Shown: piece after piece, positions 1 to 64,000 of the stretch
Layout of the letters: every line of letters begins with the position of its first letter
How positions within the stretch are numbered: the stretch's first letter is position 1
NCBI GenBank assembly: GCA_013397455.1
Contig: VYZB01000240.1
Coordinates: forward strand, 27,521 to 91,520
Length of the DNA stretch: 64,000 bases
Direction of reading: 5' to 3'
Source of the DNA: Crotophaga sulcirostris
Taxonomy: Eukaryota; Chordata; Aves; Cuculiformes; Crotophagidae
The notes under the pieces: model-generated
What the model saw: the letters and a program-made list of their open reading frames with translations, nothing else
The model's database searches: none
What the model was told of the DNA's origin: nothing
Made by a program: the position numbers and the translations under genes

Positions 1-664
1 CTGTGCAGAGGAGGTGAAGGCTGCTTGATCTCATGGGGAGAGGATGCCCGTGGGATCTCACAAAGGAACTATCTGAAAAAAAAAACCAGACTTTTTTTTA
101 TGTTAAAAATGGACTGCATGGAGGAGTAATTCTGTATAATGGTGTATGTGGGATTATGTAGAGAAACAGGCAGAGCTGAACTGGGAGTCTGGACTGACAT
201 ATCGCATCTGCCTCCTGTTTTATTGACGGTTATTCCTTGCAGAACACAACCGTTCCTCTTATTGTACTGTCCTGGTTACAGATTGGCAGGAGGTAGGAGC
301 GAGCTAAATCACAGGGTCTGAAAGCTCACAGCAAAAAGCAATTGGTTTCTGAGGCAGAGAATAATACAGGATGTTTGGATTTGGGATACAGATGATCCCT
401 TGCAGTGCGAGATTACATATTTAACTGTCGCAGTAGCCACGTGGTGATGAAATATTTCCAGTTCAGATGCCTGCTCTCAGCTGGTGTAGATCAGCGCGGA
501 TTCCTCCAAGGCTGTGATGAGTGATAACAGCTTAGGTCCTGGCTTACAGTTTGTGTGCTGCTTGCACGTGTACAGGAAAAACTGGGTGACACTATTTTTG
601 GAAAACACGCTCTGCGCTCATGCAGAACCCCCTCTGCCAGGGCTCCTTCTCTGCCAGGGCATTG
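1..664. other. Unique non-coding stretch
   Basis: No recognisable gene or repeat. A short A run and T run lie near positions 77-99. The open frames here are under 100 codons and match nothing I know. Confidence 0.5.
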
Positions 665-1224
665 CTAGTTGGTTGAGGGAGGGGATTGTCCCCTCTGCAC
701 TGCTGTGGCCCCACCTGGAATATCGTGTTCAGTTTTGGGCACCACAGTATAAAAAGGACATAAAACTGTTGGGGAGTGTCCGCAGGAGGCCACAATGCTG
801 GTGAAGGGTCTAGAGGGGAAATTGTATGAGGAGTGGTTGAAGGCACTCGGTTTGTTCAGCCTGGAGAAGAGGAGACTGAGAGGGGATCTCTTAGTTGTTT
901 ATTGCTTCCTCACAAGGAAAAGAGGAGAAGCAGGTGCTGAGCTCTTCTCTCTGGTGACCAATGGCAGAACCCGAGGGAATGGCAGGAAGATGTGCCAGGG
1001 GAAAGTTAGGTTGGACATTAGGAGAAGGTTCTTCACGCAGAGGATGGTGGAGCACTGGAACAGCTCCCCAGGGCAGCAGTCACAGCCTGACAATATTCCA
1101 GAAGCATTTGGACAAAGCCCTCAAACATGCAGTGTGAGTGTTGGCGTTGTCCTATTCAGGGTTAGGAGTTGGACTTGATGACCTTTGTAAGTCCCTTCCA
1201 ACTCAGGTCATTCTATAATTCTAC
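665..1224 (+). mobile_element. CR1 LINE, 5'-truncated 3' portion
   Basis: This is the 3' part of a chicken-repeat-1 (CR1) non-LTR retrotransposon. It runs from the 'GAGGGAGGGGATTGTCCCC' block through 'TTGTTCAGCCTGGAGAAGAGG' and 'GAGCACTGGAACAGCTCCCC' to 'TTCCAACTCAGGTCATTCTATAATTCTAC', which is a decayed copy of the CR1 3' terminal 8-mer repeat. It belongs to the subgroup that ends in 'CCAACTCAGG', as does the copy at 60.9 kb, and the two align along most of their length. The ORF2 C-terminal frame is broken by frameshifts, so the copy is dead. The 5' edge is approximate. Confidence 0.9.
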
Positions 1225-2677
1225 AGTTCTTGTGCTGCTGAACAATGGGAGAAGTGTGTTCCCCTCCGAACTCACAGGATGCTGGTGGTTGTGCCACCTA
1301 AACTGTCCAGCTCCGTGTGTGCTATCATTGTATCTTGGTCCCTCACCCTCCTCTGGGCTGCAGGTTGGAGAAGCCTAACCAAGTGGATTGCTCTTGGAGT
1401 GATGCTAAGCAAATGTGAATTAAAGACCAGTAGAAAGTGGTGCCTTTTTATATTGAAAAACCTTAATTTCATTGCTTGCTTGTAGAAACCCCAGACCTCC
1501 CAGCGTGTGCACTGCTCCAAGTGCCCTCCTGTCTCTCCCCATCTTTGCCCCATCTCCCTCCCTCTGCTGAGCTGAAGTGGCTGCTCAGTAAATCTATTAA
1601 AAAATTAATACAAAAGAATGAATCTCTCCACTAAAAAGCATGGCCAAGAGAGAGGTCATTTGTCTGCAGATAGTTAAATCAATGTGTTGCTGAATCACTC
1701 TGCAAATTGAATCGGTTGCTGAGGAGAGGGAACCCTGCGCAGCGTTAGCTGTTGGGCACTCTCAAGCCTTGATGATGCTGATGGCTTGGATCAGGCAGCA
1801 ACCAACCTGCAGCTGGCTGGCTGCTCCAGGGACCTGCACACCAGGAGGAGAGCCCATGGTCTGTCTCAGAGCTGCATGACGGCCAATGTCCTGCTCCTTG
1901 CTATCCTGCAGGAAAGACAACTCTCCTCTCCCCGATGGCTTCATGCAGCTAGGCAGCCCCTCCAGCACCATAGAACGGGTTCTAACTGTCTTGGCCAAAT
2001 TGCTTTGCCCCTTGGGTCGTGCTCTGTCCTGTGAGCATTGCTGCTGCATGCGTGTTTGGCCCTCAGCAGGGCTCAGCCTGGTGCAGGTTCCCCGTCGTAC
2101 GTGTCATATTTCATTATCTCCAAGCTTTCGGGTTAACCTCTGGGCAGCCCTGCAGTGATGGGGTCATCAGATTTTTTTAGCCCACAGGTATTTCTAGACT
2201 GTTATCTCCTTTAATCATAACTTGGCTGAGCAAGCCTTATTGAACTCTCTGAATGCCTCCACATAAATCAATCTCTCCAGACCTCGGTTGTGTGTTGTTA
2301 ATCAGCTTTGAGCCTGCCCTGATTTGTCAGCCTTTCTGGGAATGGCCTGCTGCAAGCTCAATGCAATCCAGATGCAATTAAAGGTCCTATAGAGAGGAAG
2401 GATTGCTTCCCTGCTCCACGGGCTGGGGTCTGTCTCTGCACAACTGTATTGGCCTTTTGTTTTTCTGCCCTATTGCCTTGCTGTGTGACAGATCCGGGCT
2501 AATCCATCAATGAGTCATGCTTCATGTGGAGCAGAAGTAATGTTCAGAGGTGGTTCAAAGGGAAGAAGCGCTCTGCCTTGTAGAGCTGAGCAAGAGGCAG
2601 CAAGGGTGGCCTCGGCTGATGTCACTGCTTGCAGATCCCAATGTGCAAGATTTGGAGCTGCATCTCTGCAGGTGGTT
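1225..2677. other. Unique non-coding stretch
   Basis: No gene or known repeat is recognised. An A/T-rich patch lies around 1585-1720. Overlapping open frames on both strands near 1760-2160 have no recognisable protein features and are probably chance. Confidence 0.45.
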
Positions 2678-3250
2678 CCATCAAAAGAAGCGTGGCCAGG
2701 GGTTCAAGGGAGGTGATTGTCCCCCTCTACTCCACTCTCATGAGACCCCACCTGGACTACTGTGTCCAGTTCTGGAATCCCCAACATAAGAAGGATATGG
2801 AAGTGTTGGATCGGGTCCAGAGGAGGCTCCGAGGATGATCAGAGGGCTGCAGGACCTGTGTTAGGAGGACAGGCTGAGAGAGTTGGGCTTGTTCAGCCTG
2901 GAGAAGAGAAGGCTCCAGGGGGACCTTAGAGCAGCCTCCCAATACTGAAAGGGGCTCCAGGAAAGCCAGGGAGGGGCTTTTTACAAGGGTCTGTAGTGAT
3001 AGGACAAAGGGGAATGTCTTTAAATTGGAAGGGGGAAGATTTAGATTGGAAATTAGGAAGAAATTCTTCACAATGAGGGTGAGAAGGCACTGGCACAGGT
3101 TGCTCAGAGAAGTGGTGGCTGCCCCATCCCTGGAAGTGTTCAAGGCCAGGTTGGATGAGGCTTTGAGCAACCTGATCCAGTGGGAGGTGTTCCTACCCAT
3201 ACCCATGCATGATCTTTAACGTCACTTAAATCCCCAGCCATTCCATGATA
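2678..3250 (+). mobile_element. CR1 LINE, 5'-truncated
   Basis: A CR1 3' portion starting near 'CATCAAAAGAAGCGTGGCC'. It passes through 'GAGACCCCACCTGGACTACTG', 'TTGGGCTTGTTCAGCCTGG' and the reverse-transcriptase tail region 'AGGAAGAAATTCTTCAC' to a decayed 3' end ('CCATTCCATGATA'). Positions 3025-3219 stay open and encode the ORF2 C-terminus, with words such as RKKFF and PSLEVFKARLD. Frameshifts upstream make the copy non-functional. Its closest relative in the window is the copy at 38.4 kb. Confidence 0.92.
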
Positions 3251-6200
3251 CGCTAGGAAGCATTGGTACGTGGAAATTAGAGCTGTCCTGATGGATTTAA
3301 CATGTGTGCTAGATGGGAGGGAACATGCTTGTAAAGTGAAGGTTGACCACAAGAGCATGGTTGACCAGGCATAAATTGTGCCTTGAACTCAGCTAAACTG
3401 GACTGGTGGGCAATGAAGGACACTGGTGTCCCAGATTAGGCAGATGCTTTTCATCTCTTCTGGAGAAAGAAGCTTTCTAGCATCTAATTAATTTTCATTG
3501 ACTCCTGGTGAACAATTATCAGTGGTGCAGAGGGCTGTTGACTTGGATCTCTGATCCAAGGCTCGTTGAAGCGCGTATGAGTCTGTTCATTCCCTTCAGC
3601 CAGCGGTGGGTCTGGCCATTGAGATCAGAGCATGAATTTAGCATCTGGAGCCATGGATCTTCTCACCACACAACTAGATTTTGTAAATATAACCGTTCAT
3701 CTGTCTCTGTCATGTTTCTCCCAACTATTTACACTCCAGCTGTCTAAGCTCCGTTCCTGTTCCTGAGATCCTTTAAAAAGGGATAGATTATATTCACTGT
3801 TTTGTCACATCAGGAGTTCTATTTCTCTAACTGGCAAATTTGCTTTCATCTACGCCCTGTAACAAAACTCACTACAGGTCTGAAATCCCTCTCTGAAGTC
3901 CCCATGCTAAAACCTTCCCTGAAGCCAAACTGCATTTACTATACAGCTTAGTTCAGGCAGCGAGCCAAAACCCTCAACGTATTGTTTTTCAGAATAACTT
4001 CTGCAGTTCTGTTGTCCAGCTCCTGAAAATTCAAGTTAATCCTGTTCCTGAGGAAGCTGGGCTTGTACAGTGTAGCAGAGGAGCACCTTGTACTCTCCTG
4101 CTCATGTCTGCACACCAATGGTGAGCAAAGGGCAAGATCTGGGGGCAGTTTGCAGTGCTGAGCTGATCCAGAGCAAGGAACCTGCTAGGTTCCTCCCAAG
4201 CCATGGCTTCTTGACTCTGTATCAGGTTTTTTCCCTCTTACTATCCAAAAGTAAACTGGATATATCAGAGAAAAGGCTTTTTCTGGGCTCTTAATCTTTT
4301 CTAAGAGGTGAAAGGTGTTGGACCACCTTCTACAGCCTGGCTCCATGTCTGTTGAGAGCCAGGAAGAGCAAAGCCAGGTGAATTTATTTAAAGGCTGATT
4401 TGTGCATGGATTAAGGACCTAGAGCTCTGTGAATCCCTTAACAGATCCCCAGTGCTGGGATGGGGAGGCACAGGGGATCTGAGGCCCTGCTGATGGCCAC
4501 GATTTGTGTACTTCCTACAGAATCCCTTTAACTGGACCTAAAAATGTGTGTGTCTGCATAGTGGGGCAGGGTTAGGGCAGGTATTGGTTTTAAAGAAAAA
4601 AGTAACTTGTGTTACTGCGTGTTTCTAAGTACAAGATAATCCTTTTCCAACTATGCTGGTCTTACCTAGCTTCTGTGCTTTTGAATGAATCTAAAACCTA
4701 ATCTGAATATGGACATCACTTAATCAAGGACAGGAGCTGGACAAAGAGAGCCTGCTTGTGGTATGGGCTTGTTCATGTCTACTTTCAGGGCTGCAGCTCC
4801 TTGGGACAGTCCTGAGTTCTGCATATTTTGCAGCCCTGTCCCATATGGGTCTCATCAACTTGTAGCCTGTGAAGAAGCAAACCCATGCCCACCGCAGGGT
4901 GCCCCAGGGGGCTGTAGGTCTCTATAATGGGTTTGCTCCCTGACAGGCTGAACCTATGCAGGTTAGGGGAAGAGACTGCAGATATTAACAGGGAAAAAAA
5001 CCCTCTTTGCCAGGACCTCACACCTCCCTTGTTCCATTAATAAAGCTCCTGCTCAGGGGAGCACAAACCCACCCTTTCCTGGGGTTGCTCGTTCCTTTCT
5101 TCAATTCATTCTTTGTTTTTTGTTCCTGAGCTGTAGCATAGGCAAGAAATGAGCCCACACTAGCATCCCTGGAGGCAAGCAAGCTATTGTCCTTAAAACA
5201 AAGGAACTGTTCCTCAGATGTAGCAGCTACAATGTGAAGTCCCTGAGAGCCTTTACTTCATCCTGGACCAGGCTTCCTGATGTTTTCCTGGATGCTTGTC
5301 TGGTCTGTCAGCTCTGAAATTCAGGGTCTAATTCTTGTTGATTCTCCCTAGCAAGGCTCCCAGTGGTTATCTGAAAAAGCCCTCAGGAATAGAAAATGTT
5401 TAGCCAGTGTCTCATGTCCCCACTCCTCAGAAAAAGCAGGGGTGCTGCATTTGACAGGGCTTAGGACCAGGATGGAGCAGGAAACCAGAACTGGTGCAGC
5501 ACGTCTCCTCCATTCAACAGGTGAGAAACGGTCACTCAGAGTGCAGAGTGAACAGCACCTATCGAGCTGGAAGGGGCATCTCTGCTCTTGTACTGCATCA
5601 TTCAAGATCAGAAACACCACACGGATTACAGAGAAATATTGCAGGACTTCTCCCTACCTCCGTCAGCATTTTAGGTGTCTCTATAATTCATTTCTGGGGG
5701 AGAAGAGCACAAGGAAAGGAATGCCTCAAGTCAGCAAACAGGTTAAAACCCCAGCAGGATGGTTTTTTTTCCATACACTGTCACCTACTCAGCTTGTATC
5801 TTTGCTGTAGCTATCAGCTCCCCTGTACCCCAGGCTGGCCCATGGGGAACATGGAGATGCTCAGACACAACATGCAGTTGTCTCATCCATGTCACACTGC
5901 CATGGGGACCTTCATTGGGCAGTAGAGATAGAGCTCAGCCTGAGACCTGCTGAAAGTCTCCTGGGGTGGTGTAGAACCAGAACTGGAAGTGAATGCAGAT
6001 GCTGCCACTGCCTGCTCACTTCATCCCTACAATCTCAAACTGCAGAGAGCTTTTTTGTCCTCGGAGGTACTGGCGTTCCTCCAAGCACAGGGGGACCAGA
6101 TGGAGCAGTAAGACAGCTAAAATTGGAGCGGTGGAGGGGACTGGAGTTATCTGTTAAGGAGCTGGCTTGAAAATAAGAGCGTGTAAACCAGCTGTTGCTT

Positions 6201-9200
6201 TGAGAAACAGTTTTGTTGCTGGTTCCAGAAAAGGACAGTAATGGGGACTGATGTAAAAATCAGCCCAGGCGACCGGATGTGTTTAGACTGTATTTTGAAA
6301 GGTTAGCAGGTCAAATCTAGAGACACTGAGAAATGTATGAAGAGCACAACTGCTCACTGCCTGGCTTTCTCACGGATGCTCCTTTGGGCCAGTTTGTGGG
6401 GGCTCAGAGAGGCAGCGCCTTCACATCTGAAGCCTTCAGCATTCAGGATTGTGAATTTCTCCTGACAAGTCTTCCAACACGTGTTACCAGAGCCGACTCT
6501 TCTACCTATCAGTTCCCTGTGATGCAAATATGGGAAGACACATCATTAGGTAACCATTTATATAAGCGACCTGACATGGGTTTGCCTTGTGTTGGGATTT
6601 CACAGCTGTGAAAGCCTTGATGGCATCTTTGACCCATGGCCATTGACCCAGTTATCTACTGCATCACCCCAGCCAAGCTGGACAGGCAGCAGTGGACGTG
6701 GCCTTGCATGGTCCATGTCATTGTCCCACTGAGATGACTGGGAGTTCTGCCTCACATTTTTTGGTCAGGTATTTGCTTTTGTGGATTGCTATGGAGATGG
6801 AGGCCAGTGTGATAGGCATTGCACAAACAGCATGAGACAGTCTGTGTCCTGGGGGACTTGGTGTGAACTCAACGAGTGAGCACTCTGAAAGGCATCCCGG
6901 GCGCAGAATTCCCATTAACACCACCAAATGGTGCTGCTGTTTAGTGCTTTGAAAACTGATCTCCCTCTTAGGAGCAGCGTTGAGAGGGGGGAGGGAAAAA
7001 AATCAGGGAGAGAGCAGGATTAGTGTGTGCAGAGAGGCATTGCTCCTCATTGAGAGCAGGAACCCAAGTGGCTTAGTTACAGCAATACTCACTGAATTTG
7101 TGCCTCAGCTGCTGTTGCAAAAGTGCTGCAGAATTAATTTCCCTTTCTGTAATGTGCTGGTGTGTTTTATGTAGAACTTTCTATATGGGTATGAAGAACG
7201 TGCAGCAAGAAACTTCAGATTCAAGGTGACTCCTAGCCACGATACCTGGAGGGACTTGGGCTTAGAGTAGACCTAAAGGATGTTGTTTTCCCCTTTGGGT
7301 GGTTGTAACAACCCAGGAGATCTTCCATACAGTCAGCAAAGCTATAGCTCTCAAGCACAACACGTAGCTTATGTAATTATGTCGTGATGGACATTGGCAC
7401 AGAAGTGAGGATTTATGTTCTGGCAAATGTCTAAAACAGTGAGTGTAGGAATTCTGTCTCCTTGGTGACAAAATCAACCAATGGAAAACATAAAAAAAAA
7501 AAGCTAAAACCATCCATGGACAGTGCTTTTATTTTCAGAGTGGAGGACAGTGAATTAGCCTGTTCCTTACCTGTTTTTTTATCTGTGGCCGGACACCAGA
7601 GGATGCCTTAATTGTTTTTTTATGATGGACAAGTATCCTCAAAAAAAGAGAGCTGCAGTTTGCCGTAGACAAAGATGAGCAAGAAATTTAGGCTAGAGGG
7701 GCAAGTATAGAGATAATCATTTAGGTCTTAGTCACCTGGTTTGTATCTGAGAAATGCAGTCAATATTGCTGCGAAACCGCTCAATGCCCTGAGTGGAATG
7801 ACTTGCCTTTTCCCTTGCAAACAGATAACTGTTTTCATTGGAGATGGTGCTATGAGTTGACATTAATGGGTAAACCCTCAGGGGTTTTCAGAGCAGATGG
7901 CAGACTCAGTGGAAAGACTGACCCCCTAGCTGAGGTTTGGAATTGTGGCCACCATCTCTGGAAATGCCTCTTGCAGCTCCCCAAGGTCTAACCACCGTCC
8001 CAAGGGGTGTCCTCTGGCTACAGGCAGGAGATAAGCATGCCTGGTACAGCTCCTGCCTTCTCCTGTCTTTTTGTTCAGTGTAGAAGCCACCTGAGTCAGT
8101 CCAAAACAGGATCACCTACCCCTGGAGCATCCCTGGAGAGGGGAATTAAAACAGGAATAATCTGCCAGCTAGCTGTAATGGTAGACCTTCCTTCCCATGG
8201 GGGGAAAAGATGCCAGCAGAGCCCTTGTGTGAGCAAGGAAAACAAAGATGTTCTGAGATGTTCTGCATGCTCAGCTCCTGTTAGCAGTTCTCTGAATGAC
8301 CTTTGACACCATCCTTACCATAAAACTCCATTTCTAACCTCACAATAACGATGCTGAGCTTTGGCATAAAGTATTTTCTGACCTTCCTGTAGAGCCCAAG
8401 ATTAAACCCAGCATTAATAAAAATGTAGTTGGACCATGTTGACAGATGAGACAGGGGCAAGTGACAGCAGCTTGTGTAGGAGCAACACCCCACCCCCCCA
8501 AGACATGTGAGACATTATAGCCTGTGCTGATAAGCTGAGAAGAAGGAGCTGCTCTCCTACAAAGAATTCTGAGCCTCTCAGAGAAGAGCCAGATCTTATG
8601 ATAGCAGAAGTCATCATCTCCCAGCATGGTGCAGCCACCTAGAGTCAGGCCAGACCTGTTCTGGGGCGCTTTCAGCAGGGGGTGGATGGCCACTCTGTGG
8701 TTTTACTGAATGGTGGTGACCTCCCTTACCAGCACAGACTTTCAGGGATGGCAGTGAGGGGTCTTTGATGTTTGCACACTGCTTGGGAGCATCTTATGGT
8801 GAGTGGCTCGTGGCACTGCTGGTTGGAGGTATAGGGTTTGAGAGCAAGGGGCAGTTTTTATCACCTGCTAGGAGCAAAGCACTCCAACAACAGTTTGTTT
8901 CTGACATCCTGGACGTGTTTTTTCCTTGGGTCTGGTGCTCATAATTTAGAGGCTGTGAGAGCCAGGACTACTCTGTTCGATGCTTTCTGGAGGCGGCCAC
9001 ATCTTCACACTGGGCTGAAAGCCACCTGCATGCCTGCAGTGCAGCACCGTGTCCTCAGCAAGCTCTCCTGCGAAACAAATGCCTTGACAACGCCAAATCA
9101 AAACATTTTTTTGCTTCAGCTCAACAGACTGGAAAGAAAGATTAGGTTTCCCAGGTGGAAAATTTCCCACAGAAAATATTGGAGCCCTGTTTTCTTTCCG

Positions 9201-10597
9201 ATTAATGGATGTTGTGACCCTCTTTCCCTAAGTTATTCTAGTAATGCCCCAGGATCCTAATTAAGACTGAGCCCAGTGGCTCTTGGCATTGTGCAAACAC
9301 ATGGGAAGACTCCAGCCCTTCTCTAGAAAGCTTCTCATCTAGTTTGGTTTAGGCAAATGCATCCATTGAAACTTTTTTTTTTACTTTTCAACAGTGCTAC
9401 AATGCAGGCTTTCATCTCTACCTCTTGTGTGTATTCCAATGTCATGCCCTCTCCTTTCAAAGGCTTAGGTTTGCCTTTAATTGTGTTGAGAGCCTTTGTC
9501 TCTAAGCCTTTAATAATGGATTTTTTTCTCCTCTGCCAAAAGAAGAATTTTGTTGGCTTTTCTTCTAAAGCTAAAGTGACAGTTCCTTCTTCTCCGTGAG
9601 ATTTACAAAGCTTATCTTTTAATTTTCAAGAGCCAAATAGCAAGGGGAGGGAGTGTGGAAATGAAACGTCATCGCGGCTTTTAAACATTGTCGCTAGGAG
9701 AAGGCTTAATGATCTAGAAATACATAAACTGCACACTCCCGGGGTTGCTTCAATTTAGTCACGCTAAGCTGCTGCTCCTGACAGAGACCTGTGAAAGGAT
9801 GGAGCTGGGGGGGGGGCAAAGTCAGCACTTTCTTACAAGCCTTGTCCTGCTGAAGCCCCAGCTTTGCCATTCCGAGGGCAGAGGGATGCCTGGGCTGTGC
9901 ATCCACCCAGTGCCATGCCCGTACCCCTGAGTGCCCTGGTCCCTGGCTGCTGCACGGTGCTGAGACCTTCTCTGCTGTCTGAAACTGTGGTGCATCCAGC
10001 AACAGAGCACAAAGTCATGCACTGGCGTTCTTGGAGGAGGGATCTGAAAGTGCTTGGTGCTGGCTGTAGGTCCCAGTCCCATTAGGGTGCTGCTCCCAGT
10101 GGAGGCTCCTAGCTCAGGTGTCTGTGTTGGGGTGGATGTGCTTGTCAGCAGAGTAGAACCCTTCCAAGGGTCAGAACTGTGCTGTGCTTGAGGAGCTGCC
10201 TTTCAGCAGGACACTGAGGGCCTGTCCGTGCATTTTTGTGCAGGTATAACAGCAGCAGTGGCAGGAGACTGGAGCACGAGGCTGATGAGCACTTTGCTTC
10301 CATGGAAGAAAATAATCTACAGTCTGCTTGGCTGTGGTATGTGACTTGAGCCCATCTTCAAGTATTTGACACCAGAAAGCAACGATGGATTCCATGTTCC
10401 TTCTGCTCTAAACTCGCTGTTGTCACCTTGCATCTTATGGCTCAGAGGATTTGCCTTGGCACTGGGGAGGATGGTCCTGGGATCATAATCAAGGCTCCGT
10501 GGGAGAAGGTGGAACAAGGTACTCTTCTAAGATGTAAGCTCTTCTGTCCATGTCAGAGCATGCATGTTGTGCAGGAGACACAGGTTTGGAGAGAGGG
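3251..10597. other. Unique non-coding stretch of 7.3 kb
   Basis: I see no exon, RNA gene or transposable element I can name. Minor features are an A run near 7493-7503, a T run near 9369-9379 and a G run at about 9809-9818. A 9-10 bp two-copy repeat (GATGTTCTG) lies near 8247-8266. The 9480-9735 segment is A/T-rich and contains an ACGTCA CRE half-site at 9666-9671. All open frames are short. Confidence 0.45.
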
Positions 10598-10746
10598 TGT
10601 CCCTCCCTGGAGGTGTTCAAGGTCGGGTTGGGTGAAGCTTTGAGCAACCTGATCCAGTGGGAGGTGTCCCTGCCCATGGCAACGTCACCAGTGTTGGAAA
10701 TGGGTGATCTTTTAAGGTCCTTTCCAACCCAAACCATACTGTGATT
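10598..10746 (+). mobile_element. CR1 LINE, short 3' end
   Basis: About 150 bp of CR1 3' terminus: 'CCTGGAGGTGTTCAAGG', 'AACCTGATCCAGTGGGAGG', then 'CCTTTCCAACCCAAACCATAC' and a decayed tail. The reading frame over this part translates to the family-typical CPSLEVFKVGLGEALSNLIQ and then drifts. It is a severely 5'-truncated insertion, as is usual for CR1. Confidence 0.9.
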
Positions 10747-11147
10747 AAACCATTTCATATCAATTGAACTCTGTGGACTAACCCTGGCTGAGGAGTTGGT
10801 GCTAGAGCAGGTCTTCCTTCTCATTTGGCCCATAGCAGAATTTGCTTGAAGAGTTTTTCTGAGTGTGATACCTCAGAGCAAGACAGAGTAGTTTTGCAGC
10901 TAGTTTATAGTCACTGCAATGGGAGAGCTAGCCTTGAAATGACTTATAGCAGAGAGGAGCTGCAAAATAGTGTTTTCCAGATGGTAAGAAGAAATGCTGT
11001 TCTGAAACTTGGGTTTGGGGCTGTTTCTGACATAAGCGAAGTTTCTGATGAGGTGGACGCTCCTCAGCTGTTCCTAGAGATCCTGCAGGATGTCCTTCCT
11101 TGCCTTGGCCCAAGTCCATAAAGCCTGAACCATCTCATTCCAGCTTT

Positions 11148-11340
11148 AACCACGCGGCACTCTGTAATGAAACTGTTTAATCCGAATCAGTGGCTGTCTC
11201 TGGAGCACATCTGGGGGCCGTGTCAGCGCAGCGCGCGTCTTCACGTGGGGTGCAGCGAGCGCCAGGTTTAACAGAAGCCAACTCCGCACCGCCAGCACTA
11301 CACGCTCAGCAATCATATGGGAGGCTGAGTCTTCGTAACC
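11148..11340. promoter_or_regulatory. Small CpG-rich patch with CACGTG
   Basis: About 15 CpG dinucleotides fall within 190 bp, including GCGCGCG at about 11231-11237. By my hand count the observed/expected CpG ratio is close to 1, while the surroundings are CpG-poor. A palindromic E-box CACGTG is at 11242-11247. It is shorter than a standard CpG island. It could be a minor promoter, an enhancer or a relic. No TATA box or initiator element is evident. Confidence 0.25.
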
Positions 11341-13117
11341 ACAGTGTTCCCAGTCCTCCTCTGTGCTTCTAATTTGGAAGAGGCACATCTTTTCCCTTGA
11401 GCTTCCTTCTGCGATGCAAACGAAAGCATTAAAGGGGTTTCACAGCAGGAGCCACGGGTTGTGTGCTTCATTCCTCCAGATTGCCAGGGCTCAGTCCCAG
11501 TGATGAAGGATGGGTGGAGCAGGGAGCCCTAACTCTGTCTTGAGGGTATTAACTCAGGAAGGGAGTCCTGGACTGAACGCAGGATCACAGAGGCTCCGTG
11601 CCATGAGATTTTGGGTGCAGCAGAAGGGAAACGGCTCCTTCCTACGTGCAGCTTGTTTTAACATCACGGGTGGATGGTGAATGTACATCTCATTTCCTTC
11701 AGCAAGACCTTCCATCCACTCTTGACTCCCTCTAGGCTCCGATGCTGCGGTGAACAGGATGGTGTAAGTCTTTAGGCAAACAGCTGCGTATTGTAACCTC
11801 ATTTGGTAAACTGGAAAAGTAGGCTTCCCAGAAGATGCCTTTCACTTTAATTATTAAATAAAATAGGAAAGCAGCCTTCTGTCTAGCTGAGCTGGAAGCT
11901 TACGAAGAGATCCAAGTGAAGCCAACGCCATCAAAAGCTGTCAGCTTTCCAGCCTGTTTGCTCCTCCTCTTGAGCATCCTGGTGTGAGCCTGGGAGCTCT
12001 GCTCTGTGCAGGGGGTAGCAGGAACCAGAGAGGCAGACACTGCTGAGGGCCTTGCTTATCCTTGGGTGGGAAAAATACAGTCCAGACCAAAAATAGTGGG
12101 GATCTGCTGCCTGCCATCAGGAACTGGGTCTTCCTGCTGTCCAGGAGATGCTACAGGCAAAATTCACTTCAACTCAGAGTTCATGGAAAATGAAGGAAAG
12201 GCTCACCTCCACATTCTCTGGTGAGACCCTCTTCGGATCAGGAGCAAACAGGAGGAGAGCTGTCTGCAGGCAGAGGAGACCAAAGCTGGGATGTTCAAGG
12301 CACAAGCTGTTGCCTTGGCAGAAGCCAGCGTGTGTCCCTGGGAGTTGGCTCTGTTTTGGAAGAGGAGCCAGTGATGACAGACCAGAGGGGGGTGCTAGCA
12401 AGCCACAGGACACCCTGTACTCCTGCCAAATCATTAATAGGGTTATTTGGGTGAGCTCAACTCTTTATTCCACTTCTTCCCTTTCCAAGTTAGAAGCATG
12501 GAGGAGCTATGTCTCAAACCCCATGCTAGCTCCTTGGCACCATAGCCACAGGGGGGTTCTTGTTGAGCTTGGTTGTGTTCGCACTTACTGGGGGGAGCAA
12601 ACTAAGCTGATGCCTCTAGGGAAGCGGAGATGAGAGCCAGGGTCTCTCCCACCCCGTGCTTCATGCAGTGCAATGTCCCCTCTGTCCTGAAAAGGCTTTA
12701 GATTTTAATCCCCAAATAGACATCTCAACAAAACGCCATTTAAAAAAACCCCAAACATCTGAAAGATGCTGCTTGCATTTCAGGCAGAGGGAACTCATTT
12801 TGAAACCTCCAGGGCTGCCATGAAATGGGATCATCACTTGCCAGGGAGCTCCAGTGCCTACGTGCCTTCCAGCAATCGTGATGAATTCTCATCCCAGCCT
12901 GGCACGTGAGTTATGCGGTGCCGCTTGTGAATAGTGGGAAGTTCACTGAAATCCTCATTTAGCACTGCAGGCTGGGCTTGCAACTCCGTGATGACTCCAT
13001 GGTGGTGGTTTCAGTGCTCAGGCTTGTGACTCTAAAATCAGACAGTAATGTCTAGCAAATAACGTACGCTCCCACCAACGCTCAGTTTATTTTTTTCTTA
13101 TCTTGCCATGAACAAGT

Positions 13118-13140
13118 ACTTTTAATTTATTTATTTATTT
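13118..13140. repeat. (ATTT)n microsatellite
   Basis: A short run of ATTT units directly visible in the sequence. It has no attached retroelement that I can identify. Confidence 0.7.
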
Positions 13141-14055
13141 TCGTTTCCTTCTCCTCACACCCTGTCTCATTTTGCTTCCATTCCTATGCACAGAAAGACC
13201 GGTACAAGATCAGGAAAACCTCCAGTCTTCTCCAGCAGCCATTCCAGATCCAGACATTAAGGCTATCTGGGCAAATTGCTAAGGATTATTCCTCTCCACA
13301 ATCATCTCTTCATACTTTTGATGGGGTCTGGTAAGCCTGAAGCACCCTGACTCCACTGGCCTGCTCTCCAGACCATGCTTCTAGGTCAAGTGAGGAGGAG
13401 AAGCAAGCTCTCCCCAACAGCTGGGGAGGCAGGCAGTGTGGTGCCTCCCAGAAACAGCACCCTGCCTCCTCCTGCCAAGCAGCTGACCAGAGAAAATGTT
13501 GCATCTGAGCCAGGCAGCTTGTATTTATGCAGGCTTCCAGCTTTTGAAACTATAAAAATCTCACAGAGAATGAAAGGATCAGAAACCTACAGCTGCTGTA
13601 ATTCATATGCTCTTTGATACGCTTGGCTTCCCAGTGTATTTCTTCTCTGGGCTGCCAGCAGAGACTGCAGAGACCAAAGCAGCCTCTGACAGGCCAGTTC
13701 CCAGGTAGGGAGCTGGGGAATTTGGGGGTAACTGAAGGCTACCAATCCTTTTCCCCTTGCCCTCCCATGGTTGCTGGCAGTAGGCAGCAGAGCAGAGCCT
13801 AGAGGAAGACCAGGCAGCCTTCAAGGATGCAGTATGGGTGGATTTTTGTACAGGGTGCATGCATGCATAAGAAGTTAGGGGGTAGTTTTTGGAACAGGCA
13901 TTCTGAAATCCTGGTCTTGCAGGAGGTGCTTTACCTACTACTGAGCTGTTCAGCATCCCTTGTGTCCAGGAGCCGCTCAGCCTGCTCAGAGAGGAAGGAG
14001 TGGGACCACTAGAAAATGCTCGTCATGCAAGGAATGGACATAATGCCACAGCTCG

Positions 14056-14430
14056 TAGAACCATAGAATGGTTTGGGTTGGAAGGGACCTCAAAGCCCAT
14101 CCAGTTCCAACTCTCTGCCATGGGCAGGGACACCTCCCACTGGATCAGGGTGCTCAAACCTTCACCCAACCTGGCCTTGAACACCTCCAGGGATGGGGCA
14201 GCCACCACTTCTCGGGGCAACCTGTGCCAGGGCCTCCCCACACTCACAGGAAAACATTTCTTTCTAAGATCCCATCTAAACCTTCCTTCTTTCAGCTGAA
14301 AAGCCTTCCCCCTCATCCCATTCCTGCACTCCCTGAACAAGACCCCCTCCTCAGCTTTCCTGGAATGCCTTTCCATACTGGAAGGTTGCTATAAGGTTTC
14401 CCCAGAACCTTCTCTTCTCTAGGCTATGTT
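14056..14430 (-). mobile_element. CR1 LINE, 5'-truncated, minus strand
   Basis: The plus strand starts with the reverse complement of a CR1 3' end ('ACCATAGAATGGTTTGGGTTGG'), then 'CTCCCACTGGATCAGG' and 'AACACCTCCAGGGATGGGGC'. It ends near the reverse complement of the 'AGCCTAGAGAAGAGAAGG' block. On the minus strand the ORF2 tail is open from about 14376 to 14023 and contains KEGRFRWDLRKKCF and PSLEVFKARLGE, so this is a fairly young copy. Confidence 0.93.
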
Positions 14431-17400
14431 TGTTTGACTTCCCCTTCCAACTTTCAGACTTTGTTATGCCCTTGTTTAGTAGAATAACTGTCCCCTTAAT
14501 GACATTTTTTGTGGGGAGGGGAAATTATTTTGGTATTTTAATAGATATTGATAGTCAGCTCGGTAGAAAAGCATCATCTTTGCCATAGGCTGTAATTTAT
14601 TCTACCAAACAGGACTCTCTCCTCCTGTCTTCCTTTTTCCCACCTTTGCAGAGCAACAGGCTATTCTCACTCCTAGCCCTGCTGTTTTGTAGCCCTGTGT
14701 GCAGCTGATGTGGACAAGGACACAGTAATTTCGTCAGCCGGCTGAACTCTCCATGGAGCAGTGTCTGGCCATCATTCAGGGGCAGAGTGCTGTGCTCCCT
14801 GTCTTGGGTGTGGATGCAAATCCTCATTTGTCGGTGCTGGCCTAGGCTTTTCAACCCAAAACACAAGGTATGCAATCAGCTTTTAGACAGGACTCAGAGA
14901 TCTGAGACTGGGATCCACAATCTTCTTTGAATGTCAGCCTGTATCGCATCAAGACAGATCAGAAAGCATCAGGCTGGCTTATGAGGGCAGCAACCCCCTT
15001 GGCATAATCTATTCCCCTAGCCATGCATATGAATGCAAAGAGGAAATGTTATTTCTATGGTGACACATCCTTGAGAGCACCTAATCTGGATTTATTGAGG
15101 TCGTAAAACTGACTTAGCACTGCAGTACCTAGACTGCAGGATAAACAGAAGTCTTCTATTTATAGTGCTGTCAATCTGGCACCACTCACAAGCACTAAAA
15201 ATAAAACTTTTTGCAAGCAAGTTGAATTAATGGGTGCTCCTATGAACCAGCCCCTGATCCTGTTGGCGTTGGGAAGAAATTCTGCCCAACATTGCTGAAA
15301 AGCCACCTCTTTGGAGGGCTGGGCAGTAATATCCTCCCCAGCAGTGGCTCATCCTTTTCTTTCAGATTGTGTGACTATGGGGCCCCCCTCTTGGGGCCCC
15401 TCTGCAGTCCTGGGACATGAATTATTAGCCTTGATAATCAAATTACAAAAGCAAAGGAAAAAAGGGAGTTTGCTATGCTGGAGCTGCCTAACACATGCTT
15501 CTGGTCTCCCTGCATGGAGCTGGATGGATCCAAGCTAGCACAAGTCACACCCTCCTCTCCAGCTGAACTCGCATGAGCTTGCAACTGGAGTATCTTGCAG
15601 GGTGAATGCAATGGGAGGCAATTTGTTAACAGCTGTGCTGATGTTCAAGCTGCTGCTCTCCTTGCCCCTCTTACCCAGATCCAGCCTAGTCTGCCTTCGT
15701 TATCCACGTGGGCACCAGGTCCTCTTGCCCTGCTTTCAGCTGCCGGCACCAAAGCGAGGGGATGCAACAAGCACTGAGGAGCTGACCCGGCGGCGCATCA
15801 GAGCCAAACAACCCCCTCTTCGTTAGGCTCACACAGTCCAACGTGTAGTTATCAAGGGCTGAGTACCCCAGGAGAGTGGACCTGGATTAACTTGGAAAGT
15901 GATCTGCTTAAGCTGTAGATAAACCCACCATGGATCTTTCCCAGGACTGAAGTGAGCCTCGCCTTCCAACAATATTGAGCTTAACATCAAATGATTTTTT
16001 TACAATGAATCTCGGTACTGTTTAACTTGCCCATGTAAAACCTGTATTTCCAGTTGATAACAGTTTTTCCCCTTTAGCCCACCCAGCACAGCAGAAGGGT
16101 CCCAAACTCCATTCCCTCCTTGGGTTGTAATGTTGAATAGCCTCACAGCTTTCTTCTCTTTGATAGGAAAGCAAGGACCTGGATTTTATCATTAACACTT
16201 GTGGTTAAGATCATAAAGCTTCCTATTGTGATTTAACACCTGCCTGGCTTCCCTTACAATGCTTTCTGTATTTGTTATATTTTCAAAGGAGATCAGGCTC
16301 TCCTTCCCTGCAGTTTCCAGCTACTGGTGACTATGAACACCACCCCGTTGGATCGAGCTGCTCTTCACATGGCTCTGCTGGAGAGGCAGGGTGGGGTACA
16401 GGTGCCAAAGCCAGCCCTCCACCAGCTCTCCTCCCACCACGCCTGCCTTCAAGAAGTCACCTAAATGAGAAGAGCATCTCCTCATTGACCAGCTGCTAAC
16501 CAGGGCTGCCAGGAACCCTGCGGTCACTTTGATGTCCTCCTGCTGCAGGCAAGAACGCGGTGTTCAGCCCACACCAAAGCACTATGCTCTTAATCAGGCT
16601 GGCAGGGCTGTGTGGGAACAGCATCATCATGCTGGGAAGAGATGGGGAGCACTCAGTGGGGGGCTCTGCCAGGGCCCTGGTACACAGGACAAACCATGAG
16701 CTCCAAAACCCTGCATCTAGTGTGGACGTGTGTCCAAAAGAGTATGTCTTGCTCCAAGAAGGGATGTTTTCTCAAGTCATTATTTCTTCTCACAGGAAGC
16801 CTTTGTGGCAGAGCTGGCATGGCTTTAGTTAAGGTGTGGGCATCAGGTGTGGTGCAACAAGATGTGGAAGCAACGGGTGTTGATGTTCTCCTAAACTCAT
16901 GATCAGGTTTGTTGGCTTTTTGTTTTGGCTTTTTCTGCCAGTGGCTTGACTCAGTTTGGAGAGAGTAGATGCCAGACAGACACAGGGGAAAAATAATTCC
17001 CAAGTCTCCTATCCCAAATGGTGCACCACAAGAGTGCCATTAAGCATGATGGGGTCTGAGGGCGTGAAGCAGCTGCTGAAAATGCTGCTTTAGAGAACAG
17101 CTTTTGGGGGAGACAGGGCTTGGAGGGTACCAGCAGCAATATATCTACCTGCCTGATGGCCTTGTGGAAGGTCACAGAAAGCTAAACCACCCTAAATCCA
17201 AGGGGTAGCAGGTAGCAAAGGAGATGCAGCCCTTCAAAATGTTTCTAAGCTTTCCAGTGATTGTCACCGCCTGCCTGTGACGTTGTGTGGCTTCTGCCCT
17301 AGGAGCTGCCTCAAGCCCTCAGCCTGTCCTCTTAGCAATGAGTTACTGAGCCCTAGTTCACCCTGAGCAGTGCTTCATGCAGGATGTTTTGCTGACAGAG

Positions 17401-18254
17401 ATGCCTAAATTGCCTTACTTGGTGCCTGGGTCTACGCATCTTAAAGCAATCGGAAAAGAGTCATTGTAAAACTTGCAAGCAGCACAGCAAGTGCAGGCAA
17501 ACGGGATTTTAAGAGTTTTTGTGGGTTGCGGTGGCCAAATTTGTTTGACTGTGGGACTAGGATCCTCAGGGACACCATGTGAGCTTAAATATTGATGGGG
17601 TTAACACAGACATGGATGATAGCAGTAAAGCCTGAGGTGAGCTAAAGGCAGTGCTCTCAGACTGCAGCCACCCAGGGGGAGAGCTGCCTGCAGAAGTTTG
17701 GAGCCCAGAAACAGGGCAGTGCTTGCCAGGCAGGCAGGTGGCAGCTTGGGGACAATTGCACAGTTGGGCAGTCTTGGAGAAGAAAGCTGGAAGGCCAAGT
17801 AATTCCAGCACAGTAAGTGCAGTTAAGCACTGCCATATGGCTCCTTTTGCAGAGGGAGAAGCACACAGGGAATGAGCCATCCCACTGCTTTTCCTTTAAA
17901 ATGAACTTTCCAGTTCTTCCCCTGCAAGCACTGGAAAACCTTGTTGGCCTGTGGAGGTCAGAGAGGATGGCAAGGTACTCTCAGAGAGCCCTGGGAAATG
18001 GAGCCACAGGGAGTGCAAGAATTCCCCATGGATATTATATGGTCTTTTGTTCTGCCTCAGCTATGTCTAGGAAGAGGCTGGTGGCAAGAGGGAAAGGCAT
18101 TTCTCACAGTGGAGAACATGAAATGGATCAGAGAAGAAGGGGGAAAACAGTTTTATCAAGGGTGGGTGGTAAAACCCTGCTATGCCAGATGTGAAGTGGG
18201 GGAAGAGAAGTGGCTGCTGCTGCCCAAAGTGTTTTTTGTTACCTACTACATGAA
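14431..18254. other. Unique non-coding stretch
   Basis: No exon or named repeat is recognised. A cluster of binding-site words at 15110-15204 is listed separately. The 15700-15830 segment is moderately CpG-enriched. Open frames on both strands at 16.3-17.9 kb are short and overlapping. Confidence 0.45.
15110..15204. promoter_or_regulatory. Possible enhancer: MEF2 x2, forkhead, MAF/ARE words
   Basis: Two exact matches to the MEF2 consensus YTAWWWWTAR lie 30 bp apart: CTATTTATAG at 15156-15165 and CTAAAAATAA at 15195-15204. A forkhead word ATAAACA is at 15141-15147, and a MAF/ARE-like TGACTTAGCA at 15110-15119. The words are seen directly. Regulatory function is inference. Confidence 0.25.
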
Positions 18255-18638
18255 GTAAGGCTGAGAGAATTGAGTTTGTTCAGCCTTGAGAGGAGAAGGC
18301 TTAGGGGAGACCTTATTACCATGTACCAGTGCATAAAGGGTGTCTACCAAGAGGATGGAGAGTTTGTATTTACGAGGAGCCACAGGGAAAAGACAAGGGG
18401 TAATGGGTATCAGTTGCTCCTGGAGAGATTCTGGTTGGATTCCAGAAGAAAATTTTTCACCATGAGAACAGTTAAACATTGGAATAATCTCCCCAGGGAA
18501 GTGGTGGATTCCTCTACACTGAACACTTTAAAGGCTCAACTTGACAGGGTGCTGGACCATCTCATTTAAAATATAGGTCGCCTAAAAGGTTGGACCAGAT
18601 AATCCCTAAGGTCCTTTCCAACTTGGCATTCTGTGACC
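18255..18638 (+). mobile_element. Older CR1-like LINE with open ORF2 tail
   Basis: A diverged CR1-family 3' portion: 'GGCTGAGAGAATTGAGTTTG', 'TTCAGCCTTGAGAGGAGAAGG', then 'CCCCAGGGAAGTGGTGGATTC' and 'AAGGTCCTTTCCAACTTGGC'. It differs clearly from the young copies, for example TCTGTGAC in place of the ATTCTATG tail, which suggests another, older subfamily. The C-terminal part of ORF2 is open to its TAA at 18567-18569. It shows LRELSLFSLERRRLRGDL near the start, KFFTMRTVKHWNNLPREVV in the middle and HLI at the end, about 104 residues with no internal stop. It is 5'-truncated and so not autonomous. Confidence 0.9.
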
Positions 18639-19895
18639 TGTTAAAAACTATTGCAACCAGAAAAAACACAGACCTGAAGAGTTGTATTTCCTGGAAGGTT
18701 TTTGATACAAGGAGAGCAGGCAAATATTTCCCAGTAAGGGCAGGAAACAAAGACAGTAGGATTTTCTGCTTCATTTAATAAATTCATTGCTTTTGTCCCC
18801 AGTGTTCCAATTAGTTAGCCTGTCTTAACTCTTGCAGGTCCACTAACCTTTCTAGTATGGGGCTACAAATGCCAGCTAAAGTTTGCTTGAGTACATTCTC
18901 TTTGCAGATGGAGAACAAAAGGCAGCCTGCTCAGAAGCTGAGTGAAAATAAGAACCTGGAGAAGCAAGAGGCTGGGGAAACAGCGGCTTTTGTAAGTGAT
19001 TGGTCCTCAGAGATCACTTCTTAGCAGAGAGAAAGAGAGTGTTTGGGGGAAGCTCTTTTGGAGGAAGAGCATCCTTTGCTGAAGTAGGCTCAGAAGAAGG
19101 GATGGGAGATGTAGCAGAGAGACAGCCGGTGGGTGGGAGGAGGGAAGATGCAGCACTTCGCAGCAGGGCAGCAAGTAACGCACATGTTTGCAGGCTGGGA
19201 ATTTTGGGGGTTGAATGATGGAATTTGCTTATTTGTAGCAACTGAGATTTCACTGGCAGAGGAAGATTTCTTCTCCCCCATTTCAGGCCCCTTCCAGAAC
19301 CAAACTCCAGCATTGCTAACTGTCCCTAGCAATAGCTCGCTGTGTGTTTGTTTTGTTTTGTTTTGTTTTCAGAACCTCAGCTCTGAAATCATATAATTGC
19401 ATGAGAATATCTGCTTCAGTCTTTTCAAAACGGTCTTTTTCAAAAAGGTTTGTGACCAACCCTGCTGGTCAAGAAGGAAGCTTTATAACCGTGAAAGACC
19501 AGAAGACAGAAGGAAACAAACAACTGTGAACAATTAAACCACCATCCAACAAGCCACCTGTCTTCTGGGGGCATTCATGGTGTTTGAGCACACACGACAG
19601 GCAGGACTGCAACTCCAAACCACAGCTGCTAGAACTGCTGAAGGAAACGTTGCCATCTCAATTACTGTACACGAGCTACGAGAGGTAAAAGCTTGCCTCT
19701 GGACTCCTTCCCCTTCCTCACTTCAAAATCCACCATCCATGGTGCCTATAAAATCACTTTGTTTTATGGGAGCACTGGGAGCTGCAGGCACAACCTGGCT
19801 TTGTCAGCCCGTGTGCTGGAGGACAGCCCAGCTACTGTCTGGGTGGTGAAGGCCACCAGCAGCTCCTAGAGAGCCTGTAGCCTCTTCGCCTGCAT
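18639..19895. other. Unique non-coding stretch
   Basis: No gene is recognised. It contains a (TTTTG)n run at 19346-19370. Antisense open frames around 19014-19332 show no domain. Confidence 0.45.
19346..19370. repeat. (TTTTG)n microsatellite
   Basis: About five TTTTG units in a row. They could be read as the reverse complement of a degenerate A-rich tail, but no retroelement body adjoins them. Confidence 0.75.
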
Positions 19896-20098
19896 CAGGG
19901 GAGGTTTACATAGGATATTGGGAAAAAATTCTTTACTGAAAGGGCGGTAAAGCACTGGAACAGGCTGCCCAGGGAAGTGGTGGAGGTGCTCAAAGAATAT
20001 ATAGATGTGGTGCTTTGGGACATGGTTTAGCAGGCACAGTGATGTGCTAATGATTGGACTTTATGATCTTGGAGGTCTTTTTAATGATTCTTTGATTA
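19896..20098 (+). mobile_element. CR1 LINE 3' end, older subfamily
   Basis: About 200 bp containing 'GGGGAGGTTTACATAGGATA', 'TGGAACAGGCTGCCCAGGG', 'AAGTGGTGGA' and 'GGACATGGTTTAGCAGGCAC', ending in 'TTAATGATTCTTTGATTA'. This matches the CR1 branch whose 3' end reads GACTT(T/G)ATGATCTTGGAGGTCTTT. It is decayed and non-coding. Confidence 0.85.
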
Positions 20099-21448
20099 GT
20101 GGGGCTGGGGATCTCCTCCCCTCGTAGGGGAGTGTATTAATTACCCACCAAGTAAAAGTTGTGCTAATATCTTTTTCTCCCTCTGGGCTATGCTTTTCTC
20201 CTGGCCTGCTGTCACACCTGTGGTACTTGGTTCCTCTGAGCCACCCAAATGCCCATCTCTCCAACTTCCCATCCCCAAGCCTCCCCCTTGTTGCCTGTTG
20301 GTCCCTTCAAGCAGATCATGGGCTCACCATTTTCTGCTGGAGGTTCAGCTGTCCTGCACAACTTTCCTAGCCTGGCCAGTGTTTCATTACCAACATTGCC
20401 ACCTCCCAGCATCTCTGCTGTCAGCACTGTTCCCTGCCAGGTGCCTTTGCATTGCTGCAGCTCTCAAGGCAGGATTGGTGCCCATGCAGTTTTTCCTATG
20501 CAACCATCTCTGCCTTGAGCTCTCCTGCAGCATCACTTTGCATCGCACTCGCATGCAATTTCCAAGGCACGTAGCTCCTCTGCCACTGAGTGTGTCTTTT
20601 CCCTCTGGAATAATCATTTCTGAACACCTCTGAGGTGGAGCAATCCCTCCTGCAGCATGGGCTGGCGAGCAGGAGCATGCTTTGCCAAGGAGCTGCAGCA
20701 GGGGCAGTGGGGAATGTAGCCTCTCACTGCTGGCTGCCAACAGCCAGGCAAAGACTGCAGCCAGGCAGATACCAGGGGCCCAGGCTGAGAGTGACAAGAA
20801 CAATCATTAATAAATGGGCAAAGGCTGTGCAAATCCCAGCTTCAGGCCCAGAAGAAAGACTATTAAGAAATTACTTACCGGATACTATGATGGATGAGGA
20901 AAAAAAACCCAATGACCTAGCAGGCTTCAAACCAGTATTTGTGCTGCTAATTGTTTCTAAATTCCCCCAGCACAATGAACATGCACTTTTCCCTCACACA
21001 GCTCTCAGCTGAGAATCACTCAAACACGCACACACATGGGTTGAATGCAAACAGCATCACTTGCCTGTGTGCTCATCTATGCACATTGCTGGCTGGACAC
21101 TGCTGCTGGGCACGACCACCTCTGCCTGTCTCTCTCCGATGCTCAGTGATGTTCCCAACCCTGGCAGCTGTTTTGTTGTCTGCTTGCCCCAGCCTGGGAG
21201 TCTGCCAGGGTATGGTTTCCATTCTGCCTCCCTGCTAGTGCTGCAGTCAGGGCATTGATCAGCCCTGTCTGGATGTGCCTTTCGTTTTAGGTTATTTCCC
21301 CTGGAAATACATGCTCTCCTCTTTAACCTTGTGCTTGGCCTCTGCAGGTGTTGTTGCAGATCAGCAATGCCTTGGGTTTGCTGGGGACGTTTGTTATTCA
21401 CCGATGACCACTTCAACTGACTTCTTTCCTTATCAGCCCAAGCCTCTT
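20099..21448. other. Unique non-coding stretch
   Basis: No gene is recognised. A 147-codon open frame (20190-20633 +) and a 138-codon frame (20387-20803 -) overlap in antisense. Neither has recognisable domains, and both look like chance frames in C/T-rich DNA. A pair of splice-like signals on the minus strand near 20880 is listed under findings. Confidence 0.4.
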
Positions 21449-21728
21449 AGAATCTTATAATCACAAAATCATTAAGGTTGGAAAAGATCTGTAAGATCAT
21501 CCAGTCCAAATGTCTGCCCAGCCCCACCGTGCCTACTAAACCATGTCACAAAGAGCCTGGTCTACACATTTTTTTAACACCTCCAGGGATAGAGACTCCA
21601 CCACTTCCCTTGGACAGCCAGTTCCAGTGCTCCACCACTCTTTCAGTAAATGATTTTTTCCCATCCAATCTAGACCTCTCCTGGCACAACTTTAGGCCTT
21701 TTCTCTCATCCTATCACTTGTTACTTGC
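21449..21728 (-). mobile_element. CR1 LINE, 5'-truncated, minus strand
   Basis: Reads on the plus strand as the reverse complement of CR1: 'AATCATTAAGGTTGGAAAAG', 'ATCATCCAGTCCAAATGTC', 'AACACCTCCAGGGATAGAGAC' and 'TTTCAGTAAATGATTTTTTCCC', fading after 'CACTTGTTACTTG'. It is an older subfamily. A 175-codon plus-strand frame across it is antisense to the element and is not a gene. Confidence 0.9.
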
Positions 21729-24700
21729 CTCTTCATGGCCAAAGTTTTCTTTGACCACTTTTCCTGGGTTTTCTGGCTCTTGGATCAAGCTGAGCTGGTG
21801 CAGAGATTTTGAAATTTTTCTCTCTGAAACCGTACCCTGCATATGTGGATCATTATTGTCCTGCCAAAGGACTCAGTGGTTTTCTGTGCTGCTGACCAAG
21901 TCATTAGTGGTTAAAATAATTACAGGGGAGCACTTGAACTTCAGGGGAAGCCTAACTGGATCTAAATTTGTGGGACTGGGCAGATCTTTTCGTAATTGTC
22001 CCTAATGGTATTTGGTTAAATCAGTGGGAGAGTTGCAATGAGAGTTTGGTAGCCAGAGCAGGAGGTGGCATGATGTGTTTATGTCCTTTTCTGCTATGGA
22101 CTGACCACCTCTGGTAGGACTCATGGCAGACCCCAGCAAATGTAAATGGTGCCATTGGTAAATTGTCTGTCTGCTGGTGTATGGTGGAAAAAAGAGCAGA
22201 CGATGGGAGATGCCTTGGAGTTTCCTGGAAGAGCGTGTAACCTGTGTTTGTTGGCTTGGTCACTTCAGGCTGGGGCGAAGCACAGAGCTGTAGAGCCAAG
22301 CCATAGAGGAACCAGGTGACTATGGGACCTGGCCTACTTCAGTGAAGGCAGCAGGGCTACCTTTGGCTCTAGCACACTAATTTAAGGGGTGCAAGGGGTT
22401 GTTTCTTTTTCCTCACACCCTGGCTCCAGGCAGTTTTAATGCAGACACCCACTACATCACCCACTAAGCAAACAGAAGGGAGGAGGAAGCGATGCCAAAC
22501 CAGTATGGCATGCAGGGACGCAGAGGCTCAGCTGTGCTGGCATCATGCAGTGAAAGTGAGGGCTTCTCCTCAGAGTGAAGTCTTGGTCACTGGGGCAGCA
22601 GGGAGGCCCTTGGCTTGGTCATGTCCCCCATCAGTGAACTCTGCATGATCCCAGAACGGTCCCAAAGGGACTGCAGTGACCATCCAAGAAATGTATTAGG
22701 GAGTCCTTCCTTACAAAGGAAGAGGCACTTAAGTGCAGTATTTCTCTGAGTTACACGTAGGACGTAGCCCCAGCTCTTACCTACACAAGGTTGGGGGTTC
22801 AGTATCTCTTTGCGCTCTCCATCCCACCAGAGCATGCACTGCATAGGGCCAAGTCCTCTAGTAACATGCATTCCCTTGCACTTTCTGCTCTTTGCTTAGG
22901 GTGAGCTTCACTGCCATCTCTGTCTTGCAAAGAAGACAGAGTTTTGCTTTTCGGGAGCGAAGGTTGGGTTGCAGTCATCCCAAACACAGACCTTTCCCCC
23001 AGAGGGACCCACCCTGAGAGCACTTCTTCCTGCCCCTGGCCCCGCTCTGCTGTCTGTCATTAAGAACCTGTAATGAAATTCCTACACAGCTCCTTTGGCT
23101 GGGAATAGGTGGTGCCAAGCCAAAGGCTAGGCAGGCAATTTCATTCAGTGTTGTAATAAGAGCACGCTGGTGCCTGCGCCGTGCAGGTGTGTTATTAATA
23201 CTTGCAGCCTTCAAAAAAATTGCTGCTCTTTCCCAGATGCTCTTTGCTGGTAGAAGCCATCTGAAATCCAGGTTGCCTTTCTTTGTAGCCTCTAGCCATG
23301 CATCTTCGGCGAACTGAGTCCTCCCCTACTTAAGGCACAGAGCCAGCAAAACCTCATTGAAAATTCAAATGCTGGAAGCCCGCAGCAATCGTTTAATTTT
23401 CTGTCCTGCTGGGTAGAAGGGTCTACTCCTGAAATCCCTTCCCAGACCACTTCAGGTGGCCCCAGGTGACTTTGTTCCCCTTCCACCAGGAGGTTCCCAC
23501 ATGCTGTTGTGTGTGTGCTGCTCTTGTCCCACAGGTAGGACAGGGAAACTGAGGCAGAGGTGGGGACAGGGAGCAGGTGACTCCTCCAGGTCACCATCCA
23601 AGCAGCAGCTCAAATGAGTCCCTTCCCAGCAGAAGACAGGTTGGATTTAGGAGCTCTCCCTTCCCTGGTGGTGCTTGTATATCTAAACACAAACTTGAGA
23701 GGCTGTCTTGTAAGTAACTCTGTAATGAGCTGTGCAATCACAAGAATAGATCTCGCAGATAATCTTCTTCCACGGCGGAAATATTCCACTTATTTTTATC
23801 CCCGTTTCCTGTCTGTTAGCCAGTTAATTATCCCTGAGAGGACTTTCTCTAAGTCTTTTTTGGAAAGGAAACTTGGCGTATGCTGCCTGAAAGTCCTTGT
23901 CCATTTAAATGAGAACAGAGGATTCAATTTTAGTACCTTGTGAAGGAAAAAAACCTTTTTTGTGTGTGAGACTGTATGCTTGTTTTTTCCTCTGACTGTG
24001 ACAAGCTGCCAGTAACAGAGCTTTCCTCCCTGGATCTTCTTTGCCAGGATGCGTGTGCAAGCTGCTGTCTCTGCAGAGGGAGAGTGAAGGGGAGGCACTG
24101 GTACTCCAGCATGTCCATCCATTGAATAGGTGGACACACCTGGGTTTGCTCTAAAGCTGCTCATCCCACGCAGAGGCCACTGTGCTGAGTCCCTTCCCTC
24201 TGTTATCCGGATCTTCCACTTCTTTAATGGATGTCCTTGAGGAAGCATTTAAAAATGCAAACTGTTCTCATTTCCATAGCAACGGCTCTTCTGGAAATGG
24301 GAGAAAGCCCGCGCATCCCTGGGAGGTCAGAGCCGCTTTGTGAGATGCTGTGGATTTGTGGTGGGAACTGGCAGCAGGAGCACTGGTCCAAGGACCTGTC
24401 CCAGGTCCCTCGCTCCTGCTTTAGGGCTGTGTGGGAGTCTCAGTGCCTCCAGAGGGGAACAGCTCAAGCTTCACATGCAGATACCTCTGGTATTCACCGT
24501 CCCTCAGGCTCCTGCAAGCCCAAGCTATGGTTTGTGTAAGCCCAAACTGCAATCAAATTGCTCTCCAGACAAGCAAACACAACTTTGGAGTTTCCCAACA
24601 GGCTCAGCATGAATGCAGGGATGCCATGTGAAAACCTGGAGCACGGTGGCTGTGTCCTCCCTGCTGTCACCTGTCCCTTTGCCTCAGACCTGCAGCAACC

Positions 24701-27700
24701 AGGTCCCATGGCTCCCAGTTCTCCCTTTGCAGAATCACTCTGCTAACTCAGATGAGGGACTCATGCAGCACTCCCCACTCCGTGCTTGTGGGGAGACACA
24801 GCAAACCTCTTGTTTAGCATTCCCATCATGGTAGGGGAACCTGTCCAACCTCCTGAAGCTGTGGCGTCAAGTGGGAGCACAGGAAAGTGCTGGCAGCAAA
24901 CGCACTGCAACCCTTACCTGCTTCCAAAACCACAGCTGGCTGATGGTAGAGATCAGCTGGATGAAGCTCAAGCAGTTTGTGGATACTGGTTTCATGCAAA
25001 TAGAGAGGGAAAGCTGGTTTTATCCTTTTAGGTTGCTGGCATTGCGATGGAAGAGGGTGCTTCCAGAGCATCGCCACGCGCTGTGTTCCCCAGCAGGCAT
25101 GGTCCAGAGCTGCCAGACTTGCTGCCATTCATCTCCTGAGCTCATACATGTGCTGCAAGAGCAGACGTGTGAATGGGGATAGGCCTTTGGCAGCCAAAGA
25201 TGCAAAGCCATCAAGATTTCCTTCCATGCTAGAGTTGTGTGCTAGAAGGGATCGGGGAGGGAGTGCATGTTTCAGCACTTACACAAGTCCATGCCAGACA
25301 AGACAGCTGCTTTGTAATATGTTACTTCTGCAGTCTCTGGGTTCTAAACTCAAATGACCTCTTTGGATCAAACCCCAGGAAAAAGCTGCCAAGACTGGCA
25401 ATGCACTGCTGGAATTGCCCTCCTGGATCTTACTGCTACCTGTACAAAATGCACTGGGGTAGAGGAAAACCTCCTGGTCTGGGCATTGTTTCAGTGATCT
25501 CTGTTCATCTTCAAAATCCTTCTACAAAGCAGAGGAAGTTGCTTTGTTTCTGAGGTACCTCAAATATTGACTTTGGGGATTCTGTCCTCCACCCTGGCTC
25601 TTCTGTATTGCTTCCTGAGAAGGCGCGTTCTTTTCCTAGTGCAAGTTGGTGGAACTTCCCGTAAATCTAAGAAGGACATCAACCCTTGACTTCTAATTGA
25701 TTTGGCTTCTGACTCTCATGTGGCTGCACCAGACACTTAATGCACCAACATTTGCCTAGGGCAACTCCTTCTCTGTCTCCAGAAATTATTTCCAGTGTTG
25801 TCTGACACTGAGGCACAGATAGGCAGAGCTTGGAAGCCAACCAAGTTATTGCACCTTCAGAAGTTACTGATTGTAACTGAATCACAGCGGTGGGATGTGC
25901 ATGTGCTGTTAGCCTGTGGGATGTGTGAGGCAGAAACTGCTCCTGGGCCTTCATCTGCATTCCCTTACAGGGAGCACAGCAGTCATACAAGTCCCAGAAA
26001 GCTCATGCAAAGTGGTGCATACATTTTTAAAGGGTCATCATCTCTCTTTTGCCTCCAGTATGCTGAGTTAGCATCTCTCCATCTAGCAGGAGTTACCACT
26101 GAGAGCTGAGAGTGAAAAGCAGTAAGTGATGCCTGGGAAGGACCCAGCAGTGACCCTTTTGAGATACACAGATGCTATTGGGGTGACAGCGATGTGGCAA
26201 CATCCGTTTCCTGCGACACATTCCTCAGAAATTATCTCAGAAGGTCTTGCATTTGCTTGCTCTTGTGTGAAGCCTCCAGGCCTGCAATGACCAGTCAGGT
26301 TTCTATCCCTGTCCCCTTTCCAAGGGACGTCTGCAGTGGTTCTGTGTGCTCACACAGTCAGGGTGGGAGGACTTGTGCCCAGCAAGTCTAGCAGCTGTCT
26401 GCTGTCCAGGGGAGGATGGTGTGAACACTCAGTCTGAATAGCTTACCTAGCCATGTCCTGCCTTGTGCCTGTGGGCTTCACTCTGTGTACCTGTGGGTAA
26501 ATGCACCCCTAGGAGGTGTCACTGTTTTAGTGTTGGAGGGTTTGGAGTGAGGAATTCTGGTTCTGTGGAGACAATTGGTGCTCTTGACTTCCAAGTGGTC
26601 AAGATCCTGCTTCTTTGCTCCCTGAAACACATACCTCTCTTGCTCTCACATGACAGGGCAGGTTTTTCTGGAGACAGTAATCTGTGCTATTGCTCATCAC
26701 TGATATCACTAGCCTGAGACAGATTTGGTTTGACTTTTAGTTGAGTTTTGGACCTGTTCTAATTTGGACCAGGTGACCCTGGCTCTGCCAGAGATGTTCT
26801 TCACACAAGAATGTGTCACCAGGCATTTGTGCCAAAGGAATGGGACCCATTCATTCCCTTTCCATTTATAGACTCAGCTGCACGCTCATATTTTGAAAAA
26901 AAAGAACTCATTAACATAGAATTTTCTGCCACAAATGTAGAAGCATTGCTGATTCCTACACATCCACGTACACAGAGGTCCTTCCACTCACCTCCACAGA
27001 CTAAGCCATGGACAGATGTCCCATTTGAGACCCAAGCCCTTGTATGTAGTTCCTCTAACCTGCCAGCAGGACCCCTTAGATAACAGGACTAATTTTAGTC
27101 AGGGTAAGCTCTGACAAAGTTTTGAGCGAGTGCTCCTGTGAACAGCTCAACTGAACATCTAAGTCATAGTACAAGCTTAAACAGATGAAGCCAAAGTAAC
27201 TTATCACCTTTTATTGATAAGTGATTTTTTTCTTTCTAGTGAAGTGAGCAAGCCTGAGCATTACTACAGAAATTTCGAGTGGGTGGGAAACAGAGTCAAC
27301 AGGATGTGTTCACAAGTGACCAGTACTGCTCAGGGATTAATTTTGGATCATGTCTTCATTAATGTCTTTCTTAATGAGCAGGGCATGTGTGGAGGAATGT
27401 ATAGATCACTTCTGCAGATGAGACAGTTCAGAGTATTGCCAATGTGGAAGAGGACATGAATGTCGCAGGAAGGATGGAGTGACCTTGGGGACTGTTAGAA
27501 GAAACAGTGTGACATACTGTAACTTAGGTACCATGTTTGGATCTATTAATAAAACTTCTCCCATTCTCCAGACTCCCATCCATGTGAAATACCAGATGAA
27601 GAGGAAGTGGGGCAGTAACTAATTGCAGGATGCCTATAGGCACAGGTGGATGTTCCTAGTGGGATCCTAGGAGATGTATTTAGCAGAGAAGGAAGTATTG

Positions 27701-29249
27701 CTGCCTCCATCCAAGGCTTTGATTAGACCTTGTCCAGCACATTGCTTATAGCTCAGGAAGAGCAAACTTCCAGTAGAAGCATTGTGGAGGAGCAGGCAGT
27801 GGAGAGCCTGTCCTACAAAGGGTTGCTAGACAGTGGGCTTGTGGAAATCAAGAACTGAATGTAGGTACAGTTCTGCCCCTCATCTGCCACCCTTGCAAAG
27901 GACATTAGGACACTGTGCCACAGGACAGTGAGCATGGGCTGAGCATGGAAGAGGCATGGGTGGGAACTGTTGTCTCTTTCCCGTCCTTCCAGAGAGGACA
28001 TTAATGTTGCCGTGAAAGTTCTGGGCCTGTGCACAGCTATTCCCACCCAGAAAAACTACTGCCTTGGTGGAAGGGCTTGCCTAAGGCAGACTGAAGGCTG
28101 GCAGGAAAGAGAAGATGGTTTCATTTTACCAGTGCGACATCTACACCTGCGTGTGTGCACTTGCCTGTGTGTACGTGTATCTCCTCTAACAATCTTAGCT
28201 GGCTCCATTTCCAGCCTCTCTAAACCTGTAAACCCTCAGTTAGCTGCCTTCCCAGCTTGCCACACAGGAGTGTTATTAAGGCTATCTAGGCTAGGAAATG
28301 ATCCTATGTGGCTTTTGCGGAGTAATTAACTTGCATAACTCTTAATGAGTGCTCGCAGTGCCAGAAGTAAGCCCCGTCGTGGTTTAATGCCCCACCACCG
28401 CTGCACTGGTTGGATTGCTCTCCGTAGGAGGTTTAGACTCGGGGCTGCTCAGTAGCAATGCTCTCTGCCTTTGGGAGGGAGCAGATAGGAACTGGGTAAG
28501 GAGCTCACTCTCACCCGATGCCAAGCTCTGAGTGCAGATGACTTTCTGTAGCACAGCAATGAGCTCTTTGGACCTAGCAGAACATACAGAGCACATCTTG
28601 GCTTTCCAGGGAGGCTGATCCGCTCTGGAGCAAGACATCCTAACCAGCATTACTCTTTGGCACATCTTTAGAGTTATTTGTGCTCAGCTCCCATACCTCA
28701 CCTGCAGCAACAAAGGTTAATGCTGGTGAACAAAGGCATCCTTGATGTGTTTGTGAAACCCCCGTGGGCAGGGTAATGAATCTATAAAGAAAGATTTTTC
28801 TTGGTAAAACTAAACCAACTCTTGCTGAGGACCCACAAAGGGAATCGGGGTTCCTGCTGCTTCTGAGCAGTTGGAGGGAGGATCTATTTTTTACAACATG
28901 CAGGCACCAGATATTGTACTCAGTTCAAAGGCAGAAACGTAAATCTCTTTTTTTCCACCAGAGTTGTTAACATAATGAAATATTCATTTACAGCACACGT
29001 TGGCAAATATAGGCTTGATATAAAGTAATTTCATCTGCAGTGTGCAGTGTTTAATGTGATTATTCTTCAGAGTAATCAAGCCTCCTTTGCCCAAACTGAA
29101 CTGAGGTTTCAGGAATGCGCAAAGCAGGCAGTTGGTTTGGGTGGCCAATGGATGGTGGCAGCATCACAGCCTCAAGGGGACAAGCTAGGTGTCTTGGAGC
29201 AGTGACCCTGGTTGTCTGCGTGGCGGCCATGCCTGAGCAGTGCAGGGGG

Positions 29250-29264
29250 AGCAGCAGCAGCAGC
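29250..29264. repeat. Short (CAG)n run
   Basis: Between four and five CAG units. Too short to call expanded. Confidence 0.7.
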
Positions 29265-32200
29265 TCTCCCAAAACCGACTCTATATGAGGCTGAATGAAA
29301 GGTGATGCCCATGCAGGCGATAGCAATGGGCAGAACTGGGAGATTTTCACTCCTGTGGCTCTGGGAGGGTCAGGGAGAGGAGAAACTTCGCACATCAGAA
29401 CCTGGCTCCTGCTCTGTTGCAGGTTCTAGGAAGAGGATTACTAGCATCTTCTTCTGGAAACAAGTGGATGATGACCGTCCTTCAAAATATGTGGCTAAAT
29501 GGTGTTGTGCTTCCAGCCTCACATTGATTGTTCCATTCCTCTGTTAAGGTAAGGCAGTGGTGTGATCTGCTGAGGATGGAAAAGGAGTTCATACAGTCAA
29601 CAGATCATGAGTTTTGTGAGAACTCATGTTTATACATTCAGGTTCTGGCATCCAGAGACATAGGATTAGAAAGAAACCTTCTGGTAATGGAAGTGTCTGG
29701 ATTCAATGCTTGGGGTGGCACAGCTGTACAGACATGGTCAGACTGCACCCCAAGGCACAGGCAGTAGGGGAAAGCTGAGTTTCCTGAGGTCCTCCTTGAG
29801 CATGCTTGCTTTTAAGCCTATCTCCCATCTCCATGACCCAGGCTGGCTCTGCCCTTCTCCTGTGCCACGTTGATGCTACATCTCTCCCATTTCCCCCCAG
29901 TAAAGGGGAAGTGCCACAGCAGTGATGGAGGCAAAGAAGCAGTCTTGTGACTGTGACACATCTTGTTAGTCAGCAGAGATCCTCTCGTGTTTCCACCTAG
30001 CCAAGGCAATGAGCCCGTGCTATTAAATATTTGCTGGGGAGGCAGGAAGGGAAGGCAGATCCAACTGAACGGGCAGGCTGAAGCTGACCAAGCTCCCAGG
30101 GAGGGGGGGTTAGGTTTTCAGGGATATTTCAGATATGGGCAGGGGCAGCTGGGAGCTGGACAGCGTCTGTGGAAGAGCAAGGTTTAGGAGGGGGAGGCAC
30201 AATCCCATGCCGAGCACTGGCTGCTGGCTGTACACACTCCACACGGTGGTGACCAATGTGTTGCAAAGGACCCAGCAAGAGTCCTATCCCCAGCATCCAC
30301 TCCTCTGTGGCCTCTCAGGCTTATGGGCACAACAAAACACAGAGGCGTAAGCAATGCCCTTGATGTCCCAGGGACTTGGTAAATACCTTTGGTTTCTTGG
30401 TCTCTTTGGTGAACACGCGGGACTGTATCCCTACTTGAGGTTCCTCAGCAGCTTCAGGATCAATGCTATAGGTGGTTTTGAGACTTCTAGCTCATTTCTG
30501 GCTTCCCACAGTGCAAATTTCCTCTGGCAGGGCGTGCTCTCTTGTTGTGGCAGGTGCTGGAGTAAAGGTGAGCAAAGCTGCAAGTGGAGTGTGGACAGAG
30601 CAAAAGAGTCACTGCAGGTCTGTGCTCTGATGCAGCCAAGGAGCTATGCGGTGCTTTGGGAGAGCTCGCTGCTTGCACCCTATGTCTCATTCACACCAGG
30701 TGAAGGTGGTTCATTTGTGCCTTTCCAGCTAATGATAACACGCCCACATTGAGCTACGAGGTGGAATATTTGGTGAGCTTAGTGGGGGTGGGTGGAGGAT
30801 GAATCAGCTGTCTCCTCTGGTCTCCACACCACTTCTCTCCTGGGGCTTTTCAGCACTGACCAATGAACTCTAACAAATCTTCCCTCATCATCATTTTCTT
30901 CAGTGCCTGAAGGCACTTCAACCACAGTTGAGGTTTTGAGGGAGATGGGGGAGAGGAGACAGTAGCAGATTTTGAGTCACCTTGTGCTGTCCCACATAAT
31001 CCTGCTCATGCCCCTCCCTGAAGTGCGTACCTGCAGGAGACTGAGCCTCCAAAGAGGCACACACAAGACATGTGGCTTGTGAAATGGGAGAGGAGTGTCT
31101 CCCTCATGGTGATGTGAGGTTGCAGGACTATAATGGAGAGGACTTGACTGAGCTCCGTGAACAAGGCTGACTCCAGCCTCAGATGACTGCTGAAAACACA
31201 GCACCTGAGACATGAGGACATGGCCAACACCACCGTCACACCTTGTCTATTGTAAGATGTTTATCCTGCAACCCCTGCTGAGCTGCAAAGCAGGAAAAGC
31301 CCATGCCAGGCACTTACAGATCTCCATTACAGTAGCCCTTGGGACTGCTGTCTCCAGGTTTTGGCTTCCAGTGCAGCTTGGATTTTCTCTTGAGCAGACC
31401 TTCTGTCTCTGCCTTGAGTTTATCCAGCTGTTATCAACGTATGTGCTTCCTTGGTGACTCATGCCCTATTCCCTAACCACATCCCCTTCTCTTTTCTTGC
31501 CCCCACCCACCACAACTGAGTCACTTGGCCTCTTGTCACAAGCCAGGAGCCTCTTCCTTCAGTCATGCATGTAGACACTTCTAGCTGAGTCTGATGTAAG
31601 TTCCTCCTGACCTCCTTTTTTTGAAGAAGGTTACTGAGTAGGAGCTTGCTGGCTATTAACAGGCTGGTCTTGACCTGCCTGCATTTAGTGCAAACTGCCT
31701 AAACCAGATGTACCCAGCTGCCTTTGCTCCCTGTGCATGCAAAGGGAATGCATTAGTGCAGTGTTGTCCTCTCTGCCACTCTCCAGTACCCAGAGGGACC
31801 AGTCCAGCCCTAAGTGTAAGTGGAGGTTGCTCACCAGCCATGGGCAGCACTCTCCAGTCTTGGCTGGCTTGGCAGAAGTGAGACGTGGCTCATGGAGGTG
31901 GGAGCTGAGAAAACCTGCTGCTCAAAAGCCTTTCCCACCTTCTGACCCTCCAGTAGCCCACAAAAGTGACTTTATGGTTTTATCCCAGGCCCTGGTAGCT
32001 GAAGCTCAGCCTAATCACCGCCGAGCCCAACCATTGATAAGCTTCGCTTCCCAAGTGTCATGTTTACGCACAGTATGAAATACAGCCACTGCTGTCTTGC
32101 TTTGAAGGTCTGCCACACCACCAGATGGGTTTGAGTCTGTGGTAAACACATCAGACCAAGCTGGTATTTGAGCTGGGTGTATATTGGTAGCTATTTTCCT

Positions 32201-32823
32201 TAATGCTTCCTGTCTCTGGTCAGTGGCTCCATCAATCACGCTAAGATGTTGCTGGGTGTTTTCTTGGTCAGTGGGCAAACGTGCAGGGTTTTATTTACCA
32301 TCTTCTTTTCTTGCCAAAGCTTGGTCATTTCTAACTTAAAGTACGTCCTCACCCAAGACTGTCAATTTTATGAGTTAGAGATTCAGTGGGGGAAGAGCTG
32401 AATTCTCCAAACCCTTCTCTCTGTAGATATGATACATCACCTAGCTTCTTTCCCAGTGTCAGCATCGTCAATTCAAGAGCATTTTCAGCTGCTCAAGGAG
32501 GGCATTTTAGTACAGGTGGAACACTGGAAATCAAGATGCCTATTTCCTTGTGCCTGCTGATGAGAGAGCTGCTGCTCCAGCCTTAATTTAGGGCTATTTC
32601 TGTTCCTCTCTACCCCATTAGATGAGATGCTGATGTAATGTTTCATTTTCCCAGTATCTTTGTGAAGCAATGTGGTGTAACTTGCCCCTGTGCAATGGCC
32701 TCACTCAAGATAAAAACATAAACTTGTCTGTGTAGGAATGTTGTACTGGTATAAAACAGGGTGAACTTTGATATGGATGTCACTGCAGTGACTGCCCTTG
32801 ATTTGGGGTAAGATGTACTGACC

Positions 32824-32840
32824 AAAAAAAAAAAAAAAAA
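32824..32840. repeat. Poly(A) run, 17 A
   Basis: A pure A run followed by CAACCCACC. It could be the remnant tail of a retroposed sequence inserted on the plus strand, but the preceding DNA matches nothing I recognise. Confidence 0.8.
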
Positions 32841-33468
32841 CAACCCACCAGAGCCTTTCCCTGGAGAGGGAGCATGGTGTGGGTGAAATCCTAGGCTGGT
32901 CATCTGCTTTAGTCATTCTGAGTGAGCAGACACAGCCACTGCCTATCCTGAGGTCAGACACAGTGGAGGAGGAAGATGGATAGCTGGTTGGCCACGCTAC
33001 TGAATATTAAAATGGAATAATATCCCCCCGCAAATCTTTCAGATACGCTTGAAAACCTTTGGATGTTTCTTGTAAAACCAGGATTGTTGTTATTCTGCCT
33101 GGCACCTGGGGAGGTGGGCTATCTGGCTGCCCTTTTTCCCACCCCTGGGGGGTATAAAGCTTCCTGGAGGAAAGGTGTGCAGGTCAGAGAGCTGGACCTC
33201 AGGTGCCCATGCACCCTCCTCTTGCCCCTGTCTGCTGGGAGTGCTGGTTAGGAGCACTGACTGCAGCCACAGGACCTGGATGAACGCTTTGTCCTGTCCC
33301 TGATTTATGCCAGAAGAAAATCCTCCTCATGTAAACACCTTCCCACTGGGAAAGCCAGGCTAATTAACGTGTTGCCACCTGATTTACTTGGTTCTGACAT
33401 GCTCCCTTTGCTGCCTCTGTTTTTCTCCTCTGTTATTCATGTTTTGCAAGTCTATCCATAGTTGCAAC

Positions 33469-33530
33469 TTTTCCTCTCTCCTTCCTTCCCTCCTCTGACC
33501 TCTCATCTTATCTTCTCGATTCCCCTGCTG
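33469..33530. repeat. Pyrimidine-rich tract
   Basis: Nearly continuous C/T with few interrupting purines. Such mirror-like tracts can adopt triplex forms. No coding potential. Confidence 0.55.
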
Positions 33531-34254
33531 CATCTCACAGGATTGTGAGTTCCCTTCCTGGCAGTCGTCCCTGCCAGCCTGTGGGTCTGGCTTCTCCTTT
33601 GGACTAGAAGGGCTTTGCAGATGTGTGCAGAAGTTGGTTTAAATACCTCCTTCTTGCTGCCAGAAACCGCTAGATCGTCCCTCCTGCAAAAACAGAAAGA
33701 AGAAATCCAGTGTTTCAGTGTCCTGCTGGAGGAAGACAGTGTTGTATCCCCCCCCAAAAGCAGTTGTTTAGCTCCAGAAACTATATAAAATGACACAGGA
33801 GTGGGATTGTTCCAAGATTTTTGGAGACTCAATGCAAATGCAGTTGTGGTAAACCAGTCGTTGCTCAGAAACGTCTTTTGTTTTACTGGTGGTTTTGGTT
33901 CTTTCTTCTACTTTTTCTCCTCAGCTTCCCTTACAATTAGGTGCTGCAGGCTCAAAAGGCAAGGCTTGCTTGCAGGAATTGCCTTCCCCAGGCACGGATG
34001 CTGAATGGCTGTGAGCTCAGGTCCTTCTCAAAGCGGCCACAGGCTACTGGAGCGATTGCTGGCCTTCAGGGCCAACCCCATGGGCTATCCTGGCATGTAG
34101 GCAGATATGCCACATCCCTGTTACCATCAGAAGTGAACATCTAGGTCCACCAAGTGTCCAAGTCAGCCTTTTAACCTGTTTAGAGCCCCAGCTCCCCTTG
34201 ATTTCAAAGTGACTGAGTCACTCATGATTCATGCAAAGTCAGAAGCAGAGCGAA

Positions 34255-34701
34255 GTGAGTCCAGAGGAGGCCACAAAGATGATGAGAGGGTTGGAGCACC
34301 TCCCATAGGATGACAGGCTGAGAGAGTTGGGGTTGTTCAGCCTGGAGAAGAGAAGGCTTGGGGAAAGCCTTACAGCAACCTCCAGTACCTAAAGGAGCCT
34401 GCAGGAAAGCTGGGGAGGGTCTTTTATCAGGGAGTGCAGGGATAGGATGAGAGGGAATGGTTTTCAGCTGAAAGAGGAGAGATTGAGATGAGATCTTAGG
34501 AAGAAATGTTTTCCTGCGAGGGTGGTGAGGCCCTGGCCCAGATTGCCCAGAGAAGTTGTGGCTGCCCCATCCCTGGAGGTGTTCAAGGCCAGGTTGGATG
34601 GGGCTTTGAGCAACCTGATGCACTGGGAGGTGTCCTTGCCCATGGCAGGGGGGGTGGAACTGATGGGCTTTGCATCCCAAACCATTCTATGATTCTATGA
34701 T
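34255..34701 (+). mobile_element. CR1 LINE, 5'-truncated, young copy
   Basis: A CR1 3' portion from 'GTCCAGAGGAGGCCAC' through 'TTGGGGTTGTTCAGCCTGG', 'AGGAAAGCTGGGGAGGG', 'TAGGAAGAAATGTTTTCC' and 'CCATCCCTGGAGGTGTTCAAGG' to two clean ATTCTATG-type units ('ATTCTATGATTCTATGATA'). It serves as the in-window reference for the deleted copies at 57.5 and 59.1 kb. Scattered frameshifts break ORF2. Confidence 0.95.
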
Positions 34702-35684
34702 AAGTCTCAGTAACTCATATCCCCAGTCAGTGCTGTGACCTCTCCTGAACTCCTCACCTCACAGCATATCATGTCTGTAGAGAACAGAACGTATGTGGAG
34801 GAATGCACCAAGTCAGGATGTCTCTAGGACAGTGACAAGTCCAGCACCACTGGACTGGTGTCCCGGTGCTTTTCAGCCCAGTTGGCACGCTGAGTGTGTG
34901 TGAAGAAGGCACTTGGATGGACAATAGCTGTAAATCCTGCACCTCCCACTTCTGCTGCCTGCTTTACGTGTCTCGGTGAGAAGGTGGACAATTTCAAGGC
35001 TAGCTGGGGTGTGTAGAGAGCCCTCTTTTGAGTTCCAAGGAAGGAGAAATGAAGTCTGTGTCACATCAGAACTGGGAGTAGCAGAAGCTAGAGCTGAAGC
35101 AGCCACTTGTGTGGCAACAACTGCAATATGAAGCAGTAGAGGTGTTCGTGGGTGGGTTTGGGTGGAGTGGGTCTTCTGGGAAAGTCAGCGACGCTGCAGC
35201 ACATGTGATGTTGGAGGAAGCAGAGAGAGAGGACATTAATGGGTACAGACTTGCTTGCAGAGCAAATGTGGGGATTTTGGAGCAGAGAACTTCCTGCTGA
35301 TGTTCTGCTTCTGCTGGGTGTAACTGCACATGCCTGCTCTCTGTAAAAAAAAGGAAACTGGTGAGAAGAACCCTGCCTGGTGCTTTGCAGACCAACTCAG
35401 CGGGGTCTGGGTTTGGCTCAAGACACTGGCCATCGTTGGAGTCTCTTCTTACCCAGGGTTCCCTGGGCTATTGGCACTGGGAGCATACACTCACTGAAGT
35501 GGTTTCCTGCAGATGTACTGGGCAGGCCAGGCTTGCTTCGCTTCCGAGATCAGGGCACTGAACTCATCATGGTTGAGAGCCTCAGCTAAATCAGGGCAGT
35601 TTTCTTCTCCATGGGTTATGAAGCACCATGCTTCAGCCTTTGCCTAAGTATGTTGAAAGGGGAGGAAGGCAACCCTTTGGGAAA

Positions 35685-35723
35685 CACTATGAAAAAAACG
35701 TAGTGCAAGTGCACTATGAAAAA
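35685..35723. repeat. Compact palindrome flanked by direct repeats
   Basis: CACTATGAAAAA occurs at 35685-35696 and again at 35712-35723. Between and overlapping them is a 7 bp perfect inverted repeat TAGTGCA / TGCACTA (35701-35707 and 35710-35716) with a 2 bp AG loop. Confidence 0.8.
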
Positions 35724-38025
35724 GAACAGTCCTTCAAGAGGACTCAGCAAATCAGGGTGATGACAGTACAGCAACACTTTTCCAGGCTTTGCCCATGAGC
35801 AGCAGAGGCTGGCTGTGCCTAGTGTTGATTTTCTCCTGCCTGGGGCAGTGGAGACAGGCTGGGGCAGAGCTGGGTTGTGGGAGGCAGGATGGATCATGTA
35901 CAGTCAAAGAGCATCACCGCACCTGAGCCAAACGAGTGTGGTTCCTTGCGGCTGGGAGGGTGGTGGTGGCCCCAGATTTATGAACCTTTATTCTTGTTTC
36001 TGTTTGCAAACCAGGAGCAGTTCTTAAAGCTGAGTGTTTCCAACCCCCTCCGGCCTTCAGCTTTTGTTCCTGCCTGTTGTCTGCCTCTCCTGAAGACATC
36101 AACACTGGAGCTGCTCCAATCTCTGCACTAGTTGCAAGTCTTATCTGTGAGTGAAACGGTGGACTCTGTTGCAGGGAAATCCCTATTTAACCACAGGCAG
36201 GCTGTTCTATGTGTGGGTTTCCCCAAGAAGGAACAAAGAAATGCTTCCTCCAGGCTGGGCCCCCACTGCACTCATTGTGTAACAAGCTCAGAAAATGGGT
36301 TGAGGGTCCAGCAACAAAATACAAGGTCTTGGTGCAGCTTTCCAGCAGCCTTCAGCTTATGAGAAGAGGTAGGAAATTCCCCAGTGCTGGGAATTTCCTT
36401 CAGCTGAAGCTGCTGTAGGAAGCTTCCTCAGAGCTTGAGTTAGGACCAGCTGGGGCAGGAAGGGGACCTCCAGCAGCAGGACCGCAGAGCCACAGCTCTG
36501 GGCTGTCCTGTATCACTTATGTTCTGGGAGGCTCTTTCCTTGCCAGGGTAACAAGATGGTTCATTGTACCTGCACTTATTGCAGCCAGCAGTCCTTTCTC
36601 CCAGTCTGGTGGGATCACTGGGCTAGTGACATCTCCTAAGGGTGGTTCTATAAGGTATGGTCAGGGACACTGGCCAGGACACTTAGTGAGATGCCAGAAC
36701 TGCTTTCTCCTCCTTCTCCCTTGGTGTTGGGAGTTCTTGCTGAGGCAATGAGGAGCAGAATGGGATGTCCCAGCCCTGCCTTTCTCCTGCATCAGGACTT
36801 TATACAGGAGCAACTGCTTGCCAGCCCACTGCATCCCAGTACAAAGCTCCTGTACAAAGCTCCCTTTCACCTTGGAGCATCCGGAAAGCATAATGGGGCA
36901 GCAATTACTGGGGCGAGTGCAGGCTTGGGCTTGGGAGATAGGTGGCAGGGAGCCAATTATTGTTAATTAGGCATGTTGCTGTTGGCTGGCCTGGTCCTTT
37001 GCTGCTGTGTAGGAATTTGTTTGTACCAGCAGAGCTTTGTGGCTGGCTGATCCCTGAGAGGCAGCTGGAAGCCGTAGCCCAGGCACGCTTGGGTCAGGGG
37101 CAAGCCAGAAAGGCCCAGACCAAAACCTCATGCTGAGCTAATTCCACTCAGATTTCAGGCCAGGCTTAGCCTGCATGCTTATCCTGAGACAAAGAGGAGG
37201 CATCAGCCCAGACCACTCTCCTCTTTGGAGGGATGGGGTTATGCATTCCCACCCTTCAGGTTGGTCCCTTAGGCTGCTGTTCCCTAAATCCCCAGGTCCT
37301 TTTGCTCCATCATGGACACATAGGGGTCACATAAGGGGATGGTGAGCACTGAGACCAGTTGGGAGAGGGACAGATTGTGCTCCAAAGTTATGACCACTCC
37401 ATGCCATCCCATCTTGCTATTCAGTGTGTATGGGAGTACATATGGGGGTTACTCCATTTCAGGATCTGGGGGGCCATGTGCTGCTCCCTACACAACTGGG
37501 GAGATCCTGAAAACCCAGAGTGAACACTCTGCTTGTGGAATGGTGTGAGAGCAGGGTGCCAGGACCCCTTTGTCAGTGCAGGATGGGATGTGACCTCCAG
37601 CAGCCCAGTCCTTCAGCAGATCCCTGCCTTGATCAACATTTTTGCTTGGTAGCAAAAGGGAAGGAGATCTGGAACTCCTCCCACATGGAAGGAGACATGG
37701 AGGTTAGGTTTTCATTGCCACCTCCTGCCTCTGCAGGATAAAATCAGAGTTTCTGCCCTTCCCCTCCCCTCCAGACAGCACTAGGTAGCTCTTTTTTCAC
37801 AAATATGAGGGTGTGTAGCCTTGGGGGGACTCCAGCCCGTGCTCCTTTGGCTAAAACCCATGAGAAGGAAAAATAAGACAGGGCATGGGTGGAAAAGTGC
37901 TGTGCTGTCTTTCTGTGGCAGAGCAGGAGCAAGAGGGTCCAGCCTGCCAGCCTTGAGGGAGCAGCCAGACGCCCAGCGCCGCAGCCTGCTCAGGAAATGG
38001 TCTTTTCGTTAGGCAGCTCTACACA

Positions 38026-38052
38026 GCTCTAATTAAATTACAGGATTAGAGC
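38026..38052. promoter_or_regulatory. Stem-loop with TAAT/GGATTA homeodomain words
   Basis: GCTCTAAT (38026-38033) and ATTAGAGC (38045-38052) form a perfect 8 bp inverted repeat with an 11 nt loop. TAATTAAA lies across the left arm, and GGATTA, an OTX/CRX-type word, across the start of the right arm. Related words recur at 45.6 kb. A regulatory role is inferred from motifs only. Confidence 0.3.
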
Positions 38053-38390
38053 CATCTCATTCCTCACTCATCTGGTGCCAAACGCTTGTTCCAAGGGAGT
38101 GCCCTGTATTAAAGGGAAAACTGCCCACGCAGCGCTCTGCACTGGCTCATCAAGAGAGTTCAGGCTGCCACAGAGTCACTCCTTGATTGCACTGCATTGC
38201 AGATCAGCTGTCTGGAGTGGTGTCGCTCCTAAGTAGCCTCCATCTCCCTCTGGTCCTCATCTGTGGGCCTTTCAGGGAACTTTTGAGATGGATCATCCTC
38301 TGCTTGCTGCTCGTAGTTCCGTGTAAGTCTGCTCAGGACCCGAGCACTGTGTAGAGGGTCCATCAATGCAGAGCAGAAAATTCACTGAAT

Positions 38391-38741
38391 GCTTGGGGAG
38401 ACCTTATAGCAACATTCCAGTACCTGAAGGGGGACTACAGGAAAGCTGGGGAGCGACTTTTTACAAGGGCATGGAGTGATAGGACAAGGGGGAATGGCTT
38501 TAAATTGGAAGGGGGAAGATTTAGATTAGATATTAGGAAGAAATTCTTCACGATGAGAATGTTGAGGTACTGGTACAGGTTGCCCAGGGAAGTTGTGAAT
38601 GTCCCATCCCTGGAGGTGTTCAAGGCCAGGTTGAATGGGGTCTTGAGCAGCCTGGGAGGTGTCCCTGCCCATGGCAGGGGATTGGAACTGGATGGGCTTT
38701 GAGGTCCCTTCCAACCCAAACCGTTCTATGATTCTGTGATT
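38391..38741 (+). mobile_element. CR1 LINE, 5'-truncated
   Basis: A CR1 3' portion starting near 'GCTTGGGGAGACCTTATAGC'. It passes through 'GGCTTTAAATTGGAAGGGGG', 'TAGGAAGAAATTCTTCACG' and 'CCCATCCCTGGAGGTGTTC' and ends 'CCGTTCTATGATTCTGTGAT'. ORF2 tail residues are readable at 38505-38702, with RLDIRKKFFTMRM and PSLEVFKARLNG. A small deletion removes the usual 'CTGATCCAGT' just before 'GGGAGGTGTCC'. Confidence 0.94.
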
Positions 38742-40212
38742 GATTCTCAAGCAAGGGTCTGAAGATCTTGCCATACAAGGTATTCCATAAATATCACAGT
38801 CTGCAGCCGATGGAAAAAGAGGAGAACAGTGCACAGGGATCTAACCTGCCAGTGGAGCTGGGAGCAAGATTTTACCCTTTAGCAAGCACAGCCAACCTTA
38901 ATAAAATAGGTCCCAGCAGTCAGTGAAAGAGGAAACCGCGAGATGCTAAACAGAATTACCTTGTGTTTGCTTTTGTGCGTGTAGATCTTGTTGACAGACA
39001 ATATAAATTTCCTGTCCCAGGGTAGACCTCTTGCTAGGCTGCATGCAGTGATTAGAGATTTGGGTGGTTTCTCAGCTTACACTTGGGCACTGGTTTTCCT
39101 TCCGTTGCTTCACAGAGAAGTTGCCAGGGAGACCTGGCGGTGAAGGGAAGGCTCCTCTCCTTCCACCACGCTCCTCACACCGCGGGATATCATCATGCTT
39201 TGGGGAGCTGGGTAACCTGCAGCTTGGTGAAGCAAGATCCTTTTGGCATGGTCCATGGACAGAAAAGCGGGGAGTCACCTGTATGGTGCCTGTACTGTCC
39301 TGCTTATAGGCATGAACAGAGCAGTAATTAAAGCTTGCTCCTTTCACCAGGAGAAGGGTAGGTGATCAGATCATGACAGCACCTCCTGTGCTGCAAAGCA
39401 TGGTCCTCGTGAGGACTAATCAGCAGGACACAGCTCTCTGAAACATTCCTGCTGTAACTATTTGCAAAGTCACACTTCCCAGTGGGCTGCTTCTTGCAGT
39501 GGAAGGTCTGTTGCTGCTGCACTGCACACACAACCCAGCTGGAAGGAAGGACTGCAGACACCTTTCAGCATGAGCAACTGGCTCTTTCTTTGCAATGCAC
39601 GCAACGAATTTCTCACGCCCTTTGCAATGTGGCTTTTTCCCCCCACACTGCTGACTGAACATGGCCATTTTGGCTGGGTCCTTAGAACAGATAAAACTCA
39701 AGTTTCCCTCACTCATTGTTCAGTGTGAAAGCACATAAAAGGTCGTCTTGGTAGTGCTGCTGCCACAGGGTCTATGGCAGGAACTTAACCTCAGCTGTCT
39801 CCTTCATTTAATCACTGAGCTCCATAATTACTCTTGGAGAAGTCATTTCTCTCATCTTCTGCCTTCTTGGCTGGAGGCATGACATGTCTTAGTTTTAATA
39901 TACTGCCTTTTCTCCTGGACAAGCTCTCAGTCTCTTCTGCTTTTGCAGAGTTAAGTACAATGGAGAAAATCCTGCCTGAAATTAAGCATCTTCCCTTTAA
40001 CTGAGTTCATCCTTGGAGATACACAAACCTCACCTGGTCACAGCCCTGAGTAACTGGGGATGGGTGGACCTGCTTTGAGCAAGGCTTTGGACCAGTGGCC
40101 TCCCAAACTAAATTTCTCTGTTTATGTGATTCCTGTCTCTTTCAGAGCCACATTGCTCCCCTTTCTCCCTCATTCTCTGCTCTGTTGGTTCTCAGCAATG
40201 ACCCAGTTTATG
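38742..40212. other. Unique non-coding stretch
   Basis: No gene or named repeat. Short overlapping frames at 39.06-39.73 kb on both strands have no known domains. Confidence 0.45.
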
Positions 40213-40362
40213 AGTGTCCCATCCCTGGAGGTGTTCAAGGTCAGGTTGGATGGGGCTTTGAGCCCCCTGATCCAGTGGGAGGTGTCCCTACCCATGACAG
40301 GGAGGTTGGAATTGGACGGGCTTTGAGATCCCTTCCAACCCAAACCATTCTATGATTCCATG
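40213..40362 (+). mobile_element. CR1 LINE, short 3' end
   Basis: About 150 bp: 'TCCCATCCCTGGAGGTGTTC', 'GGATGGGGCTTTGAGCCCCC', 'GATCCAGTGGGAGGTGTCCC', then 'CCTTCCAACCCAAACCATTC' and 'TATGATTCCATGA'. It shares the 'GAGCCCCCTGATCC' variant with the copy at 59.1 kb, which suggests the same young lineage. Confidence 0.93.
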
Positions 40363-40649
40363 AACCCTGCAACCCTGGCATGGGAAAGGGGATCCCCTAA
40401 CACTGCCGAGATCCCAAATCCGCCCACAGAGAGCAGGAGGGGAGCCTTGGAGCTTCAAAGCCAGGACCAAATATTTACCCTGCGCATGGTATGTCACAGA
40501 CAATTAAGGTATGTGAGCCAAAAGCAGAATGGTGAGAGAAGCTGTTTGCTTTTCAAACTGGACCAGCAAGTACGTATTAAATTACCTGTATGCCAGATAA
40601 TATTTAGCCATAAATCTTATTAGCAGCGCTCTGCAGCAATGTAGATGTG

Positions 40650-40722
40650 AAGGAAGGGAAATAAAAAGAAACAAAAGGAGGAGGGGATGGGTTTGGAATG
40701 ATAAAGAAGAAAGGAGGTGAAC
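40650..40722. repeat. Purine-rich tract
   Basis: About 70 bp of mostly A/G on the plus strand with few pyrimidines. Low complexity; no tandem unit is clear. Confidence 0.5.
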
Positions 40723-41452
40723 CCTTGCTGAGAGCTTCCTTTGCAGCTGAAGTCTTTTATAGGAAGGGCTTCAACTCTGTGAGGAAATCAGCTGGAACAG
40801 GTCTGGCAGGATAGCTCTCCAAGTGAGAGCTCTTCTTGCAGAATACCAATGATTTGCATCCAAAATAAAGTGGCTAGAAGTAGCTATTTCAGGAGCACTC
40901 CCTGCACAGGGCAGGAGCGGGGAGGTGGAAGGGAGTAAAATATAAAACAACACCTGCCTTGGAAAAGAGGAGCGATCTGAAAGGTTTGAAGACAGATCTT
41001 CATGCTAGCTCGCCTTTGTGTCAGAATAGCTGGGGCTTCGTTTTCATTTGTTGCTTTATTTTTTTTATTTGCTTTATTGCCCTGCCTCTGATATGGGGAC
41101 AGACTGCTCTCCCCATATCCCAAAATCAGATGTATTTGGGACCCCCTTGGCAAGCACTGAGGAAGGCTCTGGGAAGGGCTGGGATGGATAAGAAAGAGAA
41201 AAATCACTGTTTGCAGAAGGCTGCTGGTTTTGCAAGCTGTCTGTGCAGGCGCGGAGGCTCTCCCAGCCATGGGGCCCTGTCCCCATGCTTTATGCTCTTA
41301 CTGCTGGTCGCCAGAAGCAATTAACTAGAAAATGGAGTGAGGACAAAAGACTAGCATGAATTACAGCTTCACAGGAGGATGCCCCAAACCCTTCCATCCC
41401 CCAGCCTGAAGGACTTGGTGCTGGGTTTACCTGGTACCTGGACCACTCACCA

Positions 41453-42079
41453 GCTCCCTGGCACTGTGGCACCAGGAGATGCCACACTGTGGGCTGTGCA
41501 GCAGCAGTGCTGGTTCCTGCAGAGGGCTGGTGGGCCACCGGTGTTATAGGCACATAAGCCCAGTTTGCCAGAGGGCTCCAGCCTTCGTTGCTAGTCTTGG
41601 CTGGCTCATTCAAGGAGGAGCCGCGCTGGACGGTTTCTCTGCTCTGAGATGGGCACCGTGCCACACGCTGAGCCGTCTCGCTGCCAGGAGCAGCAGGTCC
41701 TGGCAGGGAATGGGACAGGACTGCTTGCCTAGCAAGGAGCTTCCCATCAGCCAGGCACTGTGGCAGGCTCCAAGCACCCCTCCTCAAACGCCGGCTGCCG
41801 TATGTGCCTTTTCCCTCCCCGGGCGGAGGCTGGCGATGTGAGAAATCACGCCTCGGGCATGCTGTTCCCGAGGAGCGTGGGAGAAGGTTTTGCAGACAGC
41901 AAGGCAGCACCCTGAGGCACGTTTCCAGCTCCCCACAGTCAGCTTCCCAGTGATGCTGATCCCCAGGTTCCAGCTGTGCCGTTGTACCGACACCACCAGC
42001 TCGGTCAGCACACCACGTGTGCTTGTTGCACAGAGGGTCAGCAAATGCAAACCGCAGCTCCATCTCGCCTCTCCCTTGC
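41453..42079 (-). CDS. Putative exon-like open block (unrecognised)
   Basis: The longest open frame outside a repeat lies on the minus strand and runs 288 codons from 42156 to 41290. Within it, a strong splice-acceptor pattern (a long pyrimidine tract, then CTATCTAG) ends at 42080. Seventeen bases later an ATG at 42063-42061 has a strong context (G at -3 and at +4). Near 41453 the frame crosses GAGCTGGTGAGTGG, a donor-like site, with further GT donors just after. The predicted peptide starts MELRFAFADPLCNKH, has scattered cysteines and is Ser/Pro/Arg-rich. It has no domain, signal or membrane segment I know. The block overlaps a CpG-enriched patch, and high GC alone lengthens random frames. 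This is a hypothesis, not a gene call. Confidence 0.15.
41600..41890. promoter_or_regulatory. CpG-enriched patch
   Basis: By hand I count about 19 CpG in roughly 300 bp, with GC near 60% and an observed/expected ratio around 0.6. This is the densest large CpG cluster in the window. It could be a weak island, an exon effect or a regulatory element. No core promoter motif is clear. Confidence 0.25.
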
Positions 42080-45000
42080 CTAGATAGGAAAAAAAGAGAC
42101 ACAGAAAACTGCTGAAAAATTCCTGCTTTGCAGGGGAATTGCCATGAGACATCCATTCATGCCAGGAGAGCACTTGGACGCGGCAGCCAGGAGTGCTTTA
42201 AACAAGCCGAGGTGATGCCCAGATCTACACTGGCCATCTGCTTCCTGCAGGACAGGGTATCAGTCCAGGGCGCTGAAAAACAGCACCATAACAAGCCCTT
42301 TGGTTCTGGTTATCAGCTGGTGACAAGGGCTGCTGGCAGGAGGGACGCTGGGATTTAAAAGCCGTGATCCAAACCCTGCTCTGCTCTTTGTTTCTGGGTC
42401 ACATACAAGACCATACAGAGCTTATTTTCAGAGTCTGGCTTAGAAGTGGCTGAAACCTGGTGAATCTATACCTGGGACAGCAAGAGATCAAGGCAGTCAC
42501 AGCTCCCAAAATAAACTGCTGTGGCCACAACCCAATTTGCCCATGTGGCTACCATGGATGATAACATGCTGGACCGTCAGCCAGGCTGCGTCGCTGGTCC
42601 TGGCTGAAACACAGCCCTTGGGACTGGCAGCATCCAATATTTCTGTTTTCTGTGATTCCATGCACTGGTTTGGAAAATCAGCATGGCACCATGCAGTTGC
42701 TGTCTGTTCCTTACACAGAAGGTGAGCGTGATCCCTTCTTTGACTTGACCCTGGAGTGGCCCGTTGACCGGACCAATGCAGAATGATGCTCCCATCCTGC
42801 TCCTGCACACTGTGATGTGCTCTCTGCACAGATTGTGTATTTGTGAGGGAGTGGCTGACTCACATGGCTGGAGAGAGACGTTTCATTGCAGTGCTCTGCA
42901 GGAGCCTGCTATTAAATCCTATTCTAACAGTGCGCTGGTCACAGTGCATTAAGTAACAAGGTCACCTGGGCATCTCCTGCTGGGGACCTTGCTGGAGCAC
43001 AGCCATCATGCGGGTGTACCTTGTAGCTTTTTATGAGCTCAGCTTTGGTGCACAGATAAATTTTGGTCTCATGTCTCCTCCCAGGGACAGCAGTAGCCAT
43101 GGACATCACTCTGCCTCTTCATCAGCTGCGTTGCTCCACGGTGAGGAGCTGTGGGGACCCTCTGGCTGGGGATGTGCATGTGCAGGGACATCCTCCTCCA
43201 CTCGTCACACTCCTAGTGAGCTGGCCAGGCTCCTCCTGTACTAGCTGTGACTTCCTTGGGTAAGATTTTTTCCAACCTTGAGGGCTTGGAAGTTGACTGC
43301 TGAAAGTCTGGGTAAGGTGCAAGTTAGGAAAGCAGCTTTTAAAGTGTTTTGTTGATGCGTTTACCCTGTTTTTGTCAAGCCTGGGGGAGTTGATATGCAA
43401 CTGAAAACAGTTTCAGTTGGTGTTAAGTTCCTCAAGGGCTGCTCAAGGCAGGAATCTTCAGGAAAGGCAATCTAAATTAACTTCCAAATTAGAGTAATTA
43501 AACCAAATGAAGTCTTTGCTGGGAAGAACCCCTGGATGGATGATGCACTTAGCTCAGGGTAATTGTCCTTGGGCTGCTCTCAGCTGCGGTGGGGATGAGA
43601 TGCTTTGCCACTGTCACCAAAAATTTCACCCTCCTTTCCATTGGCTGTAAGGTAGCAGCACGTGGCTGGGACATGGTCACCTGTTCTATTTTGTGACTCC
43701 TACCTGTGTCTGTCTGGTCTCACTCCGAATTCTTGGTGCTAATTTGATTTGGAGTCCTGACACTGGAAACTTCAAAGTGTTGATTTCTTTACTCATCAAA
43801 AACAGAAGCCAGCTTTGCAATCTCAGAACTTCACACAGGACACATCTGCAAGCTTACCCGGAGCAAAGTGCTAAATGGGGCAAGAACTGCCAATTTTGCA
43901 ACAATTATCAAGAAATACTGAATTGAAATATTCCCTAACGACAGGGGAAAAGTCAGATCAAAGCAGTTGTTGCTGCTCCATGACCTGGAAGTCACATGTG
44001 GCATTCTCTCCTTGGGGATGTTTCTGTTCCTCTGACCAGTTCCTGACCTTTCTCAAAGAGGTCCTCAACCCCAGCCAAGAGGGAAAGGCACCTTCCCATG
44101 CCTCCCTTCTTCTTCTAGTCTTTGCCAATGTTGCTCATAAATTGTCACTGTATGAAGCAGAGGGATTTGCTTGTGTTTCGGTGCCACGCACTGGCACCCC
44201 AGCCCACCAGGAGCCCGGATGTGCTGTGTTTTATCAGCCCTCTGCATATTTGATGTTCTTGGCCAAGTTGCCCAGAGCCTTAGGGAGGGACAGTGTGCAG
44301 GAGACTAAAGCTCCCTGCCTGCTAAGCGTTGGCCATCAAAGTGGGCTTTTGCTCTTAGATTAACTGTTGCCTTCTTTTAAGGCTTGGAATTGACTTATTT
44401 TGGAAAAAGCCGTAGCTGCAGAGAGTAGCTGGTGGCAGCAGAGGGTCAGGTCCCCAGCTGGAGGAGCTCATCCTATTGAACTGCTTCAGCCCAGATCCTC
44501 TGGCCTTGTGAAGGCATAGGAGCAAATGGCCAAGAATCTTGCAATTCTGCTACTGACAACCCACCTGTGGGACTCAGAAGCAAGGTTGGTGGGCATTGTC
44601 CTGTTTTCAGCCTGGCTGCAGCAATGGAGTAGGAAGAGGGTGAGTTTCTCCTCAGTGGATAAACATCAAGCCAAGCACAAACCCCCTAAGGGCTCTTGAT
44701 GAGCCTTCAGGTATCTGAGGAGCCTTCAGCTATGACTGGGGCACGAGGAGAGGTGAAAGCAATGCCTAATTCCTGCATGGCAGCCATGGACACCCTGGCA
44801 TCATCTGAGGCTCCTTTCAGAGCGATCATCACTCCATGGATCTGAAAGGAAAGCTTTCAACATGCTCCTCTTGCAGAGAAGGTCAAAGAGGGGCAGGAGA
44901 AATAACCTGGTGCATAGTTGCTTTGGCTTTGAAGCTTCTGGCTTTTTTGGAAAACTCTCAGTAGATCTGGTGGAGTGATTTTGCAGAACAGAAAATGGAT

Positions 45001-45570
45001 GCAAGCTGGAGGCAAAGCGTTCTTCTTTCTTCTTCAGCTCTCTATTTTCTCAATCAAGTTCTGAAACCCTCTCCTGAATGCTCGGGTTGCTGTTTTCTTG
45101 GGTTTATTTAGTGGTACTTTCACTGCTGCTGTTTTTTAGGGGGGGGAATATGATAAAAGAAGAGGAAGGAAAGGTTTTTTTTCTGTTCTTTTTTTTTTTT
45201 CTTAAAGCCAGAAATGAGAAAATGGAAAATATAAAAGAACATGTAACTGTCCCAATTCTTTCAAAATAGCTCCTCACCAATTTCCATTCTCAATTACAGA
45301 CTTTGTGCCTCAGCAAAAATAAAAAGGTAAACTGTGTATCTCCTGTAGAAATACAGGGGCATTTTTCTTTGTTCACACCTGCTTCAGTACTGACCTAAGG
45401 AGACCTTCCTTTGACTTTGGTGGCTTTGAAAGACCTATTGTTCCTTAACAGCAATCCTTTATGCTGACGTGTTCATTTTGTGTGCATCTGTCAACAGGGG
45501 AGGGGGGAAAATTATTGAAAGGGGTAATAAAGGAGATGAAAACAATCTGTGCTGGTCTCTGGATAATAAC

Positions 45571-45689
45571 CAGCTGACATTAAGCCTAAGACCAGCTGAT
45601 AACAGTTAATAATGAATGGGCATTAATTAAAGCTAAATTACAGGGGAAGGTGTAAACTTGGCTCTCAATCCAATTAGAGCCCTGTAATT
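45571..45689. promoter_or_regulatory. TAAT-rich stem-loop, candidate enhancer
   Basis: Two CAGCTG E-boxes (45571-45576, 45593-45598) precede TTAATTAA at 45623-45630. These are followed by a 10 bp perfect inverted repeat AATTACAGGG (45636-45645) / CCCTGTAATT (45680-45689). An alternative inner stem pairs GGCTCT (45660-45665) with AGAGCC (45676-45681). The combination resembles developmental non-coding elements. Conservation has not been tested. Confidence 0.3.
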
Positions 45690-46080
45690 CATAACGGAGA
45701 GAATCTGTCCAGCCTGTGAATAAATGATCAAAGGCTAGCAAAGTCAACAGCAGGGCTGTGTAATAGTTTAGATGATGCCTCAATAGGGAAGACACCAAAG
45801 GAGGATTAACAGGCAGCTGGAGCCAGATGTTTCACCGGGTTTGCCATGCAATGTGCCAACAAGATCCATGGTGGTGCATGCGTGGAGCTGAACCATGGTG
45901 TGGCCCCAGAAGGCTTTGGGATGAACCCAAAGGGAGGGTAGGGACCTGATAGAAGGAAGATATTTGTCATGAGCCCATCATGATGACAGCGTGAGGGAAA
46001 AGTCCCTAGGGAAGCTGGTCAGATCTCTAAATAGTGGACACCAAGGAGGTTTAGACAACCATTGGTGACATACCCTTAAA

Positions 46081-46107
46081 AAGGTCCGTGCCTTAGGGCA
46101 CGGACTT
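46081..46107. repeat. Hairpin next to a CR1 5' edge
   Basis: GTCCGTGCC (46084-46092) pairs perfectly with GGCACGGAC (46097-46105) around a TTAG loop. One G:T and one A:T pair extend it outward. It ends 8 bp before the recognisable CR1 body begins and may be part of that CR1 subfamily. Confidence 0.75.
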
Positions 46108-46115
46108 AAACTTCG

Positions 46116-46355
46116 TCAGGGGAGGTTTAGACTTGATGTTAGGAAGAAGTTCTTCACTGAAAGGGTGATTGGCCACTGGAATGTGCTGCCCAGGGAGGTG
46201 GTGGAGTCGCCGACCCTTGATGTGTTTAAGGGAAGATTGGATGAGGCACTGAGTGCCATGGTTTAGATGATGGGTTGGTGTTAGTGTTGGCTTGTGGGTT
46301 GGACTTGATGATCTCAGAGGTCTCTTCCAACCTGGTTATACTGTGTGAAACTGTG
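46116..46355 (+). mobile_element. CR1 LINE 3' end, other subfamily
   Basis: 'CAGGGGAGGTTTAGACTTGA', 'TAGGAAGAAGTTCTTCACTG', 'CTGCCCAGGGAGGTGGTGGA', then 'GGACTTGATGATCTCAGAGG' and 'TCTCTTCCAACCTGG', ending in a decayed tail. This subgroup differs from the ATTCTATGA-tailed copies. It carries a perfect 13 nt palindrome GGCACTGAGTGCC at 46245-46257. Confidence 0.88.
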
Positions 46356-49300
46356 CAAAGACAAAAAAGACGAAGTAAGACGCTGATGGCTGTGATCAAA
46401 AGCCTCATTGCATCTCAGAAACAGTGGCATGCCCACACTGACAGCTACTTTAGCATTTAAACTAATGTCTGTCCATGGAGTTGTTCTCCATCCAGACTCA
46501 TCTTTCAGCTCCCGTGCCAGGAGCAGCTCCAGTCCAAGCAGACCCACAAAGTGGGGGAGAGCCAGGAGGAGTAGCCAAGGCAGCAAGTTTTGTAGGGCCT
46601 GGGAATCATAACTGTACAATATGGCCTTACCAAGGCCAAAGCATCTCTGGCAGCATCAGCAGCACTGACAAACTTGGAAGGACAGGTGTTGGCTGTTGCC
46701 ATACTTGGGGACAGAACTGTGTTTAGACCTCATGATGTTTAAAGAAGCTATCTTCCAAATGTCCCAGACCAAACAACTATGAGGAAAAATACAACATTTT
46801 GAATGCGTTGCATGTTTAAGACACACTCAGACCTTCAGATGTGCCCCATAAATGATCTTCAAACATTGCACAGCATCAGTGGCACTCTGAAAACACTCTT
46901 CTGGTCCAAAGGAACTCCACACATCTTCTGCCTGTTTCTCCTACATCTTGTCTGCAGAGCAGCTGATCCAGATGTGCTATTCAAGATTAAAGGGAATGTT
47001 CTCACTCAAGAATAAATGTGGGATTTTTTTCATTTAATGAGATGAAGAGAATGTGTTTTTGCACTTTGGCTCAATACAGCTTCATGTTACAAGTATCCAC
47101 GGATGTAATTCAGAAGGATGCTCTAGTTTAGACATGTTCCCTGTGTAACTACCCACCAGGTACAGACTGATCTTTGTGGCACCCATGTGCAGAATAAGCT
47201 GGAGGATGACACAGCTGAGGTGTCAGGGCTTGCTGGGGCCAGATGAGTGCCAGCTTGCACCGACCCTGGTGGTAGGAGCTAGGGTAAAGAAGCTGGTGAA
47301 GTTTAGTCTCCTTTGCACAGCTTTGTCAGAAGGCAGTTACTGACTCGGAGCAGTATTTCCTAAATATCATGGCCCATGCTTTCCAGGACAGCATCCGCGT
47401 GTACCTGCATGCAGAGCAGCCACATACAAAGGATGCTCCACACATACCATGCTGGTGGGCAAGGCTGGGTTTGCTACAGCGTGGCCATGCTTTCTTCAAG
47501 AAGCAGCAAGAGGGAACCTGACTCCCCAGCTACCAATGCTGTCATGAAGAATGAGCTGAGCCTGGAAATATTTCAATTATCTTTTCCCAAACAAATCCGT
47601 ATTTGCAGAGTCTTGATTTTTCCATGTTTCTAGGTGCCAGACCTGGGTGTGCTGATGTAATTTTGAGGAGATGCTTGGTTGAGGCTTGACAGTCTTGGAG
47701 AGAAACCAAGTCTCTTTAGTCTTCAGTAGTGCAATGGTCTGAGCTCTCCCATAATTCTCCCAATCGACTGTCACCTTCAGCACCCAGACCTTATGCAAAC
47801 ATCTGAAGTGATGCTGAAGGCTGCTTAAAGAGCAGAACTCTGATCTGAACTTTCTTCTAACTGAAATGTCAATATTAAAGACTCCAGCATGATTATGGGG
47901 TCCTGTTGTGTAGGAAATTGCCTTCAATCCATCTGGCTGTATTAGAGATAATTTCTTTCCCTTCCTGACCTTCAGATATTATTCTGGAAAAAAACAATTC
48001 TCAAGATGCTATGGCAGGAGGAATAAAAATAGCTGAACAGATGAGCTGGTCTCTCTAAAAGTGCAAATACTTCCAAGTGCTTATAGTGCAGAGAAAATGA
48101 AGCCTGTAGCAGGAAACAGAGGGAATCCCTATACAAAAGAAGGAAATTTGGAAAGAATGACTAATCTAGGAGAGGAAACTAAGTGGTGTGGCCTGTTGTT
48201 AGCAAGGCAAGTGTCTCTCAAAGCATGAAGCCAGTGTGCATGCCGTGCAGGACACAGCACCCCAGTACAGCTGATCCTCCTTGGTGGGGCAGGGCTGCTG
48301 GGATCTCCCTGGGCTTTCAGAGACAGAGGCTTTGAGGAGTGTGAAGAATGGTGTGGGATGAAATTTGAAAATGCCTCTAAAATGTCAACCTGGGAAAAGC
48401 TGAATGTCACCAAGGTGATTCATGAAGAAGACCAGTTTAAGCTTCCACTCCCGGAAACTAATGCTTCTACTCTGCTCTCGTGAGACCACACCTGGAGCCC
48501 TGTGACAACAGAGCCCGCAGCAAGTGAACACCTTTCTGATCCATTCTGCCTTTTCATCCATCTCCCCTGCTGCGTTAGCAGAGCTGCCCTCCTTTCCCAG
48601 GGCTCCCTGCACTCAGGAATTCCTGAGGTGGGGAGATGTGGGGCTTCGGCTTTAACTGTTAGCTACCAAGATTATGCTGGGGAATAGTTTGACCTCCTGG
48701 TGAAGGAGAGCTCATACTTTAGAGGTGACTTGGCTACAGGACTTTGGGGAAGTGAGCGAGCAGATAAGAAAATAAGGAGGAGCTGACAAACATGCAAGAC
48801 TGGGAAAAGCCCACACTATCCCTTCTACCTCGAGCAAAACACTGGGCATCACTGCTTGAGGCATGGATGGGGGGAGACTGAAACATAATCCACTAAGCTT
48901 CCTGTCATCTGCAGGTTCGTCCTGCCAAGATGTGAGCTCACCAAGTGGAACAAATTCATCAAGACCCCCTCCACAACCTAAACCTGACCTCATACCTTTT
49001 AGAGAGCAGCATCCCACAGGCTCCGTGGCTGTCACTCTCTTGAGCACAGACCCTGGAGAATTTGCAATGCTGTAGACACTTCCCCGTGGCCTCGCACAGC
49101 ACTGGTGACCCACTATCAGCTTGGTCACTGCCAATCCTTATCCTTCCTTTTTGTCCCCCCCCTGCCTGTTTGCAGTGCTGGTCTGGATCCATTTCAACCC
49201 CATCCACCAAAAAGCTTGCCGTGACTGCCTTCAGGATGGAGTTAGAGCCCTCCAGCACAAGTCAGAGCCAACAGTCTCAGATCCCACCATCCTGCTGTAC

Positions 49301-49992
49301 ATTGGTTGCCCTGTGGCAGGTTGGAAGACCTTGAGCAGGCATTGAAAAACCTTGGGATGTGCAATGCAGAGGTGTTGCTGTGGTATGTGAGGACTTGAGT
49401 CAGGCCATAGCAGGCTCCATGGCTCCAGTTCAGTGATGGATGGATAGCTCGTACCCCGAAGCAGGGGTTATCTAGGATATTTAGGTTATTCTAGGCATTT
49501 ACATTATCTCAGTACTCGATATCCAGCCCCCTCCATGATCCTGGATAATGGAGAATTTGGTTTCATTCCCACAGCCTTCAAACTTTAACTCCTCTCCATC
49601 ACACGTTGTTTCTGCCCCAGCGCATCTCACTGGGTTTCACTGTACTCACTGAAAAGTGATGTGAGAGTTTCCTTTAGCCTGCTAAATTATCACAAAACCA
49701 GAGCACAGCATTAAGAGGGGTTTGTTTAACAGCTTCCCAAAGCTGGGAAGGCAGCCTGGTCTGTGGGAATGGGATTTGAAGAGAGAGTTGCAGTCACTGG
49801 CCCAACTGGGACTTGCAGTTGCTCCCCTTATGTGCATGTCCCAGTCCCCAGCTTGCTTAGATCCAGCCATAAAGAAGATGAGACACAGTGGGAGCCCATG
49901 GAGAAGAGAGGTGGTCTCGTGGTGCTGATTCTTCCATCATCTATTTTATGCATCCTAAAAGACACTTTTCCTGATCTTTTGGGACCTATGCG
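46356..49992. other. Unique stretch with one CR1 scrap
   Basis: No gene is recognised. Contains the short CR1-like fragment at 48464-48503. Open frames near 46.3-46.7 and 48.7-49.3 kb overlap on both strands without domains. Confidence 0.45.
48464..48503 (+). mobile_element. Short CR1-like fragment
   Basis: 'CTGCTCTCGTGAGACCACAC' followed by 'CTGGAGCCCTGTG' aligns with the same internal block in the copies at 2.7 and 59.1 kb. Only about 40 bp are recognisable, and flanking CR1 sequence is missing on both sides. Confidence 0.5.
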
Positions 49993-50282
49993 AAAGCTGG
50001 GGAGGGGCTCAAGGAGTGCCAGGGATGGGAAAAAGAGGAATGGTTTTAAGCTGAAAGAGGGGAGATTAGGATGAGATATTAGGTATTTGGTACAGGGAGG
50101 GTGGTGAGACACTGGCACAGGTTGCCCAGAGAAGTGGTGGCTGCCCCATCCCTGGAGGTGTTCAAGGCCAGGTTGGATGAAGCTCTGAGCAGCCTGAAGG
50201 TGTCCCTGCCCATGACAGGGGGGTTGGAACTGAATGATCTCTAAAAATCCTTCCGATCCAAACCATTCTGTGATTCTGTGAT
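49993..50282 (+). mobile_element. CR1 LINE, 5'-truncated
   Basis: Starts near 'AAAGCTGGGGAGGGGCTCAAG'. It continues through 'TTTTAAGCTGAAAGAGGGGAG', 'CCCATCCCTGGAGGTGTTC' and 'GGGGGGTTGGAACTGAATG' to 'CCATTCTGTGATTCTGTGATC'. The usual 'AGGAAGAAATTCTTCCC' block is rearranged to 'AGGTATTTGGTACAGGGAGG', which breaks ORF2. Confidence 0.93.
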
Positions 50283-53200
50283 CTTTTAGGGAGTGCAGTC
50301 AAGGCTTTGGATGGCAGACAGGCTCAGGCAGTTGCTGCTCTTCAGTCTTTATAGAGTTAGAAGCCTTGTAGGAAGCTTCTTCAAAGGGTGATGTTATCTC
50401 TTTTCAAACAGATGGCCCTCTGCCACCAGATCTTTCCAGAGAACAGGGTGCCCACTGCACAATCACAGGTCAGGTGGAGCAAGAATACATGGTCTGGAGC
50501 AAGGATGTCTGTGTCCTTTTGGATTTCACCACTGTGGTCGGATTCTTTGATATCTCATAAGGACTGATTCATGCCTGGGCCTTTCTTGTGGCAGGGGTTT
50601 TCATAACAGCTTTCTCTGATGTATAATAAGAGCTGAGTGAGTGATGAATTCTTCCCTCACTCGGGATATTTATAGTATTTTTCTTTCTTCCCGAGCGAGT
50701 CACCTATTTTCACAAGACTCGTAGGCGCTTCGTGTCAGTGAGACTTCAGCTCCTCTGCCAAATCTAGGGGAGACTGGCCAAAGGGTTCAAAAGTTTCTCA
50801 AGACTGGGATGGTGGGCTGGCTGGGGACATGTGAGGTCCCCATTGCACAAGCCTTGCATCTTAACAAGTCAAGCTAAAAGCCATGAAACTACTCAGTTCA
50901 CCCTTTATTTCTGGAGGTACCAAGGGTCACATTTCCCATCTGCTTCTCCACAGATGAGCAGGCTAAGATTTTGTTTCTCAGTTTGCATGGGAGCTGGGTT
51001 CTCAGTATTTTGCTGTGGAAGCTGGGTTTCTATTGGTATCATCTCCTCCAGGGTGCATCAGCTCTGACCACACCAAGTGGGATGAGATCCAAAGCATCTG
51101 GTGTGGGTTTATTACAGCTTTCCTGCTTACACAGAATGGATGTGGACCAGCATGATTTTCTTTATACTGAGGGCTTATTATGCACTCTGGGTTAGCAAGT
51201 AGAACTACCTGACTACTTCTGTCCCCAAAATATGTGTCTGGATACCAGTTTGCACCTGGAGGGCTCAAGAAAGAGGAGAAGATCACCAGCTACGTTGCCA
51301 AGATGTCCATCCATCTCCCCTAAGCCACTGTTTTGTAGTCTCATGTACTGAGCTGGAGCCACAGGAATTAATGCTTGCACAACAGAGGTTTGAGCCCAAG
51401 GGAGGTCTCCTGTCTAGGCAGGAAAAATTGTCAGGTTTTTAAATACTTCATAGCTATTTGCAACTTTCTCCAAGGAGAATGTTGTGTCTTCTGCTTCTCC
51501 AGTGAATACAGACTGCCATCTCCCATTATGGGAATAATATAAAATAAAATACAATAAAACTGAGAGTAAAGCTGTATTCTGAGGGCTTTTTCATCTTTTC
51601 CTAATCCACTGCTTCTGTAATATTTTTCCCTGTGTTTTCCCTTTTTTGGGGGCGGAGTGGGGGATGATTTGTTTGTTGTTGTTTTTTCTTATACTACCAG
51701 AGGAAAAGCAGAACATTTTGGATGCTTTTTTAATTTTATTTTATTTGCGGATGCTTTTTTTGCTCCCTTCACTCTGGCTCACATGTCTCCCCAGCATCTC
51801 TCCCTCTGCAGATGCTGCGGCTGTGATGGTGCTGCCTGTGCTCTGCATCCCCCACCCCTGTGCTGGTCTGTGGCCCAGGTCAACCCCCACATCCCCCCTC
51901 TCTCTGCCTGGGGGTGAAGGGGGGGGGCTGCCTTGTACCATCCTCCGGCAGCTCTGTGCACTTGTGTCCTCCTCCTCTTCCCACAGCCTGATTTATTTGG
52001 TTTATCTTTCCCTCTAACAGCCACCCTTCCCTGTGCCTGATTGCAGTGACCTCTGGTCCCTGCATAGCTCAAATTCTTCTGCGGGGGCCAGGGGCCACCT
52101 GGAAGGGCTTCCTCCTTCCCTGGGCCACTCCAGATGAGATCAAAAGGGTCCCTCGGCTGTATCCATCCTCGCTGTATCCATCCATGCTGACATCCAGTCC
52201 TGTGCTTTCCCTGCCCAAAGTGCTTGCCCTGGGCAAAGGCCAGTTGGCTGGAGATTGATGTGGGTCTCCCGAGAGGATGCTCTGTTTTCGCGCGAGTGCT
52301 CCACGCAGTAGGGAAAGCAACAGCAGGGTCTGCCCCTGCCCTGGGGACATGCTGCTCCTCCTGTCCAGCCTAACTAAAAAACTTGTCTCCTTTGCTCCCT
52401 GAAGCTAGGGAGTTGTGGTGCTGGACACCCCTGGGGCTGGCAGGTGTGATGGGGTTAGGGAGAGGCCAAGACCCTGACACCAAAGCAGTAATCTCCATCT
52501 GATCAGTCTCCTCTTTCCCTTTCCAGCCCCCTGTGCAGGATCTAAGTGGGTGCAGTGATGCTGAACATGGGGATCTCACCATATCAAGTATTACTCCTGG
52601 CAGAGCCAGGGCCACTGAGACAGCAAGGGTCTGGACAATATCCCAAACTCCTGGGAGCAGACCTGCTTATCAACATGTGTTGGCAGCCTGGGCAGGATCC
52701 TTCTCCCACCCTACCCAACAGGGCAGGGTGAAGAAGCCACACTTCTGACACATTCCCTTCAGTCACAGCTCAGCCCCGTGTTATGAAAAGGAACCATTCT
52801 GGAGCTGGAGCAGACCCAGCACCCTTGGGGTGGAGGTCACATCCAGCTGGCTGTCTCCTCTCCACCCCTGCAGCGAGTGGCTGTGCAGCCCCTGCAACAT
52901 TGATTCCTGCATCCCATGTGGCAGTGAGGATTATCTCTCCCTGGCATCTCCCTGTCCAGCTCCGTGAGCTCAGGCACATTCCTGAGAAAGGATCAGCAAG
53001 AGCTCAGGCTGAGGCTGAGCCAGGGATGAATCAGACCCTCCTGTTCCTGCTTCCCCTTCCCTCCAAGGATCCCAGTGCGAGGTCAGTGGCAGTGGCTGAT
53101 GGACTGAGGGTGAGCAAGGAGGGAAGCTCATCTCTGCATTGTTTCTGGGAGTTACACTTTGCTGGGAGTTAAGTCTCCAAGATAAGAGAGTGAAATGGTT

Positions 53201-54659
53201 GCTGGAGGTTTAATTAAGGTCTGCAAGTGGAGGCACGGTGGGATGGCAGAGCCCCCACCACTTCCCAAACCCCCACTGCAACATTTGCAACCAGTGAGAT
53301 AAACTGATGAGCTACAGGGGCCCAAGGCTTTGCTGTGTTGCATCTTGTCTTTTTCATTGCACACTTTTACCCAAGACAAAACTTTAGGGCCAAACCTGTG
53401 TCTGATGTCTGTGATGCCATGAATCAGCAGCCCATGCTCGTGGGTTGGCTGGGATAGATCTTACCAGACCCTCTTTTAACATGGGTTTATAACCAGCCTC
53501 CCATTCTCTGTGTTGTTTAAGGGCTTGCACTCCCTTTTCCCTTTGAAAATGAGAAGGAGAGCATATGATGTGATGTTTGATTCTGCTGTATGAACTTGGC
53601 ACTTCGAATTTTCATGGTTCTCCATCCCATCCTCAGCACAGCAATTACAGTTAATTATTGCAGACACAGTCTTGGGGTGCATCTCTTTGCAATGGGGTGT
53701 TTCAGGATAGGGACAAAATCAAACCTTTGGAGACCTTGGGAGAGCTGGGGTTTATCTCCAGCTCTGCTGATGGCTTGTTGTTTGATTTGTGGGTGGAAAA
53801 ACCCAGCACTCTGGGGCTTGGTCCCTGTGGTCATCCTCTGTTTTCTCCAGATGGCTTCCCTAGCCTTACTCATGTATAACATCAGGAAGGCTTTGCAAGC
53901 AACTTCTGCATAAACGACTCTTAAAAGGGACAAAATCACTTCCAGCAGGCAGAGTTAAACAAGTTAAAGACTCCCAGAGAGAGTTAAGCTCACCCGTGTC
54001 GTCTAGCAGGACAGACAAATCCACAAGGACACGTTGTGCCAGGGGCCAGAAGGGACTTGCCACCTCCAATGAGAGAGGGCAGCTTGCTGTGCAGCTGGAC
54101 ACTGGCAAAGTGCTGAGCCTCTGCATCACTGCTCAGCGTGTGGTTACAGACTGGGGGCCGTGCCACGGCTTGTAGGAAAGCTAGGAAGTTCATTTTTTTT
54201 CCTGGAAAATGGGGCTGTGACTGCACCAAGAATGTGTGGGTAGAAGGGGCTCCTTAAACACTCAAAAATAAATAAATAAATAAATAAAAGAGTGAGTCAG
54301 GCTATTGCAAAATCCTGAAACTTGCATAAAACTCATGAGTTACTATTTAGGGTCTGTTTTGTTTAATGCTAAATACTGGCTTCTTTTCGTCTTCCCTGCA
54401 AGTTCCTCTTTCCTTCTGACGTCCGAGAGGGAAGGTGGGGCTCCTCATTGCAAAAAGTCACCTTCAGGACATGGAGTTTTTGCTAAACCATGAAATACCA
54501 CAAAGTTCCTGACAGAATTACCATAAGTGGCAATGGTGTGGATGAGCTGGTATCACTCGTCAGGGAAGTGAAGTGGCAGAGTCCTGCAAAAGCAACAACA
54601 GCACAGCATGGGATAGATTCTGCAAAGCCACGTGAAATCCTCGTGGACAAAGGTATTTC
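50283..54659. other. Unique non-coding stretch
   Basis: No gene is recognised. Contains nested inverted repeats at 50635-50695, A/T-rich (AAAAT)n-like sequence at 51538-51561 and a G-rich run near 51908-51930. A two-copy 13 bp repeat GCTGTATCCATCC lies at 52156-52168 and 52171-52183, and an (AAAT)n microsatellite at 54264-54289. Confidence 0.45.
54264..54289. repeat. (AAAT)n microsatellite
   Basis: About six tandem AAAT units. Confidence 0.9.
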
Positions 54660-54893
54660 ATAGAATCATAGAATTTCTTGGTTGGAAAAGACCTTTGAGA
54701 TCATTGAGTCCAACCGTACCTGTCCACTATTGAACCAGATCCCTGAGAAACTCATCTACCTGTCTTTTAAACACCTCCAGGGATGGTGACTCTACCACAC
54801 CTCTGCCAGTACCTGACCACCCTTTCAGTGAAGAAACCTTTCCTAATGTGTAATCTGAACCTCCCAAGTTCAGAACCTCCCAAGTTTTGAGCC
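54660..54893 (-). mobile_element. CR1 LINE, 5'-truncated, minus strand
   Basis: Begins on the plus strand with the reverse complement of the CR1 end, 'TAGAATCATAGAATTTCTTGG'. It continues with 'AAGACCTTTGAGATCATTGAG', 'AAACACCTCCAGGGATGGTG' and 'CCACCCTTTCAGTGAAGAAAC'. Near its far end GAACCTCCCAAGTT is duplicated in tandem (54857-54870 and 54873-54886). The far boundary is uncertain. Confidence 0.92.
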
Positions 54894-55878
54894 AGAAAAT
54901 GTCTGCACATCCCAGAGAGAAAACATCCCCCCGTATCAGCCCATAAAGATGTAACATTTTACCAAGTGATGCTGGAAATCTTCGCTCTGAGAATCAGTCT
55001 CCTGTGCAGTTGGGAAGAAGAGGCTCTTGCTGGAGGGGTTTAGAACAAGAATGTGACACGAAACACTTGAAATGCTGGAAATGGAATCTGAGGTTTTAAA
55101 TTTTACTTGAAAATTTAACATTTGAAATAACTGGCAGCCAGGTTATGAGATGACCCAGCCTACGTGACTGATACCCAGTGATGATTGATAGTGAACGGTG
55201 GTGCCAGACCTTTCACCGCATTTAATTACATATCAGCAAATACCCTGAAGTCATTAATTACTGCCTGACATGTTTTGGAGGCTCAGGGAAACACACACAA
55301 CATCCCCCCCCCTCCTTTTTCTTTCCTAGGAAGGAATCTTTGTATATAATTGGGGATGATTGAGTCAATGTTATGAGTACACCATCAACTGAGAGTTGTG
55401 ACTGCACACAGGTTTTTAAACAGGTGTGACACACACACACGTGCACACTCACACCCCTGCACACCCCCACCAGATCCACTCCTACCTGCCTGCACCCTGC
55501 GCTGCGCTGGAGCTGGAGATAGGAGAGAGGAGCTCCTGAGAAGCACTGGCTCTAAAGCTGTCTGGTTTCCCAGACTGTGAGGCATTTCTGCCTTTGTTTT
55601 CTTTTAATAGAGCTGATTTTTTTTGGAAGGGATATGAGAATCATCAGACTGATTCAACCATGCTTCTGTTTTGGATGCTGATGCAACAGCCCTTGTGATG
55701 GGGATGAAACACCTCCCAGCTCCGCTTGGCTGTCCTGCTGCCCTTCCATGGTGAGGGAGGTGGGAAGGGGAGCGATGGTGGCTTCTCAGGGATGGACAGT
55801 GCTGAGTTTTCCATTCCCCTGGCACAGTTAGCCTCCAGCAGCAGGGAGACCAGTTGAGGGGATGTAAACATACCTACG
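54894..55878. other. Unique stretch with CA/C-rich repeats
   Basis: No gene. It contains a C9-10 run near 55304-55312 and the CA-rich microsatellite at 55426-55470. Confidence 0.5.
55426..55470. repeat. (CA)n-rich interrupted microsatellite
   Basis: Runs of ACACAC broken by GTG, CT and CCC. Alternating purine-pyrimidine DNA of this kind can adopt a Z form. Confidence 0.8.
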
Positions 55879-56136
55879 GTGGGAAGGGACAACTCTCCAT
55901 GGCCAACTCTTGGTGGGACAAACGCTCTGTGAAAACAACTCTCTGCAGCCAACTCTCCACAGGAACAACTCTCTGCAGGGAGCCATTACAGTTAGACTCA
56001 GGCTTATGGTTAGGTTTAGGCTTAGGGTTGAGGTAGGGGTAGAGTTGTCCTTGCTTAGAGTTGTCCCTGTGAAGAGGTGTCACACAGAGAGTTGGTAGTA
56101 GAGAGTAGGCTGTGGAGAGCTGTCCTAGACCCCACC
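55879..56136. repeat. Large palindrome with telomere-like core
   Basis: The left arm (55879-55977) has six diverged units centred on CAACTCT, at 55890, 55904, 55919 (as CAAACGCTCT), 55936, 55950 and 55966. The right arm (56041-56136) has six inverted counterparts centred on AGAGTTG, at 56041, 56057, 56073, 56088, 56102 and 56116, with similar 14-17 bp spacing. The arms also match outward through GGTGGG. The spacer (55991-56044) reads as nine consecutive hexamers of GTTAGG type, four of them close to exact. No transposase, recognisable target-site duplication or named family is seen. Alternatives are a degenerate fold-back element, a decayed interstitial telomeric insertion or a rearranged minisatellite. 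Confidence 0.75.
55991..56044 (+). repeat. Degenerate TTAGGG-like hexamers
   Basis: In a fixed six-base frame the units are GTTAGA, CTCAGG, CTTATG, GTTAGG, TTTAGG, CTTAGG, GTTGAG, GTAGGG and GTAGAG. The period is exact but the units are diverged from (GTTAGG)n, which suits an old interstitial telomeric tract. It sits exactly between the palindrome arms. Confidence 0.6.
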
Positions 56137-57527
56137 TACAGCAAGGTGGCACAGGCATTTCGGCAAAGCCAGAACAGCTCTATTGGAACCAAGAAGCTTT
56201 GACCAAGTCCTGATGCTCTTTCTGTCTTTCTCCTGTCTCATTGTGGGAATAGGTGCCACGTGGCTTTCATTATGTTTCGGTTGATGCGGTTCTTGGTGCT
56301 GTAACTGTGGATTTTCTTGGTTTCACTCACGTGTATTTAAGTTTGTATTTTTGCCTCCTCCTCCCAGCCTGCGCTGAGATCTGGTAACCAGCATGGTCTG
56401 AAAAATGTGATTGTGATTGATACTGTTGCCTGGAGCCCATGTGGATCTGAGATTCTGCCAGTGTTTTGTTTTATGAGTTGATGTCTTTTTAATTCTTCCA
56501 AAGTCAGGACTTGGTGCTTTCCCTCAAAGAAGTTAGGCTTAGCTTGAACATTCTAGGATTAAAAATGAATTTCTCACTCTGTCCCACACTGTTCTTGTCT
56601 TGCAGAACTTGCTTCATCCAGCCTGGCTTGTGGATTTCACTGCAGCCCAGCCAGGCTCTGCAAGGAACCTGGGGTTAAATTCCCTCCTTTTACTTCCCAT
56701 TTCTCCTGATGACTGTGAGAGTCACATCTCAGCTGAGTTGAAAGAGAAGCATCAGAGCAGGGAAGGGACTCCCCTCTCCCTCCTGTCCTCAAGAGCCAGA
56801 GCTTGAGACGTGCCCTCAAGCTGCTGTAAATGATCTTCCATGCCTTGATAGTCCCCAGGAAAGAGAGAGCATCCCAGAACAAGACCACTGGCCAACAGGT
56901 CAACCCCAAAATCATTTGGAAAACTTAACACACAAGCCCTGGAGCAAATCATCAGAAACTGTCTTCTGTGGCAGGTCAAAAGGGGGATAACAAGGGGCCA
57001 AAGCTGCAGGGGACAGGATTTAAATGACTTGCTGTTTCTGTTACAGCTCGTACATGTCCAGAGCTTGTTTGTGAGCAATTAAGCTGGTTGTCTTAAGCAG
57101 AGCCACAGAAAGCATGATGAAGTAATTAATAGTAATTAAAAGCATGTTATCTACGGGCATGTTGTCTGTGCCCATTCTGCACAGCCCTGTGCTGTCAGCT
57201 GCCCTGCACCAGCTTGCTCAAGCAAGGGCTAAAGCTGAGGGGCAAGAGCCTGGGTGAGCTCTGCTTGCCCTCTCTATCAGCCCAGGAGGTCCCTGGGGAA
57301 GCCTCCCCACTGCCACCAGATGCCCAGAATGGCAGAAGTGGCAGGACTCTGCTCCCATCTGCTCCTGACCCAGTAGTGCCCAGGGAAGGAGGCAAGAGGC
57401 GCCCACCTGAGCACGCGTGAGCCTGACCCTATTTTGACGAAGTATGGTCTTTCCTAATCAAATTGCAAATTTCCACTAGTTTTAGCTCGTAATTGCACCA
57501 AGCAACTTGATTGCCAACCATATACTG
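56137..57527. other. Unique non-coding stretch
   Basis: No gene. Contains the paired tandem dimers at 57121-57171. Antisense frames at 56.6-57.1 kb lack domains. Confidence 0.45.
57121..57171. repeat. Two adjacent tandem dimers (10 bp and 15 bp)
   Basis: AGTAATTAAT / AGTAATTAAA (57121-57130, 57131-57140) is followed after one base by GCATGTTATCTACGG / GCATGTTGTCTGTGC (57142-57156, 57157-57171). The first pair holds two TAATTA homeodomain cores. The second holds two CATG-centred words that each fit nine of ten positions of a p53-family half-site, with a 5 bp spacer. Confidence 0.75.
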
Positions 57528-57882
57528 GGCTGCATCAAAAGAAGTGTTGGGATTGTTCATCCTGGAGAAGAGAAGGCTCTGGGAAGACCTTAAAGGGAGC
57601 CTACAGGAAAGCTGAGGAGGGGCTCTTGATCAGGGAGTACAGGGATAGGACAAAGGGCAATGGTTTTAGGCTGAAAGAGGGGAGATTGAGATTAGGTATT
57701 AGGAGGAAATTTGTTATTGTGAGAGTGGTGAGACACTGGCATATGTTGCCCAGAGAACACTCTGGAGATGTTCAAGGCCATGTTTGACGGGGCTTTCAGC
57801 AAGCTGGGTAGGTGTCCTTGCCAGTTGGAACTGGATGGTCTTTGAGGTCCCTTCCAACCCGAACTATTCTATGATTCTATGA
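57528..57882 (+). mobile_element. CR1 LINE with internal deletions
   Basis: Starts 'GGGCTGCATCAAAAGAAGTG' but jumps at about 57547 straight to 'TTGGGATTGTTCATCCTGG', skipping about 185 bp that the copy at 2.7 kb retains. A second gap near 57757 removes about 16 bp before 'CTGGAGATGTTCAAGG'. The 3' end is good: 'CTATTCTATGATTCTATGATC'. Confidence 0.93.
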
Positions 57883-59050
57883 TCAACTTAGCTAGGCTCC
57901 ATCTTTGCAAAGCTCCCTCTCTGTCCTGTTGTGCTCAGTCAAGACATAACCCTTAGACCTTTTTTGCCATTAATGTGAGATCTGGCTAAAGGGGCGGTTT
58001 CAAGCGGGGAGAATAAACCAACCTCACTCTCATCCTAGTCCCACCTCTTCTAATGACAGATGTCGAGGATGGGGAGGAAAGAAAACCTCCGTGTGGGTTG
58101 GTTTGTTTTTCTGAGTGATCCAATCAACATCCAAGTCAAAACAGGACAAGAAAAAAAACAGGGCTCAGTGGGGATGGAGTGAGGAATTCAGGTTTAGCTT
58201 AACCCCTCTTCGCTTTGAATAGAAACAGATCATTCTCTTTAGAGACAGAGAGAGGGAAAAGAAGCCTGAGATTTTTAGAATTTTCCCTGTATTATTTTCT
58301 GAATCAGACTTTAAGCTGCCAATGTTCCTTTAGCCAAAAAGGGCATCTTTTTAATCGGATTTACATTTTCAGCTCTAACCACTGCTGGTCCCCCTTGCCT
58401 TCAGCTATGCTTTGCCAGCAGGAGCAGACTTTTCATGAACTGCCCTTAGCAATGTCCTAGGAGCTCACATCAAGAGGCAAGATGCACTGGAGTCTCTGTT
58501 TCCTACTTCCAAACACCTTCCTCTTTCTTTTCAACATATCCCCCTGCTGCAAAGAGTAGCTGAGCTGTAGCTCTTCAATTATTTTAGTGCCTTTTCCCCA
58601 TTTAAGCATTGCAGGACATTATACAGAACAGAGAACTGAATCTACCTCTCAGAGTTGCACCACACAATGTAAGGCTCCCAGGCATTTTCCTGCAGTCCAA
58701 AATCTCCTGACATTTCATATATTGAATCTGTTTATCAAAGCTGTTCTTCTGACATGATACTTTTTTTTTCACAAGCTGCATATCTGTCCTTGCTGGGGCT
58801 TCTCAAAAAAAAAAAAGTGTCAGGGCTTCTGGCTTATGCCAGCACAAGGTTTCTTGGTGAGTGAGTCACTGCATTTGCAAGGCTGGAGCTGGAAGTTGGA
58901 TTTCTATGCCATTCCTGGGGACTTGCCTAAAGAGAAAAGCTAGCCCAGAATATGCAAGGATGCAAAATAATAGAGGTTTAGGGTGAATGTGGGGAGAAAA
59001 GCCCCTTTAGCAATTGCATCCACAGTGGATTGCATTAAACAAGCAGGTAA
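57883..59050. other. Unique non-coding stretch
   Basis: No gene. Holds a T run near 58762-58770 and an A run near 58806-58817. Confidence 0.5.
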
Positions 59051-59523
59051 CCAGCAGGTCAAGGGAGGTGATTCTGACCCTCTGCTGTGCTCTCGTGAGA
59101 CCTCACTTGGAGTCCTGCATTCAGTTCTGGAATCCTCAGCCCAGGAAGGACATGGAGCTGTTAGAGTGTGTCCAGAGGAAGCCACAAAGATGATCTGAGG
59201 GCTCCAGGAAAGCTGGGGAGGGGCTCTTGATCAGGGAGTGCAGGGATGGGATGAGGGGGAATGGTTTTCAGCTGAAAGAGGGGAGATTGAGACGAGATCT
59301 TAGGAAGAAATGTTTTCCTGTGAGGGTGGTGAGGCCCTGGCACAGGCTGCCCAGAGCAGTGGTGGCTGCCCCATCCCTGGAGGTGTTCAAGGCCAGGTTG
59401 GATGGGGCTTTGAGCCCCCTGATCCAGTGGGAGGTGTCCCTGCCCATGGCAGGGGGGTTGGAACTGGGTGGACTTTAAGGTCCCTTCCAAGGCAAACCAA
59501 TCTATGTTTCTATGATTCTATGA
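59051..59523 (+). mobile_element. CR1 LINE, young, one internal deletion
   Basis: From 'CCAGCAGGTCAAGGGAGGTG' through 'TGAGACCTCACTTGGAGTCC' and 'CCAGAGGAAGCCACAAAGATG' to a complete end, 'TATGTTTCTATGATTCTATGA'. At about 59205 the sequence passes from 'TGATCTGAGGGCTCC' directly to 'AGGAAAGCTGGGG', lacking about 105 bp present in the 34.3 kb copy. The ORF2 tail is open at 59227-59478, with RRDLRKKCFPVRV and PSLEVFKARLDG. Confidence 0.95.
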
Positions 59524-60907
59524 AAGTAAAAAGGAGGATTTTTCTTACAGAGTTGGAGGAAGGTCCCCACGTAAATTAATCCACCTGGGATAATCAGGAA
59601 TAGCTAACCTGGGTAGGGCAAAGCCTCGGGAGCCGCACTGAGGGGAATGAAAGACAAACTCCTCTTCCCTCGTGCTCTCCCTCTCATTATTATCTACACA
59701 TAAATTATTCACATTCTTTGCAAGCCAAGTCCTGTCTTGACTGAAGGAGTTCAGATCATTTGAAACCCAACAATTTTCTGCATAGTTCATGATAAAAGAA
59801 GCTACAACAGAGAAGCAGATTAGGAGCAGGAGTAAAAGGGATAGGATTTCTTCTGCTGTCATTTCAGCTCCCAGGAGTTTCCTGAGGTTTCTGGACTACT
59901 GATAACACAGGCTCCTGGATACTTGGCAGAAAAAAAAAAAACAAACCACAGCATGGAGAAGATGGAAGGACCTTGCAGAGAGGCTAGAGGACCCATGTGT
60001 GTTGGGGTGGAATTCTCTCGGGGAGCATCTCTGCTGGGAGGAGGCCAGAGATGCTGCACTAGGGCATAAGTGGTGGTGTGGAGCACAGGCTCAGATTTCA
60101 AGGTAGATTTCATTATAAGCACTTAATTACAGAACATGCCTTAAAAAATTTCCAGTAAAGAGCCATCTCAAAGCAAATATGATCCCTTCCAGAAATGTTG
60201 TTTCAGCATTATCCAAATGCTCAAGGTCACTGCGGCTTGCTTCTTTTTCACCCTCATGGTGGCATTTTGCCATCAGCATTTCCATGAAATGGCTCGTTTT
60301 TGATGAATTCTCGCTTTTCGATGGCAAGAGAGGAGGAGCACTGGATGGTTTCCAAGCAGCTCCATTACAGATGCCAACATTTTGCAAGAGGCCTCTCTCA
60401 CCCTGGTTAATTCATCACCAAGACGTGACCTCGCAGGGCTGAATCTGCCCAGGAGCAGGCAATGATGGGATCTGGATGGCCATCCCTGTGCTGCCTCCAT
60501 GGGCAGCTCCACTGCTGCACTCCCAGTTCAGGGCTTGGTGGAAATTTGGGTCTGTCCCTTTCTGCCCAAAAGAGAGTCCAAAAGACAGCTCACCCTTCCC
60601 AGCACACCAAAAGCATCCCTGCCACCTCCAGCTTTCTGATGTACTCTCAGCCCAAGCCTGGAGGATAGTCTGGATTTCCTCCTACCATCCTCCCTGGTTT
60701 CAGAGCAAAAATAGGATCCAGTTTGGTGGGGGATGCAGGCAGGTGGCTCAGAGAGCTGTGATTGCCTCTATAAACACATCTGTGCATAGCAGGGAGGAGA
60801 GCTGGTTGAGCTGAGGAGTGACTGGCTCCAAATCAGCAGAACCAAAAAGGTTCCAAATCAACAGAAGAAATATTATCTTGAAGAAGGGCAGAACACAGAG
60901 CCAGTAG
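59524..60907. other. Unique non-coding stretch
   Basis: No gene. A12-13 lies near 59930-59942. A near-duplicate of CTCCAAATCAGCAGAA appears as TTCCAAATCAACAGAA near 60826-60866. Confidence 0.45.
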
Positions 60908-61298
60908 GCACTTGGTCTGTTCAGCCTGGAGGAAAGGAGACTGAGAGGGGATCTCATAGCTGTTTCCTTCCTTCTTACAAGGGAAGGAGGAGGAACAGGT
61001 GCTGGTCTCTTCTCTCTGGTGACCCATGATTGGACAAGAGGGAATGGCAGGAAGATGTGCCAGGGGAGGTTTAGACTGGATATTGGGAAGAGGTTCTTCA
61101 CCCAGCGGGTGGTGGAGCACTGGAACAGCTCCCCAGGGAAGCAGTCCTGGCACCCAGTTTGCCAGTGTTCAAGAAGCATTTGGACAATGCCCTCAGTCAC
61201 ACAGTGTGAATGTTGGGAGCGTCCTATGTAGGGATGGGAGTTGGATTTGATGTTCCTTTTGGGTCCTTTCCAACTCAGGTGATTCCATGGTTCTATGA
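60908..61298 (+). mobile_element. CR1 LINE, 5'-truncated
   Basis: Shares with the 0.7-1.2 kb copy 'CTCTTCTCTCTGGTGACC', 'GAATGGCAGGAAGATGTGCC', 'GGTTCTTCACCCAGCGGG' and 'GAGCACTGGAACAGCTCCCC', plus the end 'CTTTCCAACTCAGGTGATTC' and 'CATGGTTCTATGA'. A 286-codon minus-strand frame across it (61608-60748) is antisense to the element. Confidence 0.93.
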
Positions 61299-61631
61299 AG
61301 GTGTCTTGAAGGAACTGGAGTTGGTGCACCCCATACCAGACTTTGATCCCATGAGGCAGTAGAGAGCAAGCCAGGTCACCATGGGAGAAAGTAGTTTTCA
61401 TATGCTGTGATGCAGGTCCTTCAGCTCTTCCAACCTGAGCTTGAATGCAGACCAGTGTTTCTCTCCTAACAGATACCTGGGCTGCCATGCCAGCCCTGCT
61501 GGGACACTGGTGTGTGGCTGCCTGCTGGGGCTGAAACCTTGGGGAAAATGAGGTCCTGGTGACACGAGACCTCATTAAATATTTGCAGTATACTCTCCCC
61601 GTGTGCAATTATATAAAAAGTAGACAATAGA

Positions 61632-61650
61632 TTAGATATAGATATAGATA
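61632..61650. repeat. (GATATA)n short run
   Basis: About three GATATA units, followed by an A run. Confidence 0.7.
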
Positions 61651-62314
61651 AAAAAAACATATCCAGAACTTATTTGCAAGTAATTAGAGAAAAGGAACTC
61701 GAACATTCCTGCGGTCTCAGTAGACACAGCCCCCCTCTTCTCCCTCCCATTTTTCTGCGTCACTCTCTCTGTTATTTAGCTAAAAATAAAGGAGCTTTGG
61801 GCACCCAGGTCTCCCATGGGCAACCACATGATAAACATCAAGCCTTGGTGTCAGCAGCCCACAAAGAGGAGTGGGGAGCAGCAGCCCTGCATCTGTCTGT
61901 GCAGTTGCTGCTTCAAGAGGCGCCCTGGGCTCCAGCCCTGCCTCAAGGCTGGTACGGGGAGGAGGTGGGGGATGAGGACATTGCTCGTGGACCCCAACCC
62001 TTCTTCTCCCACGCTGAACCTTAAAATCAAGCAGTACAAGCTCTGCTCAGCTCAGAGCATCCTCAGAAGGCATAAACTCTCAGGCCACAGTGATAAAACT
62101 TGTTTTTCCCAAGCCAGCCCCTTCGGTGACCTCCCGATGGGTTTATGGCCTCCTCATGCTCCGCCGCTCTCTTCAAACACATTGTCACACCAGGACTTCC
62201 TCGCCTGCAATCACGCTTCGGCTTTCACCCATTACACCCCAGCAGTTACCCCAGGACACAGAGCAGCCAGGCTGAAAAGAAATGCTGATGCTGAGGTTTA
62301 ATAAATAGCTTTAA

Positions 62315-62335
62315 CCCCCACCCCCCCCCCCCACC
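62315..62335. repeat. Poly(C) tract
   Basis: C5, A, C12, A, CC on the plus strand, that is, a G-rich tract on the minus strand. Confidence 0.85.
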
Positions 62336-64000
62336 TGCTTTGCTCTAATTGAATTTTGCAGGGGAAGGAGGAGGGAGCCCCTGATGGGTTATTTGTGCTG
62401 CATGAGGTTTTGCAGCTGATTGAGGGACGAATCGTCGTGGGACTCTTTGTGATGAAAAGATGAAGATGGGCACCACCTGAGGAGAGGCTGAGCTGGGTGA
62501 GAAGATGGCTGGCTTTGATGCCAGAAGCTGCATGCAAAACTGGCAGAGAATGATTTTCATGCACCCTTGCCCCATTCCCAGTCTGAGATGCTCTGGGGCT
62601 GCTGGAGGTCCCAGAAGATGGGGAGACATCAGCAGAGTCCCCCTGCATCTCTGGGACCACCAGATGCTACCCCTTGGCTATGCATTGAAAAAAAGACCTG
62701 TGCAGTTGCATGGGAAAGCCTAAAACCATTTATTCTGGAAATGTGGCTGTTACTAGCTAGGTTGGATGGGGAACAACTGAGAACACTCTCCAAGAATGAT
62801 GGATGCGTGGTGGGTTTCTATTTTTGGGGTTCCCCCCACCCCACACAACCTGTTGTCATCTTGGCACCAACAAACTCTAACAGGTCCCTCCTTCTGAGTA
62901 GTCAGGCAGTTTCTAAGGCTGGCTGGGAAAGAGCACAGTCCATCCTGGGAGGATGTGGTGGGCAAGGAAACATGGCAGAGCTGCAGCACTGCCATTCCCC
63001 CTCCTGCCTTTGGACATTTTCAACAGGCAGCAGAAGCCAAAGGGTGGGGAAGTTGCCAAAGAGTTGAAAGGGTCCCCTTGTGAGAGAGTGCAAGCGGCAA
63101 GGGAGGAGGCTTTCCGAGAGCTATTTAAACATTAACCAGCACAACAATTGCCCTGTGTTGGTTTCCCCTTGCCACTCTGGTCTTTCACCTATGCAGAGTC
63201 CTGAGCTGCCTCCAGCCCTGGACACACGTTGTCTGCTGCTGGCACAGTGCTACGTGATGACAGGAGCCTCCGTGCCATCCCCTCCACTTGCAGGGCTTCA
63301 TCACCACCCAGGCAGCTGCAGGGGAACCCACAGGTATGGGGTCCAAGCGTTTAAAAATGGGTTATTAACCATAACTCGAAGGATATGGTTGGAGGGTTTC
63401 AAAAAGCCACAGTTCATAAAATAAAGTCAGCATGACATGGAGCTGCTGGGTGTTGAGCCAAGGCACTCAGCCTGATGTAGCTCTTCTGCCCACAGCACAA
63501 GCAGGACTGCCTGGACCTGCATCCATCTCCACCACCCATCACCATTCAACCCCTTTCCCCACCACATAAGGGACAACCCTGCAGGTTTTGCATCTTTACT
63601 ATGGGGACCTGAGCACCACAACACCAATTTATTTTTTTTAAGCCTTGGGAGTAAGAAAAATGATGGCAACCTTCTTCTACACCTGTGCAAAGGAAGCCTA
63701 GGGGCATATAACATGATGTGACCAGGGTTAGGCAGGAGCTGATGGCAAGGACTGAAAAGCTACGTTGAGACCCGGCTTTGTGCCCTGCTTTCTTTCCAGC
63801 AGCAAAATACAAACTTCAAAGAAATGCCAGGTGGGATCAGGAGCTTCTGGTGTGCCTGGATGATAACTTTTGGGTATACTCCAGCCCCAGCACTGGGGGA
63901 TCACAAGAAACTTGGCAAGCTAAGAGCAGCCCACTCCAGCTGCAAAATTTAGGTACTGTTGGGCTAAAGCAATAAAAATTAATATCAATATTAATATAAT

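Follow-up and report, generated by a model that had tools for sequence, protein, structure and literature searches.

The segment at positions 55879-56136 of the window, the latter being the whole 64,000-nucleotide stretch of DNA analysed here, consists of two oppositely oriented runs of CAACTCT-type units on either side of a telomere-like core. Such an arrangement raises the question of its origin: a local rearrangement, a structure with a present function, or the copy of a mobile element.

Structure of the palindrome

The arms at 55879-56136 form a genuine inverted repeat. Alignment of the left arm with the reverse complement of the right arm gave a score of 31 (match 1, mismatch -1), compared to a mean of 12.4 (sd 2.4, largest 24) for dinucleotide shuffles of the arms, none of which reached 31 in 1000 trials. 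Among 2000 random placements in the window, a single one reached the arm score, at 55875, which is the feature itself. Chance low complexity as the source of the arms was ruled out by these two tests, and the shuffles bear out the initial annotation, which had described the order as exceeding a low-complexity patch. The predicted single-strand DNA fold of the feature (-52.3 kcal/mol) also beat the shuffles (mean -38.35 kcal/mol, z -3.4, one shuffle in 200 as good). This fold would favour a present role of the element as a hotspot of recombination or replication or as a regulatory cruciform, but the arms of the window copy are only about 72% alike across their aligned part (0.725), and we consider such a role very improbable.

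The whole element covers 253 bp on the forward strand, from 55880 to 56132, so that the limits first given were at most 4 bp from its ends. The family profile described below matched it over positions 1-244 of 244 with 208.8 bits, a score obtained on one of the 31 sequences from which this profile was built. The left terminus (55880-55889, forward strand) is composed of the 7 bp end TGGGAAG followed by GGA, and showed no difference from the family left end over 18 positions. The left arm (55890-55979, forward strand) contains six tandem CAACTCT-headed units, starting at 55890, 55904, 55920, 55936, 55950, and 55966; the unit at 55920 is degenerate (AAACGCT). An asymmetric joint, GAGCCATTAC, at 55980-55989 on the forward strand, links the left arm and the core, and is common to the family in the core profile of 29 copies. 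The telomere-like core occupies 55990-56039 on the forward strand. About nine GTTAGG-type hexamers had been attributed to it; we counted approximately eight degenerate ones, with one exact TTAGGG. The right arm (56040-56122, reverse strand) is made of six inverted units, read as AGAGTTG on the forward strand, whose starts on the reverse strand are at 56122, 56108, 56094, 56079, 56063, and 56047. Six units per arm, as first described, were thus present on each strand, with a spacing of 14-16 bp in both arms. The right terminus (56123-56132, reverse strand) reads TCC then TAGACCC, or GGGTCTA then GGA in reverse complement, and showed one difference in 18 positions from the family right end, located within the last arm unit. 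Both termini were delimited with an end profile of 32 copies. Owing to the divergence of the units, Tandem Repeats Finder picked up only parts of the arms, and a repeat finder reported no more than short pieces.

Immediately outside the ends, ACCTACGG at 55872-55879 (55871-55879 in a 9 bp reading) and ACCTACAG at 56134-56141 (56133-56141 in a 9 bp reading), both on the forward strand, agree at seven of eight positions. The arms had initially been seen to match outward through GGTGGG. Part of this match (ACCTAC at 55872 and 56134) corresponds to the target-site duplication and not to the arm.

A dispersed family flanked by target-site duplications

The host genome (1.06 Gb in 1548 contigs) was searched with the segment 55850-56160. 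At least 51 matches were found, 40 of 81 candidates having been scored; the main ones were 67-84% identical, and a few short matches of 30-47 bases exceeded this range. A second search with another family member, L039, gave at least 52 matches (40 of 70 candidates scored), corresponding to approximately 24 new places. Further copies with the same arms, which the initial annotation had proposed to look for, are therefore numerous, diverged, and dispersed in the host genome. The 39 fetched loci share a common plan with the window copy: the left end TGGGAAGGGACAACTCTC and a series of CAACTCT-headed units, followed by the asymmetric joint GGGAGCCATTA and a run of degenerate TTAGGG-type hexamers (core profile of 29 copies), then an inverted run of units and the right end GAGAGTTGTCCTAGACCC (end profile of 32 copies for both ends). 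Since the joint is present on one side only, the direction of the core relative to it is constant. A few loci, such as L053 and L068, retain only part of the plan. From the 40 sequences, L053, L062, L063, and L068 were left out as they had no usable end pair, leaving 36. The end profile leaves out L032, L035, L055, and L066, and the family profile (31 copies) leaves out L032, L035, L054, L055, and L066.

As in fold-back elements, the inverted arms are made of a variable number of short tandem repeats. The mean number of units was 4.2 in the left arm (sd 2.2) and 4.0 in the right arm (sd 1.7) for 30 of 34 copies, the four others having no recognised core; these are script counts which miss diverged units (five of the six were seen in the window left arm). 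Left and right unit numbers were uncorrelated across copies (0.06). In 43 copies, the outermost spacing was 14 bp for 30 left arms and 29 right arms, the script preferring 14 for the right arm when values were tied. At L068 (G000:C138:18747-20372) expansion of the left-arm units has given an array resembling a minisatellite, with dozens of units, and what is left of the joint and core lies at its end. Further family matches lie near this locus, from 16528 to 20109 of G000:C138, spanning approximately 3.6 kb, of which the part read was 18747-20372.

The family profile detected all 16 loci fetched later, which had first been located through their similarity to one of the family members. It gave no match in 20 random 10 kb stretches (200,000 bases, 5,572 of them N), taken at random positions on contigs already yielding a match, nor in the same stretches reversed. 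This corresponds to a density below about 15 copies per Mb at 95%.

Flanking target-site duplications, another property that the initial annotation had suggested looking for, were significant family-wide in two sets of copies. In the first set of 35 copies the summed best flank match was 212, compared to a mean of 131 (sd 6.4, largest 156) when the right flanks were permuted among copies; none of 20,000 permutations reached the observed value. L054 was left out of this set, its right flank being duplicated with that of L062, and L032 and L035 were kept despite misplaced right ends. The second set comprised 13 separately found copies, namely 13 of the 16 loci drawn from the approximately 24 new places, the left ends of L098, L105, and L106 being doubtful. 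Their summed match was 71 against a permuted mean of 49.9 (sd 4.0), again with none in 20,000.

With the ends fixed at TGGG...ACCC, the flank identity in 32 copies (L054, L032, L035, and L066 left out) was 0.44 at length 8 and 0.50 at length 9, compared to 0.23-0.29 at lengths 5-7 and 10-12. The 13 newer copies showed 0.45 at length 8 and 0.32 at length 9. For the combined copies the values were 0.44 and 0.45, and the two lengths are not separated. Exact 9 bp duplications were present at L070 (CATGAGGGC), L065 (TGTGCTTAT), and L100 (TCAAGGAGA), and L043 (CTGTCATC) and L091 (CTTACCAA) were other clear single cases; in several copies an exact duplication requires a shift of the end by one base. 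A convincing duplication was missing in 10 of the 32 copies, as expected for old copies or misplaced ends. As a match at six of eight positions occurs in 4% of mismatched flank pairs, the weaker single duplications are no proof by themselves.

The copies thus have fixed ends and target-site duplications at dispersed sites, as fold-back transposons do. Their flanks are unrelated, apart from common pieces of 26-155 bp and from the pair formed by L054 (G000:C1170:1611660-1613165) and L062 (G000:C1015:911123-912493). Approximately 510 bases of the right flanks of these two loci could be aligned, with 84% identity, and to judge from this alignment the element was apparently carried along in a segmental duplication. 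The flank of L062 on the side opposite to the duplicated one is GC-rich.

Origin and age of the element

The initial annotation had listed, among possible origins, a fold-back transposon with a telomeric spacer and the repair of a break with telomeric filler inside an inverted minisatellite. Copies that share ends, arms, and core are dispersed in the genome and flanked by 8-9 bp duplications, which points to the former, and the window palindrome is very probably an old copy of a non-autonomous fold-back DNA transposon. A local origin, whether as an inverted minisatellite or through repair of a break with telomeric filler, would agree with the short tandem arrays formed by the units and with the telomere-like core. 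Against it, unrelated sites carry the same full arrangement, with its core and asymmetric joint, and target-site duplications flank the copies. The comparison of the arms points in the same direction. In the 31 copies with both arms delimited, the identity was 0.759 between arms of the same copy and 0.768 between arms of different copies, and 8504 of 10,000 permutations were as high as the same-copy value. We give a local origin almost no credence. As arms of the same copy are no closer than those of different copies, the palindrome most likely arrived with the inserted element rather than being made or repaired in place. Homogenisation of the arms within copies was ruled out by the same comparison.

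We propose the following scheme for the fold-back transposon. A transposase supplied in trans from elsewhere would bind the short ends and the units of the arms, the latter being putative binding sites. The element would be excised and inserted into a staggered break, giving rise to the 8-9 bp target-site duplication. The number of units differs between copies, the probable cause being slippage or unequal exchange among them. The telomere-like core would have been present in the ancestral element and carried along as a passive spacer. Some of the short interstitial telomere-like tracts of a bird-like genome would then have been brought in by a fold-back transposon, and would not be scars of chromosome fusion or of break repair. 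The copies with duplications could serve as clean presence/absence markers.

The age of the family was estimated from 43 copies (33 and 10 from the two sets; L032, L035, L066, L098, L105, and L106 were left out, the last three for their doubtful left ends). Over 36 end positions, their mean difference from the family ends was 11.7% (Jukes-Cantor distance 0.127), with 115 transitions and 66 transversions, a divergence which is a lower bound because the copies were chosen for recognisable ends. The window copy differs at only one of the 36 positions. The neutral avian rate is near 2e-9 per site per year, which suggests a rough family age of some 60 million years.

Candidate transposase and related elements

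Provided that the element is a fold-back transposon, our analysis leans slightly towards mobilisation by a transposase of the Mutator superfamily (Phantom/Foldback-like). The duplications agree with the approximately 9 bp (8-10) of this superfamily, in that their length shows a peak at 8-9 bp, taken as a single class. Against a Mutator transposase, a search of the host genome for the MULE domain (PF10551) found no match, although an autonomous copy may have been lost in such an old family. The hAT dimerisation domain gave six matches, showing that the domain search was able to detect transposase-related domains in this genome. Neither a transposase nor a coding form was found for the family. 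Because no MULE domain was found and the hAT domain is present, the Mutator assignment is drawn entirely from the layout and the duplication length.

The layout closely resembles that of Tm1, an element of the Mutator/Foldback family in root-knot nematodes (Meloidogyne). Tm1 is described with asymmetric 7 bp ends, a 3 bp GGA, a variable number of 13-15 bp units, and duplications of 8-10 bp, mostly 9 bp, and some of its copies code for a Phantom-type Mutator transposase (PMC3169594). Asymmetric 7 bp ends, GGA, units of approximately 14 bp in inverted arms, and short MITE-like copies are common to both, with TGGGAAG or GGGTCTA then GGA, 14-16 bp units, and 8-9 bp duplications in the present family. 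Tm1 differs by its unit sequence and by its histone-hairpin and transposase-coding forms, whereas the present family has a telomere-like core and yielded no coding form. As the letters of the units differ, the likeness is one of plan, with no demonstrated descent. The common plan supports the recurrence of fold-back arms with approximately 14 bp units in distant animals.

It is also possible, with a lower probability, that a transposase of hAT or P type, producing 8 bp duplications, mobilised the same fold-back element. Duplications of 8 bp would be in keeping with either type. The flank identity at 8 equals that at 9 in the combined copies and is higher at 8 in the newer ones, and hAT domains occur in the host genome, as mentioned above. 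The ends TGGG.. and GGGTC.., however, are unlike those usual in hAT elements, the duplications of L070 and L100 are exact over 9 bp, and the end layout is that of Tm1. Galileo of Drosophila, a member of the P superfamily, has fold-back arms too, but a P-type transposase; its duplications are of 7 bp and its size is larger. Fold-back arms are reported to have arisen in the P superfamily with Galileo (PMC3169594, PMC4079207), a point in favour of a P-type transposase.

Tetris, a foldback element of Drosophila virilis, likewise has internal tandem repeats in its arms and 8-10 bp duplications and is apparently non-autonomous (PMC4079207). Its units are of approximately 220 bp compared to 14-16 bp here, and its arm repeats are reported to seed tandem arrays, an amplification that the array at L068 resembles (PMC4079207). 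In a more specific scenario, which we regard as rather improbable, a fold-back family of Mutator/Phantom type, a superfamily whose MULE domain is at present not detected in the host genome, formerly resided in a bird lineage and had captured a telomere-repeat module, always oriented in the same way. Were it true, the module may have aided movement or spread short telomere-like sites through the chromosomes.

A further question is whether the family already has a name. The chicken repeat Hitchcock, reportedly named by Wicker et al. in 2005, is fold-back-like and contains telomere-like hexamers. It is presumably a candidate name for the window family, and the initial statement that no named avian repeat has this layout may be wrong. 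This identity, which is compatible with the fold-back transposon, has in our view an even chance of being correct. In chicken it is classified as of "undefined" type with 27,033 copies representing 0.4182% of the genome (PMC4992247). With a chicken genome taken as 1.05 Gb, these figures would give a mean copy of approximately 160 bp, a fitting size. PMC4992247 alone, among the literature matches listed, names Hitchcock as a chicken repeat, and the passages concerned give no description of its structure. The chicken density predicts approximately five copies per 200 kb, compared to none in the 20 random stretches, so that the density in chicken appears to be above that of the host genome sample; the chicken counts may include fragments and the host may be another bird. 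The zero argues mildly against an equal abundance with Hitchcock and not against identity. A literature text search with three strings of unit letters returned no title on avian repeats among the matches listed.

Other searches of the window were less informative. No match was found in the window with Rfam, nor in the phage records searched, and a promoter/terminator scan was not relevant to a vertebrate genome. A loose pattern of three units occurred in 23 stretches of viral contigs, and once in the window. Comparison of 10 of the 42 window open reading frames of at least 110 amino acids with Pfam gave one match below threshold: the 288-amino-acid frame at 41290-42156 on the reverse strand matched a thyroglobulin type-1 domain with 17.1 bits (cut-off 20.6), and may be an exon or a chance match. 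The window also contains many copies, in both orientations, of a second dispersed repeat, which we take to be CR1-like and which suggests an avian host or a close relative, for example at 2757-3219, 14050-14425, 34259-34711, 38431-38740, 50020-50284, 57535-57883, and 59051-59516.
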